In this document: positions 1 through 64,000 of the stretch, piece after piece
Layout: every line of letters begins with the position of its first letter
Numbering within the stretch: position 1 is the first letter of the stretch
DNA from: an uncultured Acidobacteriia bacterium
Lineage (GTDB): Bacteria; Acidobacteriota; Terriglobia; Bryobacterales; Bryobacteraceae
Direction of reading: 5' to 3'
DNA: 64,000 bases
NCBI GenBank assembly: GCA_903929755.1
Contig: CAIYVZ010000001.1
Span: 1-64,000 of the forward strand
Program-made: the position numbers and the translations under genes
The notes under the pieces: generated by a model
Told to the model about the DNA's origin: nothing
What the model saw: the letters and a program-made list of their open reading frames with translations, nothing else
Database searches by the model: none

Positions 1-78
1 CGCCAAGCCATCCGGCCCGATCACTTTCCCGCCACTCGTGGCGATCAACTCGTCAATTATCTCTTTTCTGATTGTCAT
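1..78 (-). CDS. IS256-type transposase, N-terminal fragment (partial)
   Basis: Only the first 26 codons are visible, reading from the ATG at 78-76 to the left edge. The peptide starts MTIRKEIIDELIA and reaches a GPDGL motif at about residues 21-25. Mutator-type transposases often begin with a short KE-x-LDELL helix and a GPDGL segment before the conserved core. The DDE catalytic residues lie outside the window, so whether the element is active cannot be judged. The call rests on a short N-terminal resemblance plus the IS-like end next to it. Confidence 0.45.
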   Translation of the reverse strand, partial: MTIRKEIIDELIATSGGKVIGPDGLA

Positions 79-140
79 GCCGTTCTCCTATGGTCTTACT
101 CACCGGAGAACCGCGTTTACACAATCCTTTGTACACCCTC
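1..140 (-). mobile_element. End of an IS256-type insertion sequence (cut by window edge)
   Basis: The minus strand opens a coding frame that looks like the N-terminus of a mutator (IS256) transposase. Just outside its start codon, at about 118-140, is a TTACACA / TTTGTACA / CCCTC pattern like the termini of this IS family. The boundary near 140 is inferred from that pattern, since the other end and any target duplication lie outside the window. The element stops about 40 bp before the DUF4331 start codon, so it has landed in that gene's promoter or leader. Confidence 0.45.
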
Positions 141-179
141 CTTTTCGAGGCGTGCCGCAAATCAGGAAGGATCCAAAAG

Positions 180-1610
180 ATGCTAAATACAGTTAAGCGA
201 ATCGCCGCGCTGGCCTCCATTGCCTGCGCGACGACATTCGCCGCCAGTCACCGCAACGGACCGCTTCTGCTCGAAGATCAGACCGCCAATCTGAACGACC
301 TTTATGCGTTCCGCAGTTATGAACAGGGCCGTTCCGATAAGGTTGTGATGAGCATGAGTGTGCAGGGGTTTCAGAACCCCGACAACGGGCCGAGTTACTA
401 CAAGTTTTCCGACAGTGTCCTTTATCGCTTCAATGTGAATAATGCCCGGGGGCTTGACGGGAACCCCGATCTGCAGGTGGATCTGGTGTTCCAGACGCAG
501 CTGCGGCCGAACCCTACGTTCGTTTCGTACTTCGGGGCCATGAAGGGGATCGACGATCCGGGGATATTTCTTTATCAGACTTACGTGGTGGTGATTCGGA
601 ATCTGAAGACGAATCAGGCAACGTTTTTCACGACGGATGCGAACGGGCATGCTTTATCGGTGGCGCCTCCGAATCTGGGGCCGAAATCGACGCCAAATTA
701 TGAACAGAACTTTGGGCAGCCATCGATTTTCACGCTGTCGAACGGGATGAGGGTGTTTGCCGGGCCTCGCGACGACGCGTTCTACTTTGACAGTGCTGCT
801 ACGTTCGACACATTGAACTTCCGTGCGCCCGCTCCAATTCTGACGGGTGCGGCGGATACGGCGCCTGGACCTTCGGGGCCGGTAGATGGCTTTGCGGGAT
901 ATAACATCAGCCTGATTGCTTTGGAAGTGCCGATTAGTTTCCTGACGGCGGATGGTTCCGTGCCGACGGACGCGAAAGCCGCGAATGCGAAGGTTGGTAT
1001 CTGGGCTTCGACGCATCGTCAGATTGTGACGGTACGGCCGAGTCCATCCGACCCGATCCACTATGGCAACTATGTGCAGGTGGACCGTGTGGGGAATCCG
1101 TTGACGGTGGAAGCATTGATTCCGTTGCCGGTGAAGGATTACTGGAACCGGAGCGATCCGGCGAATGACCAGCAGTTTGCGAAATACATTGGCGACCCGT
1201 TCTTCGCGAGCGGCATTCTGAATGGCGTGTTTGGCCTGAAGGTACCGCCTGCTCCACGTAACGACCTGCTTGGTGTGTTCGTGCCGGATATTACGCGGAT
1301 TGATCTGACGATTGAGCCGACTGCGATGGCGAATCAGAATCGGCTGGGGCCTTTGGCCGGCGACAATGCGGGGTGGCCGTTCGGTGGCCGGCGTCCAATT
1401 GACGATGTGGTTGATATCGGATTTCGGGCGCTGGGTGGGGTACTGGTACCGGGCTTTGGGGTGGCTCCGAACACGCAGTTGGGCGATGGCGTGAACTCAA
1501 ACGATGTGCCGCTGCTGAACCGCTTCCCGTTCCATGCCGCGCCTCATGCTGGTTTCAAGCACAGCCAGGCGGAAGGTACGAATGGCAAGGGTCAAGTAAC
1601 TGGCCAGTAA
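180..1610 (+). CDS. DUF4331 family exported protein
   Basis: A 476-residue protein of unknown function. I chose the ATG at 180 because a strong AGGAAGGA ribosome site lies about 8 nt upstream and because the peptide then begins with a signal sequence (MLNTVKRIAALASIACA). An in-frame start at 72 would lie inside the IS end. Right after the signal peptide is the SHRNGP...DLYAF segment typical of the DUF4331 N-terminus, where the family usually reads SHREAP...D-x-TDVYAF. The family is exported and scattered through environmental bacteria, and its biochemical role is not known to me. A TPR protein and a HEAT-repeat protein follow on the same strand. That arrangement suggests a common surface or periplasmic process, which is inference. 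Confidence 0.85.
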   Translation: MLNTVKRIAALASIACATTFAASHRNGPLLLEDQTANLNDLYAFRSYEQGRSDKVVMSMSVQGFQNPDNGPSYYKFSDSVLYRFNVNNARGLDGNPDLQVDLVFQTQLRPNPTFVSYFGAMKGIDDPGIFLYQTYVVVIRNLKTNQATFFTTDANGHALSVAPPNLGPKSTPNYEQNFGQPSIFTLSNGMRVFAGPRDDAFYFDSAATFDTLNFRAPAPILTGAADTAPGPSGPVDGFAGYNISLIALEVPISFLTADGSVPTDAKAANAKVGIWASTHRQIVTVRPSPSDPIHYGNYVQVDRVGNPLTVEALIPLPVKDYWNRSDPANDQQFAKYIGDPFFASGILNGVFGLKVPPAPRNDLLGVFVPDITRIDLTIEPTAMANQNRLGPLAGDNAGWPFGGRRPIDDVVDIGFRALGGVLVPGFGVAPNTQLGDGVNSNDVPLLNRFPFHAAPHAGFKHSQAEGTNGKGQVTGQ

Positions 1611-1620
1611 GTTGTTGACT

Positions 1621-1660
1621 GGGGGCCGTCCGCGCTTGCCAGGGGCGGCCCCGGCATTTT
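1621..1660 (+). terminator. GC-rich hairpin between DUF4331 and TPR genes
   Basis: GGGGCCG near 1622 pairs with CGGCCCC near 1647-1653 around a GC-rich loop, and a short TTTT follows at 1657-1660. It could stop or attenuate transcription before the TPR gene 20 bp downstream. The T-run is short, so it may only be an mRNA-stabilising stem. Confidence 0.4.
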
Positions 1661-1680
1661 CCGATAAGTGGACAAAGACA

Positions 1681-2970
1681 ATGAAACGTATCGCTATTTC
1701 TGTATTGTTCGTTAGTTCAGCCTTTGGGCAGCGTACTCCGGGGTCGGAGCGCCTGGCACAGGCTTATCAGGACCGGATTCTGACGGAGTCTACTTCGTCG
1801 ATGAAGACGGATGAACATATCTCGATGTACGAGACGCTGATCCAGGCTCAACCGGAGGTTCCGCATTATCAGAATCTGCTGGCGGGGGCTTATATCCAGA
1901 AGGTCCGGGAGTCAATGGATTACAGCTATCTGGACCGGGCAGCGGGGCTGCTGAGCGCTGTGCTGGGGGCGGATGCGAAGAACTATGAGGCAGCGCGGCT
2001 GCGAACGGAGATTGCACTGGAGCGGCATGAGTTTCAGACTGCGGCGGAGTACTCGCGGAAGCTGACGGAATGGTCGGCGGGCGATTCGTGGAACTGGGGG
2101 ACGCTGGGAGATGCGCTGACGGAGATGGGGGATTACCGGGAGGCGGGCGAGGCTTATCAGAAGATGGTGAATCTGCGGCCAGACCTTTCGAGTTATAACC
2201 GGGCGGCGTATTTTCGGTTTCTCTATGGCGACACGGAGAATGCGGTGAAGATTATGAAGATGGCGGTTAGCGCGGGGAGTCCGATGCCGGAGAATACGGC
2301 GTGGTGCGAGGTGGAGCTGGGGAAGATCTATTTGAAGTCAGGGAAGGTTGCGGAGGCGGCACAGACGTTCCAGGCGGCGTTGCGGCGGTTCCCGGGGTAC
2401 CATCCGGCGCTGGCAGGGTTGGCGCAGACGTTTGCGGCTGCGCAGGAGTGGAAGCAGGCGATTGAGTATATGAAGCGCGCGCATGCGGCGACTCCGTTAC
2501 CGGATTATGTAGGGGCGCTATACGACTACTACTCGGCGGCGGGCGAGGTGAAAGAGGCGGCAAAGCAGAAAGAGCTGATTCAGGTGATTGATCAGCTGGG
2601 GCAGGCGGCGAGGGAGAAGGCGAACCGGAATATCGCGATGATCTATGCGGACCATGACTGGCATTTGGGGCGGGCTTTGGAGCTGGCGAAGAATGAGTTA
2701 GAAGTTCGGGGGGATATCTATAGTTACGACGCTTTGGCGTGGGCGCTTTATAAGAACGGCAAGTTTGGTGAGGCGGGGGAGGCGATGAAGAGAGCGATGC
2801 AGCTGGGGACGCCGGAGGCTTCGTTTTACTACCATGCTGGGCTGATTGCGAACGCGCTGGGGAAGAAAGAGGAGGCGCGGACGCAGTTGAAGAAGGCGCT
2901 GGAGTTGAATCCGAATTTCGACGCGCGGCAGGCGCAGGTGGCGGGGAAGACTTTACAGGAGTTGTCATGA
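1681..2970 (+). CDS. Exported tetratricopeptide-repeat protein
   Basis: A 429-residue protein with a short signal peptide (MKRIAISVLFVSSAFG). The rest is alpha-helical with several TPR-like 34-residue units. These are clearest at about 130-190 (WNWGTLGDALTEMGDYREA) and at the C-terminus, where the last repeat has the classic A-x-x-x-LGKKEEA pattern followed by LELNPNFD. I used the ATG at 1681 because the upstream extension lacks signal-peptide character and contains the intergenic hairpin. TPR arrays are protein-interaction scaffolds and no enzyme domain is visible. The stop codon overlaps the start of the HEAT-repeat gene by 4 bp (ATGA), so the two are almost certainly co-translated. Confidence 0.8.
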   Translation: MKRIAISVLFVSSAFGQRTPGSERLAQAYQDRILTESTSSMKTDEHISMYETLIQAQPEVPHYQNLLAGAYIQKVRESMDYSYLDRAAGLLSAVLGADAKNYEAARLRTEIALERHEFQTAAEYSRKLTEWSAGDSWNWGTLGDALTEMGDYREAGEAYQKMVNLRPDLSSYNRAAYFRFLYGDTENAVKIMKMAVSAGSPMPENTAWCEVELGKIYLKSGKVAEAAQTFQAALRRFPGYHPALAGLAQTFAAAQEWKQAIEYMKRAHAATPLPDYVGALYDYYSAAGEVKEAAKQKELIQVIDQLGQAAREKANRNIAMIYADHDWHLGRALELAKNELEVRGDIYSYDALAWALYKNGKFGEAGEAMKRAMQLGTPEASFYYHAGLIANALGKKEEARTQLKKALELNPNFDARQAQVAGKTLQELS

Positions 2971-3692
2971 GGATCGCTTTGCTGCTGGTGTTGGCCGGGC
3001 GGCTGATGGCGGGAGCTTTTGAGACTTTCACGGATAACAGCCTGAACTATACGCAGAGGGTTGAGGGGTGTTTGGGGCTACGGGGGAACAAGTCAGCGGA
3101 GGTGCTGGACGCGATGCGGGCGGCGATGGAGAATAGCCATTTGCAGGCTTGCGCGGGGGCGAATCTGCGGATGGCCGGGGCGGCGGAGCGGTTGGTGGAT
3201 GCGGCTTCGAGTGCGGATGCGGGAGCCCGGGCGGTGGCGGTTCGGGAGTTGGGGACGATGCAGAGGGCGGAGTTTTTGCCGGTGCTGCGGCAGGCGGCTG
3301 AGGATGCGGAGTTGATTGTGGCGAGCAACGCGGTGGAGGGGTTGGTTCGGTATGAGGATCATGCGTCGGCTCCGCAGTTGCGGGAGATTGCTTTGCTGGG
3401 TGGGGTGATGACTCCGCTGGCGCTGGATCCGCTGACGGATTGGGGGGATGCGGCGGCGATAGGGATTGCGCGGAAGTTGCTGGTAAGGCAAGAGCCGGGG
3501 GATCAGCTGGTGGGGATTCGGGTGGTTGGGTTGCTGGGGGACGCGTCGGATTTGCCGAGTTTAAGAGAATTGGCGAAGAACGATATGGCTATGGGGAACG
3601 GGAGCCGGGGGTTTGGGTTGATGCCGGCGATTAGTTTGGCTCGGGCGGCGAAGACGGCGATGGAGGGGATTGAGCGGCGCGCGGGGAAGTGA
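2967..3692 (+). CDS. Exported HEAT-repeat protein
   Basis: A 241-residue protein with a short signal peptide (MRIALLLVLAGRLMAG) followed by helical repeats of HEAT / PBS-lyase type. Visible units include AVRELGTMQRAEFLPVLRQA, VASNAVEGLVRYEDH and VGIRVVGLLGDASDLPSLRE. Such repeats form a solenoid that binds proteins, and no catalytic motif is seen. Its ATG overlaps the TPR gene stop (ATGA), so it is coupled to that gene. A second, decayed copy of the 3' end of this gene lies at 6458-6580, with an internal deletion but the frame kept. That shows this region has undergone local duplication. Confidence 0.75.
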   Translation: MRIALLLVLAGRLMAGAFETFTDNSLNYTQRVEGCLGLRGNKSAEVLDAMRAAMENSHLQACAGANLRMAGAAERLVDAASSADAGARAVAVRELGTMQRAEFLPVLRQAAEDAELIVASNAVEGLVRYEDHASAPQLREIALLGGVMTPLALDPLTDWGDAAAIGIARKLLVRQEPGDQLVGIRVVGLLGDASDLPSLRELAKNDMAMGNGSRGFGLMPAISLARAAKTAMEGIERRAGK

Positions 3693-3714
3693 GCAGGGAT
3701 ACCAGGACAATTCG

Positions 3715-3954
3715 GGAGCACCGGCTCGCGAGCCTGGCGGTTTTTAGTGATGATGCGGTGGCGGCGGGTTTCGTACAGGGCCGTGTTGGAGAAGGCCTAT
3801 TGTCCTTGCACCACGTGCGGGCGTGGGCTTGGGCGGAATCGGCATGGATCTCATCGGCCTGGCGATGGAGACCGAGGCCCATGGTGTTGAATTCAATGTT
3901 TTTGGCCCGGTTCATGCGCCAGTGGTCGATCATGCGCTTGGGTAACTGGCTCAT
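3715..3954 (-). pseudogene. Decayed unidentified gene fragment
   Basis: The 400-bp stretch between the HEAT gene and the sulfatase has no convincing intact gene. On the minus strand a coding-like frame starts at ATG 3954 (MSQLPKRMIDHWRMNR, later LHRQADEIHADSAQAHAR) with high GC at third positions. It loses that character near 3800. Protein-like sequence then continues in another frame (NTALYETRRHRIITKNRQAR). I read this as one old gene broken by a frameshift and a stop. I do not recognise the family. Confidence 0.3.
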
Positions 3955-4094
3955 TGAAGTGGTCCCTGCTGAAGTTGGTTGCCGGAACAACCTGCTTCTA
4001 AAATGCGCCAGTTTCTTGCTCCAGTAATTGCCCGGCCCGCATCGGAGGCTTAACATGGGCCTATGACTTCCACCTGCGCGCTGAAGGCGCCGAA

Positions 4095-5465
4095 ATGAGC
4101 ACGCGCCGCAATTTTCTAATGGGTGCCGCATCCGCCACGGCGCTTTCCGCCGCGCAGGGACAGGCGGTCAAGCCGAATATTATTTATCTGCACTCCCACG
4201 ATTCCGGCCGCTATCTCCAGCCCTTCGGCCATGCCGTGCCGACGCCGAATCTGCAGCGCCTGGCGCGCGAGGGGGTGCTCTTCCGGCAGGCTTTCAGCGC
4301 GGCACCTACGTGCTCGCCGAGCCGTTCCGCGTTGCTCACTGGCCAGTGCCCGCATCGCAACGGGATGCTCGGTCTTGCCCACCGCGGCTTCCGCATGGAC
4401 GACTACAACAGGCACATTCTGCATACCTTGCGCCCGGCCGGTTATTATTCGGTGCTGGCTGGTTTACAGCACATTGCGGCCGATGCCGCTGTCCTCGGGT
4501 TTGACGAAGTATTGAAACCGAAGTCGACCATGGCCGCAGCTGTGACTCCGGGCGCGGTTGAGTTCCTGAACCGTGCGCACAGTGCCCCGTTCTTTCTCGA
4601 CGTCGGATTCTTTGAGACCCACCGCGAGTATCCCGCGCCCACTACCGCCGACGATCCGCGCTATACCCTGCCTCCCGCGCCAATACCTGATACGCCGGAG
4701 ACACGCCTCGATACCGCCGGGTATCATTCGAGTGCGCGCAATCTGGACCACGCGGTCGGCCAGATCCTGGATGCGCTCGATCGCAACGGACTTACAGGCA
4801 ACACAATCGTAATCAGTACCACAGACCACGGCGTCGCTTTTCCTCTGATGAAGTGCAATCTGGAAGACAGCGGCTGGGGCGTTTCGCTGATTATGCGCGG
4901 TCCCGGCGGATTCACCGGCGGGAAGGTGATCGACGCTTTGATCTCGCAGCTGGATATTTATCCGACGCTTTGCGATCTGGTCGGGGTGGCGCATCCAGCG
5001 TGGCTGGAAGGCAAGTCCATGATGCCGATTATTCGCGGCGAGGCGAAAGAGATCAATGAAGAGATCTTCGCCGAGGTGACTTATCATGCGGCTTACGAAC
5101 CCAAACGTGCGGTCCGAACGCGGGGCTGGAAGTACATTCGCCGCTTCGGCGATAAACACACGCCGGTACTTCCGAACTGCGACGATGGCCTGAGCAAGAG
5201 TCTCTGGCTGGAATACGGCTGGAAGAATATGCGCCTGCCGGAAGAGAGCCTGTACAACCTCATCTTCGACCCTCACGAACAGAACAATCTCGCCACTGAC
5301 CCCGGATCGCAAGTCATGCTGAAAGAAATGAGCGGACGCCTTGATGGTTGGATGCGCCGCACCGACGACCCGCTGCTAAAGGGCCCCGTACCCGCACCGC
5401 ACGGGTCGCAGGTCAATAATCCCGAGGGCCTTTCGCCGAGGGAGATACCGGACAAGGTGGCGTAA
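4095..5465 (+). CDS. Tat-exported sulfatase (arylsulfatase family)
   Basis: A 456-residue enzyme of the formylglycine-dependent sulfatase family, which hydrolyses sulfate esters or sulfamates. The N-terminus is a Tat signal (MSTRRNFLMGAASATALSAA). The signature C-S-P-S-R at residues 73-77 holds the cysteine that the maturase converts to formylglycine, and LLTG follows as in the family. The usual metal-binding DD near the N-terminus reads HSHD-S-G here, which resembles the heparan N-sulfatase-like branch. Other active-site pieces are STTDHG near residue 240 and DPHEQNNLA near the C-terminus, typical of bacterial sulfatases. No maturase gene is visible in the window. The substrate is unknown. 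An orphan Tat signal stub follows 11 bp downstream. Confidence 0.88.
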   Translation: MSTRRNFLMGAASATALSAAQGQAVKPNIIYLHSHDSGRYLQPFGHAVPTPNLQRLAREGVLFRQAFSAAPTCSPSRSALLTGQCPHRNGMLGLAHRGFRMDDYNRHILHTLRPAGYYSVLAGLQHIAADAAVLGFDEVLKPKSTMAAAVTPGAVEFLNRAHSAPFFLDVGFFETHREYPAPTTADDPRYTLPPAPIPDTPETRLDTAGYHSSARNLDHAVGQILDALDRNGLTGNTIVISTTDHGVAFPLMKCNLEDSGWGVSLIMRGPGGFTGGKVIDALISQLDIYPTLCDLVGVAHPAWLEGKSMMPIIRGEAKEINEEIFAEVTYHAAYEPKRAVRTRGWKYIRRFGDKHTPVLPNCDDGLSKSLWLEYGWKNMRLPEESLYNLIFDPHEQNNLATDPGSQVMLKEMSGRLDGWMRRTDDPLLKGPVPAPHGSQVNNPEGLSPREIPDKVA

Positions 5466-5476
5466 CAGTCCAGTCC

Positions 5477-5584
5477 ATGCTCACAAACATTTCCAGACGC
5501 GACCTGTTGGGATCGCTCGGCGCGCTCACAGCCGCCGGAGCTGCTGCCCAGTCCGACGCAGCCTCCAGCCGTATTGCCCCGTAA
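5477..5584 (+). pseudogene. Orphan Tat signal peptide stub (truncated exported protein)
   Basis: A 35-codon open frame starts at ATG 5477 and stops at TAA 5582. It reads as little more than a Tat signal: NISRRDLLGSLGALTAAGAA, then a few polar residues. Twin-arginine, hydrophobic stretch and an A-x-A-like region are all present, but no mature domain follows. The simplest reading is that the gene originally downstream of the sulfatase was deleted, leaving its export signal. It could still be translated with the sulfatase. Confidence 0.5.
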
Positions 5585-5644
5585 CGCAGATTTGAGGCCC
5601 CGCGGGGAGCGTTGCCCATCGTGAACGGGGCCTGTGCAGAAGCT

Positions 5645-5675
5645 GGTTGGCCAGGCGCAGCACGCCTGGCCAACC
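5645..5675. terminator. Perfect 13-bp hairpin between convergent genes
   Basis: GGTTGGCCAGGCG at 5645-5657 is exactly complementary to CGCCTGGCCAACC at 5663-5675, with a 5-nt loop. It lies between the sulfatase/stub (plus) and the PEP-CTERM gene (minus), where a bidirectional terminator would be expected. There is no T-run on either side, so an mRNA 3'-end protector or a factor-assisted terminator is as likely as an intrinsic one. Confidence 0.45.
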
Positions 5676-5710
5676 AAGTGACCTATTGATTCCGGCAGGT
5701 GGTGGACGCG

Positions 5711-6376
5711 CTACGTCTTCTTGCGGAATGCGCAGCCAAGTACGGCCAGGCCCGCGCCCATCAGGACGGCTGCGGCCGGTTCGGGGGTGGCGCTGCCAGA
5801 ACTGCCGGTGCCCTCGAAGCGCAGGTTGTCGAAGACGTAGTTGAAGGTGCTGGAGGGAGAGGAATTGGGGTGATACGAGATATCAAGGACCGCAATATCG
5901 GTGGCTTCCTCGAGGCCAGCAAATCCCGCCAGTCCAGCAGGGACCGTTGCCCCGACAAAATTTTGGGTTTCGAGCAGAGCGTTCGAACCGTCGTAGGCCG
6001 CCATCGTGAAGAAACTATCGAGGGACAGTCCGAAATCCATCCCAACCCGATTCACCGGCACGGAAAAAGAGAGGAGCAGGTGCGGGAAATTTCCTCCGCC
6101 GCCCTGGTTGACGAACACTGCGTTGGGCAGCGAGGCGGACGGCAGCAAGGTTGCGAGGTAAGTATTCGCCGTCGCCGTGGCATTACTGAAGGTTACGCCC
6201 TGCCCGGCATATTGATTGGTTACTACGTCTCCACATCCCAGGCAGGAATCGCCAGTCAGGCCGTCGAAGTTGATGACTGTGGCGCTGCCCGAGAATCCGC
6301 CCACTCCGATGGTTCCTGCGTGTAGTACAGAAAGCGACAGGATTGCGCCCATCGCGACACAGATAGTTTTCTTCAT
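5711..6376 (-). CDS. PEP-CTERM sorting domain protein
   Basis: A 221-residue secreted protein. It has an N-terminal signal peptide (MKKTICVAMGAILSLSVLHAG), a beta-rich middle with GLTGDSCLGCGDVVTNQYAG and Asn/Gly-rich strands, and a C-terminal PEP-CTERM tail at about 197-221 (PEPAAAVLMGAGLAVLGCAF then RKK). That tail is recognised by exosortase and is usual in polysaccharide-producing Gram-negatives. The middle resembles PEP-CTERM lectin-like or choice-of-anchor proteins. A clear AGGAGAACC ribosome site precedes the ATG at 6376. No exosortase is seen in this window. The function is surface or matrix related by analogy only. Confidence 0.85.
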   Translation of the reverse strand: MKKTICVAMGAILSLSVLHAGTIGVGGFSGSATVINFDGLTGDSCLGCGDVVTNQYAGQGVTFSNATATANTYLATLLPSASLPNAVFVNQGGGGNFPHLLLSFSVPVNRVGMDFGLSLDSFFTMAAYDGSNALLETQNFVGATVPAGLAGFAGLEEATDIAVLDISYHPNSSPSSTFNYVFDNLRFEGTGSSGSATPEPAAAVLMGAGLAVLGCAFRKKT

Positions 6377-6457
6377 AGTGTTGGTTCTCCTGTGGCCTAA
6401 TCAGGCCAATTTTTCTGAGATTGTACCATCTCTCGCCAACGAAGTTGTGCGTGGAGA

Positions 6458-6580
6458 ATTGCGCGGAAGTTGCTGGCACAGGAAGAGCCGGGGAGCGGGA
6501 GCAGGGGGTTTGGGTTGATGCCGGCGATTCGTTTGGCTCGGGCGGCGAAGACGGCGATGGAGGGGCGGGCGGGGCGGTGA
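6458..6580 (+). pseudogene. Decayed 3' copy of the HEAT-repeat gene
   Basis: This 41-codon piece reads IARKLLAQEEP then GSGSRGFGLMPAIRLARAAK and ends in the same A-K-T-A-M-E-G motif and stop as the intact HEAT gene at 2967-3692. Relative to the intact gene it lacks roughly 100 bp between two AGCCGGGG repeats, which suggests a slippage or recombination deletion that kept the frame. An in-frame TGA lies 48-50 bp upstream and there is no start codon, so it is not expressed as a protein. Confidence 0.7.
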
Positions 6581-6589
6581 CGCTGCGGG

Positions 6590-7051
6590 TCACTTCGCGC
6601 GGTAGATCGTCTTGTAACCGCCGTGGATTCCCCAGCCGATGCCGAGGCCAATGGCCGCTCCGATGGCGGTTCCGGCGGCGGTGACGGCGGCTTTGTCGGC
6701 TTGGCCTTCGTTGGAGAGATACGCTCCGATGGCGGCTCCGGCGGCGAGGCCTCCCGCTGCTCCGATGGCGGTTCCGACGATTCTGCCGGTGTTGGAACTG
6801 TTTTGTTTAGTACCTACGGTGGCGATTTCAGGGCGAGGGATGGTTACCTCGCCCTTTTTCGTTTGGACCGTGATGGCATCGGGCGTGGAGGCTGTGAATT
6901 GGCCATGGATTTCGCTCCCGGTTTTGCGGGTGACTTCGATGGCTTCACCTTTCTTCAGCGCGGCGAGGTTGTCCCACGAGGTCAGGTCCTTTGCTTGCGC
7001 GGACAGGACGAGAGCGACGATGAGTGCCGGGACGAGGGCGAGTTGCCTCAT
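6590..7051 (-). CDS. Exported glycine-zipper protein
   Basis: A 153-residue protein with a signal peptide ending near AQA-K (residues 19-21). It has a small beta domain with a QTKKGEVTIPRPEIATVG segment (about 62-83), and then a glycine-zipper membrane-like region (about 88-145) rich in small residues: GRIVGTAIGAAGGLAAGAAI and GTAIGAAIGLGIGWGI. The N-terminal part resembles bacterial Sm-like or PRC-like surface domains. It starts 3 bp after the bcp stop and closes the gatB-bcp operon. A role in outer-membrane insertion or stress is inferred from the zipper only. Confidence 0.75.
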   Translation of the reverse strand: MRQLALVPALIVALVLSAQAKDLTSWDNLAALKKGEAIEVTRKTGSEIHGQFTASTPDAITVQTKKGEVTIPRPEIATVGTKQNSSNTGRIVGTAIGAAGGLAAGAAIGAYLSNEGQADKAAVTAAGTAIGAAIGLGIGWGIHGGYKTIYRAK

Positions 7052-7053
7052 CG

Positions 7054-7503
7054 TTAGAGAGCTCCGAGAACCTCTTCGGCGTGGCCTTCGGGCTTCACCT
7101 TGTCGAAGATTTTGGTGATGACGCCGTTTTCGATGACGAAGGTGGTGCGGGCGACGCCCATCACCTTTTTGCCGTACATGTTCTTTTCCTTCATGACGAA
7201 GTAGGCGTTGGCGATTTCCTTTTCGGCGTCGGCGAGAAGGGTGAAGGGGAAGTTGAACTTTTCTTTAAACTTCGCCTGCGCCTTGGGGGTGTCAGGGGAG
7301 ACTCCGATGATGGTGGCGCCTTTGGACTGGAATTTCTTAACGGTGTCGCGGAATTCACAGCTCTCGATGGTGCAGCCGGGGGTATCGGCGCGGGGATAGA
7401 AGTAGAGAACGATGCGCTCGCTTTGGTGCTGGGCGAGGTCGAATTCTTCTCCCGAGTCGGTCAGAACTTTGAACAGGGGTGCTTTGTCGCCTTCTTTGAG
7501 CAT
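7054..7503 (-). CDS. bcp: Thioredoxin-dependent peroxiredoxin, BCP/PrxQ type
   Basis: A 149-residue thiol peroxidase that reduces hydrogen peroxide and organic hydroperoxides using thioredoxin. The active-site segment PRADTPGCTIESCEFRD carries the peroxidatic cysteine in TPGCT and the resolving cysteine five residues later, which is the PrxQ/BCP arrangement. Length and the conserved ending (GVARTTFVIENGVITK) are normal for the family. An AAGGA ribosome site lies about 10 nt before the ATG. It starts 12 bp after gatB and is followed 2 bp later by a glycine-zipper gene, so all three probably share one transcript. Confidence 0.95.
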   Translation of the reverse strand: MLKEGDKAPLFKVLTDSGEEFDLAQHQSERIVLYFYPRADTPGCTIESCEFRDTVKKFQSKGATIIGVSPDTPKAQAKFKEKFNFPFTLLADAEKEIANAYFVMKEKNMYGKKVMGVARTTFVIENGVITKIFDKVKPEGHAEEVLGAL

Positions 7504-7515
7504 GTTGTTTGTTCC

Positions 7516-8979
7516 TTAGCCTAATTTAGCTTTTACGAGGTCGTTGACCACGGCGGGGTTGGCCTGGCCGCGGGAGTTCTTCATGACCTGGCCGACGAAG
7601 AAGCCCATGAGGGCGACGCGGCCAGCCCGGTAGTCGGCTGCCTGTTTGGGATTGGCGGCGATGATTTCGTCGATCATACGTTCCAGTTCCCCGGTGTCGC
7701 TGATGGTTTTGAGACCCTCGCGTTCTACGATGACGGCGGCGGGGTCTCCCGATTCAAACATTTTGGGGAGAACATCTTTGGCGAGTTTGCCGGTGAGTTC
7801 CCCTTTGACGACGAGAGCGACGAGTTCGCCGAGGTGCTGGGCGGAGACGGGGGAGTTTTCGACGTCTTTGTTGGAGGCTTTGAGGAGCGCGGCGAGGTCG
7901 CCCATGACCCAGTTGGCGGCGATTTTTGGGTCGCCGGCGACTTTGGCGACAGCTTCGAAGTAGTCGGCGAGGGGCCGGTTGGCGGTGAGGACCTGGGCGT
8001 CGTATTCCTTGAGGCCGAATTCGGTGGCGAAGCGGACGCGGCGGAGGGAGGGGAGCTCGGGCATGGTGGCTCTGACGGACCCCAGCCATTTTTCGCCGAT
8101 TTTGAGGGGCGCGAGGTCGGGTTCGGGGAAGTAGCGGTAGTCGTGGGCCTGTTCTTTGGAGCGCATGCCGACGGTGATGCCGAGGTCGGAGTTGAAGAGG
8201 CGGGTTTCCTGATGGATGGTGCCGCCGCCTTCGATGACGCCGACCTGGCGGGCGATTTCGTAGTCGATGGCTTCGCGGAGGAAGCGGAAGGAGTTCAGAT
8301 TCTTGATTTCGACTTTGGTGCCGAGTTCTTTTTGGCCCCAGAGACGGACAGAGACGTTAGCGTCACAGCGGAGGTGGCCTTTTTCCATGTCGCAGGTGGA
8401 GGCTTCGACGAACTGGATGCTTTGTTTGAGTTCGGTGAGGTAGGCGAAGGCTTCATCGGAGGAGCGCATGTCGGGCTCGCTGACGATTTCGATGAGGGGC
8501 GTACCGCTGCGATTGAGGTCTACGTAGGTGTATTTTGCGGAATCGCGGAAGCCTTCGTGGAGGCTCTTGCCTGCGTCGTCTTCCATGTGGACGCGGGTGA
8601 CTTTAATGCGTTTTGGTTCGCCGTTGACGACGACATCGACGTAGCCCCATTCGGCGAAGGGAAGGTCGAATTGGGAAATCTGGTAGCCCTTGGGGGAATC
8701 GGGGTAGAAGTAGTTCTTGCGGGCGAAGACGGAGACGGGGCGAATTTCGCAGTTGAGGGCGAGGGCGCCGCGGATGGCGAGTTCGACGGCCTGGCGGCTG
8801 AGGACGGGAAGCGCGCCGGGGAGACCGCAGCAGACCGGGCAGACGTTAGAGTTCGGCGCGGCGCCGAAGCTGGTAGGGCAGCCGCAGAAAATTTTGGTGC
8901 GTGTGGCAAGCTGGACATGGACTTCCAGGCCGATTACCGATTCGTACTTCTTTATAAGTTCGGGGGAAGCGATCTCCAT
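7516..8979 (-). CDS. gatB: Asp-tRNA(Asn)/Glu-tRNA(Gln) amidotransferase subunit B
   Basis: A 487-residue subunit B of the GatCAB complex, which converts misacylated Glu-tRNA(Gln) or Asp-tRNA(Asn) into the correct species. The family start YESVIGLEVHVQL lies at about 10-22. The zinc-binding cysteines CGCP and CPVCCG follow, then the cradle-domain sequence PKGYQISQFDLPFAEWG. The C-terminal YqeY-like tail ends in RGQANPAVVNDLVKAKLG. Length is normal. gatA and gatC are not in the window. The start has no Shine-Dalgarno, but a TATCCT hexamer 7 nt upstream suggests a leaderless transcript. Confidence 0.97.
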   Translation of the reverse strand: MEIASPELIKKYESVIGLEVHVQLATRTKIFCGCPTSFGAAPNSNVCPVCCGLPGALPVLSRQAVELAIRGALALNCEIRPVSVFARKNYFYPDSPKGYQISQFDLPFAEWGYVDVVVNGEPKRIKVTRVHMEDDAGKSLHEGFRDSAKYTYVDLNRSGTPLIEIVSEPDMRSSDEAFAYLTELKQSIQFVEASTCDMEKGHLRCDANVSVRLWGQKELGTKVEIKNLNSFRFLREAIDYEIARQVGVIEGGGTIHQETRLFNSDLGITVGMRSKEQAHDYRYFPEPDLAPLKIGEKWLGSVRATMPELPSLRRVRFATEFGLKEYDAQVLTANRPLADYFEAVAKVAGDPKIAANWVMGDLAALLKASNKDVENSPVSAQHLGELVALVVKGELTGKLAKDVLPKMFESGDPAAVIVEREGLKTISDTGELERMIDEIIAANPKQAADYRAGRVALMGFFVGQVMKNSRGQANPAVVNDLVKAKLG

Positions 8980-8986
8980 CCCTATA

Positions 8987-8992
8987 AGGATA
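8987..8992 (-). promoter_or_regulatory. Putative -10 box of gatB (leaderless start)
   Basis: On the minus strand TATCCT sits 7 nt before the gatB ATG, and no purine-rich ribosome site intervenes. The spacing puts transcription start at or within a base or two of the ATG. The same TANNNT-ATG layout recurs at several other genes here. Confidence 0.45.
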
Positions 8993-9078
8993 ACGGCTGG
9001 GCGGACGGGGACAGAAATTTGACAACACGTTCACAACTTGCAGGGCTGAATTTGGTCTCATACAGTTTGAGGTTCCTG

Positions 9079-10002
9079 ATGAAATTCGTCGTCGCGTTGG
9101 GTCTGTGCCTGCCGTTTCTGGTAGTTGCACAAGTGCCTTCGGCTGAAAAAAACACTTTTGTGGGAGGTACGCCCTGCCGGATGTGCCATCCGGACGTTTG
9201 GCTGAACTTCAATAAGAATCCGCACTTTAAGTCGATTGCTTCGGGCAAGGAAGTGCCGGAGAACACGGGGTGCGAAGGTTGCCATGGCGCGGGCGGCAAC
9301 CATGTGGCGGCGAAAGGCGGGAAGGCGACGATAAAGGCGTTTTCGCAGTTTTCGCCGGAGCAGACGCTGGATGCGTGCCTGCGGTGCCACTCGAAGGACG
9401 TTTCGAGGGCGGGGATTCGGGAGTCGGCGCATACGGAGGCGGATGTGGTTTGTACGAATTGCCACTCGGTGCATAAGCCGGCGACGCCGAAGTTTTTGCT
9501 GGCGAAGCAGCAGACGCAGCTTTGTTATCAGTGCCATACGACGGTACGAGGGCAGTTTGAAATGCCTTCGAAGCACCGGGTGAACGAGGGGGCGGTGCAG
9601 TGCACGGATTGCCATAATCCGCACGGGAATACGGCTCCGACATGGCGGACGGGGACGGGGTCGCGACTGGTTACGACGGCGCATGACAATGAGCAGCCGT
9701 GTTTGAAGTGCCATGTGGACAAGCGCGGGCCGTTCGTTTATGAACATGCCAGTTTGCGGATTGAAGGGTGCGACACGTGCCATTCGCCGCACGGGTCACC
9801 GAACGCGAAGCTGCTGAAGAGGCCGGTGGTGTTTACGCTTTGCCTCGAATGCCACACCGGCGCGGGGACGTTTGGGCGGCAGACGACAGGAGTGCGGATT
9901 CAGTCGAGTTCGCATAACCTGCTGGATCCGAAGTACCAGCGATGCACGCAGTGCCATGTGCGGATTCATGGTTCGAACAGCGATGAGAGGTTCCTGAGAT
10001 GA
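9079..10002 (+). CDS. Decaheme c-type cytochrome, MtrA/DmsE-like
   Basis: A 307-residue periplasmic cytochrome. I chose ATG 9079 because it opens a signal peptide (MKFVVALGLCLPFLVVAQV) just before the first heme site; the frame is open further upstream, antisense to gatB. Ten CxxCH heme-binding motifs occur, starting at residues 33, 65, 100, 125, 149, 175, 208, 231, 255 and 289. Ten hemes in about 300 residues is the size and count of MtrA, PioA and DmsE, which carry electrons through an outer-membrane porin. The next gene overlaps by 4 bp and encodes a barrel of MtrB type, which supports a trans-outer-membrane conduit. No MtrC/OmcA-type surface cytochrome or CymA-type quinol oxidase gene is adjacent. 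The direction of electron flow cannot be told from sequence. Confidence 0.9.
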   Translation: MKFVVALGLCLPFLVVAQVPSAEKNTFVGGTPCRMCHPDVWLNFNKNPHFKSIASGKEVPENTGCEGCHGAGGNHVAAKGGKATIKAFSQFSPEQTLDACLRCHSKDVSRAGIRESAHTEADVVCTNCHSVHKPATPKFLLAKQQTQLCYQCHTTVRGQFEMPSKHRVNEGAVQCTDCHNPHGNTAPTWRTGTGSRLVTTAHDNEQPCLKCHVDKRGPFVYEHASLRIEGCDTCHSPHGSPNAKLLKRPVVFTLCLECHTGAGTFGRQTTGVRIQSSSHNLLDPKYQRCTQCHVRIHGSNSDERFLR

Positions 10003-11963
10003 GAAGGCTAGCTTGTGTTTTGTGGGTCTTCCCTGCCCTCTTGGCGGCTCAGGAGACGGTGGCTCCGACGGTTGACGAGAAGGTGGGGTCGGCGAGGGGC
10101 GCGAACAAGGGCGATTTCAATATTGTTCAGAGCTGGGAACTGGGGTATCGCTTCAATTCGGTGGGGGGCGACGCGGGCAAGTACCAGAGCGATGTGAATT
10201 ACCGGAACGGCGTGCGGCTGCTGTCGGGATCACTGAATGTGAATTCGAAGGACGGCAAGGGTAAGTGGTTCGACGAGTTTGTGCTGTCGACGCAGGGTTT
10301 GGGGAATGATCCGTATGAATCGGCGACGATTCGGCTGCAGAAGAACCGCTGGTATCGGTACGACTTGTTGTGGCGGCAGAACGATTACCGGAATCCGGGG
10401 CTGACGACCGGGCAGCAGTTGCAGAATACGACGCATCGGTGGCAGGACCATGATCTGACATTGTTTCCGCAGAGCCATTTCCGGGTTCGCGCTGGGTATT
10501 CGCGAGTGAAGCAGACGGGGCCGGCGCTGACGACGGAGCAGTTGTTTGACACGCGGAGCAACGTGGTTTCGATCTTCCGGAATGTGGCGCGGCAGTTTGA
10601 CGATTACCGGGTGGGCGGGGACGTGGATTTTAAGGGTTTCCGGCTGACGGTACAGAAGCGCTGGGAGTTCTATAAGGAAGACACGAAGGACGGGCCGGGG
10701 AGCGGGATCGCTTTTGCGCGGTCGGAGCCATATCGGGGGCAGACGGGCGGCTGGATGGGGAATCTGTTCGGCGAGCGACGGCTGTTGGTGGTAAATGCGC
10801 GGTACACGTATGCCTCGACGGTGGGGGATTTCGTGCAGAACGAGTCGGCGATCGGGCTGGATCGGTTTGGGGCGGCGGCGAACCGGCAGGTGATGGTGAG
10901 CGGACGAGGGAATCGGCCAGTGACTTCGGGGGATTTCAGCTTGACGTTGCTACCGCATTCGAGGGTGACGATTATTAACCATACGTCGGCTTCCAGCAGC
11001 AGGATGGTGGGGAATAACTACTTCCAGCAGTTTGATAATTCGACGTTTTCGTTCTCGACGCTGGCGTTCAATTCGCTGACGTTGCGGTTGGTGACGAATG
11101 CGACGGATGTGCGGTTCCGGGTGTCGAAGAAGCTGGATTTTACGGGTGGGTTTCGATATTCGGACCGGTATATCCAGTCGATTGAGAACAGCACGTCGCC
11201 GGGGACTCCGTGGTTCGGAGTGACGGCGGAACAGACGAACAGGACGAAGGCGGGTGTGGTGGGCGTGAACTGGCTGGCGACGAAGAATCTGCGGATCCAT
11301 GCGGAATCGGAGTTCGGGAATAACGATAATCCGTTTACGCCGGTGAGTTTGCGGGATTACCATTCGGTGCGGGCCCGGGCGCAGTATCGGACGAAGAAGT
11401 TCACGCTGGGCGCGGCTTACGGGGACAACTACAACGCGAATTCGGTGGCGATTACGGCTTACAGTTCGCGGGCGCGAAACTATTCGGGTGAGGGGTCGTG
11501 GGCGGTGCGTTCGTGGGTTTCGGTGGATGGGGCGTGGTCGAAGCTGCATACGGATACGGCGGGAGGGATTAATTTCTTTGCCGGGGCTCCGCGGGCGACT
11601 TTGGTGAGCGGGCTGGATTCGATCTACGTGAGCAATTTGCACGCGGCGAATGTGGGGGTGCGGCTTGCGGTGAAGAAGTACGCGGATCTTTATTTGGGGT
11701 ACAACATTACCAGGGATACGGGGGATGGGCGGAGTTCTTTAGCGGCTCAGCCTACGGCGGGGGCCCAAGTGTTTTATAACGTGCAGACATTCCCTTTGAC
11801 GTTCCAGACTCCTTTGGTGCGGTTGTCGGTGCGGGTGACGGATAAGCTGCGGTGGAATGCCGGGTGGCAGTATTACGGGTATCAGGAGCAGTTCGGGGTA
11901 CTGGGGATGAACCAGGGCTACCGGGCGAATACGGGGTATACGAGTTTGTTGTGGGCGTTTTAG
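9999..11963 (+). CDS. MtrB/PioB-like outer-membrane beta-barrel protein
   Basis: A 654-residue protein with a signal peptide (LACVLWVFPALLAAQ) followed by long alternating aromatic/polar strands, as in a large beta-barrel. It ends in phenylalanine (SLLWAF), the usual C-terminal signal for outer-membrane insertion by the BAM complex. Typical strand text is WYRYDLLWRQNDYRNPG and FTLGAAYGDNYNAN. MtrB-family porins are about 650-750 residues and sheathe a decaheme cytochrome, which matches the overlapping upstream gene (ATGA overlap). The N-terminal CxxC of some MtrB proteins is not present. Assignment to this family rests mainly on barrel character, size and partner, because barrel sequences diverge quickly. 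Confidence 0.75.
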   Translation: MRRLACVLWVFPALLAAQETVAPTVDEKVGSARGANKGDFNIVQSWELGYRFNSVGGDAGKYQSDVNYRNGVRLLSGSLNVNSKDGKGKWFDEFVLSTQGLGNDPYESATIRLQKNRWYRYDLLWRQNDYRNPGLTTGQQLQNTTHRWQDHDLTLFPQSHFRVRAGYSRVKQTGPALTTEQLFDTRSNVVSIFRNVARQFDDYRVGGDVDFKGFRLTVQKRWEFYKEDTKDGPGSGIAFARSEPYRGQTGGWMGNLFGERRLLVVNARYTYASTVGDFVQNESAIGLDRFGAAANRQVMVSGRGNRPVTSGDFSLTLLPHSRVTIINHTSASSSRMVGNNYFQQFDNSTFSFSTLAFNSLTLRLVTNATDVRFRVSKKLDFTGGFRYSDRYIQSIENSTSPGTPWFGVTAEQTNRTKAGVVGVNWLATKNLRIHAESEFGNNDNPFTPVSLRDYHSVRARAQYRTKKFTLGAAYGDNYNANSVAITAYSSRARNYSGEGSWAVRSWVSVDGAWSKLHTDTAGGINFFAGAPRATLVSGLDSIYVSNLHAANVGVRLAVKKYADLYLGYNITRDTGDGRSSLAAQPTAGAQVFYNVQTFPLTFQTPLVRLSVRVTDKLRWNAGWQYYGYQEQFGVLGMNQGYRANTGYTSLLWAF

Positions 11964-12191
11964 GCGGGGGGCTGGATTAGCGGGCGCAGGAGTACGACGA
12001 AGTCGGGCACCACCAGGCTCAGGGTGGAGCGTAACTGATCGGAACTGCGTCCCCGGTCGGCTGATTGTTGGCTCAGGGTTGCGAGCACCCGAGTTTGTTC
12101 CGCGTGCCCTAAAGCGCGAGCACCCCATGGCCCGTACATTATCGTGTAGGGGATCGATGCCGAATTTATCCATATATTTCGTGTAGTCCAC
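11960..12191 (-). pseudogene. Decayed minus-strand gene remnant, unidentified
   Basis: The gap before purQ (11964-12262) holds coding-like minus-strand text in two frames. From 12191 the peptide begins [20 protein letters not shown] 59-codon frame then runs from ATG 12139 to TAA 11960-11962, with segments HAEQTRVLATLSQQSADRG and DQLRSTLSLVVPDFVVLLRP, and ends PLIQPPA. The switch of frame suggests a frameshifted relic, although the second part could be a short real gene. I cannot name the family. Its stop overlaps the stop of the barrel gene. Confidence 0.35.
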
Positions 12192-12262
12192 GCTGCGGAA
12201 AGCCGATTGCAGTAAAGTTCTCCCGACGCTGCCCTCCCCGCCTGTTAGACTGGAGATTCCCC

Positions 12263-12961
12263 ATGAAAGTCGGAGTCGTTGTCTTCCCAGGCAGCAATTG
12301 TGACCACGACGCGTGGTACGCCATCAACAAAAATCTGAACCGGCCAGGGCAGAACGTTGCCAGCGCTGAGTTTATCTGGCACGACGCCCATTCGGTCGGC
12401 CAAGTGGACGCAGTGATTCTGCCGGGTGGATTTTCGTACGGTGACTACCTGCGGTGCGGTGCCATTGCTCGCTTTTCGCCTGTAATGCAGGCGGTTCAGA
12501 AATTCGCAGCCGACGGCGGTCTCGTCCTCGGCATTTGCAACGGCTTCCAGATTCTGGTTGAAGCCGGGTTGCTGCCAGGAGCTCTGATCCGCAATGCGGG
12601 CCTGAGGTTCATTTGCAAGGAAGTGGGGCTCGAGACCGTTACGACGGCTTCTCCGTTCACTTCCACGCTGCAGAAGGGGGAGACGCTGCACCTTCCGATT
12701 GCGCATGGCGAAGGGCAGTACATCGCCGATGAGCGAACGCTGGATGAACTGGACGCGGAAGACCGCGTGGCGTTCCGGTATACGGAAAATCCGAATGGCT
12801 CGATGCGGGACATTGCGGGTATTTTGAATGCCGGACGGAATGTTCTGGGCATGATGCCTCATCCGGAACGTGCTTGTGATCCTCTTGTGGGTTCCACTGC
12901 GGGCCTTGCGATCTTTGAGTCCATGTTGGGAGCCGTCGTGTCTGGAGAAAGAGCCAAGTGA
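12263..12961 (+). CDS. purQ: Phosphoribosylformylglycinamidine synthase, glutaminase subunit
   Basis: A 232-residue class I glutamine amidotransferase that supplies ammonia for step 4 of purine synthesis (FGAR to FGAM). The PurQ opening [14 protein letters not shown] is present. The nucleophile elbow [11 protein letters not shown] places the catalytic cysteine at residue 92, and [11 protein letters not shown] near the C-terminus supplies the His/Glu pair. Length matches stand-alone PurQ of the PurSQL complex. Its stop overlaps the GTG start of purL (GTGA). The purS subunit normally required by this type is not adjacent. A TAGACT box lies 11 nt before the ATG, with a weak GGAG between them. 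Confidence 0.97.
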
Positions 12962-15186
12962 CGATCACTCCGGAAATCATCAAGCACCACCAACTGACAC
13001 AGGGCGAGTTCGACAAGATCGTCTCTCTGCTGGGCCGGCAACCGAGCTACACGGAACTGGGCGTATTCAGTGTGATGTGGAGCGAGCATTGCTCTTATAA
13101 GAGCTCGCGGATCCACCTGAAGAAGCTGCCGATTACGGGCAAGTACGTGGTACAGGGTCCGGGCGAGAACGCCGGAATTATCGGCATTGGCGACGGCTGG
13201 GTGGTGGCGTTCAAGATTGAATCGCACAATCACCCGAGCTACATTGAGCCTTTCCAGGGCGCGGCGACGGGCGTGGGCGGCATTCTGCGCGACATCTTTA
13301 CGATGGGCGCGCGACCGATCGCGGTACTGGATTCGCTGCGATTTGGGCCTTTGACCGGCAGCGCGGTGGCGGAGCGGAATGCCCGCATTGTGGCTGGAGT
13401 GGTTTCGGGGATTGCGCACTACGGCAACTGCTTTGGCGTGCCTACGGTGGGTGGCGAGTGCATTTTTGAAGAGTGCTACTCGGGCAATCCTCTGGTGAAT
13501 GTATTTGCGCTGGGTGTCTGCAGGCAGGAGGACGTGTTCTTTGCGAAGGCGAAGGGCATTGGGAATCCTGTGATTTATGTAGGCGCGAAGACGGGCCGGG
13601 ACGGGATACATGGCGCATCGATGGCGTCGGCCGAGTTCACGGAAGAATCGAAGCAGAAACGGCCGAACGTGCAGGTGGGCGATCCATTCATGGAAAAGCT
13701 ACTGCTGGAAGCCTGCATTGAAGCGATGAAGACAGGCGCGATTGTGGCGATCCAGGACATGGGCGCGGCGGGTTTGACGTCGTCTTCATGCGAAATGGGC
13801 AGCCGCGGTGAAGTGGGGATCGAGATCGATCTTGATCTGGTGCCACAGCGCGAAACGGGCATGACGGCTTACGAGATGCTGCTTTCCGAGTCACAGGAAC
13901 GCATGCTGATTGTGGCGGAAAAGGGTCGCGAGCAGGAACTGTTTGACGTGTTCCACAAGTGGGGCCTGGACGCGGTGACGATTGGCTCGGTGACCGAGGG
14001 CGGCAATCTGCGGATTACGCACAAAGGCGTGGTGGAAGCGGATATTCCGAACCGCGCGCTGGCCGATGAGGCTCCGAAGTATGACCGTCCGCATGATGTG
14101 CCTCCGCACCGGACGGCGCCGCTGGAAGCTCAGGCGTTTGCGGCGTCGGCGGATCTGAATGCCGACCTAATGAAATTAGTGTCTTCTGCCGATCTTTGTT
14201 CCAAGAGATGGATCTGGGAACAGTACGATTATCAGGTTCGGACGAATACACTGGCTGGGCCGGGTGGCGATGCGGCGATTGTTCGTGTGAAGGAAACCGG
14301 GCAGTCGATTGCGATGTCGCTGGACGGGAATGGGCGGTATTGTTTCCTCGATCCCCGTGAAGGTGCGAAGCTGGCGGTGGCGGAAAGCTGCCGGAACCTT
14401 TCTACCGTTGGAGCGCTGCCGGTGGCGGCGACGAACAACCTGAACTTTGGCAACCCGGAGCGCCCGGAAATTATGGCGCAGCTGGTGGAAGCGGTGGAGG
14501 GCATTGCCGAGGCGTGCAGCTTCTTCGACGCGCCGATTACGGGCGGGAACGTGAGTCTGTACAACGAAACACTGGGCGAAGGGATTTATCCGACGCCTGT
14601 ACTGGGTGTGGTGGGCATTCTGAAGACGGAAATGCCGGTCGGGAGCCTGTTCCGGAGTGTTGGGACGGATCTGGTGCTGGTGGGCGGCTTTGGGACAATG
14701 GACGGGCAGCGATTTGGGTCGAGCCAGTACGCGAAGCAGGTTCTGGGGCAGTTGTGGGGTTTGCCACCGGCTCTGGATATGGCTTACGAGAAGCGGGTTC
14801 ACGAGGCCATGCGTGAGATCGCTTTGCTGCATCTTGCTGAATCGGCTCATGATTTGAGCGATGGTGGTTTGGCTGTAGCGTTGGCTGAGTCTTCGACGCC
14901 TGAAGTTGGGGCGAAGGTGACGATGGCGGGTGGGTTGCGGCCTGAGTTTGCATTGTTTGGAGAAGCGCCGTCGCGGATCCTGGTATCGACGAAGCAGGCC
15001 GAACAAATCCTTGTAATTTTGTCGCGTCACGAAGTCCAGGGCGGCGTAATTGGAGTTACAATCGGAGAGCGGTTACAAATCGAAGACGAGGGGAAGAATA
15101 TGCTCATCAACGTCAGCACCGCTTCACTACGAGATTCGTCCGAAGCCGCACTGCCTGCTTTACTCCATACCCAACATGCCGTTTAA
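12958..15186 (+). CDS. purL: Phosphoribosylformylglycinamidine synthase, large synthetase subunit
   Basis: A 742-residue ATP-dependent synthetase subunit of small-PurL type, which needs PurQ and PurS. It starts with GTG at 12958 inside the purQ stop codon, so translation is coupled. Family landmarks are [20 protein letters not shown] near residue 35, the ATP/metal site [20 protein letters not shown] near 85, and [16 protein letters not shown] near 265. A second copy of the AIR-synthase fold contains [16 protein letters not shown] and [15 protein letters not shown]. Length fits the family (about 720-750). The last 11 bp overlap the purF start. Confidence 0.97.
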
Positions 15187-16624
15187 TCCTGACGAGCTTT
15201 TTCTTGATGTAGATCAGTTCGACAAGCTGCACGAAGAGTGCGGAGTGGTGGCGATTTACGGCCATCCGGAAGCCTCGAAGCTGGCGTATCTGTCGTTGTA
15301 CGCCTTGCAGCACCGTGGCCAGGAATCGGCCGGCATCTCCGCGAGCGACGGGACGGTAATCCGGACCGAGAAGCAGATGGGGCATGTGGCGGAAATCTTC
15401 ACGAACCCCGTGCTGGCGCAACTGCCAGGGACGATGGCCATTGGCCATACCCGGTATTCGACGGCGGGCGACACGGTAGAACTGAATGCTCAGCCGTTTT
15501 CGGTTCACTGCAACAAGGGTTTGATTGCGGTGGCGCACAACGGCAATATCACGAATGCGAGCGAAATCCGGAAGGATCTGGAAGCTCGCGGGTCGATATT
15601 CCAGGCTTCGAGCGATACGGAAGTGATTCTGCATCTGGTGGCGCATTCGCGGGAGAAGACTCTCGCGGGAGCCCTTCGGGAGGCGTTACTTCTACTGGAA
15701 GGCGCGTTTTCATTAGTCTTTTTGGCGCAGGACCGAATTATTGTGGCCCGCGACCCGCATGGCTTCCGACCTTTGGCAATGGGCCAGTTGGAAGTGAGCG
15801 GAAAGCCTGCGTATGTGTTTGCTTCGGAGACGTGCGCTTTCGATCTGCTGAATGCGGTGTACCTGAACGATGTGCAGCCGGGCGAGATGGTGATTGTGGG
15901 CCCGGAAGGCGTGTCTCGGGAGCGGTATGCTCCGTCGCAGCGCAAGGCGCATTGCGTCTTCGAGCATGTTTACTTCTCGCGGCCGGATTCGCTGGTATTT
16001 GGACGCAGCGTTCAGACTTCGCGTGAGCTGATGGGTGTTTTGCTGGCTCGTGAGGCTCCGGCGGATGCGGATATTGTGGTGCCGGTGCCGGATTCGGGCA
16101 ATGCCGCAGCCTTGGGTTACGCAGGTGAGAGCGGCTTGCCTTACCGCCAGGCTCTGATTCGGAATCACTATGTGGGGCGGACGTTTATTGAGCCGAACCA
16201 GGCGATTCGCGATTTCGGGGTGAAGCTGAAGTTGAACCCGATTCGCAGTTTACTGGAAGGGAAGAGCGTTATCCTGGTGGACGATTCCATTGTCCGCGGG
16301 ACGACGAGCCGGAAGATTGTGCGGATGGTTCGGCAGGCGGGGGCGCGTGAGGTCCATATGCGGATTTCTTGTCCTCCGACGGTGTCGCCTTGTTTCTATG
16401 GCGTGGATACGCCGAACAAGAGTGAACTGATTGCGGCGAACAGCACGATTGAAGAGATTCGCCGGTTCATTGAGGCGGATTCTTTAGCGTATCTGTCGCA
16501 GGAATCGCTTTCGCGAGCGGTTGCCGACGACCATAGCGAGTATTGCTACGCGTGCTACACGGGGAACTATCCCACGGACTTTGTGAATATCGAACAACTG
16601 GTCCGCGCTGGCCGTAAGGGGTAG
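15176..16624 (+). CDS. purF: Amidophosphoribosyltransferase (Fe-S type)
   Basis: A 482-residue enzyme for the first step of purine synthesis (PRPP plus glutamine to phosphoribosylamine). The ATG at 15176 was chosen because it leaves a short propeptide of 21 residues before the nucleophile in [10 protein letters not shown] (Cys22). That peptide must be cleaved to expose the cysteine, as in Bacillus PurF. The N-terminal glutaminase shows HTRYSTAG and NGNITN. The C-terminal PRTase shows the PRPP loop [18 protein letters not shown]. The cysteines in [17 protein letters not shown] and YCYACYTG match the 4Fe-4S ligands of the Bacillus-type enzyme. It overlaps purL by 11 bp and ends the operon at a strong terminator. 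Confidence 0.97.
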
Positions 16625-16644
16625 CCTGGCGTATTTTTAGTTAG

Positions 16645-16691
16645 AAAAACACCGCAGCGGCTGCCTGGCAGTTCTGCGGTGTTTTTTTTTT
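16645..16691 (+). terminator. Rho-independent terminator of the pur operon
   Basis: ACACCGCAG at 16649-16657 pairs with CTGCGGTGT at 16674-16682 around a 16-nt loop, followed by a run of nine or more T to about 16691. It lies 20 bp after the purF stop. This is the clearest intrinsic terminator in the window. Confidence 0.92.
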
Positions 16692-16715
16692 GCGCTTTGA
16701 GCTATTAGTGATCGA

Positions 16716-16894
16716 ATTCGCGGGCTGCCGAGCGGCGGCGGGATTCGCCAGAAGTACGGGAACCCGTGCACATTGACGATGTGGCGGTGGCTTTTCCGGA
16801 TTTGAAGATCACTCTGGCGCATCCGTCATTCCCGTGGCAGGAAGCGATCTCGGTTTGCCTGCATAAGCCGACGGTGTACATTGATCTCTCAGGA
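16716..16894 (+). pseudogene. Frameshifted fragment of an amidohydrolase (amidohydrolase 2 family)
   Basis: Two adjoining frames together spell a piece of a TIM-barrel amidohydrolase. The first is IRGLPSGGGIRQKYGNP, starting near 16716. After a missing base near 16765 comes VHIDDVAVAFPDLKITLAHP followed by SFPWQEA and KPTVYIDLSG, to about 16894. The segment resembles the family's NP-x-x-DDVAV-x-FPDLKI-x-x-AHP region just before the conserved GSDYP. Both ends are missing. It is a dead remnant between the pur operon and the next gene, and no other gene is seen in this gap. Confidence 0.7.
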
Positions 16895-16988
16895 TGCGAA
16901 TACGCAGCTGAAACACTAAGGTATTGTTCGGGTAGGTTCGGCCTTTGATTTTACGGGAGAATGCAATGAAACTGTTTGGACTAAGCGC

Positions 16989-17942
16989 ATGAGTTTACCG
17001 GGTGTTCTCTCGCGGCTGCGACTGCCCGTGGTGGGCGCGCCGCTGTTCGTGATCTCGAATCCGGACCTGGTGATTGCGCAGTGTACGGCGGGCATTGTGG
17101 GCGCGTTTCCTTCGCTGAATGCGCGACCTGTTTCGCTGTTAGATGAATGGCTGCACCGCATCACCGAAACGCTGGCGGCGTGGGACAGAGCACATCCGGA
17201 GACGCCTGCCGCTCCGTTCGCAGTGAACCAGATTGTGCACCGGAGTAATAACAGGCTGGAACAGGATCTGGAGTTATGCGGGAAGTGGAAAGTTCCAGTG
17301 GTGATTACGTCACTGGGGGCTCGCGAGGAACTGAATCAGGCGGTGCATTCGTGGGGCGGGATTACGCTGCATGACGTGATCAATAATCGGTTCGCGCACA
17401 AGGCGATTGAGAAGGGCGCGGATGGTTTGATTGCAGTGGCGGCGGGTGCCGGTGGCCATGCGGGGACGATTTCTCCGTTCGCTTTGATTTCGGAGATCCG
17501 GGCATGGTTTTCGGGGCCTTTGGCGCTGTCGGGTTCGATCGCGAATGGACGATCGATATTGGCGGCGCTGGCGCTGGGGGCGGATCTGGCCTATATTGGG
17601 TCGGCGTTTATTGCGACGAAAGAAGCGAATGCGGTGGAGGCCTATAAACAGGCGATTGTGGATGCCACGGCGGACGATATTATTTACACGAATCTGTTCA
17701 CGGGCGTGCATGGGAATTACCTGAAGCCTTCGATCCTGGCGGCGGGTTTAGACCCGGAACATCTGCCGGAGAGCGACCCTTCGAAGATGAGTTTCGCTTC
17801 GGGTGGAGAGAGTGCGGCGAAGGTCTGGAAGGACATCTGGGGTTGCGGCCAGGGCATTGGGGCGATTCACGATGTACCGGGTGCGGCGGAGCTGATCGCG
17901 AGACTGGGCAAAGAATATCAGGAGGCTCGAGCGGCGCTATGA
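16989..17942 (+). CDS. Nitronate monooxygenase / 2-nitropropane dioxygenase family flavoprotein
   Basis: A 317-residue FMN-dependent TIM-barrel protein. The N-terminus LPVVGAPLFVISNPDLVIAQ and the phosphate-binding loop GADGLIAVAAGAGGHAGTIS (about 137-158) are diagnostic of the NPD/NMO family. LALGADLAYIGSAFIATKEA near 195 is the conserved second FMN-phosphate region. The family oxidises alkyl nitronates or related flavin substrates, and many members have unknown substrates. Its stop overlaps the pobA start (CTATGA), so the pair is co-transcribed. This hints at a role in aromatic or nitro-compound breakdown, but the true substrate is not evident. Confidence 0.9.
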   Translation: MSLPGVLSRLRLPVVGAPLFVISNPDLVIAQCTAGIVGAFPSLNARPVSLLDEWLHRITETLAAWDRAHPETPAAPFAVNQIVHRSNNRLEQDLELCGKWKVPVVITSLGAREELNQAVHSWGGITLHDVINNRFAHKAIEKGADGLIAVAAGAGGHAGTISPFALISEIRAWFSGPLALSGSIANGRSILAALALGADLAYIGSAFIATKEANAVEAYKQAIVDATADDIIYTNLFTGVHGNYLKPSILAAGLDPEHLPESDPSKMSFASGGESAAKVWKDIWGCGQGIGAIHDVPGAAELIARLGKEYQEARAAL

Positions 17943-19132
17943 AGACACAGGTAGCCATTATCGGAGCTGGGCCTGCGGGGCTGATGCTGGGGCATCTGCT
18001 GGACCTTTGCGGTATCGATTCCGTGATCATTGAGAACCGGTCGAAGGAGTATGTAATTGACCGGGTCCGCGCGGGCGTGCTGGAACAACATGTTGTGGAC
18101 CTGATGGTGCGGACGGGGATTGGCGAGCGCCTGATGCGGGAAGGTCTGCGGCATGAGGGCGTGTATCTGGCGTTTGGGGGCACGCGGCGGTATATCAACT
18201 TCGTGGAGCACACGGGCAAGGCGATCTGGGTCTACGGACAGAACGAAGTGGTGCGGGATTTGATTGCGGCGCGTGAGGCGACGGGGCGTCCGCTGCACTT
18301 CGAGGCGGAGACCGTTGTGGTGGAAGGTGTGGATTCGCCGCATCCTTCGATTCGCTATTTCCATGAGGGCGAGACACATACGCTGCACGCTGATTTTGTG
18401 GCGGGTTGCGATGGTTTTCACGGGATCAGCCGGCCGATGTTTCCGGCGGATTTGCTGCGCGGCTTTGATCGTGTCTATCCATTTGCGTGGCTGGGGATCC
18501 TGGCGCACGCAGCTCCGTCTTCGGAAGAGCTGGTGTACTCATTGCATGAGCGCGGGTTTGCGCTGTTCAGTATGAGGACTCCGCAGATTACGCGGTTGTA
18601 CCTGCAGTGTGCAACGGACGACGATATTGAGAACTGGCCGGATGATCGCATCTGGAGCGAGTTGCAGATGCGGCTCTCGACGAGCGATGGGTGGAAACCA
18701 AACGAGGGCGAGATTTTCCAGAAGAGCATAACGCCCATGCGCAGCTTTGTGGCGGAACCGATGCAGTACAAGCGGTTGTTCCTGGCCGGGGACGCGGCGC
18801 ACATTGTGCCGCCGACGGGGGCGAAGGGCTTGAATCTGGCGGTGGCCGATGTTCGGGTTTTGGCGCATAGTTTGCAACGGTATTATGCGGGAGAAGGCGA
18901 GGCGGCGCTGGCGGGGTATTCGCAGACTTGCCTGAACCGGATCTGGAAGGCGCAGAGGTTTAGCTGGTGGATGACGCAGATGCTGCACAAGCAGGGCGAG
19001 GGTGTGGATTTCGAGCTGCGGCGGCAGATGGCGGAACTGGATTATGTGACGAGTTCGAAGGCTGCGATGACGTCACTGGCGGAGAATTATGTGGGGCTGG
19101 ATCTGGATGTTTCGCTACCCCGGAAGGTTTAG
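17939..19132 (+). CDS. pobA: 4-hydroxybenzoate 3-monooxygenase
   Basis: A 397-residue FAD enzyme that hydroxylates 4-hydroxybenzoate to protocatechuate with NADPH and O2. The start at 17939 gives the Rossmann fingerprint IIGAGPAGLMLGHLL at residues 7-21. Then come RAGVLEQHVVDLM, the FAD/NADPH motif VAGCDGFHG, and the substrate-side region RVYPFAWLGILAHAAPSS that matches the tyrosine loop of PobA. The second flavin motif is LAGDAAHIVPPTGAKGLNLA, and the C-terminal TSLAENYVGLD carries the second conserved tyrosine. Length equals that of known PobA (about 394). No protocatechuate dioxygenase genes or PobR-type regulator are nearby, so downstream steps must be encoded elsewhere. Confidence 0.94.
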   Translation: MKTQVAIIGAGPAGLMLGHLLDLCGIDSVIIENRSKEYVIDRVRAGVLEQHVVDLMVRTGIGERLMREGLRHEGVYLAFGGTRRYINFVEHTGKAIWVYGQNEVVRDLIAAREATGRPLHFEAETVVVEGVDSPHPSIRYFHEGETHTLHADFVAGCDGFHGISRPMFPADLLRGFDRVYPFAWLGILAHAAPSSEELVYSLHERGFALFSMRTPQITRLYLQCATDDDIENWPDDRIWSELQMRLSTSDGWKPNEGEIFQKSITPMRSFVAEPMQYKRLFLAGDAAHIVPPTGAKGLNLAVADVRVLAHSLQRYYAGEGEAALAGYSQTCLNRIWKAQRFSWWMTQMLHKQGEGVDFELRRQMAELDYVTSSKAAMTSLAENYVGLDLDVSLPRKV

Positions 19133-19165
19133 CCCGGCGGCACGCCCACGGGAAGGGGGCCGGGC
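19132..19165 (+). terminator. Possible terminator hairpin after pobA
   Basis: GCCCGGC at 19132-19138 is complementary to GCCGGGC at 19159-19165, beginning at the last base of the pobA stop codon. It is followed by ATTATTAG rather than a T-run, so it is only a weak candidate for an intrinsic terminator. Confidence 0.3.
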
Positions 19166-19208
19166 ATTATTAGTACTGACAGGATGTATGCGAGCGGGGC
19201 GTTAAAAC

Positions 19209-19919
19209 ATGTCGATAAAACGGGTGGTGGCTATGGCGATTTTGGTGGCGGGTCAGATGGCGGCCCAGGGGCGGCTGGAGAGTAAGTTTTCGACGAAGGA
19301 GTTTGCTTTGTCGGCGGACCCTCGGGCTTCGCAGTGGAGGAAGACCAGACCGGTGGTGGCGGAGGGTGACCGGTATGGGAAGCCGGTGGCGGGGCACGCG
19401 ATGGAGATCCGGTCGCGGTGGACGAAAGATCACCTTTACATCCTGTTTGTGTGTCCGTATGAGCGGCTGTTTTTGAAGCCCGCTCCGGTGACAGAGGCGG
19501 AGACGAACAAGCTTTGGGAGTGGGATGTGGCGGAGACGTTCATTGGGACGGATTTTGAGGATATCGGGCGGTATCGCGAGTTGCAGGTTTCTCCGCAGGG
19601 GGAGTGGGTGGATCTGGATATCGATAAGACACATCCGAAACCCGAGGGCGGGTGGCTTTGGAACAGTGGATTTACGGTGAAGGCCCGGATCGATAAAGAG
19701 AAGAAGATCTGGTATGGGGAGATGAAGATTCCGCTGAAGGCTTTGTATGAAGATGCGGGGAAGGCGGCTGCCGTGAAGGCGGGGACGGAGATGCGGATTA
19801 ATTGTTTCCGGATCCAGGATGGTCCGGGGGAGGCCCGGAAGTATGTGGCGTGGCAGACTCCGAATAACCCTTCGTTTCATACTCCGGCGGCGTTTGGGCG
19901 GTTGGTGTTGGTGAAGTAG
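19209..19919 (+). CDS. Exported CBM9-like (carbohydrate-binding family 9 fold) protein
   Basis: A 236-residue protein with a signal peptide (VAMAILVAGQMAAQG). One beta-sandwich domain follows, of the CBM9/DOMON-like type used by many acidobacterial and Bacteroidetes exported proteins. Features are an early W (SQWRKTRPV), the strand pair ATRW-like EIRSRWTKDHLYILFVCPYE, WDVAETFIGTDFEDIGRYRE and the ending GEMKIPLKALY. Family members bind sugars or form part of redox proteins, and no catalytic motif is visible. It stands alone after pobA. The 180 bp after its stop contain no gene that I can support. Confidence 0.75.
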   Translation: MSIKRVVAMAILVAGQMAAQGRLESKFSTKEFALSADPRASQWRKTRPVVAEGDRYGKPVAGHAMEIRSRWTKDHLYILFVCPYERLFLKPAPVTEAETNKLWEWDVAETFIGTDFEDIGRYRELQVSPQGEWVDLDIDKTHPKPEGGWLWNSGFTVKARIDKEKKIWYGEMKIPLKALYEDAGKAAAVKAGTEMRINCFRIQDGPGEARKYVAWQTPNNPSFHTPAAFGRLVLVK

Positions 19920-20088
19920 GCGAGAGGTCGCTGGGCTTTCGTGTGCCGCTCCGTTACCGTCGCGGTTTGGTAAGCAAAGCGATATGCCCGGGGCTTGGAC
20001 AAGGAACGGGAGTGTATCGCAGAACGCTTATTTGGGAAACCGGGGCGTACGTGCGAACGCGGCAAGGTTAGCGGATTCGGTTTTGGAT

Positions 20089-20094
20089 TAGACT
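20089..20094 (+). promoter_or_regulatory. Putative -10 box of DUF362 gene (leaderless start)
   Basis: TAGACT lies 7 nt before the ATG at 20102 with no Shine-Dalgarno between. It is the same hexamer at the same distance as in front of the first ArsA-like gene at 27856. No good -35 box was recognised. Confidence 0.45.
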
Positions 20095-20101
20095 GTTAGC
20101 C

Positions 20102-21205
20102 ATGACGATTTCCCGGCGACAACTGTTTTTGAATTCCGTGGCGGCGGCTGCGGCGGCTTCTTTTGGTTCTCAGTCTCGGGCGGCTACTACGAAGCCTGGG
20201 ATGCCGGGACCTTTTCCCGGGCGCGTTGTGGCCGTTGCGCATCCGGGGAGCATCGTCTCGAACACGTACCAGGCTGCTCCGGTTCAGCAGATGATGCAGA
20301 AGGGGATGCGGGAGCTGACGGGTGCACCTTCGTGGATCGACGGGTGGCGGCGGCTGTTTGAGAAGGGCGACGTGGTGGGAATTAAGGTCAGTCCGGTGGG
20401 CGGGAAGAATTTGTCGTCGGATGGTCTGGTCTTGAAAGAAATACTGGCGGGGCTGGCGGAGGCGGGGGTTCCCGCGAAAGACGTTGTGGTGTTCAACCGG
20501 TATCGAGAGGAGACGCTGGCGGCGGGAATTGATAAGTGGCTGCCGCAGGGTGTGCGGCTGATGGCGGCGTCGGAAAGGTATGACGAGTGGCAGCACGACA
20601 TGGGTGGGTATGACGAAGACCACTTCATGGAGATGGCGCTGATTAAGCCGGGCGAGGATTTCAACGACAAGCACATGCGGCGGTCCTATGTGGCGCGGGT
20701 GGTGACGAAGGAAATTAACAAGTTCATTAATCTGCCGGTGCTGAAGCATCACCAGTCAGCGGGCGTCACGATTTGTTTGAAGAACATGTCGCACGGGATG
20801 GTGAACAACGTGAACCGCAGCCACACGACGCCGACACTGAACGCGTGCGGGATTTTCATTCCGAGTGTGGTGAGTTTGCCGGTAATTCGGGAGAAGGCGA
20901 CGCTGCATATTTGCGATGCGGTGAAGGCGTCGTTTCATGGCGGGCCGGGCGGGAAGGCGCAGTACATTTGGGAGCACAAGACGATGTATTTTGCGACGGA
21001 TCCGGTGGCGCTGGATAAGACGGGGCTGGGCGTGATTGATGCGAAGCGGAAGGCGCAGGGGATGCTGCCGCTGGCGCTGGCAAAGCCGGATAACGACAGC
21101 CATTATCTGAACAGCCAGATTGAGCACATTGAGATTGCGGGGATGCTGGGGCTCGGCGTGTTTGATGACTCGAAGATCGATGTGAGGCGGATTGCGCTGA
21201 AGTAG
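20102..21205 (+). CDS. Tat-exported DUF362 domain protein
   Basis: A 367-residue protein with a Tat signal (SRRQLFLNSVAAAAAASFGS). The body matches DUF362, with GDVVGIKVSPVGGK near residue 95, INLPVLKHHQSAGVTICLKN near 205-225, and DPVALDKTGLGVID near the C-terminus. DUF362 proteins are often linked to iron-sulfur or redox enzymes. Here there is no cysteine cluster of ferredoxin type, so it is the iron-sulfur-free form. Function is unknown. The start codon is set by the signal peptide and a TAGACT box 7 nt upstream. It is monocistronic as far as can be seen. Confidence 0.82.
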   Translation: MTISRRQLFLNSVAAAAAASFGSQSRAATTKPGMPGPFPGRVVAVAHPGSIVSNTYQAAPVQQMMQKGMRELTGAPSWIDGWRRLFEKGDVVGIKVSPVGGKNLSSDGLVLKEILAGLAEAGVPAKDVVVFNRYREETLAAGIDKWLPQGVRLMAASERYDEWQHDMGGYDEDHFMEMALIKPGEDFNDKHMRRSYVARVVTKEINKFINLPVLKHHQSAGVTICLKNMSHGMVNNVNRSHTTPTLNACGIFIPSVVSLPVIREKATLHICDAVKASFHGGPGGKAQYIWEHKTMYFATDPVALDKTGLGVIDAKRKAQGMLPLALAKPDNDSHYLNSQIEHIEIAGMLGLGVFDDSKIDVRRIALK

Positions 21206-21260
21206 AGCAGACTTAAGAAGGAACGCAATCGGTCTTGAGTTCGTCGGGAGATACAGAGAA

Positions 21261-23051
21261 ATGAAGATGCAACGGCACTACTCGCGATTACCAGCGCTCC
21301 TGGCGGCAGTTGTGCTGATGCTGGGGGGATTCGTCCAGGCCAGAGCGCAAGATGAAAAGAAGAAGAGTGACGAGCCTGCGCCCAGGTCCACAAAGGGTCC
21401 AAGGGCGCAGGGACAGTCGGCATCGCATCAGGCCGAGCAGCAACCAGCGAGACGCGAGTCCACGCCGGTGAGACAGGCGCCGGGCGGTCCAGAACCTCAA
21501 AACCGGCAGGAGCCGAGACAGTTTCCGCGGAATGCGCCGGCGGCCGGTCCCGTGAATACTCCGTCTGAGAGCACCAGGCCGGGAACGCAGGTGCAACAGC
21601 CGCAAGGGAACCGCGGGAGCGAACCGCGCCCGCAGATGACTCGGCCTGCGGGGTCGGGTGGTCCTCCGGCGGGGCAACGATTCCCGGCTGGAAATGATAC
21701 GAGGGTTGCGCCGTCGGGACCTGGACGCCAATTCGGCGGGGGCGCGCCGGCACGACCTGCGGAACAAGCGGTTCGTCCGATGCCGGGTGGGGGCACGGCA
21801 CGCTATAACGCGGCGGGAAGACCGACTGAAATCCGCAGGAATGGCCTTACGGTGCACGAAGTTCCGGGCGGGGTGCGCCGAACCGTGATCGAGCGGCCAG
21901 GGGGACGGACGGTTGTGGCTTATGGCCATGGCGGGTATGTGCAGAATGGCTTTGTCTCCAGGAGCGGGCAGAACTACGTGCAGCGCAGTTACTACGTGAA
22001 CGGCAGGGCTTATGCGCGGGTTTATCGACCGTATGAGTATCGGGGCGTTATGGTGCACGTCTATGCACCGCCACGATATTACGCACCGGGTTTTTATACC
22101 TATGCCTATAACCCGTGGCGGACCCCGGTGATTTATGGTGGCTGGGGGTGGCAGGCGACGCCCTGGTTTGGCATTTACGGGGGCTTCTTTACGCCCTATC
22201 CGGTTTACACGAGTCCCGCGCTCTGGCTGACGGACTACATGATTGCAGCGAGTTTTCAGACTGCGTATCAGATGAGACTTGAGGCGGGTCTGAGTAATGG
22301 CAATAATTTCTCACAGCCGATGTCTGCCGAGCTGAAGCAACAGATCGCAAATGAAGTAGAGCTGGGCCTGCAGCGCCAGGAACGGGAGGCGCAGGGGATG
22401 AACGGGAATCAGGCATCCGGGCTGCCGATACTGGATAATCGACCGCACACGTTGCAGGTGTACAACAGCGTGAACGCAATGAGCCAGGGGCGGGAGTGTA
22501 CGCTGTCGGAAAGCGACATTATTGAGTTCAATGGCGCGGCGCCGGCGGACGGGGTAAACGCGAACGTCTTCGTGAGGTACAGCAGGCAGCAGGACTGCCC
22601 GATTAACAGTATTGCTTCGGTGCCGGTGGATCAGTTGCAGGAGATGAGCAACCACATGGTGGAGACGATGGAGCAGGGTTTGGCCGATTTCCAGCGGAAT
22701 CAGGGGCGTAATGGTCTGCCTCCGCTGCCGCCAGCCATGACGGCCACGACGCAGGCGGAATTCTCACGCGAGATGCCACCGGTGGAATCGGATGTGCAGA
22801 CGGAACTATCACGGGCCTCAGCTGAGGGTGCCGCGGCGCTGGGAGAAGCAGGGGTCCAATTAGTGGGGTCGGACAATGGCGGGCGGAACACGGCGGAGCC
22901 GCCGACGCTGACGCTGGGGCAAACGCAACAGCAGGTGATGAGTATGCTGGGCGAGCCGCAACGCCGGGCCCTTGTGGGGAGCAAGGTAATCCTGTTCTAC
23001 AAAGACATGAAGATTACCCTGGAGAATGGACTGGTAACCGACATCCAGTAG
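21261..23051 (+). CDS. Exported Pro/Gln-rich protein with BamE-like C-terminus
   Basis: A 596-residue protein with a signal peptide (LLAAVVLMLGGFVQARA). A long disordered Pro/Gln/Arg/Gly-rich region runs from about 30 to 200. An aromatic-rich middle at about 250-320 repeats Tyr/Trp/Pro/Gly (PPRYYAPGFYTYAYNPW, GGWGWQATPWFGIYGGFF). A charged helical part follows. The last 50 residues (LTLGQTQQQVMSMLGEPQRR ... KDMKITLENGLVTDIQ) look like the SmpA/OmlA (BamE) fold, where LT-x-GQT-x-x-x-V-x-x-xLG-x-P is common. Similar multi-part exported proteins occur in Acidobacteriota without known role. GGGAG about 12 nt upstream supports ATG 21261; ATG 21267 is also possible. Confidence 0.7.
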   Translation: MKMQRHYSRLPALLAAVVLMLGGFVQARAQDEKKKSDEPAPRSTKGPRAQGQSASHQAEQQPARRESTPVRQAPGGPEPQNRQEPRQFPRNAPAAGPVNTPSESTRPGTQVQQPQGNRGSEPRPQMTRPAGSGGPPAGQRFPAGNDTRVAPSGPGRQFGGGAPARPAEQAVRPMPGGGTARYNAAGRPTEIRRNGLTVHEVPGGVRRTVIERPGGRTVVAYGHGGYVQNGFVSRSGQNYVQRSYYVNGRAYARVYRPYEYRGVMVHVYAPPRYYAPGFYTYAYNPWRTPVIYGGWGWQATPWFGIYGGFFTPYPVYTSPALWLTDYMIAASFQTAYQMRLEAGLSNGNNFSQPMSAELKQQIANEVELGLQRQEREAQGMNGNQASGLPILDNRPHTLQVYNSVNAMSQGRECTLSESDIIEFNGAAPADGVNANVFVRYSRQQDCPINSIASVPVDQLQEMSNHMVETMEQGLADFQRNQGRNGLPPLPPAMTATTQAEFSREMPPVESDVQTELSRASAEGAAALGEAGVQLVGSDNGGRNTAEPPTLTLGQTQQQVMSMLGEPQRRALVGSKVILFYKDMKITLENGLVTDIQ

Positions 23052-23075
23052 CGATGACGGGTGTGGTGAGACAAG

Positions 23076-23123
23076 AAGAGGCCCGGCGTTTTCTCTTTGC
23101 AGAGGGCGCCGGGCCTCTTTCGT
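23076..23123. terminator. Bidirectional terminator between convergent genes
   Basis: AAGAGGCCCGGCG at 23076-23088 pairs with CGCCGGGCCTCTT at 23107-23119. T-rich sequence follows on the plus side and A-rich sequence precedes it for the minus side. It sits between the plus-strand Pro/Gln-rich gene and the minus-strand EXORDIUM-like gene and can serve both. Confidence 0.85.
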
Positions 23124-23143
23124 TTCATTGGTGGAACCGCAGA

Positions 23144-24085
23144 TTACTGGGCGCCGTTGAGGGCGACGTAGCACTTACTGTTGGCAGCGGACAGATTGCG
23201 CTGGATCAGGAAGTTCAGGCCAGCGAGCGTCATGTTGTACTTGGAGCCGTTGGGGGCGGTGCTGAGAGCGGAACCGAAGGTCCAGGCGCATTTATCGGCA
23301 TTCTCGGCGCCGTTGGAATCGGCCCAGCCGGAGCGGGGATTGGGGTCGGTGATGGTTTCTTCGAGTTCGTGGGCGATGACGGAGATCATGCCGTCGACGC
23401 CGGCGTTGTTGTTGGGGCTGATGGTCTGGGCGGCACAGCCACTGAGGCAGCGATTGGCGTTGCCGACGAAGGAGTACTTGATGTTGGAGCCGGCGATGGT
23501 GCCGGAGGTGTGCCAGCCGCAGTATTGGGTGCAGAAGCCGGAGGACTCGGAGACGTCGGTAGAGGTGAGGACGAAGTAGATGCCGTTGGGGTCCACGGGG
23601 AGGTGGCCGGCGGTGGTGGTGGCCATTGCACGGGTGACGACGGCCTGCACTTTGGCGTCGGTCAGACGGGCGGTCTGGGAGTAGGCGTCGGTAATGGAAC
23701 CGCCGATGAGGATATTACCGGAGGGCACGTTGTTGTAGGTGGTGTTGATTTTCAGGTAGGGCGAACCGCTGACAGCTGTAAGGAACGTTGTAACGAGGCT
23801 CTTGCCTGTGGAGGTGTCACTGCCGTTGGTTTGGTTCCAGTTGCCATACCAGATGAGGTAGACGTTGGGCGTCGACATGACTGGACCGTTGTGGTAGGTG
23901 ATGACGGGCGTCATCTGGCCGGTTGAGCCGGCGGTGACGGCACCGTTGTGGGCGTTCGGGTTGGTTTCGTGCACGCGGGTGAGCGGGTCCATCGGGTCCT
24001 CCCGCTCCTGGTCGGAGAGTGCGACTCCGGTAAAAATGAGCGCAGCAAGGCTGACTCCGATCAGGCTGAATTTCAGTGTTTTCAT
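23144..24085 (-). CDS. EXORDIUM / phosphate-induced protein 1-like secreted protein
   Basis: A 313-residue secreted protein with an N-terminal signal (LKFSLIGVSLAALIFTGVAL). Its conserved blocks match the plant EXORDIUM/PHI-1 family: TYHNGPVMSTPNVYLIWYGN at about 64-83, DPNGIYFVLTSTDV at 165-178, a cysteine pair in FCTQYCGWHT, and NIKYSFVGNANRC. Next come GVDGMISVIAHELEETITDP (about 229-248) and ENADKCAWTFG (261-271). HELEE at 239-243 resembles a metal-site motif, but catalysis has not been shown in the family as far as I know. In plants EXO proteins are apoplastic and promote growth under low carbon. A GAGGGGA ribosome site lies about 9 nt before the ATG. It is a lone gene. Confidence 0.8.
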   Translation of the reverse strand: MKTLKFSLIGVSLAALIFTGVALSDQEREDPMDPLTRVHETNPNAHNGAVTAGSTGQMTPVITYHNGPVMSTPNVYLIWYGNWNQTNGSDTSTGKSLVTTFLTAVSGSPYLKINTTYNNVPSGNILIGGSITDAYSQTARLTDAKVQAVVTRAMATTTAGHLPVDPNGIYFVLTSTDVSESSGFCTQYCGWHTSGTIAGSNIKYSFVGNANRCLSGCAAQTISPNNNAGVDGMISVIAHELEETITDPNPRSGWADSNGAENADKCAWTFGSALSTAPNGSKYNMTLAGLNFLIQRNLSAANSKCYVALNGAQ

Positions 24086-24169
24086 TGCTTCATTCCCCTC
24101 GATTTGGACGTCTGTGACCTTTACAGATCAGGAGAATAGAGTACTACAGGTACGCCGGCAATGGAAGGC

Positions 24170-26170
24170 CTATTTATTCTGGAGGGCAGCGGCGAGATTG
24201 ATGCGGGCGGCAGGGAGGTTGGGATCGAGCTGGACGGCTGTTTGGAATTCGCGGAGGGCGGCGGCGGGGTCTCCGAGTTGCTTGAGGACGGTACCGAGGT
24301 TGTTGTGGGTGTTGGCGAGATTGGGGTTCAGTTTGAGGGCGGTTTCGAGATGCGCTTTGGCTTCGCGGGGGAGGGTGTGGGCAGCGAGGGCGGCTCCGTA
24401 GGCCGAGTGGATTTCGGCAGAGTTGGGATCGAGGTGGAGGGCGGTTTCGAACTCAAATTTGGCGGGGTTGAATGGGGGATTGCGGGCGAGGAGTGAGGCG
24501 AGGTTGAGGTGGATGGCGGCGAGTTCGGGACGGAGCCGGAGAGCTTCTCGAAAGGCAGCTTCGGCGTCTTTGACGTTACCGGTTCGGAGGAGCGCGGTAC
24601 CGAGGTTGTTGTGGAGATCGGCGGAGTCCGGGATGGCGCGGATACCGGCGCGGAGGGGGGCGATGGCGTTCTGGGGCTGGATTGTGGCGATCTGGAGGTA
24701 GATTTGGGGCTCGGTGGGGTTCAGGTCGAGAGCTTTGGCGAGGGCCTGGAGGCGCTGGGCGGGGTTGGCGAGGACGAGCGACAGGCCATAGTAAGCACGC
24801 CAGTTCTGGGGGGCTCGCGTGCTGGCTTCGCGGTATTGGGCGGCGGCTTTTTCGGGTTGGTTGGTTCGGCGAAGGGCGTCGGCCAGGTCTAAGTACGGGT
24901 CGGGTTCCTGGGGGGTATAGCGTTTGATAGCGGCTTCGAGAGCGGGGATTCCGGCTGTCAGGTTGGCCTGGTTACGGACCTGGGCGGCGGCGAGGTAGAG
25001 ATCGAACTGGGGAGTGTTTGCAGAGTAATAGGGGACGACTTCCCCTCTGTAGGGCGGGAGGTTGTTGGCGTTGCGTTCGGTGGCGGGGGCAGCGGATTTG
25101 GCGGGGCGACGCTGGATGAAGTGGTCGCGGACAGTGACGTGGATGGCGTCGGTGGGGCGACGTTCGGCCATGTGGCAGGCGATACAGTCGGTGGCAGTGG
25201 TGGGGTGGTTTTGGCTGGTTAGTTTGCCTGCGTGACAGGTGTTGCAGGCCTTGGCGTAGGTGGCGGGGGCACGATCTCCACCATGAGGATCGTGGCAGGT
25301 GGTGCAGGTGAGGGCTTCGGGATTCGCCCGGTAGCAGGCGGATTTGAAGAGACGGTAGGGGGCGGAGGAGAACTCGAACTTGTCGTCATAGCCCGTGTTG
25401 GGTTTGTGGTCGAAGTAGAGGGCGTAGTCGGTGAGAGGTTCGCCGGGGCGGTACGAGAAGATGTCGCGGTTGTAGCGGAGGATCTGGCCGGGGAGCGGGA
25501 GGTTGGTGGTTTCGAGGTGGCACTGGAGGCAGACCTCAATACGGCGAGGTGGCGCGAGGCGGGCGGGGTTGACGATGGAGGCTCGGGTGGGGTTGGCGGC
25601 GTGGTCGCTGCCGGGCCCGTGGCAACGCTGGCAATCGATGCCTACGGCTGACTGGGAGATGGCGTTGTGGCAGAAGAGGCACTGGGGGTTCACTTTGCGG
25701 GTGAAACCGGCGTGTTGGGCGGTTTCGAAGCCGGGAGACATGGCCCAGATCCCGCCGTTTTCGGCATACCCTTTTCCCGAGTAAAACGAGACGGGGAGTT
25801 CGATGAGGTTGCCAAGGGTGTCGCGTCCGAAGTAACTGCGGGATTGCTCGCCGGAGCCGAAGCGAAATTCGAGCTTCTTTTCGAGGATATTGACGGGTTG
25901 GCCGTTGGGGCCGAGCTGGTGTCGGCGGAGGGTGGTTCCGTTGGCGGTGAAGATGTCGCCAGAGGGTTGGTGGGTGAATTTGAATTTAACGGGGGAGGTT
26001 ACGGGGGCGTAGGTATTGGCCATCCCGGTTCTGGCCCATTTGGCGGCAATTTCGGTATGACAGGGGGTACAGATTTGGGAATCGACGTAGGTTTGGGCGG
26101 ATGCGGCGAGGGCGAACGGGAAGAGGAGTGCCGCGAGTCGGCTTCGCCGCTGGTAAGCTCGAAAGAGCAC
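24170..26170 (-). CDS. Heptaheme cytochrome c fused to a TPR array
   Basis: A 666-residue exported protein when started at GTG 26170, which gives a signal peptide (RRSRLAALLFPFALAASAQ). The frame is open upstream but would run into the divergent ABC-F gene. The N-terminal 330 residues carry seven CxxCH heme sites: CTPCH (34), CLFCH, CQRCH, CLQCH, CTTCH, CNTCH and CIACH. The layout is like cytochrome c554-type multiheme proteins. From about 380 on there are TPR units, clearest at PDSADLHNNLGTALLRTGNV and PNLANTHNNLGTVLKQLGDP. The TPR part may dock a partner while the hemes pass electrons. Start codon choice is uncertain by a few residues. Confidence 0.82.
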   Translation of the reverse strand: MLFRAYQRRSRLAALLFPFALAASAQTYVDSQICTPCHTEIAAKWARTGMANTYAPVTSPVKFKFTHQPSGDIFTANGTTLRRHQLGPNGQPVNILEKKLEFRFGSGEQSRSYFGRDTLGNLIELPVSFYSGKGYAENGGIWAMSPGFETAQHAGFTRKVNPQCLFCHNAISQSAVGIDCQRCHGPGSDHAANPTRASIVNPARLAPPRRIEVCLQCHLETTNLPLPGQILRYNRDIFSYRPGEPLTDYALYFDHKPNTGYDDKFEFSSAPYRLFKSACYRANPEALTCTTCHDPHGGDRAPATYAKACNTCHAGKLTSQNHPTTATDCIACHMAERRPTDAIHVTVRDHFIQRRPAKSAAPATERNANNLPPYRGEVVPYYSANTPQFDLYLAAAQVRNQANLTAGIPALEAAIKRYTPQEPDPYLDLADALRRTNQPEKAAAQYREASTRAPQNWRAYYGLSLVLANPAQRLQALAKALDLNPTEPQIYLQIATIQPQNAIAPLRAGIRAIPDSADLHNNLGTALLRTGNVKDAEAAFREALRLRPELAAIHLNLASLLARNPPFNPAKFEFETALHLDPNSAEIHSAYGAALAAHTLPREAKAHLETALKLNPNLANTHNNLGTVLKQLGDPAAALREFQTAVQLDPNLPAARINLAAALQNK

Positions 26171-26200
26171 TCGTTTCAGTTCCCTTCCCCTAAATTTCTC

Positions 26201-27835
26201 ATGATCTCTTTTTCTAACGTAAACAAGCAGTATGGCAAGCAGTTGATTTTTGTGGAGGCGTCGTGGCAGTTGAACGCCGGGGAGAAGTGTGGCCTGGTGG
26301 GGCCGAACGGTGCCGGCAAGACGACGCTGTTCCGCATGATTATGAACGAAGAGAGCCCGGATGAAGGCGATGTGACGGTGCCGAAGCGGACATCGATCGG
26401 GTATTTCCGGCAGGACGTGGAAGAGATGGCGGGGCGTCCGGTATTGGATGAGGCCATCGCGGGGAGTGGGCGCGCGGGCGAACTGCACCACGAACTGGAT
26501 GACCTGCAACGGGCGATGGAAGACCCGGCTCGCATGGATGAGATGGACAAGATCCTGGAGCGGTTCGGGGAGGTACAGGAAGAGTACGAGCATCTGGGCG
26601 GGTACACGCTGGAGGCGCAGGCGCGGGAAGTGCTGGCGGGCCTGGGGTTCTCAGAATCACAGGTTGATGGCGACGTGGGCGCGTTATCGGGCGGGTGGAA
26701 GATGCGTGTGGCGCTGGCGCGGGTACTGCTGGGACGGCCGGACGTGCTGCTGATGGACGAACCGACAAACCACCTGGATATCGAGTCGATTATCTGGCTG
26801 GAGCAGTTTCTGAAGACGTATCCTGGGACGCTGCTGATGACGTCGCACGACCGTGAGTTCATGAACGGGATTGTGAACAAGATTGCCGAGATTGACGGCG
26901 GCGAAATTATCGGGTACTCGGGGAATTACGACTTCTACGAGCGCGAGCGGACGATTCGGGAGACGAATCAGACGGCGGCTTTTTCGCGGCAGCAAGCGAT
27001 GCTGGCGAAGGAGCAGCGGTTCATTGAGCGCTTCAAGACTCATGCGGCCAAGGCGGCGCAGGTGCAGAGCCGGATGAAGGCCCTGGACAAGATTGAAAAG
27101 CTGGAGCTGCCGAAGAAGCGCACGATTGTGAAGTTTGAGTTCCGGGCGCCGCCCCGATCGGGCGACCAGGTGGTGGTGCTGGAGGGTTTGAGCAAGAAGT
27201 ACGGCCAGAGGGTGATTTACAAGGACTTCAGCATGATTGTGCGGCGCGGGGAGCGCTGGGCGGTGATGGGGCGGAACGGCGCGGGTAAGACGACGCTGCT
27301 CCGGATGATGGCTGGCGCGCTGACGCCGGATACGGGCGAGGTGCGGCTGGGCGCGAGCTTGAAGATGGGGTACTTTGCGCAACAGTCACTGGATGTGCTG
27401 AATCCGGACTTGACGGTGGAAGAGCAACTGATGCAGGACTTCCCGCATGAAGGTGTGGGGTCGATGCGGTCATTGGCCGGGGCGTTCCAGTTTTCGGGCG
27501 ATGACGTGGACAAGAAGATCCGGTCGTTGTCGGGTGGCGAGAAGAGCCGGCTGGCGATGGCGCGGATGCTGTTTGATCCGCCGAATTTCCTGGTGCTGGA
27601 CGAACCAACGAACCACCTGGATATGGCGACGAAGGAAATGCTGATCGAAAAACTGAAGGACTTCGAGGGCACGATGGTGTTTGTTTCACACGATCGGACG
27701 TTCCTGCGAGGGCTGGCTTCACGGGTGCTGGAACTGGGTGGGGATAGTGGCTCGGCAGCTCCGTTACTGTATCCGGGACCGTATACGGAATACGTGGCGA
27801 GTTTGGGGCATGAAGCACCTGGTCTGCATGTTTAG
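26201..27835 (+). CDS. ABC-F family ATPase
   Basis: A 544-residue soluble protein with two ABC cassettes and no membrane segments, the layout of ABC-F translation factors (EttA/Uup/YbiT class). Cassette 1 has Walker A GPNGAGKTT (about 35-43), signature LSGGWKMRVALARVLL and Walker B LLMDEPTNHLD. Cassette 2 has GRNGAGKTT, LSGGEKSRLAMARML and LVLDEPTNHLD. Both have SHDR switch motifs. The linker (ERTIRETNQTAAFSRQQAML onward, about 245-300) is the charged P-site interaction motif that contacts ribosomal tRNA. Members relieve stalled ribosomes or protect from antibiotics, and the exact subfamily is not resolved. The start lies only 30 bp from the divergent cytochrome gene and has no Shine-Dalgarno. 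Confidence 0.93.
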   Translation: MISFSNVNKQYGKQLIFVEASWQLNAGEKCGLVGPNGAGKTTLFRMIMNEESPDEGDVTVPKRTSIGYFRQDVEEMAGRPVLDEAIAGSGRAGELHHELDDLQRAMEDPARMDEMDKILERFGEVQEEYEHLGGYTLEAQAREVLAGLGFSESQVDGDVGALSGGWKMRVALARVLLGRPDVLLMDEPTNHLDIESIIWLEQFLKTYPGTLLMTSHDREFMNGIVNKIAEIDGGEIIGYSGNYDFYERERTIRETNQTAAFSRQQAMLAKEQRFIERFKTHAAKAAQVQSRMKALDKIEKLELPKKRTIVKFEFRAPPRSGDQVVVLEGLSKKYGQRVIYKDFSMIVRRGERWAVMGRNGAGKTTLLRMMAGALTPDTGEVRLGASLKMGYFAQQSLDVLNPDLTVEEQLMQDFPHEGVGSMRSLAGAFQFSGDDVDKKIRSLSGGEKSRLAMARMLFDPPNFLVLDEPTNHLDMATKEMLIEKLKDFEGTMVFVSHDRTFLRGLASRVLELGGDSGSAAPLLYPGPYTEYVASLGHEAPGLHV

Positions 27836-27842
27836 TGGCTGC

Positions 27843-27848
27843 TAGACT
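27843..27848 (+). promoter_or_regulatory. Putative -10 box of first ArsA-like gene
   Basis: TAGACT lies 7 nt before ATG 27856 and begins only 8 bp after the ABC-F stop codon. It suggests an internal promoter giving a leaderless transcript for the two ATPase genes, in addition to any read-through. Confidence 0.4.
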
Positions 27849-27855
27849 ACGTGGG

Positions 27856-28776
27856 ATGGCCGCTCAGGCACGGGTGATTGTATTTTGCGGTAAGGGTGGC
27901 GTCGGGAAGTCGACGCTGAGTGTTGCGCTGGGGTTAAAGCTGGCGCGCGCGGGACGGCGAGTGCTGGTGGTGAGTTCGCATCCTTTGGACGAACTGGCGG
28001 TTACGCTTTCGCTGGAGAGTCTTTCGGAACGCTTTGCAGAAGCTGCGGAGAGATTGTTTGTTGTTTACATTGATCCGGTTGAGCAGATCAAGGATCTTGT
28101 GGAGACGCACTTCCCGCTGCCGATGATGGCCCGGGCTGTGTTGAGCAGTTCTATTTTCCAAAATTTGATTGCGGTTGCGCCTGGGCTGAAAGAGTTTTTC
28201 TTTTTGGTTCGGATGCAGCAACTGGCAGAGCGCCGGGCTCCGGAGCGCGCCAATATTCCGGAGTATGACGACCTGATTTGGGATGCTCCGGCAACAGGCC
28301 ATTTTCTGAGTACCCTGCGTGCGGCGAAGGGCTTTGAGACGTATCTTTCGGGACCGCTGGCGAATGCGGGAGCGGAGATGCACCGGTTCTTTTCAGCGGC
28401 GGGCAGCCTGCGGATCGCGGCGGTAACGCAACCGGAAGAGATGGCGATCACCGAGACTCACGAGTTGTGTGAGGGGTTGTGGCGCGACTTCGGAATTCGG
28501 CCGGCGACGGTGATTCTGAATGCGGTTTCGCCTGTGTGTCTGGCGGAGCCTGCGGACCTGGCGACGCTGGATTTGGCGAATTCCGGGGAAGCGATGCAGT
28601 TTGCCATTGAGCGGGGTATGGCGGAGCGCGAACTGTGCGACAGGCTGGCCGAGGATCTGCCAATACCGCAGCTTTTTGTACCCAGGCTGGCACATGGCGA
28701 CGGGCCGCCTGAGGAGTGCGATCTGGATTTACTGGACGATTTGGGACAATACCTCGACCTGGAGCAACTGGCATGA
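27856..28776 (+). CDS. ArsA-like anion-pump/GET3-type ATPase (first of pair)
   Basis: A 306-residue deviant-Walker P-loop ATPase. CGKGGVGKST at residues 11-20 is the ArsA/Get3 signature with the intradimer lysine. I chose ATG 27856 rather than the GTG seven codons earlier because a TAGACT box precedes it. The switch I/II region contains SSHPLDEL and later DLIWDAPATGHFLSTLRA. The arsenite-binding cysteine triad of ArsA and the CxxC of Get3 are not evident, so an arsenic role is unlikely. It overlaps the second ATPase by 4 bp (ATGA). The two-gene arrangement recalls the actinobacterial Rv3679-Rv3680 pair. A regulatory or targeting role is inferred. Confidence 0.83.
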   Translation: MAAQARVIVFCGKGGVGKSTLSVALGLKLARAGRRVLVVSSHPLDELAVTLSLESLSERFAEAAERLFVVYIDPVEQIKDLVETHFPLPMMARAVLSSSIFQNLIAVAPGLKEFFFLVRMQQLAERRAPERANIPEYDDLIWDAPATGHFLSTLRAAKGFETYLSGPLANAGAEMHRFFSAAGSLRIAAVTQPEEMAITETHELCEGLWRDFGIRPATVILNAVSPVCLAEPADLATLDLANSGEAMQFAIERGMAERELCDRLAEDLPIPQLFVPRLAHGDGPPEECDLDLLDDLGQYLDLEQLA

Positions 28777-29789
28777 AGATCATCGTCTGCCTGGGCACAG
28801 GTGGGGTAGGGAAAACTTCAGTATCGGCGGCAACGGCGTTGTCACTGGCTCGGGCCGGACAACCGGCTTTGGTGTTGACGACGGATCCTTCATTGCGATT
28901 GAAAACGGCGCTTGGCCTGCGGGACGGGATGACGGAGCAGCGGGTTCCGGGCGTGGAAGGCGAGTTGTGGGCGGCGCTGCTGGATGTTCATACGACGCTG
29001 GACGATGCGGTGCGGATGAACGCGAAGCGGGGGACAGAACAGAAGATCCTGACCCACCCGATCTATAAGACGATTGCGAGTTCGTTATCGGGCATGAATG
29101 AGCTGATGGCGCTGGAGCGAATTAGTCAGCTGATGGCGCGCGGGTACAAAACGATTGTGGTGGATACAGCGCCGTCGCGGCATGTTATGGAAGTGCTGGA
29201 CAAGCCGCTGATGTTTGCGGATCTTTCGTCCTCGAATAAGGTGAAGCTGGTAAGCCGCACTTACAGGTTCGTGGAAGCGATGGGCCTAATGGCGGTGGGG
29301 CGGAATGCGCTGGAGATTTATGCGCGAGCCGAGGAGATCCTCGGCGGCAGCCTGGTGAAGCAGATTCTGGATTTCTATTCTTTGTTTTATCCGGTGGCGG
29401 AAGCTTATGCGGAGCGGGCGAAGGAGACTGGCGCGTTGCTGCGGGATCGTTCGGTGACGGAGTTCCGGGTGGTGACAACTCCGCAGAAGGCTATGCGGGA
29501 TACGGAGTTTTTCCTGGCGGAGTTGGAGAAGCGGAAGTTCCCGGTGAATATGGTTTGTATTAACCGGTGCTGGCTGCGGCCGTTGGGGGAGAAGCCTACG
29601 AGTGGCCTGGCCGGGGAAGTTGCGGCCTGGTATGAGAACGTTTCCGATTCGCATCGGGCTGCGATTGAGGCGGTGAAGGCTGAGTATTCAGATTCGGTGG
29701 GTCGGATTTGTGTGCTGGATGAACTGCCGAAAGATGTGGATGGGGCGGGGGCTTTGCGGGCTTTGGAGAGCCAGTTGCTGGCGGGGTAA
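28773..29789 (+). CDS. ArsA-like ATPase (second of pair)
   Basis: A 338-residue paralogue of the preceding protein. The P-loop LGTGGVGKTS is at residues 7-16, so the first signature lysine is replaced by threonine (GTGGVGKT), unlike the first gene. TTDPSLRLKTALG follows as switch I, and YKTIVVDTAPSRHVMEVLD as switch II. A helical C-terminal half includes FYSLFYPVAEAYAERAKE. The start overlaps the upstream stop (ATGA), so the two are likely made in equal amounts and may form a heterodimer. The difference between the two P-loops suggests that only one partner may use the deviant signature lysine. No arsR, arsB or arsenate reductase genes are nearby. Confidence 0.83.
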   Translation: MKIIVCLGTGGVGKTSVSAATALSLARAGQPALVLTTDPSLRLKTALGLRDGMTEQRVPGVEGELWAALLDVHTTLDDAVRMNAKRGTEQKILTHPIYKTIASSLSGMNELMALERISQLMARGYKTIVVDTAPSRHVMEVLDKPLMFADLSSSNKVKLVSRTYRFVEAMGLMAVGRNALEIYARAEEILGGSLVKQILDFYSLFYPVAEAYAERAKETGALLRDRSVTEFRVVTTPQKAMRDTEFFLAELEKRKFPVNMVCINRCWLRPLGEKPTSGLAGEVAAWYENVSDSHRAAIEAVKAEYSDSVGRICVLDELPKDVDGAGALRALESQLLAG

Positions 29790-29795
29790 GATTGG

Positions 29796-29801
29796 TACTC
29801 T
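29796..29801 (+). promoter_or_regulatory. Putative -10 box of hicB-like gene
   Basis: TACTCT lies 6 nt before ATG 29808 with no ribosome-binding site. It fits the same TANNNT-to-start layout seen elsewhere in the window. Confidence 0.35.
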
Positions 29802-29807
29802 TTGGCT

Positions 29808-29960
29808 ATGAAACTCACTATTGAGCTGGACCGAGAAGTTGATGGCCGCTGGATCGCTGAGGTTCCGGAATTGAACGTTCTGCTTTATGGGGAGTCCAGG
29901 CAGGACGCCGTGCTTCGCGCTGAGGCGGCGACACAGAGCTGCAGGTTAGCAAACCTATAG
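29808..29960 (+). CDS. Truncated HicB-like antitoxin (50 aa)
   Basis: A 50-residue protein with the HicB RNase-H-like start KLTIELDREVDGRWIAEVPE, where HicB proteins usually read L-x-x-E-x-E-x-DGRW-x-A-x-x-PELPG. It continues LLYGESRQDAVLRAEA, the helix that follows in the family, then ends early. Full short-form HicB proteins are about 70 residues, so the C-terminal part is missing. No hicA-type toxin gene is visible on either side, which makes it a solitary or decaying antitoxin. It follows the ArsA pair by 18 bp. Confidence 0.6.
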   Translation: MKLTIELDREVDGRWIAEVPELNVLLYGESRQDAVLRAEAATQSCRLANL

Positions 29961-29983
29961 CGCGAGGCGATGACGAATCAGAA

Positions 29984-30199
29984 TCAGAGATTTGCTTCCG
30001 GATTCCAGTTGGCGGACCAGTCGATTTCGGCCAGATCTTCAGGATTCCCATTGAGCAGCCCCGGGCGGTGTTTCATGCGGTCAAGGCGCGACGCTGCCGG
30101 AGCGTCCCCGACGGTGGGAGCGATCCGCCCTGACTCTGAGGATTTCGGGGGCTCCGGGATAGTGTCGGCGGGGCCGTGTTGTGTCAGACGCATGTCCAC
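29984..30199 (-). CDS. Small hypothetical protein (71 aa)
   Basis: A 71-codon minus-strand frame from ATG 30199. It is Pro/Ser-rich at first (DTIPEPPKSSESGRIAPTVG) and ends DRMKHRPGLLNGNPEDLAEI ... WNPEANL. The RPGLLNG text near the end is reminiscent of short AbrB/VapB-like antitoxins (RKPG-x-LKG), but the core of that fold is not visible. Third-position GC is high. No partner toxin is seen. It may be a small real gene or a relic in the gap between the HicB-like gene and the DUF1501 gene. Confidence 0.3.
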   Translation of the reverse strand: MDMRLTQHGPADTIPEPPKSSESGRIAPTVGDAPAASRLDRMKHRPGLLNGNPEDLAEIDWSANWNPEANL

Positions 30200-30231
30200 G
30201 ATTCAAGTATCAAACGTACGTCTGGATAAGA

Positions 30232-31635
30232 TCACGACAGAATCTTTGTGATGGGCCCGCCGCCTTCTTCTACTAAGTGGAAGGGGCGGCCGTTGAGGAC
30301 GAAGTCCATCTTCTTGTAGTTCAGGCCGAGTTGGTTGAGGACGGTGGACTGGAGGTCGGAGATGTAGTGGGGGCTTTCTACCGCCTTGTAGCCGACTTCG
30401 TCGGTGGCGCCTTCGACGATGCCGCCCTTGACGCCTCCTCCGGCTAACCAGGAGCTGAAGCCGAGGCCGTTGTGGTCTCTTCCCTTGGTGTTCTGGGACC
30501 AGGGGGTTCGGCCGAATTCACTGGTGAAGACGACGAGCGTGCTGTCGAGCATGCCGCGTTGCTTCAGATCCTTAATGAGGCCGGCGATGGGCTTGTCGAT
30601 GGCTCGGCAGAGGGGGCCGTGGGTTCGCATGTCGTCGTGAGCGTCCCAGGAGCCGTTGCCGCCTCCTGCGTGGCAGATCTGGATGAAGCGGACGTTGTTT
30701 TCTACCAGCCGGCGGGCGAGGAGGAGCTGGCGGCCGAAGTCGTCGGTTTCCTTTTCTCCGATGCCGTACATTTCTTTGACGTGGTCGGGTTCTTTATCGA
30801 AGCTGACGATGGCGGGCGCTTTCAACATCATGTTGGCGGCGAGTTCGTAGGCTTTCACTCGCGCAGCGATGTCGGATTCAAGGGCATAGTCGTCGCGGAA
30901 CTGGCGATTGAGTTCGCTCAACAGCTGCATCTGACGATCACGCTCGGCGCGGCTGGCAGATGAGGGCGGAAGGAGGTCGGGGATGGGGACGTCGCCACTC
31001 TGGAAGGGCGTGGCTGCGTAGCTGGCTCCGAGGTAGCCTCCGGTTAACTGCACGGGCGAGGAGGGGCGACCGATGTTGACGAAGGCCGGGAGGTCCTTAT
31101 TGGCGGTGCCGAGGGCGTAGTTGATCCAGCTGCCCAGGGAAGGGTGTTCGAACTGGCGCAGTGGCTTGCCGGTGGCGTGTTCCAGAACTGCCGGGAAATG
31201 GTTGGTCTGGTGGCAGTACATGGAGCGGACGACGGCGATATCGTCGATAACTCCACCAATGTTTGGGAACCAGTCGGAGACGGGGATGCCGGACTGGCCA
31301 TATTGCTTGAAGGTCCGCAGGCAGGGGATGACGGGGCGCTTCATCTCGGCCAGGTTATCGCCAAAGCCGACGGCATCCATGAGTTTGCCGGCGAATTTAT
31401 TATCTTTCGGATCGAAGGTGTCGATGTGGCTGACGCCTCCGCACATGAAGAGATAGATGACGGATTTGGCTTTGGGTTCGCCGGGGAGACGGGCTGCAGA
31501 GAGTTTGCCTCCGGCATCGTTTTCGGCGGCGAAGAGGGAGGAGATCGCGGTGCCGAGGAAGCCTCCGGCGGTTTGGTAGAGGAAGCGGCGGCGGCCGACT
31601 TTGCCACAAGGGTAGAGTTTCTTCAGGTCGGTCAT
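30232..31635 (-). CDS. Tat-exported DUF1501 protein (module 1)
   Basis: A 467-residue protein with an N-terminal GRRRFLYQTAGGFLGTAISS Tat-type signal. The DUF1501 body belongs to the alkaline phosphatase-like superfamily: YLFMCGGVSHIDTFDPKDN near residue 65, NGSWDAHDDMRTHG near 315, and TLVVFTSEFGRTPWSQNTKG then RDHNG near 370-390. These residues sit where sulfatase/phosphatase relatives bind metal, but no activity is established for the family that I know of. It begins 3 bp after the DUF1549/DUF1553 gene, so the two form one operon. This pairing is typical of Planctomycetes and Acidobacteriota. Confidence 0.88.
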   Translation of the reverse strand: MTDLKKLYPCGKVGRRRFLYQTAGGFLGTAISSLFAAENDAGGKLSAARLPGEPKAKSVIYLFMCGGVSHIDTFDPKDNKFAGKLMDAVGFGDNLAEMKRPVIPCLRTFKQYGQSGIPVSDWFPNIGGVIDDIAVVRSMYCHQTNHFPAVLEHATGKPLRQFEHPSLGSWINYALGTANKDLPAFVNIGRPSSPVQLTGGYLGASYAATPFQSGDVPIPDLLPPSSASRAERDRQMQLLSELNRQFRDDYALESDIAARVKAYELAANMMLKAPAIVSFDKEPDHVKEMYGIGEKETDDFGRQLLLARRLVENNVRFIQICHAGGGNGSWDAHDDMRTHGPLCRAIDKPIAGLIKDLKQRGMLDSTLVVFTSEFGRTPWSQNTKGRDHNGLGFSSWLAGGGVKGGIVEGATDEVGYKAVESPHYISDLQSTVLNQLGLNYKKMDFVLNGRPFHLVEEGGGPITKILS

Positions 31636-31638
31636 TGT

Positions 31639-33897
31639 CTATCTCACAAAAATGAATTCGTCTAAGTTGACCAGCAGCCAGGAGAAGCCTTTCATGCGGT
31701 CGGGGCTGCTGTCGAGGTAGGTGAGGGCTCGGTCCATTTCAGAAGCTGCGGGGGCGCGTCCGACGGCGTAACGGAAGGCGAGGGTGACGGCGGATTTCAC
31801 ATCGCCATTCGCCTCTTTCAGAACACGGTCGGCAAACCGGGCGGTCTCCTTTTCCACGAGCTCATCGTTCATGGAGAAGAGCGCCTGAGGGGCGGTGACG
31901 GTTTGGGTGCGGATGGGGCACGGGGTGCGACCGTCATCCACGTCCCAGACCTGGAGGAAGTTGGCCATCACGTCGGTGGAGGGGATGTACCCCCTGCGCA
32001 TGTAAGCGGCTCGGCGGTTGGTGGGGTCGGTGGACGGGGGATCCTTACGCTTCGGATCCGGCTTCAGGATGGAGAAGGATTTGCCTCCGACGGTGTCGTC
32101 GAGGTCGCCCGCCATGGAGAGGATGGTGTCCCAGATGGGTTCGGCGTCCAGACGTTCGAGGCGGAAGTGCCAGAGGTAAGAATTGCGGGCATCGGCCTGG
32201 ATGTTGGCGGCGGTGATGGCGGGGTCGGCCTGGGAGGCGAGCTTGTAAGTGTCGGAAGTGACGATGAGGCGGTGCAGCCACTTCATGTTGTAGTTGTGGG
32301 CGACGAACTCGGCGGCGAGATAGTCGAGGAGTTTCTGGTTGGTGGGCGTGGAGCCGAGGACGCCGAAGTCGCTGGTGTTGCGGTGGAGACCCTCGCCGAA
32401 ATGCCAGGCCCAGATGCGGTTCACGGCGACTCGCGCGAAGAGGGGATTGTCGTTCGCAGTCAGCCAGTCGGCAAAGCCTTCGCGGCGACCTTCGCGGAAA
32501 TCGACGGAAGAGGACTGGAAGGGGAAGCCGGGCTGGACGGGCTTGTCCTTCATGGGGTGCGCGGGGTCGCCAGTGTCCAGGATGTAAGTGGTCTGCTTCA
32601 GGCGTTCGCTGTCTTCTTCGACGGTGACAAACGAGGCCAGGCCGGGGGGCTTGGGCAGGTCGTTCTGTTGCTTGATGAGGGCGTTGTAGGCCTTCACTTC
32701 CTCGGGCGACATCACCTCCTTGATCTTGCTGGGGTCGATGCGAAGGATGGGGTAGTAGTCGTCGGCGATTTTCTGCTCGGCGGGGGTACGGAGACGTTCC
32801 GCCTTTTTGATGACGGCCTGCACGTCGGTGGGGAGTTCGGCCACTCGTTCCGCGTAGAGGCGCTCGCGGTACGCCGCGATCATCTTCTCGATGGCGGCAT
32901 CGACGGGTTCCTTCTTCTTGCGGTACTCTTCGACGAGCTTGCCGTTCAAGAAGATTTCGGCGGGCGTGGCGAGGGGCACGGTCTTGACGACGAGAGGATC
33001 GAAGATCGCCTTCATGGCGTAGAAGTCACGCTGGCGGATGGGATCGAATTTATGGTCGTGGCACTTGGCACAGCCGACCGTCATACCCATGAAGGCGGTG
33101 GAGACGGTTTCCACGGTATTGAGGGAGAGTTCCTGCTCTTTGTCATCGCCGGTGAGGGAGGCACGGGAGAGGAAGCCGAGGGCGAAGGTGTCTTCCTGGG
33201 GGCCGGGGACGCGGACGCGGTAGCCGGTGGCGGTGACGGTGGTGTGCTCTTTGTAGCGACTGCCGAGGAGCTGGGCGCGAACGAATTCGTCGTACGGCAT
33301 GTCCTTATTGAGGGCACTGATGACCCAGTCGCGCCAGTAGTAGATGCCGTTGGCGGCGGGCATACCGGCGTCGGCGTCCGTGTAGCGGAGGACATCGAGC
33401 CAGTGGCGGGCCCAGCGAACGCCGTGCTGGTCACTGGCGAGGAGGCGGTCGACAACTTTATGGAAGGCGTCGGGGGAAGCGTCGGCGAGGAAGGCGTCCT
33501 GTTCGGCGGGGGTGGGCGGGAGGCCGGTAAGCGAGTAGGTGACGCGGCGGAGGAGCGTGGCTTTGTCGGCGGGGCCGACGGGCTTCAGACCCTTCTCGCG
33601 CCATTTATCGGCTATGAAAGCGTCGATGGGGTTGGTGGAGGCGGTGACACCCTGGGGGACTTCGGGCTTGCTGACGGGCTGCAGGGACCAGAGTTTGGCG
33701 ATTCGCTGAGCGAATTTTTCGTCGTCTTTTGCGGAGGTGGCGGCGGGGAGAGCTGGCTTCGCGGTCGGCTTCGGAGCTGGTTTTGCAGGCGCAGCGGCTG
33801 GTTTCCGCACGGATGCCGGAGGTTTGGCAGGGGGCGGAGTCTGAGCGGACAGGATGAGCGCGACAGTAACCAGAACAGTCAGAGGTTTCGACAACAT
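31639..33897 (-). CDS. DUF1549/DUF1553 domain exported protein (module 1)
   Basis: A 752-residue protein. A signal peptide (LTVLVTVALILSAQT) is followed by a Pro/Ala/Lys-rich linker to about residue 55. The DUF1549 domain comes next (DAFIADKWREKGLKPVGPA ... RRVTYSLTGLPPTPAEQDAF). A single CxxCH motif in GCAKCHDHKFDPIRQRDFYA suggests one covalent heme or a related site. The DUF1553 domain ends the protein (ADWLTANDNPLFARVAVNRI, later APQALFSMNDELVEKETA). The P-B-D order is the usual one. A TAAACT box lies 8 nt before the ATG. It is co-transcribed with the DUF1501 gene and divergent from a second module. Confidence 0.88.
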   Translation of the reverse strand: MLSKPLTVLVTVALILSAQTPPPAKPPASVRKPAAAPAKPAPKPTAKPALPAATSAKDDEKFAQRIAKLWSLQPVSKPEVPQGVTASTNPIDAFIADKWREKGLKPVGPADKATLLRRVTYSLTGLPPTPAEQDAFLADASPDAFHKVVDRLLASDQHGVRWARHWLDVLRYTDADAGMPAANGIYYWRDWVISALNKDMPYDEFVRAQLLGSRYKEHTTVTATGYRVRVPGPQEDTFALGFLSRASLTGDDKEQELSLNTVETVSTAFMGMTVGCAKCHDHKFDPIRQRDFYAMKAIFDPLVVKTVPLATPAEIFLNGKLVEEYRKKKEPVDAAIEKMIAAYRERLYAERVAELPTDVQAVIKKAERLRTPAEQKIADDYYPILRIDPSKIKEVMSPEEVKAYNALIKQQNDLPKPPGLASFVTVEEDSERLKQTTYILDTGDPAHPMKDKPVQPGFPFQSSSVDFREGRREGFADWLTANDNPLFARVAVNRIWAWHFGEGLHRNTSDFGVLGSTPTNQKLLDYLAAEFVAHNYNMKWLHRLIVTSDTYKLASQADPAITAANIQADARNSYLWHFRLERLDAEPIWDTILSMAGDLDDTVGGKSFSILKPDPKRKDPPSTDPTNRRAAYMRRGYIPSTDVMANFLQVWDVDDGRTPCPIRTQTVTAPQALFSMNDELVEKETARFADRVLKEANGDVKSAVTLAFRYAVGRAPAASEMDRALTYLDSSPDRMKGFSWLLVNLDEFIFVR

Positions 33898-33905
33898 TAC
33901 CGATT

Positions 33906-33911
33906 AGTTTA
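33906..33911 (-). promoter_or_regulatory. Putative -10 box of DUF1549/DUF1553 gene (module 1)
   Basis: On the minus strand TAAACT (within TATAAACT) lies 8 nt before the ATG at 33897, with no Shine-Dalgarno between. It is half of a 105-bp divergent promoter region. Confidence 0.45.
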
Positions 33912-33983
33912 TACCGGTTTCGGCGCACGCGGCTGGAGGGGCTTCGGACGCTAAAGCGTTTAAGTAAGAGTTTGTAAGCGTGC

Positions 33984-33989
33984 TATCCT
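33984..33989 (+). promoter_or_regulatory. Putative -10 box of module 2
   Basis: TATCCT lies 13 nt before ATG 34003, reading GCTATCCTG. The same nonamer occurs upstream of gap at 60645-60653. A promoter here would drive the second DUF1549-DUF1501 module away from the first. Confidence 0.35.
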
Positions 33990-34002
33990 GTATTCCGACC
34001 AT

Positions 34003-35859
34003 ATGCCCCTGCTGGTACGCCTAGGAATAGCGACATCGATTGCCCTGGCGGCGATGCACGCCCAGGATGGAATACAGGACGGATTCTGTCCGGCCTACCC
34101 TTCGGCGCTGCGTTCGGAACTGGAGACGAGCCTGGGTCTGGACCGAGCGTTCAACGACTACCGGCGCATTCACCATCAGTTCAAACCCAGTCTGACGGCG
34201 GCAGATTCGAAGCTGGCACAGAGCGCGAATTTCATTGATCAGGCGGTTTACGCCAAGATGGCGGGCGACGGGGTGAACCCAGCGCTGCCGACGACGGACC
34301 CGGAGTTTCTGCGGCGGGTTTATCTGGATCTGTCGGGTCGGATTCCGAGCCCGGATCAGGCGGCTCAGTTTCTGGATGACCAGAATCCAGGTAAGAGAGC
34401 TCTGCTGGTTGAGCAACTGCTGGCGGCGCCCGCTTATTCCGATCAGCTGGCGCTGTTCCTGACGAATCGCTATAAAGTGACGCGGGCGCATGACAATATT
34501 TCGGTGCCGGCGCGCGATGTATTTTATGGCTTTGTACGCCAGTTGTTTGAGCAGGACCGCCCGTATGATGAATGGGCGCGGCAACTGATCTCGTCTGCCG
34601 GGGAAGTGGATTCGGCACCGGGGACGCAGTTCTTCGCACGGTGGATGGATCTGAATGGCCCGGTCCAGGATTCGTGGGACAACATTACCGAGAAGATTAC
34701 GACGTCGTTCCTGGGGTACAAGACGGAGTGCGTGAGCTGCCACAACGGCAGGGCCCATCTGGAGAAGATCAACCTCCATTTAAGTAAGAGGACGCGGCAG
34801 GATTTCTGGAAGATGTCGGCGTTCCTTTCGCGGATGCAGTTTGTGCGGATGAGCGATGATCCGATTGGGTTTCGCCCTCGGGTATCCGTGGTGGACCGTA
34901 GTTTCGGGAGTTATTCGGGGTCGGTTTCACCCGGAAATCCTGGATGCCGGCCGGCGCGTGTGGATGCGGTAGTAACGCCGGTGATGTTCACAACGAAAGA
35001 AGAGCCGACGAACGGCAAGTGGCGGAATGAACTGGGCCGGATGGTGACGACCGACCGCCAGTTTGCACGGGCGGCGGTGAATTACATTTGGAGCTACCTG
35101 TTCGGCTACGGGATTGTAGATCCGCCGGATGCGTGGGACATGGCACGGGTGGACCCGAATAATCCGCCGCCTGGCGACTGGCCGATGCAGAATTCGAACC
35201 CGGAACTGCTGGAGAAGCTGGCGGATTCCTTTATTCAGAACGGGTATCATTTCAAGCCCCTGATCCGGCAGATTATGCTGAGCGAAACGTATCAGTTGTC
35301 GAGCCGGTATGACGGAGCATGGAAGCCGGCGTTTGTGCGGTATTTTGCACGATACCAGCCGAAGCGCCTGACGGCTGAGCAGATGTACGACGCCATTGTG
35401 ACGGCGACGCATACCGAACAGCCGATGGTGTTGCCGGGCCGCATGTCGCCGGTGTTTTATGCGAATCAGATGCCGGACCCGACGGAGCCGAGCTTTGATT
35501 CACGCGTGATGGACTTCCTGAATCAGTTTGGGCGCGGGAACTGGTGGACGATAGACAAGGCCTCAGAGCCGACCATTCTGGGGCTGCTGTACATGATGAA
35601 CGATTCGAACAACGTGAACCGTTCCTTGGGCAATTCGGTGGCAGCGGTGGGGATAACGAACCGGGTACACGAGGTGGATGCGAAGTATCCGTCGGATGTA
35701 GATGCCATTAACCGGCTGTTCCTGGCCACGGTGTCGCGGTACCCGGCTACGGCGGAGATGAATCTGGTTTGGTCGCGGCGGAGCGGACCCAGGTATCAGT
35801 GGCTGAGCGATCTGCAGTGGGCGCTGATCAACAAGCTGGATTTTGCGTTTGAGTATTAA
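34003..35859 (+). CDS. DUF1549-type exported protein (module 2)
   Basis: A 618-residue protein with a signal peptide (LVRLGIATSIALAAMHAQ). The DUF1549-like part contains DPEFLRRVYLDLSGRIPSPD (about 95-115) and one CxxCH site in GYKTECVSCHNGRAHLEKI. The DUF1553-like part contains DRQFARAAVNYIWSYLFGYG (about 345-365) and the conserved SETYQLSSRYD. It is shorter and divergent in sequence from the module 1 protein, so the two are not a recent duplication. It is followed 5 bp later by its own DUF1501 partner. Confidence 0.85.
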   Translation: MPLLVRLGIATSIALAAMHAQDGIQDGFCPAYPSALRSELETSLGLDRAFNDYRRIHHQFKPSLTAADSKLAQSANFIDQAVYAKMAGDGVNPALPTTDPEFLRRVYLDLSGRIPSPDQAAQFLDDQNPGKRALLVEQLLAAPAYSDQLALFLTNRYKVTRAHDNISVPARDVFYGFVRQLFEQDRPYDEWARQLISSAGEVDSAPGTQFFARWMDLNGPVQDSWDNITEKITTSFLGYKTECVSCHNGRAHLEKINLHLSKRTRQDFWKMSAFLSRMQFVRMSDDPIGFRPRVSVVDRSFGSYSGSVSPGNPGCRPARVDAVVTPVMFTTKEEPTNGKWRNELGRMVTTDRQFARAAVNYIWSYLFGYGIVDPPDAWDMARVDPNNPPPGDWPMQNSNPELLEKLADSFIQNGYHFKPLIRQIMLSETYQLSSRYDGAWKPAFVRYFARYQPKRLTAEQMYDAIVTATHTEQPMVLPGRMSPVFYANQMPDPTEPSFDSRVMDFLNQFGRGNWWTIDKASEPTILGLLYMMNDSNNVNRSLGNSVAAVGITNRVHEVDAKYPSDVDAINRLFLATVSRYPATAEMNLVWSRRSGPRYQWLSDLQWALINKLDFAFEY

Positions 35860-35864
35860 GGGGA

Positions 35865-37211
35865 ATGATGATACGGCAACGTAAAAACTGCGAGGGCCAC
35901 GCCCCTTTCACGCGACGCCATTTCCTGTTTGGAGCGGCGGCGGGAGTCCTGAGTGTCCATGCGGATGCGCAGATCACCAGCAGCGCCGGGGTACGGACAA
36001 GGAACACGGCGAAGACCTGCATCTTCATCAACATGAATGGCGGGCCGAGCCACATGGATACCTGGGACCCGAAGGACGGGCCCTGGAATCCGGCAGACGC
36101 GAAGATCAACCAGTACTCGGGCGGGCTGACGCTTTCGAAGACGTATTTCCCGAAGCTTTCGGGAATAACGAACGACCTGTTGCTGCTGCGGTCTTGCGCA
36201 AGTTGGGAAGCGGCGCATGAGCGGGGCCAGTTTTATATCCAGACCTCGCATTCGCAGAATCCGGCTCTGGCTGCAGAGACGCCACACATGGGGGCTGTGA
36301 TTGGGTATGAGAAGGGCGTGACGGGCCTGCTGCCACCGTTCCTGGCGTTCAATCAGAGTTTGCAGGGCGCCACATTCCTGGGTGGGTCGTTCATGCCGAT
36401 GATGCCTCCGGCGACAAGGGGCGGAATCAGCACGCTGACGCACAATTACTTCGGCACGGCGAGCCAGCAGAGGTTCGGGGAACGTTATCAGTTACTGCGG
36501 GATCTGGACGCGCCGTTGCGGGAGACTCCGGCTAACGAACTGGTGGCGGCGTACGCGGGTTATTACGACCGCGCGAAACAGATGATGTACAACCCGGCGG
36601 TAGACGCAACCTTTAAGTTCACGACGGCCGACGAGGGCAGATACGGCGCGAATTCGATTGGGCGGGGACTGATTGTTTCGAGGAATACGATTCAGGCGAA
36701 GATGGGCGTATCGTTCATCTCGGTGACGCAGGGGGGGTGGGATACGCATGTGGGCCAGTTTGACCGGTCACAGGGCACCTCAATTTATTCGCTGACGAAT
36801 GACCTGGACCGGGCGGTGGGCGCGCTGGTAGAAGACCTGCGGGCTTCGGGCGATCTGGATTCCACGCTGATCGTGATGATGGGCGAGTTCGGGCGCACGC
36901 CGAGTGTGTTGAATTCCCGCGGGGGCCGTGATCACTACCGAAATGTGATGAGCGTGGCGATGCTGGGCGGGGGCGTGGTGGGGGGCCGGGCGCTTGGCCA
37001 AAGTTCGCCATCGGGAAGCGACCTGGTGGATCCCGGCTGGAGTGGAAATCGTTCCATTTATCCCGATGACATTGCGGCGACAATTTACTCGGCGCTGGGC
37101 ATCGACTGGACCAAAGGTATTGACGATACGCCGTCGGGCCGCCGCTACAACTACATAAACGGGGTGAGTGGTGAATTGAACTTCCGCCCGGTTGAAGAGG
37201 TTTTCGGATAA
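35865..37211 (+). CDS. DUF1501 exported protein (module 2)
   Basis: A 448-residue protein with a long N-region and a Tat-like signal (TRRHFLFGAAAGVLSVHADA near residues 16-35). DUF1501 blocks are CIFINMNGGPSHMDTWDPKD near 50-70, QGGWDTHVGQFDRSQGTS near 285, and TLIVMMGEFGRTPSVLNSRG then RDHYR near 335. The order and spacing match the module 1 partner. The stop codon shares one base with the next start (TAATG), so the Ig-like protein gene is part of the operon. Confidence 0.87.
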   Translation: MMIRQRKNCEGHAPFTRRHFLFGAAAGVLSVHADAQITSSAGVRTRNTAKTCIFINMNGGPSHMDTWDPKDGPWNPADAKINQYSGGLTLSKTYFPKLSGITNDLLLLRSCASWEAAHERGQFYIQTSHSQNPALAAETPHMGAVIGYEKGVTGLLPPFLAFNQSLQGATFLGGSFMPMMPPATRGGISTLTHNYFGTASQQRFGERYQLLRDLDAPLRETPANELVAAYAGYYDRAKQMMYNPAVDATFKFTTADEGRYGANSIGRGLIVSRNTIQAKMGVSFISVTQGGWDTHVGQFDRSQGTSIYSLTNDLDRAVGALVEDLRASGDLDSTLIVMMGEFGRTPSVLNSRGGRDHYRNVMSVAMLGGGVVGGRALGQSSPSGSDLVDPGWSGNRSIYPDDIAATIYSALGIDWTKGIDDTPSGRRYNYINGVSGELNFRPVEEVFG

Positions 37212-39985
37212 TGCTGACGCGTGCCCTGGCGCTGTGGGCGCTGGCGATTCCGGCCTTCGCGCAGACGGCATCGTGGATTGACGTGATTGCGGACGACTCC
37301 CAGGTTCTGGTGGGGCGAACGCTGCAGGTGCGGGCCGTGGTCCACGATGCCGCCGGTAATGTACTGCCGAATGCCGCGGTGACGTGGTCGGCGAATAATG
37401 CGGCGGCGAGCATTTCGGCGCAGGGGTTAGTTACGGCGAAAGGTCTGGCGACGGTTCGGGTAACGGCGCGGTCCGGCAATGTGAGTGGCGAGGGTGCCAT
37501 TCAATGCATTCCTTCGAAAGTGGCGGTAACGCCCGGCACAGCAAATCTGGACGTGGGGACGATGACGAAGTTCTCGGCGACAGCATATGACGCCGATGGC
37601 AACCCGATTCCGAACGTTGCGTTCTCGTGGTCGCTGACGAACCTGCGACAGGGCGGGTCTTCCTTGGGGCGGGTGGATACGTCAGGAAATCTGACGGTTA
37701 CGGGCGAAGGTGGCGTTTGGGTTTGGGCCACGTATAACTACAACGAGACTTTTCCGGGCTTGCAGCAGCGATGGGTAGCTTATGCCTCGGTTGTCGCGTC
37801 GGCACCGAAGACTTACACACTGAAGAAGTTGTATTCCACGCTGAGCCAAACGCGGACTTCGTGGAAGCTGCGCCCGAAACAGTCGATGATCTGGTCTACC
37901 GATGATGGCCAGTTATTTTTTAATGCTTCCTTGGACGGCCTGGCGAATGGCTTACTGAACTGGGACAACGGGAAGATTTCACTGGTGACGGGCGGGGGTG
38001 TTCCGCACTTTGGACGGCTCTCGACAGCGCTGGAATTCCGGTCGCATTCGATTACGCGCGACGGGCAGATTCTTAGCTACGAAGACACGAATATCAACGG
38101 CACCGAGATCAGCTACGGGACGCGTGCCGACCTGGAAGCGTTCGTGAACAACAACGTTCCGCTGGGGCCGACCGAGGCGACTTCGGGCCTGGTAATCACA
38201 CGAAATTCACTGGCGTCGTCGGGCCAGAAACTGGTTCGCGCCGGGTTCCGTTTTGTGAACGAGCCCGTCGGGTATAACGGGCTATTCCGGGGTACCCGGG
38301 GCGTGGACGAAATGCTGGTGAGCACGAAGGACATGCTGCCGGGGGTGGCTTCGCCATTTTCAATTGACGGCGACTTCGGAATTTCGTCGAGCGGGACCGC
38401 TTACTACTCGGTGACGAGTGGTGCGAACCGAGTTTTCTTCAAGCAGGATTATGCAGACCGGACGCGGCTGATTGGCGTGGGCGACCCGGTTGGAACGTCG
38501 AAGGTCCGGGCATTTTTAGGGGGCCGTACGAACGAGCCAGCCACCTGGTTTGACGATGACGGCACGGCGATTGTGGGCGTGGTGCTGGAGGACAACACCC
38601 AGTGGTATGTGATGTTCGCGCCGGACGGGACCACGAAAACGCTGCGCCTTTCCAGCCAGACGGGGATTTTGTGGCGGTCCGCGGAGCAGGGCGTGCTGAT
38701 TTACGCGAATCCGTTTGGGAGCAAGGGCAATGGCGTCTACCTTTGGAAGAACGACACTGCGACGCAGGTCTGCCTGCTTGGCGGCAAGGTGGTTTCGCAG
38801 ACGATTCAGGAAGTAGAGAGCGGCACGCTGGATGCCGCGGGACGCATTACGCTGATGATCCGGGGCGACGTAAACGCGCTGCTTGTGGTGCGGATGGACA
38901 GCACCCCCTATACACTTTTCCGTGATGGCGAGAGTGTCAACGTGGAGCTTCCGGTAAACCTTTTTACGCTGATTGGCGGGGCGCGGACGGGGCCTCCGCA
39001 TACGCAGGCCGGGGGCAACTCGGGGAGTATTTCGAGGTTTATCAACGGCGACTGGGAGACGACGCTGGGGCTGGGCGAAAGGCTGTTCGGAACCACAATG
39101 TGGTTTGGCGGTTCACATGGAACCACGTACAACATGCGTAAGGCTCCGAACGGCGACGTGTATTTCATCAACGGCTCGAACATTGCGAAGATTACGCCGG
39201 GGGGCACGCCGCAAGCGTTAATTCCCTTCCCTTATCGCCCGGATGCGGCGCTGACGGTGAACACACCTGGTCAGCTGGACGTAAACGGGAATGGCGACGT
39301 CCTGTTTGCGGGGAGCACGAGCGCCGGGGACAACCGGATGTTCCTGTGGAAGGGTGGTAAGTTCCAACAGATTTTGGTTTACTCGGCCACTGCCGCAACG
39401 GCGACGACGATTGACGGCCGCATCGCTTCGAGCTTCGACCAGTTCGGACTGGATGCCGACGGGCGGGTGATTGCGCAGCTTCGGTTCCGCAACTTCAGTA
39501 CGCCGTTCATTTGTATTTGGGATGGCAATATGTGGACAACGGCCACCGCCCAGGGCGTAACGAAACTGGGGAATCATACGGTGACCGGCTTCCCCACTAT
39601 GGTTCGGGCCACGGGCTCCCATCTGGTGGCCGGGATGCAGGTGGATGGCATCGGCAACGTAATTGCCGAGTGGCAGGGCGGGGCCTGGAAGCTGCTGTTT
39701 GATCTGGACACGGTGATGCCGAACGGGCAGGTTGCGAATACCATCTCCGCTGTGGATGTGAACACGCAGGGCGATGTTCTGTTTCAGTTTTCCAATGGCG
39801 TGAACACGATGGTGGTGCTGAAGGACGGCGCGTTCCGGCAGGTGCACGATTTGTTCCGTCCTACCGATGACGGAGATTACTTGATGCGGCTGAATGCGAT
39901 GGATTTCCGCGATGACGGAACCGTCTTCATCCTGGCCGTGAACCAGTTCGACGAAGTTGTGCTTTACGAAGCGGATCCGGTTTAG
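37211..39985 (+). CDS. Exported Ig-like and beta-propeller-like protein
   Basis: A 924-residue protein with a signal peptide (LTRALALWALAIPAFAQ). Two BIG2-type Ig-like domains span about residues 20-190; examples are VLVGRTLQVRAVVHDAAGNV and VDVGTM-like LDVGTMTKFSATAYDADGNP. The remainder is beta-rich with many Asp/Gly turns and phrases such as LDVNGNGDVLFAGSTSAGDN, suggesting repeat blades. No catalytic residues are recognised. It starts inside the DUF1501 stop (TAATG), so it is produced with module 2 and may be its extracellular binding or scaffold part. The module 1 operon has no such partner. Confidence 0.75.
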   Translation: MLTRALALWALAIPAFAQTASWIDVIADDSQVLVGRTLQVRAVVHDAAGNVLPNAAVTWSANNAAASISAQGLVTAKGLATVRVTARSGNVSGEGAIQCIPSKVAVTPGTANLDVGTMTKFSATAYDADGNPIPNVAFSWSLTNLRQGGSSLGRVDTSGNLTVTGEGGVWVWATYNYNETFPGLQQRWVAYASVVASAPKTYTLKKLYSTLSQTRTSWKLRPKQSMIWSTDDGQLFFNASLDGLANGLLNWDNGKISLVTGGGVPHFGRLSTALEFRSHSITRDGQILSYEDTNINGTEISYGTRADLEAFVNNNVPLGPTEATSGLVITRNSLASSGQKLVRAGFRFVNEPVGYNGLFRGTRGVDEMLVSTKDMLPGVASPFSIDGDFGISSSGTAYYSVTSGANRVFFKQDYADRTRLIGVGDPVGTSKVRAFLGGRTNEPATWFDDDGTAIVGVVLEDNTQWYVMFAPDGTTKTLRLSSQTGILWRSAEQGVLIYANPFGSKGNGVYLWKNDTATQVCLLGGKVVSQTIQEVESGTLDAAGRITLMIRGDVNALLVVRMDSTPYTLFRDGESVNVELPVNLFTLIGGARTGPPHTQAGGNSGSISRFINGDWETTLGLGERLFGTTMWFGGSHGTTYNMRKAPNGDVYFINGSNIAKITPGGTPQALIPFPYRPDAALTVNTPGQLDVNGNGDVLFAGSTSAGDNRMFLWKGGKFQQILVYSATAATATTIDGRIASSFDQFGLDADGRVIAQLRFRNFSTPFICIWDGNMWTTATAQGVTKLGNHTVTGFPTMVRATGSHLVAGMQVDGIGNVIAEWQGGAWKLLFDLDTVMPNGQVANTISAVDVNTQGDVLFQFSNGVNTMVVLKDGAFRQVHDLFRPTDDGDYLMRLNAMDFRDDGTVFILAVNQFDEVVLYEADPV

Positions 39986-39987
39986 AG

Positions 39988-40128
39988 AGTCGCAGCCTGG
40001 CGTATAGCAGCGGCGAAAGGGAATCCCCGATACTGAACTGGCTGCGGTACCTGGGCAACTGGAAGACGAACCTGGAGGGGGCCGAATGCCAGCGGCCGAG
40101 CATTTGTGCGGGGGACGGGAAGCAGTAG
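39988..40128 (+). pseudogene. Possible C-terminal gene remnant
   Basis: The 220-bp gap after the Ig-like gene holds a coding-like stretch without a start codon. It reads ILNWLRYLGNWKTNLEGAEC and ends ICAGDGKQ before TAG at 40126. It looks like the tail of a lost gene. I do not recognise the family. Confidence 0.25.
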
Positions 40129-40191
40129 ATTGTGGGACGGGCGCAGGCGCGTTGTACATATTCAGACTGGCCGATTAGCGCACCAGACCGC

Positions 40192-40197
40192 TATACT
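40192..40197 (+). promoter_or_regulatory. Putative -10 box of Uma2 gene (leaderless start)
   Basis: TATACT, a near-consensus -10, lies 8 nt before ATG 40206 with no Shine-Dalgarno. This is the best of the leaderless candidates in the window. Confidence 0.55.
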
Positions 40198-40205
40198 CGG
40201 AACAA

Positions 40206-40787
40206 ATGGCGAGCGCTGCAGTTCCGTACCTGACGCCCGAGCAGTATCTGGAAATCGAGCGGAAGGCTGAAGTGAGGAGTGAGTACCTGCAGGGCGAAAT
40301 GTTCGCCATGGCGGGGGCTGGTTTGAACCACAACCGGATTGCCGGGCGAACGCTTGCCGAACTTAGCGCCGCTCTGCGGGGGCGTGACTGCGACGTGACA
40401 GGGTCCGATATGCGGGTTCACGTTCCAGCGACGAGCCTTTACACTTACCCCGATGTCATCGTAACGTGCGGCCCGGTGCAATTACTTGACAAGCACCAGG
40501 ACACGCTGCTGAATCCCATTCTGATCGTGGAAGTGCTGTCACTTTCAACCAAAAACTATGACCGGGGGGAGAAGTTCCAGCACTACCGCAGTATCCCGAG
40601 TTTCCGTGAATATCTGGTGCTGGCACAGGATGAGATCCGTGCGGAGCATCATGTTCGGCAACCTGATGGCTCGTGGTTGTTGCGGGAATTCACTTCGGCC
40701 ACCGACGTGGTACACCTGACGTCTGTTGATTGCGACCTGACGCTGGGAGGCCTCTACGAACGAGTGGAGTTTCCCGCGACCGCCTGA
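40206..40787 (+). CDS. Uma2 family (DUF820) PD-(D/E)XK nuclease-like protein
   Basis: A 193-residue cytoplasmic protein. The family start YLTPEQYLEIERKAEVRSEY leads to YLQGEMFAMAGAGLNHN, where the conserved G-E and N-H-N sit. The nuclease-like core YTYPDVIVTCG (D) ... NPILIVEVLSLSTKNYDRGE (E-V-L-S) ... KFQHYRSIPSFREYLVL follows. Uma2 proteins are abundant, often in many copies, in cyanobacteria and Acidobacteriota. Their restriction-endonuclease fold suggests DNA cleavage, but the role is not established. It is followed 2 bp later by a lipoprotein gene. Confidence 0.9.
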   Translation: MASAAVPYLTPEQYLEIERKAEVRSEYLQGEMFAMAGAGLNHNRIAGRTLAELSAALRGRDCDVTGSDMRVHVPATSLYTYPDVIVTCGPVQLLDKHQDTLLNPILIVEVLSLSTKNYDRGEKFQHYRSIPSFREYLVLAQDEIRAEHHVRQPDGSWLLREFTSATDVVHLTSVDCDLTLGGLYERVEFPATA

Positions 40788-40789
40788 CC

Positions 40790-41377
40790 ATGAGAAAGAT
40801 TATTCCGTTTGTCATCGCTCCGTTGGCGATTCTGTTAGGCTGTGGTCCAGCATCAACCCCTCCGGCAACCACCCCCAAAGAGACCTCGAAGCCTGCGAAA
40901 ATAACACAGTTTTACGCGTCTCCGGCGGTGATTCTTAAAGGTGCAAGCGGCAGCCTTTGCTACGGTGTCGAAAACGCGACGAAAGTGACGCTGAGCCCGG
41001 CCACGGACGAAGTTTGGCCGTCGCCGAGCCGCTGTGTGCAGATTCGCCCCGACAGAGAAACACGTTACACGCTGACCGCGACCGGCGCGGATGGCAAATC
41101 CGAGGTAAAGACGCTTGACGTAACCAGTGTAGAAGTCGCGCCGACGCCGCGGCTTTACGATTTGTGGGTGAATGCGCTGCAGGTTGGCTCGGGCGAGCAG
41201 GTGAAGATCTGTTTCAAGACTGAGCATGGGGACGACGTGGAAATCTCGACGGGACGGCTCTACAAAGACGCCGGGTGCCTCACCGATTACCCGAAAGCCA
41301 CCACTACGTATAAAATTGCGGCAGTAGGGAAAGGCGGCGGGCGTGATACGCGCACCGTCACCGTAAAGGTCCGATAA
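40790..41377 (+). CDS. Lipoprotein with repeated Ig-like/beta domains
   Basis: A 195-residue lipoprotein. ATG 40790 was chosen because it yields a signal peptide with lipobox LLGC, the acylated cysteine being residue 18. A Pro/Thr/Lys linker follows (STPPATTPKETSKPAK). Two similar beta domains of about 75 residues come next. Each starts I-x-x-F/L-x-A/V with a motif like VGSGEQVKICFKTEHGDDVE (second copy) and ASGSLCYGVENATKVTLSP (first copy), and each ends in a T-T-Y-x-I/L-x-A strand. Each domain has a cysteine pair, possibly disulfide-bonded. The gene lies between Uma2 and an HExxH gene. Function is unknown. Confidence 0.7.
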   Translation: MRKIIPFVIAPLAILLGCGPASTPPATTPKETSKPAKITQFYASPAVILKGASGSLCYGVENATKVTLSPATDEVWPSPSRCVQIRPDRETRYTLTATGADGKSEVKTLDVTSVEVAPTPRLYDLWVNALQVGSGEQVKICFKTEHGDDVEISTGRLYKDAGCLTDYPKATTTYKIAAVGKGGGRDTRTVTVKVR

Positions 41378-41380
41378 CTC

Positions 41381-41887
41381 ATGGAAGACATTGAAGCAAA
41401 GCCACTGCCGGAACTGGACGGGGAGCCGATTGATATCCAGTACGAGGTGGGCCTGGTGGATTCATCCGGGCACGCGGCGCACGCGGCTACCTCGATTCGG
41501 CGGCGCACCATCGTGCTTGATAAAGAACTGGAAGATGCGGGTCCCCAACAGGCGCGGGTGATGGTGCATGAGCTGTTTCATTTTGTTTGGGTACGGCTGG
41601 GGAATCCGAAGCGCAAAGCGTGGGAAGACCTGCTGCGGACGGAATGGAACGGGAAGGCTAAGGGCGAGACCGGGTGGTCGTCGGAATGGCGAAAGCGCGA
41701 GATGAAGCCGGAAGACCTGGAGAAGCGCAGCCCCTACTGGCGCGAATACTGCTGTGAAGCGTTCTGCGATACGGCGGCGCTGATATTCTGCGGCCCGGAT
41801 GAGGAGAACAATCTGGGCGTGCGCTGGCAGCGCGGACGCAGAAAATGGTTTGCCGGGAATATAGAGGACCGGAAGCTGGCTCTATAA
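41381..41887 (+). CDS. HExxH zincin-like protein
   Basis: A 168-residue cytoplasmic protein with HELFH at residues 63-67, preceded by hydrophobic residues (QARVMVHELFHFVW) as in zinc metallopeptidases. Downstream, REYCCEAFCDTAALIF offers a glutamate in the helix position used as third zinc ligand by gluzincins such as ImmA/IrrE. This suggests a working zinc site. A strand motif TSIRRRTIVLDKEL precedes the helix. No export signal is seen. It is 3 bp after the lipoprotein gene and 19 bp before a thioredoxin-like gene, so it belongs to the same operon. Confidence 0.65.
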   Translation: MEDIEAKPLPELDGEPIDIQYEVGLVDSSGHAAHAATSIRRRTIVLDKELEDAGPQQARVMVHELFHFVWVRLGNPKRKAWEDLLRTEWNGKAKGETGWSSEWRKREMKPEDLEKRSPYWREYCCEAFCDTAALIFCGPDEENNLGVRWQRGRRKWFAGNIEDRKLAL

Positions 41888-41906
41888 TTGGAGGGGAGAA
41901 AAAAAC

Positions 41907-42536
41907 TTGCGGCATCTTATTCGCGCAGCACTGATCGGGATTGTCGCCCTGGGCGTGGGGACGATGGCGTGCCAGTCCCAGGAACCGACCAAGAAGGCCG
42001 TGAAGGACGACAAGGACCGCAAGATGGCGCCTGCGTTCGAACTGAAAGACTCCACGGGCAAGGTGGTGAAACTGGCCGATTACCGTGGCAAAGTTGTGCT
42101 GCTGGATTTTTGGGCCACCTGGTGCGGACCGTGCGCGATTGAGATCCCGTGGTTCGAGGATTTCCAGCGCAAGTATAAAGACAGGGGCTTCGAAGTACTG
42201 GGCATCTCGATGGACGACGATGGGTGGAAGGCGATTAATCCCTTCGTTGCCGAGAAAAAAATCAACTACAGGATTGTGCTGGGGGACGACAAGACGGGCG
42301 ATCAGTACGGGGGCGTGGAAGCGCTGCCCACCACGTTTGTGATTGATCGCGAGGGCAGAATTGCCTCCGTGCATGTTGGCCTTACGGGGAAAAAGGACTT
42401 TGAAGATGCGATCGAAAAGCTATTGGAAGCTCCAGCCGGGAAGGCTGCTGATGCAAGGCCTGCTGGCGGTGGCGCTGGGAGCGCAGATGGCGCCCGTGCT
42501 GAAAGTGGACCCCATCCCCATGGTGAAGGCAACTAA
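41907..42536 (+). CDS. TlpA/ResA-like lipoprotein thioredoxin
   Basis: A 209-residue membrane-anchored thiol-disulfide oxidoreductase. The start is TTG at 41907, supported by a very strong GGAGGGGAG ribosome site 9 nt upstream and by the lipobox GTMAC with the acylated cysteine at residue 22. The fold begins APAFELKDSTGKVVKLADYR, then the active site DFWATWCGPCAIEIPW with Cys73 and Cys76, and later the cis-proline ALPTTFVIDREGRI. Family members reduce cytochrome c apoproteins or other envelope proteins. A DsbD-N-like gene overlaps its 3' end, which fits an envelope thiol relay. The C-terminal Gly/Ala tail is disordered. Confidence 0.92.
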   Translation: MRHLIRAALIGIVALGVGTMACQSQEPTKKAVKDDKDRKMAPAFELKDSTGKVVKLADYRGKVVLLDFWATWCGPCAIEIPWFEDFQRKYKDRGFEVLGISMDDDGWKAINPFVAEKKINYRIVLGDDKTGDQYGGVEALPTTFVIDREGRIASVHVGLTGKKDFEDAIEKLLEAPAGKAADARPAGGGAGSADGARAESGPHPHGEGN

Positions 42537-42891
42537 GGGTTCTACCGCAACCGTCGTCGTTAAGGCGACGCTGCCGTCGGGGTACCACGCGAATACCAAT
42601 AAGCCCACCGAGGCGTACCTGATCCCGATGACGCTGAAGTGGACTGGCGGACCGCTGGAGATGGATACAGTGGACTACCCGAAGGGGGCTATGGAGAAGT
42701 ATTCATTCTCCGATAAGCCGCTGTCGGTGGTGACCGGACAGTTCACGATTACGACGAAGTTCAAGGTTCCGGCGGGCGCATCGACAGGTCCGGCGGCGCA
42801 GAACGGAACGCTGCGATATCAGGCGTGTGACAACAAGGCCTGCTATCCGCCGAAGAACATTCCGGTCAGCTTCACGGTAAACGTGGAATAG
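42406..42891 (+). CDS. Exported DsbD N-terminal-like (disulfide corrector) domain protein
   Basis: A 161-residue protein if started at ATG 42406, where AAGGA lies about 8 nt upstream and a basic N-region precedes a hydrophobic segment (LLMQGLLAVALGAQ). ATG 42451 is a second option. The domain begins VKATKGSTATVVVKATLPSG, with YHANTNKP in the strand typical of DsbD-alpha. It ends with the redox motif LRYQACDNKACYPPKNIPVS, the paired cysteines four residues apart as in DsbD N-terminal and DsbC-like correctors. No membrane transporter domain is attached. The gene starts inside the thioredoxin gene, overlapping it by 131 bp. The two probably exchange disulfides. Confidence 0.75.
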   Translation: MRSKSYWKLQPGRLLMQGLLAVALGAQMAPVLKVDPIPMVKATKGSTATVVVKATLPSGYHANTNKPTEAYLIPMTLKWTGGPLEMDTVDYPKGAMEKYSFSDKPLSVVTGQFTITTKFKVPAGASTGPAAQNGTLRYQACDNKACYPPKNIPVSFTVNVE

Positions 42892-42919
42892 ATTTCCCCG
42901 CCCTCTGTGATAATTGGGC

Positions 42920-43708
42920 ATGGGAATACCAATCGTCCAGGTTGACGCTTTTACGAGCGTCGCTTTTGGCGGCAATCCCGCCGCCGTTTGTGTCCTGCCC
43001 GCGGCACGAGATGCAGGGTGGATGGCGAAAGTTGCCATGGAGATGAATCTCTCCGAGACGGCATTCCTTCACCCCGAAGCAGACGGATACCGCCTGCGTT
43101 GGTTTACGCCTGCGGTGGAAGTGGATCTTTGCGGCCACGCCACGCTGGCGACGGCCCATGTCTTGTGGAGTGAAGGCCATCTTTCGCCGGACAGTCCCGC
43201 GAGGTTTTATACGAAAAGCGGCCTGCTGACCTGTGTGAAGGTGGGCGACTGGATCGAAATGGACTTCCCGGCCAAGCTGGAACAGGCTGCGGAAGCTCCG
43301 GCGCAACTGGCCGAAGCGATCGGTGCCGAACTGAAATATGTGGGGCGCAATCAGTTCGATTATCTGGTGGAGGTTGCTGACGAGACGACCCTGCGCGGTC
43401 TCAACCCGGCACATCATCTACTAAGGACTTTGCCGGTGCGGGGAGTAATTGCCACCGCTGCCGGCTCAGGGGCCTTCGATTTTCTGTCGCGTTTCTTTGC
43501 GCCGGGGTCCGGAATTGACGAAGATCCGGTTACCGGTTCGGCGCACTGCGCGCTGGCTCCCTATTGGGCGGCGAAGCTGGGGAAGACCGAGATGACCGGC
43601 TTTCAGGCGTCGGCCCGCGGCGGGGTGGTGAAAGTCCGACTGGTGGGTGACAGGGTGGTGCTGAGCGGACAGGCCGTGACGACACTGCGGGGAGAATTCC
43701 TCGGGTAG
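42920..43708 (+). CDS. PhzF family isomerase/epimerase
   Basis: A 262-residue member of the PhzF/diaminopimelate-epimerase-fold family. It opens IPIVQVDAFTSVAFGGNPAA, with the conserved GNPA. The active-site glutamate lies in NLSETAFLHP (about residue 47). Next are WFTPAVEVDLCGHATLATAH and the second half signature GIDEDPVTGSAHCALAPYWA. Family members isomerise small substrates such as DHHA in phenazine synthesis; most, as here, lie outside phenazine clusters and their substrate is unknown. I prefer ATG 42920 to a TTG two codons earlier. GATAAT lies 5 nt upstream. Confidence 0.92.
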   Translation: MGIPIVQVDAFTSVAFGGNPAAVCVLPAARDAGWMAKVAMEMNLSETAFLHPEADGYRLRWFTPAVEVDLCGHATLATAHVLWSEGHLSPDSPARFYTKSGLLTCVKVGDWIEMDFPAKLEQAAEAPAQLAEAIGAELKYVGRNQFDYLVEVADETTLRGLNPAHHLLRTLPVRGVIATAAGSGAFDFLSRFFAPGSGIDEDPVTGSAHCALAPYWAAKLGKTEMTGFQASARGGVVKVRLVGDRVVLSGQAVTTLRGEFLG

Positions 43709-43727
43709 TTTGCGGGAGAATCAGATT

Positions 43728-45017
43728 ATGACAAAACAGGAAATCCTGCTGGCGCAGAAAGAGTTCCTCTTTCCCTCGGTGTTCCACTACTTCGCGGAGC
43801 CTCTGGTGGTTTCTCATGCCAAAGACCAATACGTCTGGGACGCCGACGGGAACCAGTACCTGGACTTCTTTGGCGGGATTGTCACGGTCAGTGTGGGCCA
43901 CTGCAATGAGGCCGTGAATGCCAAGGTCCACCAGCAGATCGACAAGCTGGAGCATGTGTCCACGGTGTTCGCCAATGAACCCCAAGTGGAGTTGGCGAAG
44001 AAACTTGCGGGGCTGACTCCGGACGGCGCGCTGACAAAGTCGTTTTTCACCAACAGCGGGACCGAGGCCAATGAAGCCGCCATACTGGTGGCCCGCTGCT
44101 ACACGGGTTCGTCCGAAATCGTGGCGCTGCGGCATTCGTACCACGGCAGAAGTTCGGGGGCGATGGGGCTGACGGGCCAGGCTGCCTGGAAACTGGGGCC
44201 TCCTCAGGCGGGGATCACGCACGCGGTGAACGCTTACTGCTACCGGTGTCCGTTTGGGCTGGAGTATCCGTCGTGCGAGGTGCGGTGCGCCAGTGATCTG
44301 GAGCAGGTGATCCGCACCACGACATCGGGCCGGATTGCGGGCATGATCGCCGAGCCGATTCAGGGCATCGGCGGCTTCATTACGCCGCCCAAAGAGTACT
44401 TCGGCATTGTGGCGGATATTGTCCACCGGTATGGCGGGATCTTTATCGCGGATGAAGTGCAAACCGCGTGGGGCCGGACGGGCGGCAAGTGGTTCGGCAT
44501 TGAACATTGGGGCGTGACGCCGGATGTGATCACCAGTGCGAAGGGCCTGGGCAACGGATTCCCAATCGGGGTCACCATCGCGCGACCGGAGGTGGCGGAT
44601 GCGTTGAAGGGTGCCACCATCTCCACATTTGGCGGGAACCCGGTGGCCACCACAGCGGCCAGGGCGGTGCTCGATTACATCGAAGACCAGAACATGCTGC
44701 AGAACACCGAAGAGACCGGAGCGTATCTGCGCGAGGGTCTGCTGGGGCTGAAGGATAAGCATCCTTTAATAGGCGACGTGCGGGGCATGGGCTTGCTACA
44801 GGCTTTGGAACTGGTGGAAGACCGCACGACGAAAGTGCCGGCTGTGGCGGCAACGCTGCGCGTGATGGAAGCGGCTCGCGAAAACCGCATCATGGTGGGT
44901 AAGGGCGGAATGTACGGCAACGTGTTGCGGTTCTCGCCGCCGATGAATATTGGCCGCTCCGACGTGGATGAATTCATCAAACGCCTGGATATGGCGTTCA
45001 CTGAAGCCGCGAACTAG
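43728..45017 (+). CDS. Class III PLP-dependent aminotransferase (AGXT2/GabT-like)
   Basis: A 429-residue aminotransferase. ATG 43728 has GGGAGAA about 8 nt upstream. Family text: YVWDADGNQYLDFFGGIVTV near 35, FFTNSGTEANEAAILVARCY near 110 (PLP phosphate loop), and IFIADEVQTAWGRTGGKWFG near 240 with the aspartate that contacts the PLP ring. VITSAKGLGNGFPIGVTIAR near 270 carries the Schiff-base lysine. The sequence leans towards alanine-glyoxylate aminotransferase 2 or 4-aminobutyrate transaminase, and substrates cannot be decided. It follows phzF by 19 bp, and its stop overlaps the stop of the convergent gene by 4 bp. Confidence 0.92.
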   Translation: MTKQEILLAQKEFLFPSVFHYFAEPLVVSHAKDQYVWDADGNQYLDFFGGIVTVSVGHCNEAVNAKVHQQIDKLEHVSTVFANEPQVELAKKLAGLTPDGALTKSFFTNSGTEANEAAILVARCYTGSSEIVALRHSYHGRSSGAMGLTGQAAWKLGPPQAGITHAVNAYCYRCPFGLEYPSCEVRCASDLEQVIRTTTSGRIAGMIAEPIQGIGGFITPPKEYFGIVADIVHRYGGIFIADEVQTAWGRTGGKWFGIEHWGVTPDVITSAKGLGNGFPIGVTIARPEVADALKGATISTFGGNPVATTAARAVLDYIEDQNMLQNTEETGAYLREGLLGLKDKHPLIGDVRGMGLLQALELVEDRTTKVPAVAATLRVMEAARENRIMVGKGGMYGNVLRFSPPMNIGRSDVDEFIKRLDMAFTEAAN

Positions 45018-47065
45018 CGATAGACCGCGTTGGTGAAAGCGCCGTCTCCAGCCACGTCCCAGATGGCAAGGCGTGCCCATTTCCAGTCCGGAGCATCGAG
45101 CGTCCAGTCAAAATGCTGACCCGCGAACTGGTGGGTGATTGATAAATCGATGATCTTGCGGTGGGTCTCTTTGCCATCGCCCCAAACGATTTCCGCCATG
45201 TTGAGGGGGAAGGTCCATTGGGCCTGGACGCTGACCTGAACCCCTTTGGGGGAAGGTTTCCACCGAACGTCGGGCAGCAGGATCTCGCCGGTGGTGATGA
45301 AGCCGTCGCCTTTGGCGAGCGCGTCGGTCATTTTGGCGTAGTCATCCCACGCCGGCATGTCGTTCAGCTTCACGTAGTTGACGTTCATGTGGGCGTACAG
45401 CTCGTGGGTATTATCGAGCTGAAACACGTCCACTTCGCCGAAGAGTTTCTTGCGGAAGCCCTGGTTGGCCAGGTCGTCGTGGACCTTGAACCCGCGTTCG
45501 CCGAGACGGGGACCAGAGAGGTCAGAGGGCATCGCTTTCCAGCCGGTGCCCTGATAGTGGCTGTCTTTGAACCAGGCTTCGTCGAGGATCTTGTCGGGAA
45601 ACCCGGTGGAGCCTTTGGTTCTGGGGTGAGTTTCGTAGACGAAAGCGTTCTCGGCGCGGATCAGGTCGAGGAGTTCTGAGGCGTTTCCAGTCCGGTAAAC
45701 GGTCCCGTAGCCGGGATCCTGAGATTTGAACTCTGCAGCGCCATTCCGGTTCAGGGACCAGAGGACCGGTTTGGGGAATGAGAGCGCCCAGTGCCCGCCG
45801 AGATACACGTTTGCTTCTTCGGCGGGGATGATGAGGAAGTCGGGCGTGGAGTGCGCGCGACACATCTCGTAATACTCTTTCAGCTCTGAAAACCGGAGGG
45901 GGCCAGGGTCCTGCGGGTGAAGATCGCCGTGGAAATCCATGATCATGGCAGCATTGATCCCCATCTCGCGTAGTACGGGCTTCCAGGGAGGGGTCCAGCG
46001 AGCGCCGCCGGCGGTGGCTTGCTCAGAAAAGGCGAAATGGAAGTGGGTCGCCATGGTGCGGAAGCCGGGGAGGGCGACGAAATGGTCGCCGCGGGTAAGA
46101 GCGACGGAATCGTTGAGGGTGCGGGGAGCGGGACCGTCGGACACCATCAGGAAGAGCGACATGTGCTGCGGGGTTTCGGGCGGCGCGTTCATCCACGGGT
46201 AGTAGGGGCTGTTGTCGTCGGGAAGTTGCCGAATACCCAGCCCGACGTGACCGCGCCAGGCCCTATACCAGTTGAAGCCCATGTTGGAGGTGTAGTCGCG
46301 GGCGAAGAAATACTGGTGGGGTGCGGGAAAAACCGCGACGCTGCCGTTGGGGGTTCGGGCTGCAATGGTGCGGTAGCGGACAGCGACCGGGGTTCGCTCG
46401 GAATTCACAGGAATCCGCTCGGTGTGGGGAGAGGGGCCGCCATCCTCGTACCAGGAGGCGTAGGACTCCATGTTATTGCCTGGCGTTTTATCAGACAACG
46501 GCTGAAAATCAATGCCCGCGTCGTAAAAATAAGCAGTATCGGGCTGTGTGGTGGAGAGAACAGCATCCTGGCGGAGCATGCGGCTTCCGGGGTAGATGGT
46601 GTAAACGAGCTTCCCCGAAAATAAGCCCATCGACATGCCGGGGAACTCAACTTCGATGCGGTCTCCGACGGATCGCACAACAGCCGCACCTGGATGGAGT
46701 GTTCCCTGGAAGCGGCGGGTACCATCGGGATGGGCTGGCGGGAAATCGAAAAACTGATCCCAGCCTCCTCGGCGGATCCCGGTTTCGGCGGAGTAGACGG
46801 GCTGCAGATTTTGCACGACATCCTTGCCTGCAACCGAAATGGCACGAATGAGGGCGGGTTTCGCATCAAGAGCGAACGAAATCTGCCAGGCTCGGCCTGC
46901 TTCATCCGGCCAGGAGATACGCAAGAGGCCCTCAGCCAACTCAACCCGAGCCAAACCGGGACGAACCCCGCTGAGATCGGGCGGACCCGGGAGATTCTGG
47001 GCCACAGCCAAAGAAGCGAGAAAGACGAGGGCCGACAGGGTGAGAATTCGCACGCGTACGGGCAT
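45014..47065 (-). CDS. Exported protein with PHP-like metal-binding region
   Basis: A 683-residue protein with a signal peptide (ILTLSALVFLASLAVAQ). The first 300 residues are beta-rich, recalling sugar-binding sandwich domains (DQFFDFPPAHPDGTRRFQGT; DTAYFYDAGIDFQPLSD). The second half holds a His/Asp-rich TIM-like part: ATHFHFAFSEQ, NAAMIMDFHGDLHPQDPG, FLIIPAEEANVYLGGHWAL and AFVYETHPRTKG. The H-x-H and the later E/H positions suggest a PHP-type metallohydrolase, although the family match is loose. The C-terminus is a small beta domain. It is monocistronic, convergent with the aminotransferase. Function is unknown. Confidence 0.65.
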   Translation of the reverse strand: MPVRVRILTLSALVFLASLAVAQNLPGPPDLSGVRPGLARVELAEGLLRISWPDEAGRAWQISFALDAKPALIRAISVAGKDVVQNLQPVYSAETGIRRGGWDQFFDFPPAHPDGTRRFQGTLHPGAAVVRSVGDRIEVEFPGMSMGLFSGKLVYTIYPGSRMLRQDAVLSTTQPDTAYFYDAGIDFQPLSDKTPGNNMESYASWYEDGGPSPHTERIPVNSERTPVAVRYRTIAARTPNGSVAVFPAPHQYFFARDYTSNMGFNWYRAWRGHVGLGIRQLPDDNSPYYPWMNAPPETPQHMSLFLMVSDGPAPRTLNDSVALTRGDHFVALPGFRTMATHFHFAFSEQATAGGARWTPPWKPVLREMGINAAMIMDFHGDLHPQDPGPLRFSELKEYYEMCRAHSTPDFLIIPAEEANVYLGGHWALSFPKPVLWSLNRNGAAEFKSQDPGYGTVYRTGNASELLDLIRAENAFVYETHPRTKGSTGFPDKILDEAWFKDSHYQGTGWKAMPSDLSGPRLGERGFKVHDDLANQGFRKKLFGEVDVFQLDNTHELYAHMNVNYVKLNDMPAWDDYAKMTDALAKGDGFITTGEILLPDVRWKPSPKGVQVSVQAQWTFPLNMAEIVWGDGKETHRKIIDLSITHQFAGQHFDWTLDAPDWKWARLAIWDVAGDGAFTNAVYR

Positions 47066-47436
47066 AGTTTCCGGCCATGATACTACCTTGGTGATGGCAC
47101 ATATTTGAAGGAGTGAAAATTACTGCCATTTTCACCGGGTCTATCAGTACTGACTGCAATTATAGCGGCATATCCAGTACTACTTTGCAGCCAAACGGAG
47201 TCGCCAGAGAGCATTTTGGCGAACGTGCCGTAAAAATATCTAAGTAATTGATTAAGATAGCCTTAGATAGCACCCGGCCGAACCATTGAGTTCCGGCTGC
47301 TGAAGCTGGCCGCAAGAATCGAGTAACAATTTCCCCGTGCGACTTTTTGTAAAATTAATGCTATTGTGACTTCCTGCCACAATCAACTAGAATAATCTTA
47401 TAGCTTGCCATAACCCTCGCTCTATTGGGAGATGTA
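47066..47436. other. 371-bp divergent intergenic region
   Basis: This AT-richer stretch separates the PHP-like gene (minus) from the S8 peptidase gene (plus) and must hold both promoters. A hairpin-forming inverted repeat lies at 47113-47135. Two AGTACT palindromes lie near 47146 and 47176. TATTGT near 47360, within an AT-rich stretch, is a possible -10 for the peptidase. No coding sequence or RNA gene is supported. Confidence 0.5.
47113..47135. promoter_or_regulatory. 8-bp perfect inverted repeat upstream of the PHP-like gene
   Basis: GTGAAAAT at 47113-47120 is exactly complementary to ATTTTCAC at 47128-47135 with a 7-nt spacer. It lies about 48-70 bp upstream of the minus-strand ATG. This size and symmetry suit a dimeric regulator's operator, but no partner protein is known. 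Confidence 0.35.
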
Positions 47437-49251
47437 ATGTTACGTAGAATTATTTCTGGCACGATCCAATCCGGAAGCATGCTCCTCGTTGTAGCGAGCG
47501 TGGCTGTGGCGGGTACGCACTCTCCCGATCTTGACCGGCTTCAGGCGACCGACAACGTTCAGGTTATTGTGCATCGGTCTGGCAACTCGACGCCAGACTA
47601 CAGTGGACATCAGATAACGAAGATCGCCACACTGCCTACCGGTGACGATCTGTGTTCGGGCGCGGTCGCGAACGTGCTGGCTGTCTCCGGTCTGAGCACA
47701 GTCAGCCACATCACCGTAAATCACTCGGTGCAGGGCACGGGCAGTGCGAAACCCGTATATGACTTCATGCCACAGGCGGTGCAGCCGACGTCACCGATTG
47801 CGAAGTTCCCGAATTTCGGTCAGGGTGTTGGAGTCGGCGTTGCGTTGATCGACAGCGGCGTTACGCCGAATGCGGATCTGGCAGGGTCCATCGTGCACTC
47901 CGAGACGTTTGTTAACGGCGAAGATTCGAAGGACTACTACGGGCACGGAACACACCTGGCGGGCCTGATTGTTGGCAAGGGCGTGAATTCGTTCTCTGGC
48001 TACAAGGGCAACATCATCCACGGCGTTGCGCCGGGGGCGAAGATCATCAATCTTAAAGTCCTGGACAAGACCGGTACGTCGGACGACGCCACGGTGATCA
48101 AGGCCATCGAATGGGCGATCAACCACCGCGCTGCCTGGAACATCAAAGTGATCAACCTCTCGCTGGGGCGCCCGGTGTTTGAGAGCTGGAAGACTGATCC
48201 GCTTGCCCGGGAAGTTGAGAAGGCCTGGCTGGCGGGGATCACAGTTGTAGTCGCTGCCGGTAACGCTGGCAGGGACAACACTGTGGGCACGCAGGGTTAC
48301 GGCACCATCGCATCACCTGCGAACCATCCGCTGGTGCTCACGGTGGGTGCCATGAACACCGAATCGACCAAGTCCCGCACGGACGACCTGATGACGACCT
48401 ATAGCTCCAAGGGCCCGTCTCTGTTGGATCACGTTGTGAAGCCTGACTTGGTTGCGCCGGGCAATAGGCTGTGGTCTGTCCTTTCCACAAGCAAGCCTTT
48501 CCTGGCGGCACAGACAGGTGCTGTGCTGATTTCTTCGCAAGGTGACGACGACAACGCACCGCAATACATTGAACTGAGTGGAACCAGCGGTGCCGCCGCT
48601 GTTACCAGCGCCGCCGCAGCAACGCTCCTGGGGTCAGAAGGCAGCCTGACGCCGGATCAGGTGAAGGCACGTCTCATGAAGACAGCTGATAAGTCGCTGG
48701 ATCGGACTTCAACCGTTATTAGTGGGTTCACCGTCACGAACGACATCTTTACAGTGGGTGCCGGCTATCTCAACCTCGATACGGCTTTGTCCAAAAAGGG
48801 CGACCCGAAGTACACGATCCCGGCGGGCACCTACGCGGCGTCTCCTGCGGCCGTTATCCGCGGCACGCAGAACGGCAGACTGGTGATTGGTTTGGATTCA
48901 ACCGTTTGGGGATCTTCAACCGTTTGGGGTTCCTCCACGGTTTGGGGCTCTTTGGTTAACGGCGATTCAACAGTTTGGGGTTCCTCCACGGTTTGGGGTT
49001 CGGTGATTGACGCCGCGTCAACCGTTTGGGGCTCTTCCACGGTTTGGGGCTCTTCCACGGTTTGGGGTAGCTCGACGGTTTGGGGTTCTTCCTCCGAACC
49101 GGGTGCGCTCTCCACCGTTTGGGGTTCGTCCACGGTCTGGGGCTCGTCCACAGTGTGGGGCAGCTCCACGGTCTGGGGTTCGTCCACAGTATGGGGCAGC
49201 ATCCTCGGTGGCGATCCTGACACCGGTGACAACGGCAACAGCGGCAACTAA
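47437..49251 (+). CDS. Secreted subtilisin-like (S8) peptidase with STVWGS repeat tail
   Basis: A 604-residue serine protease. ATG 47437 has GGGAG upstream and opens a signal peptide (SGSMLLVVASVAVAG). An I9-like propeptide spans about 30-115 (VQVIVHRSGN; NVLAVSGLSTVSHITVNHSV). The catalytic triad is visible: Asp139 in GVGVALIDSGV, His170 in GHGTHLAGL and Ser384 in SGTSGAAAVTSA. Asn276 in VVAAGNAG forms the oxyanion hole. After the catalytic domain, residues 488-588 hold 14 copies of S-T-V-W-G-S in four blocks of 3, 2, 4 and 5, separated by LVNGD, VIDAA and SSEPGAL. A Gly/Asn/Asp tail follows. The protease is intact, and the repeat may anchor or pack it at the surface. Confidence 0.92.
   Translation: MLRRIISGTIQSGSMLLVVASVAVAGTHSPDLDRLQATDNVQVIVHRSGNSTPDYSGHQITKIATLPTGDDLCSGAVANVLAVSGLSTVSHITVNHSVQGTGSAKPVYDFMPQAVQPTSPIAKFPNFGQGVGVGVALIDSGVTPNADLAGSIVHSETFVNGEDSKDYYGHGTHLAGLIVGKGVNSFSGYKGNIIHGVAPGAKIINLKVLDKTGTSDDATVIKAIEWAINHRAAWNIKVINLSLGRPVFESWKTDPLAREVEKAWLAGITVVVAAGNAGRDNTVGTQGYGTIASPANHPLVLTVGAMNTESTKSRTDDLMTTYSSKGPSLLDHVVKPDLVAPGNRLWSVLSTSKPFLAAQTGAVLISSQGDDDNAPQYIELSGTSGAAAVTSAAAATLLGSEGSLTPDQVKARLMKTADKSLDRTSTVISGFTVTNDIFTVGAGYLNLDTALSKKGDPKYTIPAGTYAASPAAVIRGTQNGRLVIGLDSTVWGSSTVWGSSTVWGSLVNGDSTVWGSSTVWGSVIDAASTVWGSSTVWGSSTVWGSSTVWGSSSEPGALSTVWGSSTVWGSSTVWGSSTVWGSSTVWGSILGGDPDTGDNGNSGN
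48898..49200 (+). repeat. 14 copies of an 18-bp repeat encoding STVWGS
   Basis: Fourteen hexapeptide units S-T-V-W-G-S are encoded by 18-bp units such as TCCACGGTTTGGGGCTCT. Synonymous changes between units (TCA/TCC/TCG, ACC/ACG/ACA, GTT/GTC/GTG) mean the protein is more conserved than the DNA. That points to selection on the peptide rather than recent copying. Blocks of 3, 2, 4 and 5 units are split by 5-, 5- and 7-residue spacers. Confidence 0.97.
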
Positions 49252-49273
49252 CCTCTTCTCTTCAGACAACAAG

Positions 49274-49315
49274 AACGGGCACCGCTCCTTCAGGATCGGT
49301 GCCCGTTTTGCTTTT
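49274..49315. terminator. Terminator between S8 peptidase and VWA genes
   Basis: AACGGGCACCG at 49274-49284 pairs with CGGTGCCCGTT at 49297-49307, followed by TTGCTTTT. It lies 23 bp after the peptidase stop and 14 bp beyond the end of the convergent VWA gene, so it can serve both. Confidence 0.85.
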
Positions 49316-49328
49316 CTGCTGCCTCGTC

Positions 49329-50546
49329 TTAGTGGATGGTTTTGGTCTTGCGGTTCATGTAGTCCATCAGCAGATATTTTCCCAGGGTATCGGGAGATGT
49401 GAAGTAGGCTTTGCCACGGCACATCTGCGTGATCTGCTGAACGAACTGGATCAGGTGGTAGTCCTGGGCAAGCATGAAGGTATTGATCAGGATCCCCTGC
49501 TTCTTGCAACGGTTGACTTCTTCGAGCGTTCGGCTGATGACCAGGGGGTCCAAGCCGAAAGCGTTGCGATAGATCCGACCGTCATCCAGCGTCAGGGCGG
49601 AGGGCTTACCGTCGGTGATCATGATGATCTGCTTCATGTCTTTCCGTTCCTGAGCCAGGATCTTCTGCGCCAGGATCAGCCCGTCCCGCGTGTTGGTGTA
49701 ATACGGACCAACCTGAACGCGGGCCAACTGGGAGATGTTCAGTTCTTCGGCCGAATCATGGAACAGGACGCAGCGCAGGGTATCTCCGGGATACTGGGTC
49801 CGGATAAGATGCGCCAGTGCCATGGCCACTCGTTTGGCAGGGGTGAAGCGATCTTCGCCATAGAGAATCATGCTGTGGCTGCAATCGAGCAGCAGAACTG
49901 TGGCGCAGGAGCTTTGGTATTCGGACTGATGGACGTGCAGATCAGAGTACTCCAGATTGACCGGCACGCCGACGCCCTCACGGCGGATTGCGGAAAACAG
50001 AGTCGCGCCGGCATCCAGATTCATGGTGTCGCCGAATTCGTAAGGGCGAGAGACGCCCGATGACTCGATACCGGTGGCCAGGTCGCGGGTGTCATGGCGG
50101 CCGAAGCTGGAGCGCCCCAGGGAGCCGAGGAGGTCCTTGAGAGTGCGGAAGCCGAGAAAGTCCAGAGACTTGTCGGTGACTTCGAATTTCGTCTGGCCAC
50201 TGTCCTGCCCTTCGCCCCCCGCGGCGGGCTCGACATTGATATGGCCCTCGTCGGCGAGCTTCTGAATCAGGTTCTTCAGGAGCTGATCAACCTGTTCGGG
50301 GCTCATGGCGTCGAGTTTCCGGCGCAATTCCTCCGCGCGGTCAGGGTCGAACAGGTCACCTTGCTGGAGAGCGCGGCGGATGGCCTCCATTAACTCGTCC
50401 AGACTGTTTGGATCCCACCCGGTGTACTGGGCGAACTGCGAGTCAAAGCCGCTCTTCAGGAAGAAATCGGCCAGTGCATCCATCAGAGCCTGGGAATCAA
50501 TGCCCAGGTCGTCATCAACGTATTTGGAAAAACGAACCCATTTCAC
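49329..50546 (-). CDS. VWA-domain protein partner of MoxR ATPase
   Basis: A 405-residue protein. The GTG at 50546 is chosen because GAGGAG lies 8 nt upstream and coding quality falls off above it. The N-terminal 200 residues are helical ([40 protein letters not shown]). The C-terminal half is a von Willebrand A domain with MIDAS-like residues DCSHS ([18 protein letters not shown]), then MIITDG-type [13 protein letters not shown]. The strict DxSxS pattern is present. The upstream gene, 19 bp away, is a MoxR-type AAA ATPase. Such pairs act as metal-insertion or protein-maturation machines, and the client is unknown. Confidence 0.83.
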
Positions 50547-50565
50547 AGGCGGCCTCCTCGGGAAC

Positions 50566-52092
50566 CTAATTGAAGCGGCGGCGGGAGCGTGAGGGCGGGT
50601 CTTCCGGCTCGTCGCCCTCACTTGACGCGCCGCGGGCGCTCCGGGTATCGTCAGCACGCTTCTCGGCCACGGCAAAGCCGTGTTCTTCTGACCGGGCCAG
50701 CCTGCGCCTTGCGTAGAGGCCTTCCAGAACAAACTCTCCGGCAGAGGCCCGGACAGCATCGGGTTCATTGGAAGATAAGCCCAGCGCTTTGGTCTTTTCA
50801 AGGAGCCCGGCGATACCGGCCAGGTGGCGAACCATTTCGGCGGAATCACCATCTTCCGACAGCTTCAAAGTCCCGCCCAGTTCGAACCACTGGATAATGC
50901 TCTGCATGTTGACGCCTTCGTAAAAGTGGTCGAACACTTTGGCGACCGCCAGGCGAATGAGTTCCCGCGCGATGGTATGGCCGCCCTTCAGCTCGCCCTC
51001 ATATTCCAGTTCGATCTTGCCCGTAATGGCGGGGAGCGCGGCGTAAATATCCACGATGCGGGGCACCGCGAGATCCTCGGCGTTGGCATAGCAACGGCGC
51101 TCCGCGTTGGAGACTACGTTCTCCATCACGGAGATGGGCAGGCGCTGTGAGACGCCGGAACGCTTATCCACGCGACGATCTTCGCGGGCACAGAAGGCCA
51201 GTTGTTCCACAACTTCGGTAATGTACTTCGGCACGCGTACGGGGCTGGATGCCCCGCGAGACATCCAGGCTTCCGCCGAGGTGATGGCGATGCCTTCTTC
51301 CAGAGTGGCAGGGTAGTGCGTCCGGATTTCGCTGCCGATGCGGTCTTTGAGCGGCGTGATGATTTTGCCGCGAGCCGTATAGTCTTCGGGATTGGCGGTG
51401 AAGACGAGGAGCAGATCGAGCGGCAGGCGGACCGGATAGCCCTTAATCTGGACATCACCTTCCTGCATGATATTGAACAGGCCAACCTGAATCTTCCCGG
51501 CCAGGTCGGGCAACTCGTTGATGGCGAAGATGCCGCGGTTCGCCCGGGGGAGCAGGCCATAGTGCACCGTCAGTTCGTCGGAAATATCCTGCCCGCGACG
51601 GGCAGCCTTGATGGGATCAATATCGCCGATCATGTCCGCAATGGTGACGTCGGGCGTGGCCAGTTTCTCCACATAGCGGGCATCGGCACTGAGCCAGGCG
51701 ATGGGAGCCGTTTCGCCGTGCTCGGCGACCATGGTGCGGCAGGCTTTGCAGATAGGGTGGTAGGGATTGTCGTGGATCTCACACCCGGCAACGTACGGCG
51801 TCCACGGATCGAGGAATGCCGTCAGCATCCGCACGAGCCGGGTCTTGGCCTGGCCCCGGAGGCCCAGCAAGATGAAGTTGTGACGGGAAAGCACCGCGTT
51901 CACCACCTGCGGCACAACCGTATCGTCATAACCGACAATGCCTGGGAACAGAGGCTCGCCACTGCGGAGCTTGGCGATCAGATTGGCCCGAAGCTCATCC
52001 TTCACACTCCGGCCAGCCAGCTTGTCTTCTGAAAAAGCACTGCGGCGAAGCGCTCCCAGAGTAAGCGGGAGTTCAGGATGGGTGGGTAGCAT
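50566..52092 (-). CDS. MoxR/magnesium-chelatase-like AAA+ ATPase
   Basis: A 508-residue AAA+ ATPase. The P-loop ILLGLRGQAKTRLVR near residue 75 is a variant with Q-A in place of G-x, as in one branch of chelatase-I-like proteins. An inserted cysteine pair, CEIHDNPYHPICKAC, may bind zinc. Walker B and the following region read GIFAINELPDLAGKIQVGLF near 190, with NPEDYTARGKIITPLKDRIG (sensor and arginine-finger region) after. A lid domain follows with RLPISVMENVVSNAERR. The tail is acidic and Arg/Ser-rich. With the downstream VWA gene it forms a MoxR-VWA chaperone pair. An AAGGA ribosome site precedes the ATG. Confidence 0.85.
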   Translation of the reverse strand: MLPTHPELPLTLGALRRSAFSEDKLAGRSVKDELRANLIAKLRSGEPLFPGIVGYDDTVVPQVVNAVLSRHNFILLGLRGQAKTRLVRMLTAFLDPWTPYVAGCEIHDNPYHPICKACRTMVAEHGETAPIAWLSADARYVEKLATPDVTIADMIGDIDPIKAARRGQDISDELTVHYGLLPRANRGIFAINELPDLAGKIQVGLFNIMQEGDVQIKGYPVRLPLDLLLVFTANPEDYTARGKIITPLKDRIGSEIRTHYPATLEEGIAITSAEAWMSRGASSPVRVPKYITEVVEQLAFCAREDRRVDKRSGVSQRLPISVMENVVSNAERRCYANAEDLAVPRIVDIYAALPAITGKIELEYEGELKGGHTIARELIRLAVAKVFDHFYEGVNMQSIIQWFELGGTLKLSEDGDSAEMVRHLAGIAGLLEKTKALGLSSNEPDAVRASAGEFVLEGLYARRRLARSEEHGFAVAEKRADDTRSARGASSEGDEPEDPPSRSRRRFN

Positions 52093-52115
52093 AGGCGTCC
52101 TTACTGTTAGATGGG

Positions 52116-52736
52116 CTACTGGTCAGGATTGAATTCAAAAATGTCGCCGCCACACTGAAAAACAATGTGGCCGCCAACGAGATTCTTTAACTCGTGGCTC
52201 AGGGGGATGAATACGGCTCCGTCAGTGGACTGACCCGGAGCCAGGCGGGTGTCATTCAGCGCAATCGCGGAGGCAGTGGCTGCGGCCTTCAGGCGGCCCG
52301 GCATCCCGAATGACATGGCGTTTTGCCGGCGCTGTTCGTAGCCGTTGTTTGAACGCATGTGGGGGATGCCATACAGGGCAGCTTCGTAGGAGGAGACGAG
52401 CTTCACCACGTCGTTATGCGTGGCTTTGGCCAGCAGCATATCCACTACCTGGCCTGCCCCGAGCGCCCCGGTACTCAGGTCTGCGCGGACATAATGGAAG
52501 TCTTCCGGGCGAACGGTGCGGTAAGTCTGACCGCCATTGGAGATCGACACCTGCAGGAGGCCAAACCCTGCCACCTGGCTTTGCAAATGGGTAACGATGA
52601 CGGTCAGGCCCTGCCGTGTAGCCGTTTGGTACTTAATGCCGTTGGTCTCATACTCAATGATCTGGGCATTCGCGCAGAACGCCAAAATGAGCAGCAGTGG
52701 CACAAAGAACCATCGGATTGGGGAGGAGGACCGCAT
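52116..52736 (-). CDS. Exported hypothetical protein
   Basis: A 206-residue protein with a signal peptide (RWFFVPLLLILAFCANAQ). The mature part has a beta-rich N-terminal half (TVIVTHLQSQVAGFGLLQVS, HYVRADLSTG). A helical middle (DMLLAKATHNDVVKLVSSYE) is followed by SDGAVFIPL-like GQSTDGAVFIPLSHELKNLV near the end, a pattern common in acidobacterial surface proteins of unknown role. I do not recognise a family. It lies 23 bp upstream of the MoxR gene on the same strand and 23 bp after the cupin-like gene, so it may share their transcript. Confidence 0.6.
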   Translation of the reverse strand: MRSSSPIRWFFVPLLLILAFCANAQIIEYETNGIKYQTATRQGLTVIVTHLQSQVAGFGLLQVSISNGGQTYRTVRPEDFHYVRADLSTGALGAGQVVDMLLAKATHNDVVKLVSSYEAALYGIPHMRSNNGYEQRRQNAMSFGMPGRLKAAATASAIALNDTRLAPGQSTDGAVFIPLSHELKNLVGGHIVFQCGGDIFEFNPDQ

Positions 52737-52759
52737 GCTCTGGTTCCAGATTAGCGCGG

Positions 52760-53284
52760 TTACTTCAGCAAGGTAATAACAACGGGACCGCCGCCGGACG
52801 GCATCCGGTTCCAGAGGGTTTCGGCAGTCGACATGTTCACCGCGACATAGTTGCTGCCGGCAGGGGGTGCGGTAGCAGACTTGTAGACGCGGACCTGAGA
52901 GTTATCGATAATTGCGCCCTTTGAGGATGCCCCGGCAGCGCCGGTTCCAGGCTTCCGGAGTTCGATCTCGACAATTCTCGTCGCCGCAGCAGAAACATGC
53001 TCGCTGGTGTGCCTGCCCGAGGCGGGACTCCAGCCGATATCGCCGGCCCGCCAGTGCTGGTCTTCACCCTTACCATCCTCATGGCGGATGTTGATGTCGG
53101 CAGCGTCCAGATAGAGCATGACGCGGTTCTGTTCATGAACATGCATGGTACCGGGCTTCGTTACGTGCGGGTCAACAACGGAAACAACGCGGACGAATTC
53201 GTTGTCAACCGGGATACTGCGCTGCGCGAAAGCAGAAAGACCAGTGAGGAGCAGGCAGACGAGCAGGCGACCGGAACGGAACAT
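52760..53284 (-). CDS. Exported cupin-like protein
   Basis: A 174-residue protein with a signal peptide (RLLVCLLLTGLSAFAQR). A single small beta-barrel follows: NEFVRVVSVVDPHVTKPGTM, then HVHEQNRVMLYLDAA with two histidines and a glutamate in cupin order, and later GDIGWSPASGRHTSEHVS. The first cupin motif (G-x5-H-x-H-x3-E) is close to G-T-M-H-V-H-E-Q. It may bind a metal. The C-terminus repeats the theme partly, without a second full barrel. TAAACT lies 7 nt before the ATG with no Shine-Dalgarno. It is probably the first gene of the minus-strand group ending with the VWA gene. Confidence 0.68.
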   Translation of the reverse strand: MFRSGRLLVCLLLTGLSAFAQRSIPVDNEFVRVVSVVDPHVTKPGTMHVHEQNRVMLYLDAADINIRHEDGKGEDQHWRAGDIGWSPASGRHTSEHVSAAATRIVEIELRKPGTGAAGASSKGAIIDNSQVRVYKSATAPPAGSNYVAVNMSTAETLWNRMPSGGGPVVITLLK

Positions 53285-53291
53285 GACTGAC

Positions 53292-53297
53292 AGTTTA
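53292..53297 (-). promoter_or_regulatory. Putative -10 box of cupin-like gene (leaderless start)
   Basis: On the minus strand TAAACT lies 7 nt before the ATG at 53284 with no ribosome site between. It is the same hexamer, at nearly the same distance, as in front of the DUF1549/DUF1553 gene at 33897. Confidence 0.45.
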
Positions 53298-53314
53298 TTA
53301 CGACTGCTACCTGC

Positions 53315-53648
53315 GACGGGAGCTCACCCCTGACTGGCGGGTTTCCGGCACATGGCCGCAGCGCCTGACCCCAAATCAGTTTCGAAGTAAAAAAGCCCAC
53401 CGGAGCGGCGCACGCCGGGACCTGCTATTACTTTCTGGCGCTCACTGCCGTGAAGGATAGCCGGATCGACGAGGAATCCGCATTGCTTCAGAGCGCCGCC
53501 GAGGCGCGGACGGCTGCCGGTCCGGAATATCCGGGCCGGAATATTAAGGAGACGTGGGGGAATAAGCAGTTGTGTGGCCGATCTGTTTCAGCAACAGCAC
53601 TGGCCCGCCCAGGCAGAAGAGGCGCTGCAGCATGACGGCGAGCGTTAG
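53315..53648 (+). pseudogene. Decayed gene fragment with frameshifts, unidentified
   Basis: The 550-bp gap between the cupin-like and Ala/Gly-rich genes contains plus-strand coding text in three successive frames: LTPDWRVSGTWPQRLTPNQF, then HAGTCYYFLALTAVKDSRID followed by EESALLQSAAEARTAAGPEY, then VADLFQQQHWPAQAEEALQH to TAG 53646. Together they look like the C-terminal 90-100 residues of one lost protein broken by two frameshifts. I cannot name the family. The rest of the gap has no gene. Confidence 0.45.
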
Positions 53649-53765
53649 CCCTCGCCCCGGTGTGCGGTCTTTTCACCCCAGGGTGAAGGCCGGCCTACGA
53701 AGCAACCGCAGGGGGCAGTGTTCGCCAGTTGGGAGGAGTGGGGCGGCGTGGGCGAGGGCAACAAA

Positions 53766-53797
53766 AAACCCCGGCTGTTGAGCCGGGGTTTATTTTT
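53766..53797. terminator. Bidirectional terminator beside the Ala/Gly-rich gene
   Basis: AAACCCCGGCT at 53766-53776 pairs perfectly with AGCCGGGGTTT at 53781-53791 around a 4-nt loop. There are T-rich flanks on the plus side and A-rich flanks on the other. It lies 37 bp beyond the stop of the minus-strand Ala/Gly-rich gene. Confidence 0.9.
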
Positions 53798-53833
53798 TGA
53801 ATTGTGAACCTTAAGAAAGGCGAACAGACCAAC

Positions 53834-54862
53834 CTACGGACTGGTAGTCCCCCCGATAGCGCCAGCAGCAGCAGCCCCCAAACCGGCAGCGGCTGTCCCT
53901 GCGACAATGCCACCCACTGCGAGAGCACCGATACCACCGGCAGCGGCGGCACCAGCAGCAGCAGCACCAGCAGCAGCGGCACCAGCGGCACCAGCAGCGG
54001 CAGCACCACCAGCAGCGGCGGCACCACCAGCGGCAGCAGCGCCACCTGCGGCAGCACCACCAGCAGCAGCGCCAGCAGCGCCGGCGGCAAGACCGGCAGC
54101 CGTTGTGGTGGCACCGACCTTAGAAGCTACCGAAGCGCATCCACCTTTGCGGGTTACGACAGCCTTCGAAACCTTAACGACCTGAGATGCACCGGCCACC
54201 GGAGTAGCGGAGGCGTCAACGGCTCCTGAAATCTTTACCGTGCTACCGATTACCTTGCGGAGATCCATGCCGCGGAGTTCGAAAATCTGATTCCCGGTTT
54301 GATCTACAACGATGGCTGCGCCACCCTTGTTGAGAACGCAACCAGTGCTTTCAAACACCGACGCACCTGTTGTCTGGGGCACGAACCAGAGCGGCATACC
54401 CGGCGTAACACGAGCCACGAGCAGACCTTGCTGATTGCGCACATTGACAGGAGCGTTCAGCGCCGTGACGTAAACCATCTTGTTGTCAGCGGCGACCTTG
54501 ACCCGAGCGATGGACGAAGACTCGGCACCGCGGATCATCAAAGTCTTCACATCGACTTCGAAGCCGCTCGTGCTCTGAACTTCACTCATGCCTGATTCAA
54601 GCGACACGTGGTTCGAGTAGATGGTTGCGCTGGAACCAGCCGACAGATCCAGCCTGGTTCCGTTGTTCATATGGATTCGGGAAAATGCACGCGTTTGAAG
54701 TCTTGAACCGTCGAAGACAGAGGCGTTACCCGAAACCGTAGCGTTATCTAATGTTACTCCGCTTGAGGATGAGGCGATTCCGATGACCGGCGTGCTGGCT
54801 AAAGCGACACCGGAAGTCATCAAAACAGCGCTTCCTACTGCGGATAGTATTTGGAGTCTCAC
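53834..54862 (-). CDS. Exported protein with Ala/Gly-repeat tail (FecR-like beta domain)
   Basis: A 342-residue protein with a signal peptide (LSAVGSAVLMTSGVALAS). The region about 25-190 is beta-rich and FecR/FHA-like: DGSRLQTRAFSRIHMNNGTR, GSSATIYSNHVSLESGMSEV, RVKVAADNKMVYVTALNAPV and NVRNQQGLLVARVTPG. It could be a surface or regulatory sensor domain. From about residue 250 to 335 the sequence is almost only Ala and Gly with the pattern G-A-A-A-A, ending GAIGGTTSP. Such tails form glycine-zipper helices or amyloid-like stacks. Cys172 and Cys240 may be bonded. A GGGAG ribosome site lies before the ATG. The beta-domain family is a guess. Confidence 0.65.
   Translation of the reverse strand: MRLQILSAVGSAVLMTSGVALASTPVIGIASSSSGVTLDNATVSGNASVFDGSRLQTRAFSRIHMNNGTRLDLSAGSSATIYSNHVSLESGMSEVQSTSGFEVDVKTLMIRGAESSSIARVKVAADNKMVYVTALNAPVNVRNQQGLLVARVTPGMPLWFVPQTTGASVFESTGCVLNKGGAAIVVDQTGNQIFELRGMDLRKVIGSTVKISGAVDASATPVAGASQVVKVSKAVVTRKGGCASVASKVGATTTAAGLAAGAAGAAAGGAAAGGAAAAGGAAAAGGAAAAGAAGAAAAGAAAAGAAAAGGIGALAVGGIVAGTAAAGLGAAAAGAIGGTTSP
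53925..54090 (-). repeat. GC-rich low-complexity tract coding the Ala/Gly tail
   Basis: On the plus strand the tract is built of GCAGCACCAGCAGCAGC-like and GGCACCAGC-like words repeated many times. Such triplet-rich DNA slips during replication, so tail length may vary between strains. Confidence 0.85.
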
Positions 54863-54906
54863 ATTTTCTCCCTGGAAGGTAGTTCCGTCCTATATCATGA
54901 GCTACA

Positions 54907-56157
54907 TTGACTGCCATTGCAAGCTCCATAAAGAAAAGATGCTACTTCTGGGCCCTCCGTGCGGGCGCCGGAATGCTGACTGTGGCATTTCTGTGGGGCA
55001 TATGGGGTTCGTGCACCGCTGCAGTAGCCGACTATAACGAGCAGTTAAATACCCCTGAAACCCTGCGTAAAGCAGTAACACTGGCTCCGGATAACGCCGC
55101 GTTTCGTGCTCTGTTGGCGGAAGCACTGGAGGGCAGTGGTGAAGATCCAAAGCCGCAACTCATTGAGGCAATGAGACTTAGCCCCCTGGACTCGCAATAC
55201 GCGATTCGACGTGCATTCCGGGCTGAAATTGAAGGAGACTTTGCGGGAACCGAAGCATTATTGCTGGAAGCGGCCCGCCTGGACCATAAAGCGAACCCGC
55301 GCTGGGCGCTAATGAATTTCTATTTCCGAAGGGGGCGGGAAGCAGATTTCTGGCATTGGTTTAATCGGACACTTTCGGTAAGCCTGGGGGGGGCTGAGGC
55401 GGTATATCGGCTTGGCTGGAATATGGCGCAGGACAGCGAGGTAGTACTGGGCCATATCCCGAATACTCCACGAATTATGAGGCAGTACCTTGAGTACCTT
55501 GCGGGAAATAATCGTCTGGATGATGCGGGTGCGGTGGCGGTGCGCGTGGCGAGCAGCGGCCCCGGCGGGCAGCTACCGCTACTGATGGCATATTGTGAGC
55601 GCTATGCTGAGGGCGACCCGGGGCGGGCAGTGTTGGTTTGGAATACCCTGGCCCGGGGCAAGACCATCCCGTATCGCCCACTGAGTCCCGAATCGGGGGA
55701 GATTCTGACGAATGAAGACTTCAGAATTGAGCTTGCTTCCGAACAATCCAGGCACCGGGTGTTTGACTGGAACCTGCTGCCGGTTGAAGGCATTTCGATT
55801 GATCGCCTGCCCGAGCAAAAGGGGATCCGGTTTGATTTGAGCGGGGAGGAACCGGAGACGTGCGACCTGATGGAGCAACGAATTCCGCTGGCGGAGGGCA
55901 AGACGTACGCCATCGACTGGCAGGCGGAAACGCCGAACGACACGCCGATAACGGGGCTTTTCTGGCAAGTGACGGAATCCGGTCCGGAGCCGCATGAGGT
56001 GACTGCGCCGATAGCTGGCGGCGCGGCAGGAAGTTTTGTGTTTACGGCGAAAAGCCAGTCGGCAATGTTGCGACTGAAATACGCAAGGTTGCCCGGCACG
56101 AAACGAGCCTCCGGGAGCATCACGATTCGGAATCTGCATGGAAGGCTGGCCAGGTGA
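54907..56157 (+). CDS. Membrane-anchored TPR-like protein upstream of the O-antigen ligase-like gene
   Basis: A 416-residue protein if started at TTG 54907; the next ATG in frame, at 54973, would remove part of the only transmembrane segment (GMLTVAFLWGIWGSC). The helical half (about 45-230) shows TPR-like pairs: PDNAAFRALLAEALEGSGED, DSQYAIRRAFRAEIEGDFAG and PRWALMNFYFRRGREADFWH. The C-terminal 150 residues are beta-rich, like an Ig or CBM-type sandwich (GIRFDLSGEEPETCDLMEQR ... SGSITIRNLHG). No ribosome site is obvious. Its stop overlaps the next start (GTGA). It probably assists glycan export or polymerisation. Confidence 0.6.
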   Translation: MTAIASSIKKRCYFWALRAGAGMLTVAFLWGIWGSCTAAVADYNEQLNTPETLRKAVTLAPDNAAFRALLAEALEGSGEDPKPQLIEAMRLSPLDSQYAIRRAFRAEIEGDFAGTEALLLEAARLDHKANPRWALMNFYFRRGREADFWHWFNRTLSVSLGGAEAVYRLGWNMAQDSEVVLGHIPNTPRIMRQYLEYLAGNNRLDDAGAVAVRVASSGPGGQLPLLMAYCERYAEGDPGRAVLVWNTLARGKTIPYRPLSPESGEILTNEDFRIELASEQSRHRVFDWNLLPVEGISIDRLPEQKGIRFDLSGEEPETCDLMEQRIPLAEGKTYAIDWQAETPNDTPITGLFWQVTESGPEPHEVTAPIAGGAAGSFVFTAKSQSAMLRLKYARLPGTKRASGSITIRNLHGRLAR

Positions 56158-57395
56158 AACTATTTTCAGCTTTGATGCTGGCGTTGACGACGGCAGCGGC
56201 GATTGCCGTTATGTTTGTTCGGGCGAAGTGGGCGACGTCGATACCGGAAACAGCCATCTGCTCCATTGGGCTTATCTGGGCAGTGATGCTGCTGGCCGGG
56301 CGCAAAGTCCAGGTGGCGTGGGTAATGGGGCCATTGATGGGGATCGGTGTGCTGGCGGCTGTCCAACTGGGGACGGGAAGCACCGTTCACCCGTGGCCGA
56401 CACGAATGGCCGCTCTTTACTGGACGGGGAATCTGGCGACATTTTTTGTAGCACTGCAGTTTCTGGCAGACCGGGAGATCCGCGTCCGTTACATGGACTG
56501 GCTGGTGGCGTTCGCTGGATTTGCAGGTATTTTCTGCACAATCCACGCGATCACATCAATCGGGGTGATCTACTGGACGTTCCCCGAGGTATGGGGGTCC
56601 ATTCCGTTGTTTGGCCCGTTTTTGTATGTGAATCAATATGCCGCTTTTGTGGAACTGATACTTCCGGTGGCACTTTATGGCGCGCTCACCAGAGAGAAAT
56701 GGGCAAGGGTGGGCTGCGTAATGGTGGCGGCTATCCTGTTCGGCTCGGTGTTGTATGGGGCGTCGAGAGGCGGGGCGGGGCTCACGCTGCTGGAGATCGC
56801 GCTGGTCCCGCTGTTGACGGCGAGGAGGCGGGGGATCAACAGGCAACAACTGGTAAACACGGCACTGGTACTTGCGGTGGCAGTACTTTGGGTGGTCGTG
56901 GCGTCCGGACCTGACAGATTACTGGCCAAGATCAGCGACGCATCGACATACGGGGGCCGCATGGACTTCAATCGGGCGTCGCTCGCCATGATCAAAGACC
57001 GGCCGATACAGGGTTTTGGGCTTTGGAACTGGGCGACTGTCTATCCCGGATATGCGGTGGCCGATGACGGACTCTACGTTAACCAGGCACATAACGACTG
57101 GGCGCAATGGACGGCGGAAGGCGGAATTCCGCTGCTGGCGCTGATGCTGACGGTAGCGGTGTGGGCCGTTCCGCGGGCAATTCGGTCCGGTTGGGGCGTT
57201 GGGGTGATGATGGTTCTGATCCACTGCCTTTGGGACTATCCGATCCAGCGGACCGGGGTTGCATTGGTCTTTTTCACGATGCTGGCGGCAATTGCTCCTT
57301 ACGGACGCCCCAAACAGCGGGAAGAGGAGCAGGTGCCCGAGGAGGACGCTTTCAATATTTCCGAGGCAGCGCCGGGCACCGAAAAGCGCCTATGA
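56154..57395 (+). CDS. O-antigen ligase / Wzy-like polytopic membrane protein
   Basis: A 413-residue inner-membrane protein with about 10 hydrophobic segments. Examples are LFSALMLALTTAAAIAVMFV, ETAICSIGLIWAVMLLAG and NTALVLAVAVLWVVVAS. The periplasmic loop after the middle carries the family hallmark WGSIPLFGPFLYVNQYAAFV, then SRGGAGLTLLEIAL and later RDR-x-x-GFGLWNWATVYPGY with AHNDWAQWTAEGGIPLLALM. The H-N-D-W-x-Q motif is typical of the Wzy_C domain shared by O-antigen ligases and polymerases. The C-terminus is charged. It starts at GTG 56154 in the preceding stop, so it is translated with the TPR-like gene. It likely transfers or polymerises a surface polysaccharide. Confidence 0.85.
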   Translation: MKLFSALMLALTTAAAIAVMFVRAKWATSIPETAICSIGLIWAVMLLAGRKVQVAWVMGPLMGIGVLAAVQLGTGSTVHPWPTRMAALYWTGNLATFFVALQFLADREIRVRYMDWLVAFAGFAGIFCTIHAITSIGVIYWTFPEVWGSIPLFGPFLYVNQYAAFVELILPVALYGALTREKWARVGCVMVAAILFGSVLYGASRGGAGLTLLEIALVPLLTARRRGINRQQLVNTALVLAVAVLWVVVASGPDRLLAKISDASTYGGRMDFNRASLAMIKDRPIQGFGLWNWATVYPGYAVADDGLYVNQAHNDWAQWTAEGGIPLLALMLTVAVWAVPRAIRSGWGVGVMMVLIHCLWDYPIQRTGVALVFFTMLAAIAPYGRPKQREEEQVPEEDAFNISEAAPGTEKRL

Positions 57396-57402
57396 TTTGT
57401 AA

Positions 57403-57963
57403 ATGAGCTTTCTTTCCCGCAGGCTTCACCGACTGGCGGCGTTGGCGCTGCTGGTGCTGCCGGTTCTGTTACCCGGTGAGGTTATCGATTCGGCACCGGG
57501 TGGATTCACTGTTCGGGGCGTGATGACACTCCAGGTCCCGCCTTCCGAGGCGTACCAGAAGTTTGTTCGAAACGTGGGGGATTGGTGGGATTCCGGCCAC
57601 ACGTTTTCAGGCAACGCGAAGAATCTGAGCCTTGACGACCAGCCGGGTGGCTGCTTCTGCGAGAAGTGGGCCGGTGGTGGAGTGCAACATCTGCGGGTTG
57701 TGTATGTGGCTCCAGGTAAAGTGCTGGCGATGCGGGGCGGCATGGGCCCTCTGATGTCACTGGCGGTTACGGGAGGCATGGAGATTCAGTTCGCTGCAGT
57801 GGAGAACGGCACAAAACTCACCTATACCTATTCGGTGGGGGGGTATATCCCGAAGGGTGCGGAATCGTGGGCGGCGCCGGTTGACGGGATGCTGGCGGAG
57901 ACGTTCGGCCGGTTCCGGAACTATGTGAACACGGGAAGTGCGGACGGGAAGGGTGGTAAATGA
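57403..57963 (+). CDS. Exported SRPBCC (START/Bet v1-like) domain protein
   Basis: A 186-residue protein with a signal peptide (HRLAALALLVLPVLLPG). One SRPBCC fold follows, with strand and helix text GGFTVRGVMTLQVPPSEAYQ, KFVRNVGDWWDSGHTFSGNA (the conserved W-W near residue 62), GGCFCEKWAGGGVQHLRVVY and a C-terminal helix GMLAETFGRFRNYVN. The fold makes a deep cavity that binds lipids or aromatic ligands. Its stop overlaps the M20 peptidase start (ATGA), so it is coupled to it. The 7-bp gap to the membrane gene upstream also points to one operon. Confidence 0.8.
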   Translation: MSFLSRRLHRLAALALLVLPVLLPGEVIDSAPGGFTVRGVMTLQVPPSEAYQKFVRNVGDWWDSGHTFSGNAKNLSLDDQPGGCFCEKWAGGGVQHLRVVYVAPGKVLAMRGGMGPLMSLAVTGGMEIQFAAVENGTKLTYTYSVGGYIPKGAESWAAPVDGMLAETFGRFRNYVNTGSADGKGGK

Positions 57964-59201
57964 GGCTTGCCGGGGCAGTTCTGCTGGCAACGCTGGCCGG
58001 GAGTTCGGCATTTGCCGATGACGCTCTGCTGCAGCGGCCGGATGTGGTGCAGGCGCTGCGATGGCTTGAGAAAGCGCATGAGAAGACGGTCGCTGCCCAG
58101 ATCGTGATCTCGGAGATCCCGTCGCCTACGTTCCATGAAGGGGAGAAGGCGAAGTATCTGGCCGAAGAGTTCAGGCGACTGGGCCTGACGGATATCTCGA
58201 TTGACAAGCCGGGCAACGTCTTGGGGTGGCGCAAGGGGGCTCTGGACGACACCTTCGTAATGGCGGCACACACGGATATTTCATTCGCAGTGGGCGTGGA
58301 TACGAGGGTCCGCAAGGAGGGCATACGGCTGCTGGGGCCGGGCATTGGTGATGACAGCCGGGGTTTGGCGGCGCTGCTGGCAATTGTGGAGTCACTGAAA
58401 GAGGCGAAGATTGCAACGCGGCACTCGCTGCTGTTTGTGGCGAACGTTGGGGAAGAAGGGCTGGGGGATCTGAATGGGGTCCGGTACCTTTTTAAGGAAA
58501 GCGCGTTTCGGGACAGGCTGAAGGCGTTTATCTCCATTGACGGGGCGGACCCTGGGCGAATTGTGACCGGCGGTACGGGGGTAAAGCGGTATCGGGTGAC
58601 GCTGAAGGGGCCTGGAGGGCACAGCTACGGGAATTTTGGGCGACCGAGTCCGATTCATGCGGCGGCGCGGGCAATTGACCGGATTGCGGACATGGAAGCG
58701 CCGCTGCGGCCGAAGACGACGTTCAATGTGGGGCGGATTGAGGGCGGGACTGCGGTGAATGCGATTGCGGAAGAGTGCGCCTTTGAGGTGGATTTGCGGA
58801 GTGTGGATCCGGGGAATCTGGACCGGATTGAGGCGAAACTGTTCGAGGCGGTACGGTTGGGCGTGGAGGCGGAGAATCAGGCCCGGGCGGCGTCAAAGAC
58901 TTCCCTCACGCTGGATATGAAGCTGGTGAGTAACAGGCCGGCCGGGGAAACGTCCCATTCGAGTCCGATTGTTCAAGCTGCGATGTGGGCGGCAGGCGCG
59001 ACAGGCTTCAAGCCGGAACTGGATTTCAGCAGTACGGATTCGAATATCCCCATTAGTATGGGGGTTCCGGCGGTAACTATGGGCGGGGGCGGGGTGAGCG
59101 GCAACGCACATTCGCTGGCGGAGTGGTATGAGCCGACCCGGGCGTGGCTGGGACCGCAGACGGTATTGCTTACGTTCCTGGAATTTGATTCGCGGCGGTA
59201 G
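57960..59201 (+). CDS. Exported M20-family metallopeptidase
   Basis: A 413-residue di-zinc peptidase with a signal peptide (LAGAVLLATLAGSSAFADD). The metal-binding pattern is visible: FVMAAHTDISFAVG (His and Asp), GPGIGDDSRGLAALLAIVE (bridging Asp), VANVGEEGLGDLNG (catalytic Glu pair) and later SISIDG-like FISIDGADPG (Asp), then HSLAEWYEP near the C-terminus. The dimerisation insert GPGGHSYGNFGRPSPIHAAA lies near 220-240. This is the T-peptidase/ArgE-like branch acting on small peptides or acyl amino acids. It overlaps the SRPBCC gene by 4 bp, and its 3' end overlaps the convergent glycosyltransferase by 32 bp. Confidence 0.9.
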   Translation: MRLAGAVLLATLAGSSAFADDALLQRPDVVQALRWLEKAHEKTVAAQIVISEIPSPTFHEGEKAKYLAEEFRRLGLTDISIDKPGNVLGWRKGALDDTFVMAAHTDISFAVGVDTRVRKEGIRLLGPGIGDDSRGLAALLAIVESLKEAKIATRHSLLFVANVGEEGLGDLNGVRYLFKESAFRDRLKAFISIDGADPGRIVTGGTGVKRYRVTLKGPGGHSYGNFGRPSPIHAAARAIDRIADMEAPLRPKTTFNVGRIEGGTAVNAIAEECAFEVDLRSVDPGNLDRIEAKLFEAVRLGVEAENQARAASKTSLTLDMKLVSNRPAGETSHSSPIVQAAMWAAGATGFKPELDFSSTDSNIPISMGVPAVTMGGGGVSGNAHSLAEWYEPTRAWLGPQTVLLTFLEFDSRR

Positions 59202-60499
59202 AAGCGGAGGTGGCGAGCGCCAGCCGCTCCAGGCCTTCACAGGCGACGCGAACTCCGTCCTCCTGCGCAAGTTGGGCGGCGAGGCGGGCGCAGGTTTGTT
59301 TTACCGTCGGGCTGGCCAGGAGTTCGCGCAGTTCGGCGGCGACGCGGGCGGCTCGATATTTATTGCGAGGGACGGTACGGGCGGCTCCGAGAGCGGTAAT
59401 TCGGCGGGCGTTGTCGGGTTGGTCGTGGCTGTAGGGCACGAACAGCGACGGAACGCCGGCGAGGAGGACCTGGGCGGTGGTCCCTGCCCCGCCCTGATGG
59501 ACGACGGCTGCGGCGTGGGGGAAGAGCCGGGAATAGGGCGCGTAGTCACCAACGAAGATGTGGGGATCGGTGTGTTTGGGTTGATTGCGAGCGTCGCTGC
59601 CTGCGAGGAGAATGGCCCGAACGCCCAGTTTTTTTGGCGGCAAGAGCGCTTTCCTTGTAGAAGTCACCGGCCGCGAGGACCGCGGAAGATCCGAGGGTAA
59701 AGACTACGGGCGGGTCACCGGCGGCGAGGAACTGTTCGAGTTCAGGGGAGAGCGCCTGGTCCGATTCGTGCTTGTCGTAGAGGGGGAAGCCTGTGGTGGT
59801 GAGGCCTGCAGGCCAGTCGGGTTGGGGAGTGGCGAGGACGGGGGAGAACCAGGCCTGATTCAGCCAGGGAGAGAACATGGCGTCGAGCGAATTGGGGACT
59901 TCCGGGAGCCCCAGATCCCGGCGCAACGCGTTGAGAGGCCGGGCCCATTTCTTAATGAATAAGCGTGCAACGAGCCAGAACAGGCGCCAAAATTTCGGCC
60001 CGCATTTCCGGAACAGCTCCAGCTCCGGGACTCCGGAAATGGACGGAGGATCATAGGCGGAGAGGATGACGGCAGGCTGCAGGATGACGGAAACCCAGGG
60101 TTTGCTGAGCGTCTCGGCGACGGCAGGAATGGCGAAGGCGAGAGGATGAGCGACCAGAATATCGGCGTCGCGGGCGGCTGGCAGGAGGTCCTGATAGGTT
60201 TCAGCGACGGGGGGAAGGAAGACGCACCGCATCACGTATTCGCTGCCCGTACGAGGATGATAAGCGTGCTTCATGGCCGCGGGAGAGCCGGCAAGGCCCA
60301 CAATATCGGGGCGAACGCAATGGAAGCGGAGGCCCTCGCCTTCGACCCTGGAGCGATAAGCCTCAGAAGTGGCGATAGTTACATTGTGACCGCGATCGCG
60401 AAGGCCGATACCAACTGCGATATAGGGGTGGAGATCGCCAAGCGAGCCAAAGGTATTGAGGAGAAAATTCAGGCGAGGCACAAAAAAATTCTCCCACAT
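59170..60499 (-). pseudogene. Frameshifted GT1/UGT-like glycosyltransferase
   Basis: Two minus-strand frames together form one glycosyltransferase of about 440 residues. The first runs from ATG 60499: LNFLLNTFGSLGDLHPYIAV and EGLRFHCVRPDIVGLAGSPA, on through VVFTLGSSAVLAAGDFYKES to about 59640. The second continues LGVRAILLAGSDARN, then the nucleotide-sugar site FPHAAAVVHQGGAGTTAQVL and GVPSLFVPYSHDQPDNARRI, to the stop at 59170. The switch falls at a run of seven A (59629-59635 on the plus strand as T), where removing one A restores AAKKLGV. It may be a true mutation, a homopolymer error, or slippage-dependent expression. Confidence 0.82.
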
Positions 60500-60646
60500 G
60501 ACAGTCGAATTGCGATATGCTGTGCAAAGGCAACCCCCGAGCCGGCACGTCCTCCTCCGAGACGGCCGGCTCTCCCAATATCGCCCTGCTTTGAATTGCC
60601 CGAGCGCATTCCAGGTGTTTTGGCCTCCTTCTTTCACCCTCTTTGC

Positions 60647-60652
60647 TATCCT
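60647..60652 (+). promoter_or_regulatory. Possible -10 box of gap
   Basis: TATCCT in the context GCTATCCTG lies 72 nt before the gap ATG, giving a leader of about 65 nt that carries a good GAAGGAG ribosome site near 60705. No convincing -35 box was found. The remainder of 60500-60724 shows no gene. Confidence 0.3.
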
Positions 60653-60694
60653 GATGATTAACACCCCGCACTACTTTGCAGCATCAACCTCTGA

Positions 60695-61732
<1,038 letters not shown>

Positions 61733-61746
61733 TTTTAGCGAGTTAG

Positions 61747-61781
61747 GGCCCGGGGCGGGGTAACCCTCCCCGGGCCTTTTT
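61747..61781 (+). terminator. Rho-independent terminator of gap
   Basis: GGCCCGGGGCGGG from 61747 pairs, with small bulges, with CCCTCCCCGGGCC at 61764-61776. TTTTT follows to 61781. It starts about 15 bp after the gap stop. Confidence 0.88.
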
Positions 61782-61858
61782 GCGTTTGCCAGCGGTAAAT
61801 CATTGTAAATAGGGCGTTAAGCTTTGTTGGAGAGGATAACCGGACCCGCAAGTTCTGT

Positions 61859-61864
61859 TACCAT
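61859..61864 (+). promoter_or_regulatory. Putative -10 box of small secreted protein gene
   Basis: TACCAT lies 6 nt before ATG 61871 with no Shine-Dalgarno between, in line with the other leaderless candidates. Confidence 0.35.
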
Positions 61865-61870
61865 TTCGGC

Positions 61871-62233
61871 ATGAAAACTACGATCCTGGCCGTAATGGCC
61901 CTGCTTCTCTCCAGTCTGGCTGCGCTGGCCGCGGACGTCACCGGTAAGTGGACCGCTGAAATCCCCGGCCGTGGCGGCAACACGCAGACCACTACTTTCA
62001 ACTTCAAGGCTTCGGGCGCGAAACTGGAAGGCACCGTTACCAATCAGCGCGGCGAAACGCCGATCACGGACGGCAAAGTGGATGGCGACAAGATCTCGTT
62101 CGTGCAGGTGATGAACTTCAACGGCAACGAAATGAAGATGACGTACACGGGCGTTGTGAAGGGTGATTCGATTGAAATCACGCGCGATAACGGTCGTGGT
62201 CCGGCTACGTTCACTGCCAAAAAAGCTCAGTAA
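61871..62233 (+). CDS. Small secreted beta-rich protein
   Basis: A 120-residue protein with a signal peptide (TTILAVMALLLSSLAALAA). The mature 100 residues are built of short strands and turns: VTGKWTAEIPGRGGNTQTTT, FNFKASGAKLEGTVTNQRGE, DGKVDGDKISFVQVMNFNGN and MTYTGVVKGDSIEITRDNG. This resembles a lipocalin-like or DUF-type 8-strand barrel seen in several Acidobacteriota, in which G-x-W and G-x-x-L-x-G-T are recurrent. No catalytic motif is seen. It stands alone between two terminators, and an abundant secreted product is plausible. Confidence 0.75.
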   Translation: MKTTILAVMALLLSSLAALAADVTGKWTAEIPGRGGNTQTTTFNFKASGAKLEGTVTNQRGETPITDGKVDGDKISFVQVMNFNGNEMKMTYTGVVKGDSIEITRDNGRGPATFTAKKAQ

Positions 62234-62265
62234 CTGCTTTCCACCGTAAGATAAGGTAAACCTTC

Positions 62266-62298
62266 AATGGAGCCGGGAACCATTCCCGGCTCCATTGC
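62266..62298 (+). terminator. Hairpin after small secreted protein gene
   Basis: AATGGAGCCGGGA at 62266-62278 pairs perfectly with TCCCGGCTCCATT at 62284-62296, with a 5-nt loop. It is followed by GCAATTTC, so the T-run is poor but the stem is very stable. Confidence 0.65.
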
Positions 62299-62372
62299 AA
62301 TTTCAAACGGCTGAAATATTCCCGCAGGGGACAAAGTGGCCAGCTGCCCGCATGGAAAGTGGGGGTGGCGTT

Positions 62373-62444
62373 TTCAAGCTTTTCCAGACATTCAAGCTTT
62401 TCCAGACATTCAAGCTTTTCCAGACATTCAAGCTTTTCCAGACA
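62373..62444 (+). repeat. Four perfect 18-bp tandem repeats upstream of the TonB receptor
   Basis: TTCAAGCTTTTCCAGACA is repeated four times with no mismatch from 62373 to 62444. Each unit contains the palindrome AAGCTT. The array ends 2 bp before an AAGGA ribosome site (62447-62451) and 14 bp before the receptor ATG. It lies within the presumed promoter or leader. Perfect identity suggests recent expansion. Confidence 0.98.
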
Positions 62445-62458
62445 TTAAGGATCGGTGC

Positions 62459-64000
62459 ATGCTGCGCTTTCGTCTCTTCCTACTTACCTCAATTTTGACC
62501 GCAGGGGCGGTTTCGGCGAGTGCCGAAACGCAGGCTGGCGTAGTTCGTGCAAACGGGCTGCCGATTCCTGGCGCGGCGGTGCTGGTGGAGTGCGGGACGG
62601 AGAAAATCCGTACCGTCACAGGTCCGGATGGCAGATTTGAAGTGGGTGGCTTGCCGGCGACGGCTTGCCAGTTTCAGGTTGGCATGTTTGGGTTTGACGC
62701 GGCGCAACTGGAAGCGAAGGCTTCGGCGACTGCCTTGACGTTTGATTTGAAACTACAGACCCGGGCGACTGTGCCGGTGGAGAAGAGTGCGCGGGCGGCG
62801 GTTGCGAGTACGGCTGCTGCGGCGACGCCGGGAACGCCGGGCCCCGGACGAGGTGGATTTGGCGGGCGTGGTGGTGAGGGCCGCTTTCCGGGTGGCGGAC
62901 GCGGCGGCGACCCGACGCTGGCGGGCGCGGGCAGAGGCGGACAGGCTGGTGGACCCGGAGCGCCGGGTGCTCGCGGCGGGGGTGGCCGGGGTGGTCCTGG
63001 CGGGGCACAGGGTGCTGGCCAGGGTGGCGGTTTCCAGAATTTAAACCTGGTCCAGAACGGCGAAGCGCTTTCGGCGGACGTGGAGAACACAGCCGCGATT
63101 GCGAACCTGGCGGACATGAGCGGCGGTGCCAGTGAAGCACTGCTGGTGAACGGCAGCCTGAGCCAGGCGGTCCAAACTCAGGCGGGCGACGGCATGGGTA
63201 TGGGCGGTCCGATGGGCTTTGGTGGCCCTGGTGGTCCCGGCGGGTTTGGTGGCCCGGGCGGACCTGATGGATTCGGGGGCCCGGGTGGGCTGGGGGGCCA
63301 GGATGGTCTGGGTGTGGGCGGCGATAACCCGTTTGGTGGCGGAGGCCCCGGTGGTGGACGCGGAGGCCCGGGTGGGCCTGGTGGCGGACGCGGGGGCCCG
63401 GGTGGTGGTTTTGGCGGCCCCGGTGGTGGTGGACGTGGCGGGGGTGGATTCGGCGGAGGTGGTGGCGGTCGAGGGGGCGGCGGTGGTGGTGGACGCCCGC
63501 AGCAGGCGGCGAACGGCCGGGGCCAATTCGGCAATCGGGTGGGGCGTGGACGAGGTCCGCAGTGGCGTTTGAGCGCGAACTACAACCTGGGAAATTCGGC
63601 TTTGAATGCGCGCCCGTATTCGTTTACGGCTCCGCAGCTGATTAATGGCCAGCCTGTACCGAAGGCGGCTTATGCGAACAATCGGTTCGGTTTCTCCGTG
63701 GGCGGGCCGCTACAGATTCCGAAACTGTTCAAGACAGACAAGGTGAACTGGTTCGTGAATTACACGGGGCAGAGGACGCGGAGCGGGTATGACCGGATTA
63801 CGACGACTCCGGAGGCTGCGTTGCGGACGGGGGATTTCTCGTCGCTGACACAGGTGCTTTACGACCCGCTGTCGAATACTCCGTTCGCGGGGAACAGGAT
63901 TCCCTTGAGCCGGATTACGCCGATCGCTACAGGGCTACTGAGCTATGTTCCGCTGCCGAATGCCGATGGCACCCGGAATAACTTCCAGTTGATTGGGGCG
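62459..64000 (+). CDS. Oar-like TonB-dependent receptor with collagen-like Gly-rich inserts (partial)
   Basis: The first 514 codons of a larger gene that runs off the right edge. A signal peptide (FRLFLLTSILTAGAVSASAE) is followed by a carboxypeptidase-regulatory-like domain at about 22-100 (GVVRANGLPIPGAAVLVECG; VTGPDGRFEVGGLPATA). Next comes a Gly/Pro/Arg-rich insert (about 122-195), a plug-like segment (LVQNGEALSADVENTAAIAN, then GASEALLVNGSLSQAVQ), and a second Gly-rich insert of G-G-P-G-G type (about 243-350). Receptor text then begins (WRLSANYNLGNSALNARPYS; NNRFGFSVGGPLQIPKLFKT; NWFVNYTGQRTRSGYDRITT). Acidobacterial Oar-type receptors have this layout, but the Gly-rich inserts are unusually long. 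AAGGA and a 4-fold repeat precede the ATG. Confidence 0.88.
   Translation, partial: MLRFRLFLLTSILTAGAVSASAETQAGVVRANGLPIPGAAVLVECGTEKIRTVTGPDGRFEVGGLPATACQFQVGMFGFDAAQLEAKASATALTFDLKLQTRATVPVEKSARAAVASTAAAATPGTPGPGRGGFGGRGGEGRFPGGGRGGDPTLAGAGRGGQAGGPGAPGARGGGGRGGPGGAQGAGQGGGFQNLNLVQNGEALSADVENTAAIANLADMSGGASEALLVNGSLSQAVQTQAGDGMGMGGPMGFGGPGGPGGFGGPGGPDGFGGPGGLGGQDGLGVGGDNPFGGGGPGGGRGGPGGPGGGRGGPGGGFGGPGGGGRGGGGFGGGGGGRGGGGGGGRPQQAANGRGQFGNRVGRGRGPQWRLSANYNLGNSALNARPYSFTAPQLINGQPVPKAAYANNRFGFSVGGPLQIPKLFKTDKVNWFVNYTGQRTRSGYDRITTTPEAALRTGDFSSLTQVLYDPLSNTPFAGNRIPLSRITPIATGLLSYVPLPNADGTRNNFQLIGA

Follow-up and report, generated by a model that had tools for sequence, protein, structure and literature searches.

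Do two overlapping genes of an uncultured member of the Bryobacteraceae, one encoding a decaheme c-type cytochrome and the other an outer-membrane barrel, make up an electron conduit across the outer membrane, and with what would such a conduit exchange electrons on either side? An original prediction, made from a 64,000-nucleotide stretch of DNA (hereafter, the window), held that the two proteins form the core of a porin-cytochrome complex of the MtrAB kind, a two-gene unit with no respiratory partner adjacent. Here, we report an analysis of the two genes, of their relatives in the order Bryobacterales and elsewhere in the phylum, and of the partner genes that a conduit might use. As judged from sequence and structure models, the pair is a predicted porin-cytochrome conduit of the MtrAB type. 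It probably stands alone, trading electrons with extracellular compounds and with the periplasmic pool of c-type cytochromes.

The gene pair and its neighbourhood

The coordinates and lengths first proposed for the two genes, along with the ten CxxCH motifs, the 4-bp overlap and the terminal Phe of the barrel, were confirmed. The features discussed below are:

9079..10002, forward strand: decaheme cytochrome of the MtrA/DmsE type, predicted to be periplasmic (307 aa, ten CxxCH; TIGR03508, PDB 6r2q_A)
9999..11963, forward strand: MtrB-type 26-strand outer-membrane barrel, assigned by model and profile (654 aa, C-terminal Phe)
9999..10002, forward strand: ATGA start/stop overlap of the cytochrome and barrel genes (4 bp, read from the sequence)
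10173..10193, forward strand: codons for a short helix, barrel residues 59-65, between strands 1 and 2 of the structure model
24170-26170, reverse strand: second multiheme protein, with seven CxxCH followed by TPR repeats

The ATGA overlap suggests translational coupling of the pair, and the same -4 spacing recurs in several relatives among the fetched loci. A Pfam scan of the nine neighbouring proteins (4095-17939) detected no respiratory partner gene and, specifically, no molybdopterin reductase or DMSO reductase. Upstream, the scan identified a sulfatase, an AhpC/TSA peroxiredoxin and GatB, and assigned no family at E 1e-5 to the ORFs at 5714-6376 and 6593-7051 (reverse strand). The downstream neighbours are glutamine-amidotransferase, AIR-synthase-type and nitronate-monooxygenase-type proteins, encoded by what we take to be the purine genes purQ, purL and purF.

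Within the whole window, the only ORFs of at least 100 aa with at least two CxxCH motifs are the decaheme cytochrome and the 7-heme TPR protein, and no OmcA/MtrC surface decaheme was found in the cluster of the pair among these multiheme ORFs. The absence of adjacent partners thus holds within the window, but not in every relative (see below). The second multiheme protein, 12 kb away, is real but shows no sign of belonging to the pair.

The decaheme cytochrome

The CxxCH motifs of the cytochrome lie at residues 33, 65, 100, 125, 149, 175, 208, 231, 255 and 289, behind an N-terminus that appears signal-like by eye; in 20,000 shuffles of the sequence, the count never exceeded three. Residues 30-302 of the 307 match the DmsE family model TIGR03508 (261.6 bits, cut-off 192.2; E 7e-78), so the protein belongs to this family. 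The model of the GSU2203 family, NF041028, also matches, at 216.4 bits, under its cut-off of 325. By both sequence (6r2q_A, E 1.4e-34) and structure, MtrA is the best PDB match, and the likeness extends along the length of the cytochrome; the structure model itself is mediocre (pLDDT 69, with residues 189-275 below 50).

All 75 aligned cytochromes retain the ten CxxCH motifs, and outside these motifs exactly ten histidines are fully conserved. In a broader set of 30 sequences, eight of these ten histidines are again invariant, and H132 and H279 are conserved in at least 90%. These histidines are candidate distal ligands for the ten c-type heme motifs.

The barrel

The barrel, whose N-terminus likewise appears signal-like by eye, has no CXXCH motif, and its sole Cys is residue 6. 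Direct sequence searches did not connect it with MtrB. It matched nothing in Pfam or NCBIfam at E up to 1, falling short of the PF11854 gathering cut-off (23 bits), and neither a PDB sequence search with the barrel nor a family scan with the 64-sequence barrel profile returned MtrB. For 63 of the 64 members of the barrel alignment, there was no PF11854 match at E 0.1, the remaining one matching at E 0.0014; NF041027, the model of the GSU2204 family, gave no match to this barrel and matched 21 of the 64 members at E <=0.1 (best, 8.2e-7). A scan of viral contigs with the barrel found no relative. Annotation built on the current MtrB/PioB sequence model therefore misses this barrel. That the barrel passes no such model is also an observation that weighs against the stand-alone reading.

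Taken by themselves, the sequence scans would have left an unknown barrel, an outcome overruled by profile-profile and structure matches to MtrB. The barrel profile aligned by hhalign with the PF11854 barrels over 586 columns (probability 99.1, P 1.3e-18), versus 62 columns (probability 2.1, P 0.023) with a TonB receptor control. The control profile was built from 11 of 14 fetched loci, and alignment A5 takes 25 of the 30 PF11854 loci. The barrel model (pLDDT 86.1) has 26 long strands, counted by hand, and its best structure match in the PDB is MtrB (6r2q_B; Z 22.2, rmsd 3.3 A over 554 residues, ~10% identity), with the next-best match at Z 16.6. The modelled helix H59-65 lies in the connection from strand 1 to strand 2. 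MtrB has a helix at the same place: according to an excerpt of PMC7198977, the loop between these strands forms a channel-capping helix in the crystal. By its modelled fold, then, the barrel is of the MtrB type. The claim of an MtrAB-like core was borne out in this way, by the DmsE-family score, the hhalign comparison and the structure match, even though the proposed PF11854 search itself came back empty.

These results bear on a reading in which no transmembrane wire exists, the cytochrome acting as a periplasmic carrier or capacitor beside an unrelated, co-transcribed transport porin. The failure of the barrel to match any MtrB sequence model speaks for it; the gap in Z between MtrB and all other barrels, the MtrA-like character of the entire decaheme, the conserved adjacency of the two genes and an MtrC gene that follows the pair in one genome (both described below) speak against it, and we consider it very improbable.

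Net charge was also compared between two-gene and MtrC-linked barrels (medians 2.65 vs 1.02 per 100 aa, p 0.02); it was dropped as evidence because the two groups have overlapping ranges and one MtrC-linked barrel, that encoded by this same genome, lies at 2.9.

Conservation of the pair

Relatives keep the pair as the two-gene unit first proposed. By clustering, the barrel adjoins the cytochrome in 64 of 66 loci (65 loci and the window); as for the two exceptions, inspection of L077 revealed a barrel beside the cytochrome, and L075 is cut by a contig end. Apart from these two genes, no gene family is common to more than 14 of the 66 loci, and one such set of 14 consists of ORFs antisense to the cytochrome; flanking genes were accordingly rejected as a guide to function.

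In a tree built with a quick method, in which some rows are long-branched, the pair forms one clade (SH-aLRT 100) apart from the MtrCAB branch. This separate placement means that the pair is no leftover of the complete MtrCAB encoded on another contig of the same genome. Four of the 65 two-gene loci, with cut or unclear barrels (L075, L090, L119 and L120), were omitted from the tree, from the barrel alignment (A3) and from A4. From the 15 other loci, the tree and A4 also omit L126 and L132, and A3 takes two. The decahemes for the tree came from 27 of the 30 PF11854 loci and from 14 of the 20 MtrC regions, L201 then being left out. Three rows of A1 were called MtrC-linked from a neighbouring ORF, L039 and L055 from a fragment.

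MtrC and NapC-type genes in the order

The genome that carries the pair also encodes a full MtrCAB on contig C82, with an OmcA/MtrC protein (TIGR03507, 471.4 bits) and a tetraheme downstream of mtrB, as well as a 535-aa NapC-type cytochrome on contig C67. The pair might accordingly be a second conduit of this MtrCAB system, with the C82 MtrC docking onto it, the C67 cytochrome feeding it and electrons flowing outward to Fe(III) or humics.

To place these genes in context, we turned to 150 genomes of the order, 115 of which contain a strong barrel (E <=1e-60, a threshold chosen after viewing the list, with cytochrome adjacency checked in fetched loci). OmcA/MtrC is encoded by 74 of these 115, the genome of the window included, and sharing of MtrC, which would count against the stand-alone reading, is possible in these carriers. 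Among the candidates scored per genome (at most 7 in the OmcA/MtrC search and at most 21 in another genome search), the other 41 lack an OmcA/MtrC match over the cut-off, 13 of them having a weaker match under it; 27 of the 41 also lack a match to PF03264 (NapC-type), and 16 of the 27 are at least 95% complete. Many relatives thus keep the pair though genes for surface and inner-membrane partners are undetected. Genomes without PF03264 may still have a quinol donor of another kind, such as a CbcL-type protein or alternative complex III.

Across the 150 genomes, the pair is distributed independently of MtrC (odds 1.20, p 0.69) and of NapC-type cytochromes (odds 0.86, p 0.84; 75/115 carriers vs 24/35 others). 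MtrC and NapC-type genes, by contrast, are strongly linked (odds 92), the latter occurring in 90 of 95 genomes with MtrC vs 9 of 55 others. Where both lie on one contig, the NapC-type gene is within 5 kb of mtrC in 32 of 43 genomes and farther away in 11; in 47 of the 90, the two are on different contigs. Given that this order-wide count ties the NapC-type gene to MtrC and not to the pair, the C67 cytochrome was rejected as the donor of the pair.

The original prediction noted no adjacent partner, and one relative departs from this picture: in genome G371, a 10-heme OmcA/MtrC gene lies 484 bp after the barrel of the pair, an arrangement that links the pair with electron transfer. This MtrC directly after the pair is a further observation against a stand-alone conduit. 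Another genome of the order combines the pair with two OmcA/MtrC matches and a NapC-type gene. Both genomes, the frequency of MtrC among carriers and the partner genes on C82 and C67 fit sharing of partners with MtrCAB. Nevertheless, we judge such sharing unlikely: the pair is statistically independent of both genes; of the 115 genomes, G371 alone has a strong barrel close to an over-cut-off MtrC (many contigs being short); and the barrel is 22% identical to the C82 barrel (38% for the cytochromes). Furthermore, the surface loops of the barrel model are short and near neutral (strand ends being taken from the model, and loop charges only suggestive), whereas MtrB loops are, in an excerpt of PMC7198977, negatively charged and suggested to aid docking of the outer partner.

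Proposed mechanism and direction of electron flow

For the assembly, conduction and partners of the stand-alone conduit that we favour, we infer the following scheme. After export, the decaheme protein would acquire its ten c hemes, each with bis-histidine ligation, and insert into the 26-strand barrel, where the hemes would form an insulated chain spanning the outer membrane. Such a conduit would need neither an MtrC-type surface cytochrome nor a dedicated quinol cytochrome of the NapC/CymA/ImcH type, so that it would most likely trade electrons directly, on the outer side with extracellular compounds and on the inner side with the shared pool of periplasmic c-type cytochromes; exchange with this pool is analogous to what has been proposed for PioAB and MtoAB. 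Partial accounts of the experimental systems offer precedents: even when MtrC is missing, MtrAB carries electrons in liposomes and supports Fe(III) reduction in S. oneidensis (excerpt of PMC4245776), and PioAB functions with no apparent extracellular cytochrome (excerpt of PMC6831781). As a counterpoint, the latter excerpt also reports that Shewanella deleted for MtrC and its paralogues loses Fe(III) reduction.

In many carriers, we could recognise no cytochrome fed by quinol, and for this reason we lean, slightly and weakly, towards inward flow, in which the oxidation of Fe(II), reduced humics or similar compounds outside the cell would feed a terminal oxidase. Outward flow through a stand-alone conduit is possible, albeit doubtful: a quinol donor not recognised here, such as alternative complex III or a CbcL-type protein, would feed periplasmic cytochromes, the pair and ultimately soluble or solid acceptors. 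The ability of MtrAB alone to reduce extracellular Fe(III) is in keeping with this, as is the existence of a cultured Fe(III) reducer in the Bryobacterales, Paludibaculum fermentans P105T (PMC8407742). So, too, is the company of related pairs elsewhere in the phylum, which cluster with NapC-like, nonaheme and monoheme cytochromes and, at one locus (L044), adjoin cytochrome maturation genes; in five loci from other families, the related pair lies near NapC-like 7-heme proteins, which suggests outward flow there. Against this stands the lack of a NapC-type cytochrome in the 27 carriers noted above; moreover, conduits of the MtrAB kind can run in both directions, and sequence cannot settle which is used. 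Reverse use of MtrCAB is mentioned in an excerpt of PMC6831781.

Most sampled genomes of one acidobacterial order might conceivably, though we would not assume it, keep a private wire, separate from MtrCAB and free of surface or NapC-type cytochromes. The Bryobacterales are largely heterotrophic bacteria, common in soils and wetlands. If such a wire exists, it would give them a route by which extracellular Fe(II), reduced humics or neighbouring cells could supply electrons to the periplasmic pool and terminal oxidases. Paludibaculum itself is common in wetlands (PMC8407742), and a cultured carrier, isolate F-183, makes the pair testable.

Comparison with known systems

Like the pair, PioAB of Rhodopseudomonas palustris TIE-1 and MtoAB of Sideroxydans lithotrophicus ES-1 consist of a decaheme and an MtrB-type barrel with no MtrC, as far as excerpts of PMC6831781 and PMC8805035 describe them, so the likeness comes from descriptions and not sequences. 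Unlike in these systems, the genes next to the pair included none recognised as PioC, CymA/ImoA or MtoD-like, and PioA, at 540 aa (excerpt of PMC6831781), has an N-terminal extension that the cytochrome of the pair lacks. From DmsEF-DmsAB of Shewanella, the pair differs in that none of the nine scanned neighbours is a DMSO reductase gene; its cytochrome nonetheless falls in the family named after DmsE.

In Geobacter sulfurreducens, the genes for OmcK (GSU2203) and GSU2204 are up-regulated with iron-oxide minerals (excerpt of PMC4070692), and GSU2204 is a barrel of the MtrB/PioB family (excerpt of PMC13188914). The GSU2203 model matches the cytochrome below its cut-off and the GSU2204 model matches some barrels of the alignment, but the latter misses this barrel, which is also devoid of CXXCH. 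The C82 cluster is an MtrCAB of Group 5, which an excerpt of PMC8805035 places in Bryobacterales and unclassified Acidobacteriia and for which it records a tetraheme downstream of mtrB, as on C82; the pair, lacking both MtrC and the tetraheme, forms a clade separate from it. From Shewanella MtrAB (PDB 6r2q), the pair is set apart by its own branch, by low barrel identity with no match in sequence searches, and by the lack of an adjacent MtrC. Even so, MtrA is the top match of the cytochrome in both sequence and structure, and MtrB, which the barrel matches best in structure, shares with it the 26 strands and the helix after strand 1.

The gene pair and its surroundings

The original prediction described a decaheme cytochrome gene and an overlapping outer-membrane barrel gene without adjacent respiratory partners, and this layout was confirmed in positions, lengths and overlap, with none of the nine neighbouring proteins scanned (4095-17939) being such a partner.

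9079-10002, same strand as the barrel gene: decaheme cytochrome gene (307 aa)
9999-11963, same strand as the cytochrome gene: barrel gene (654 aa)
9999-10002: overlap of the two genes, ATGA
24170-26170, minus strand: seven-heme protein with TPR repeats at the C-terminus

Two small open reading frames upstream of the pair have no match at E 1e-5, and a simple scan of the pair's region found neither promoter nor terminator. The seven-heme protein, for which no tie to the pair was seen, is one of many partial matches to the DmsE model in the large frames of this genome (20 in all).

The predicted count of ten CxxCH motifs in the cytochrome is correct; 20,000 residue shuffles yielded at most three. 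The anticipated relationship to DmsE/MtrA also holds, with a TIGR03508 (DmsE family) score of 261.6 bits against a cut-off of 192.2, whereas the score with the GSU2203 model (216.4 bits) is below the cut-off of 325. Its top hit in the Protein Data Bank (PDB) is the MtrA chain from the 6r2q complex of Shewanella baltica (E 1.4e-34; with a profile, E 1.2e-51); the PDB sequence library names this chain, 6r2q_A, 'Cystathionine beta-synthase', the entry being the Mtr complex. MtrA is also the sole match better than E 0.001 of the predicted structure, which is mediocre (pLDDT 69). Across 75 aligned cytochromes, the ten CxxCH motifs and exactly ten other histidines (49, 75, 118, 132, 166, 182, 223, 238, 279 and 297) are invariant, the number required for ten bis-histidine hemes such as those described for the Mtr complex in the available part of PMC7198977. 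In a more diverse, phylum-wide set of 30, eight of these ten histidines never vary, and the other two are present in 90% or more of the sequences.

Conservation of the two-gene unit

A scan of genome contigs recovered at least 80 loci, and 65 of the matches listed (L058-L122) were assigned to the window's own group, with cytochrome identities of 45-88% in the best segment. Among these 65 and the window, clustering placed a barrel beside the cytochrome in 64 of 66; of the two loci missed, L077 does have the barrel and L075 ends at a contig edge. A further open reading frame of at least 100 aa with two or more CxxCH motifs occurs in only 2 of the 65 listed loci (flanks of up to 6 kb, often shorter), and any other gene family is common to at most 14 of the 66. 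In 14 of the 66 loci the barrel gene is followed directly by one for a small hydrophobic protein (about 104 aa), which was not seen in the window:

L070, 8928-9245: small hydrophobic protein, no Pfam match
L074, 8920-9228: small hydrophobic protein
12 more loci: small hydrophobic protein

In a tree of 145 cytochromes built by a quick method, a single clade (SH-aLRT 100) contains every one of the 62 two-gene rows plus one identical additional row; its members are labelled mostly as Bryobacterales, Bryobacteraceae, Solibacteraceae and unclassified acidobacteria. A separate clade (SH-aLRT 98) holds 14 cytochromes linked to MtrC from this order, including the copy on C82, another contig of the window's genome; the MtrA of S. 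baltica groups with PF11854-linked cytochromes. One locus titled Bordetella parapertussis (L086, CALQCC020000007.1) carries a cytochrome equal to that of genome G187, which belongs to the window's family, on a contig of equal length, and is probably a mislabelled metagenome bin. At G131:C107:17637-24192 (L031, L157), a barrel matching PF11854 lies close to one of the pair's family on the same contig, and each has its own decaheme gene.

A diverged barrel of the MtrB type

The sequence model for the MtrB/PioB family, PF11854, to which the barrel had been expected to belong, gave no match at E ≤1, nor did any other model of Pfam or NCBIfam; no PDB relative was found by sequence, even with a 64-sequence profile. 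Among the 64 alignment members, one matches PF11854 (E 0.0014) and 21 match NF041027 at E ≤0.1, the GSU2204 family, which is an MtrB/PioB-family barrel according to the available part of PMC13188914. Since sequence models miss the barrel, its profile was compared with 25 barrels of the phylum from loci whose matches exceed the PF11854 cut-off, giving a probability of 99.1 and P 1.3e-18 over 586 columns; a more diverse profile including the C82 barrel reached P 1.5e-27. As a control, the comparison with TonB-dependent receptors of the same genome covered 62 columns and gave P 0.023. When the PF11854 barrels were set against these receptors, P was 7.7e-6 (184 columns), so that a general barrel signal exists but is small and far weaker.

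The structure model of the barrel (pLDDT 86.1; 26 long strands, counted by hand) has crystal MtrB, 6r2q_B, as its top match both in Foldseek (E 5.8e-15, TM 0.66; second best E 6.4e-11, TM 0.44) and in VIA-align (Z 22.2, 3.3 Å over 554 residues of a 649-residue target; second best 16.6). A short helix between modelled strands 1 and 2 lies where MtrB has its channel-capping helix (PMC7198977, available part). Because of the profile match and the match of the model to crystal MtrB, the barrel is, by predicted fold and profile, of the MtrB type as originally proposed, outside PF11854 as defined. The two genes form a genuine porin-cytochrome pair that is conserved and whose MtrB-type barrel has diverged.

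Relationship to MtrC and a NapC-type cytochrome

Across 150 sampled genomes of the order, a strong barrel (E ≤1e-60) is present in 115 and OmcA/MtrC over its cut-off in 95. The two occur independently (p 0.69): 74 genomes have both, 41 the barrel alone, 21 MtrC alone and 14 neither. The pair is mostly encoded apart from MtrC.

C67:47177-48781 (own genome; L153, L222): NapC-type cytochrome, 535 aa, five CxxCH

This NapC-type cytochrome, found in 99 of the 150 genomes (E ≤1e-10), tracks MtrC (90 of 95 genomes with MtrC versus 9 of 55 without; odds 92, p 9e-24) and shows no association with the pair (75 of 115 carriers, 24 of 35 non-carriers; p 0.84). Where both are present, MtrC and the NapC-type gene share a contig in 43 of 90 genomes and lie within 5 kb in 32 of these 43; in L198 and L200 the genes run MtrC, decaheme, barrel, tetraheme and then pentaheme NapC-type. 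This protein is a probable donor at the inner membrane for Bryobacterales MtrCAB. According to the available part of PMC8805035, no quinone oxidoreductase of the inner membrane is encoded near MtrCAB in Group 5 clusters; the 32 genomes with the gene within 5 kb of mtrC contradict this, if the NapC-type protein is an enzyme of that kind.

Of the 41 strong-barrel genomes without MtrC over the cut-off, 13 have a weaker OmcA/MtrC match, and 27 lack both the NapC-type protein and any match to PF03264 (at least 95% completeness in 16 of the 27; one is a single contig). Both the customary outer partner and the NapC-type donor therefore go mostly with MtrCAB, and the pair apparently does without either of them. 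As far as contigs show, G371 is the sole exception among the 115 strong carriers: there, the barrel gene of the pair is followed on its own strand, after 484 bp by match ends, by a gene for a 10-heme OmcA/MtrC:

L230, 2858-8361 (G371:C584): decaheme, barrel and OmcA/MtrC genes

This three-gene form of the unit supports a role for the pair in electron transfer and counts against any strict rule excluding MtrC as its partner.

Possible mechanism and direction of electron flow

With families, fold, heme ligands, gene unit and independence of MtrC and the NapC-type cytochrome established directly, function as a porin-cytochrome conduit is inferred by analogy. As in MtrAB-type systems (PMC7198977, available part), the cytochrome would sit inside the barrel and form an insulated wire, and such pairs can operate without MtrC (PMC4245776 and PMC6831781, available parts), although the latter source also reports that Shewanella cannot reduce Fe(III) once MtrC and its paralogues are missing. 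Because many carriers lack the NapC-type donor, we lean weakly towards electron uptake into a periplasmic cytochrome pool. Two observations count against this lean. In other families of the phylum, five loci (L042, L044, L045, L046 and L048) hold related pairs clustered with NapC-like 7-heme, nonaheme and monoheme cytochromes (PF03264 tested for the 7-heme protein in L044, similarity in all five), with the maturation genes CcsB and ResB adjoining the cluster in L044; and Fe(III) reduction is known from a species of Bryobacterales (PMC8407742).

Comparison with known systems

MtrAB-like genes in Acidobacteria are already in print, as PioA/MtoA homologs in the class Acidobacteriia (PMC10654088), decaheme sequences of Solibacter (PMC3669403) and Group 5 MtrCAB (PMC8805035), each in the part available. 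In listings and selected passages from searches of openly available full texts, we found no account of an MtrAB pair in Bryobacterales that stands alone and is widely conserved. The window's genome carries a second system:

L040, 8362-15062 (contig C82): complete MtrCAB cluster, Group 5 type

Its gene row (OmcA/MtrC with a TIGR03507 score of 471.4 bits, DmsE-type decaheme, barrel, tetraheme and monoheme cytochrome) matches the Group 5 MtrCAB of Acidobacteriia in the available part of PMC8805035, including the tetraheme downstream of mtrB. The window's pair is only 38% (cytochrome) and 22% (barrel) identical to these C82 copies.
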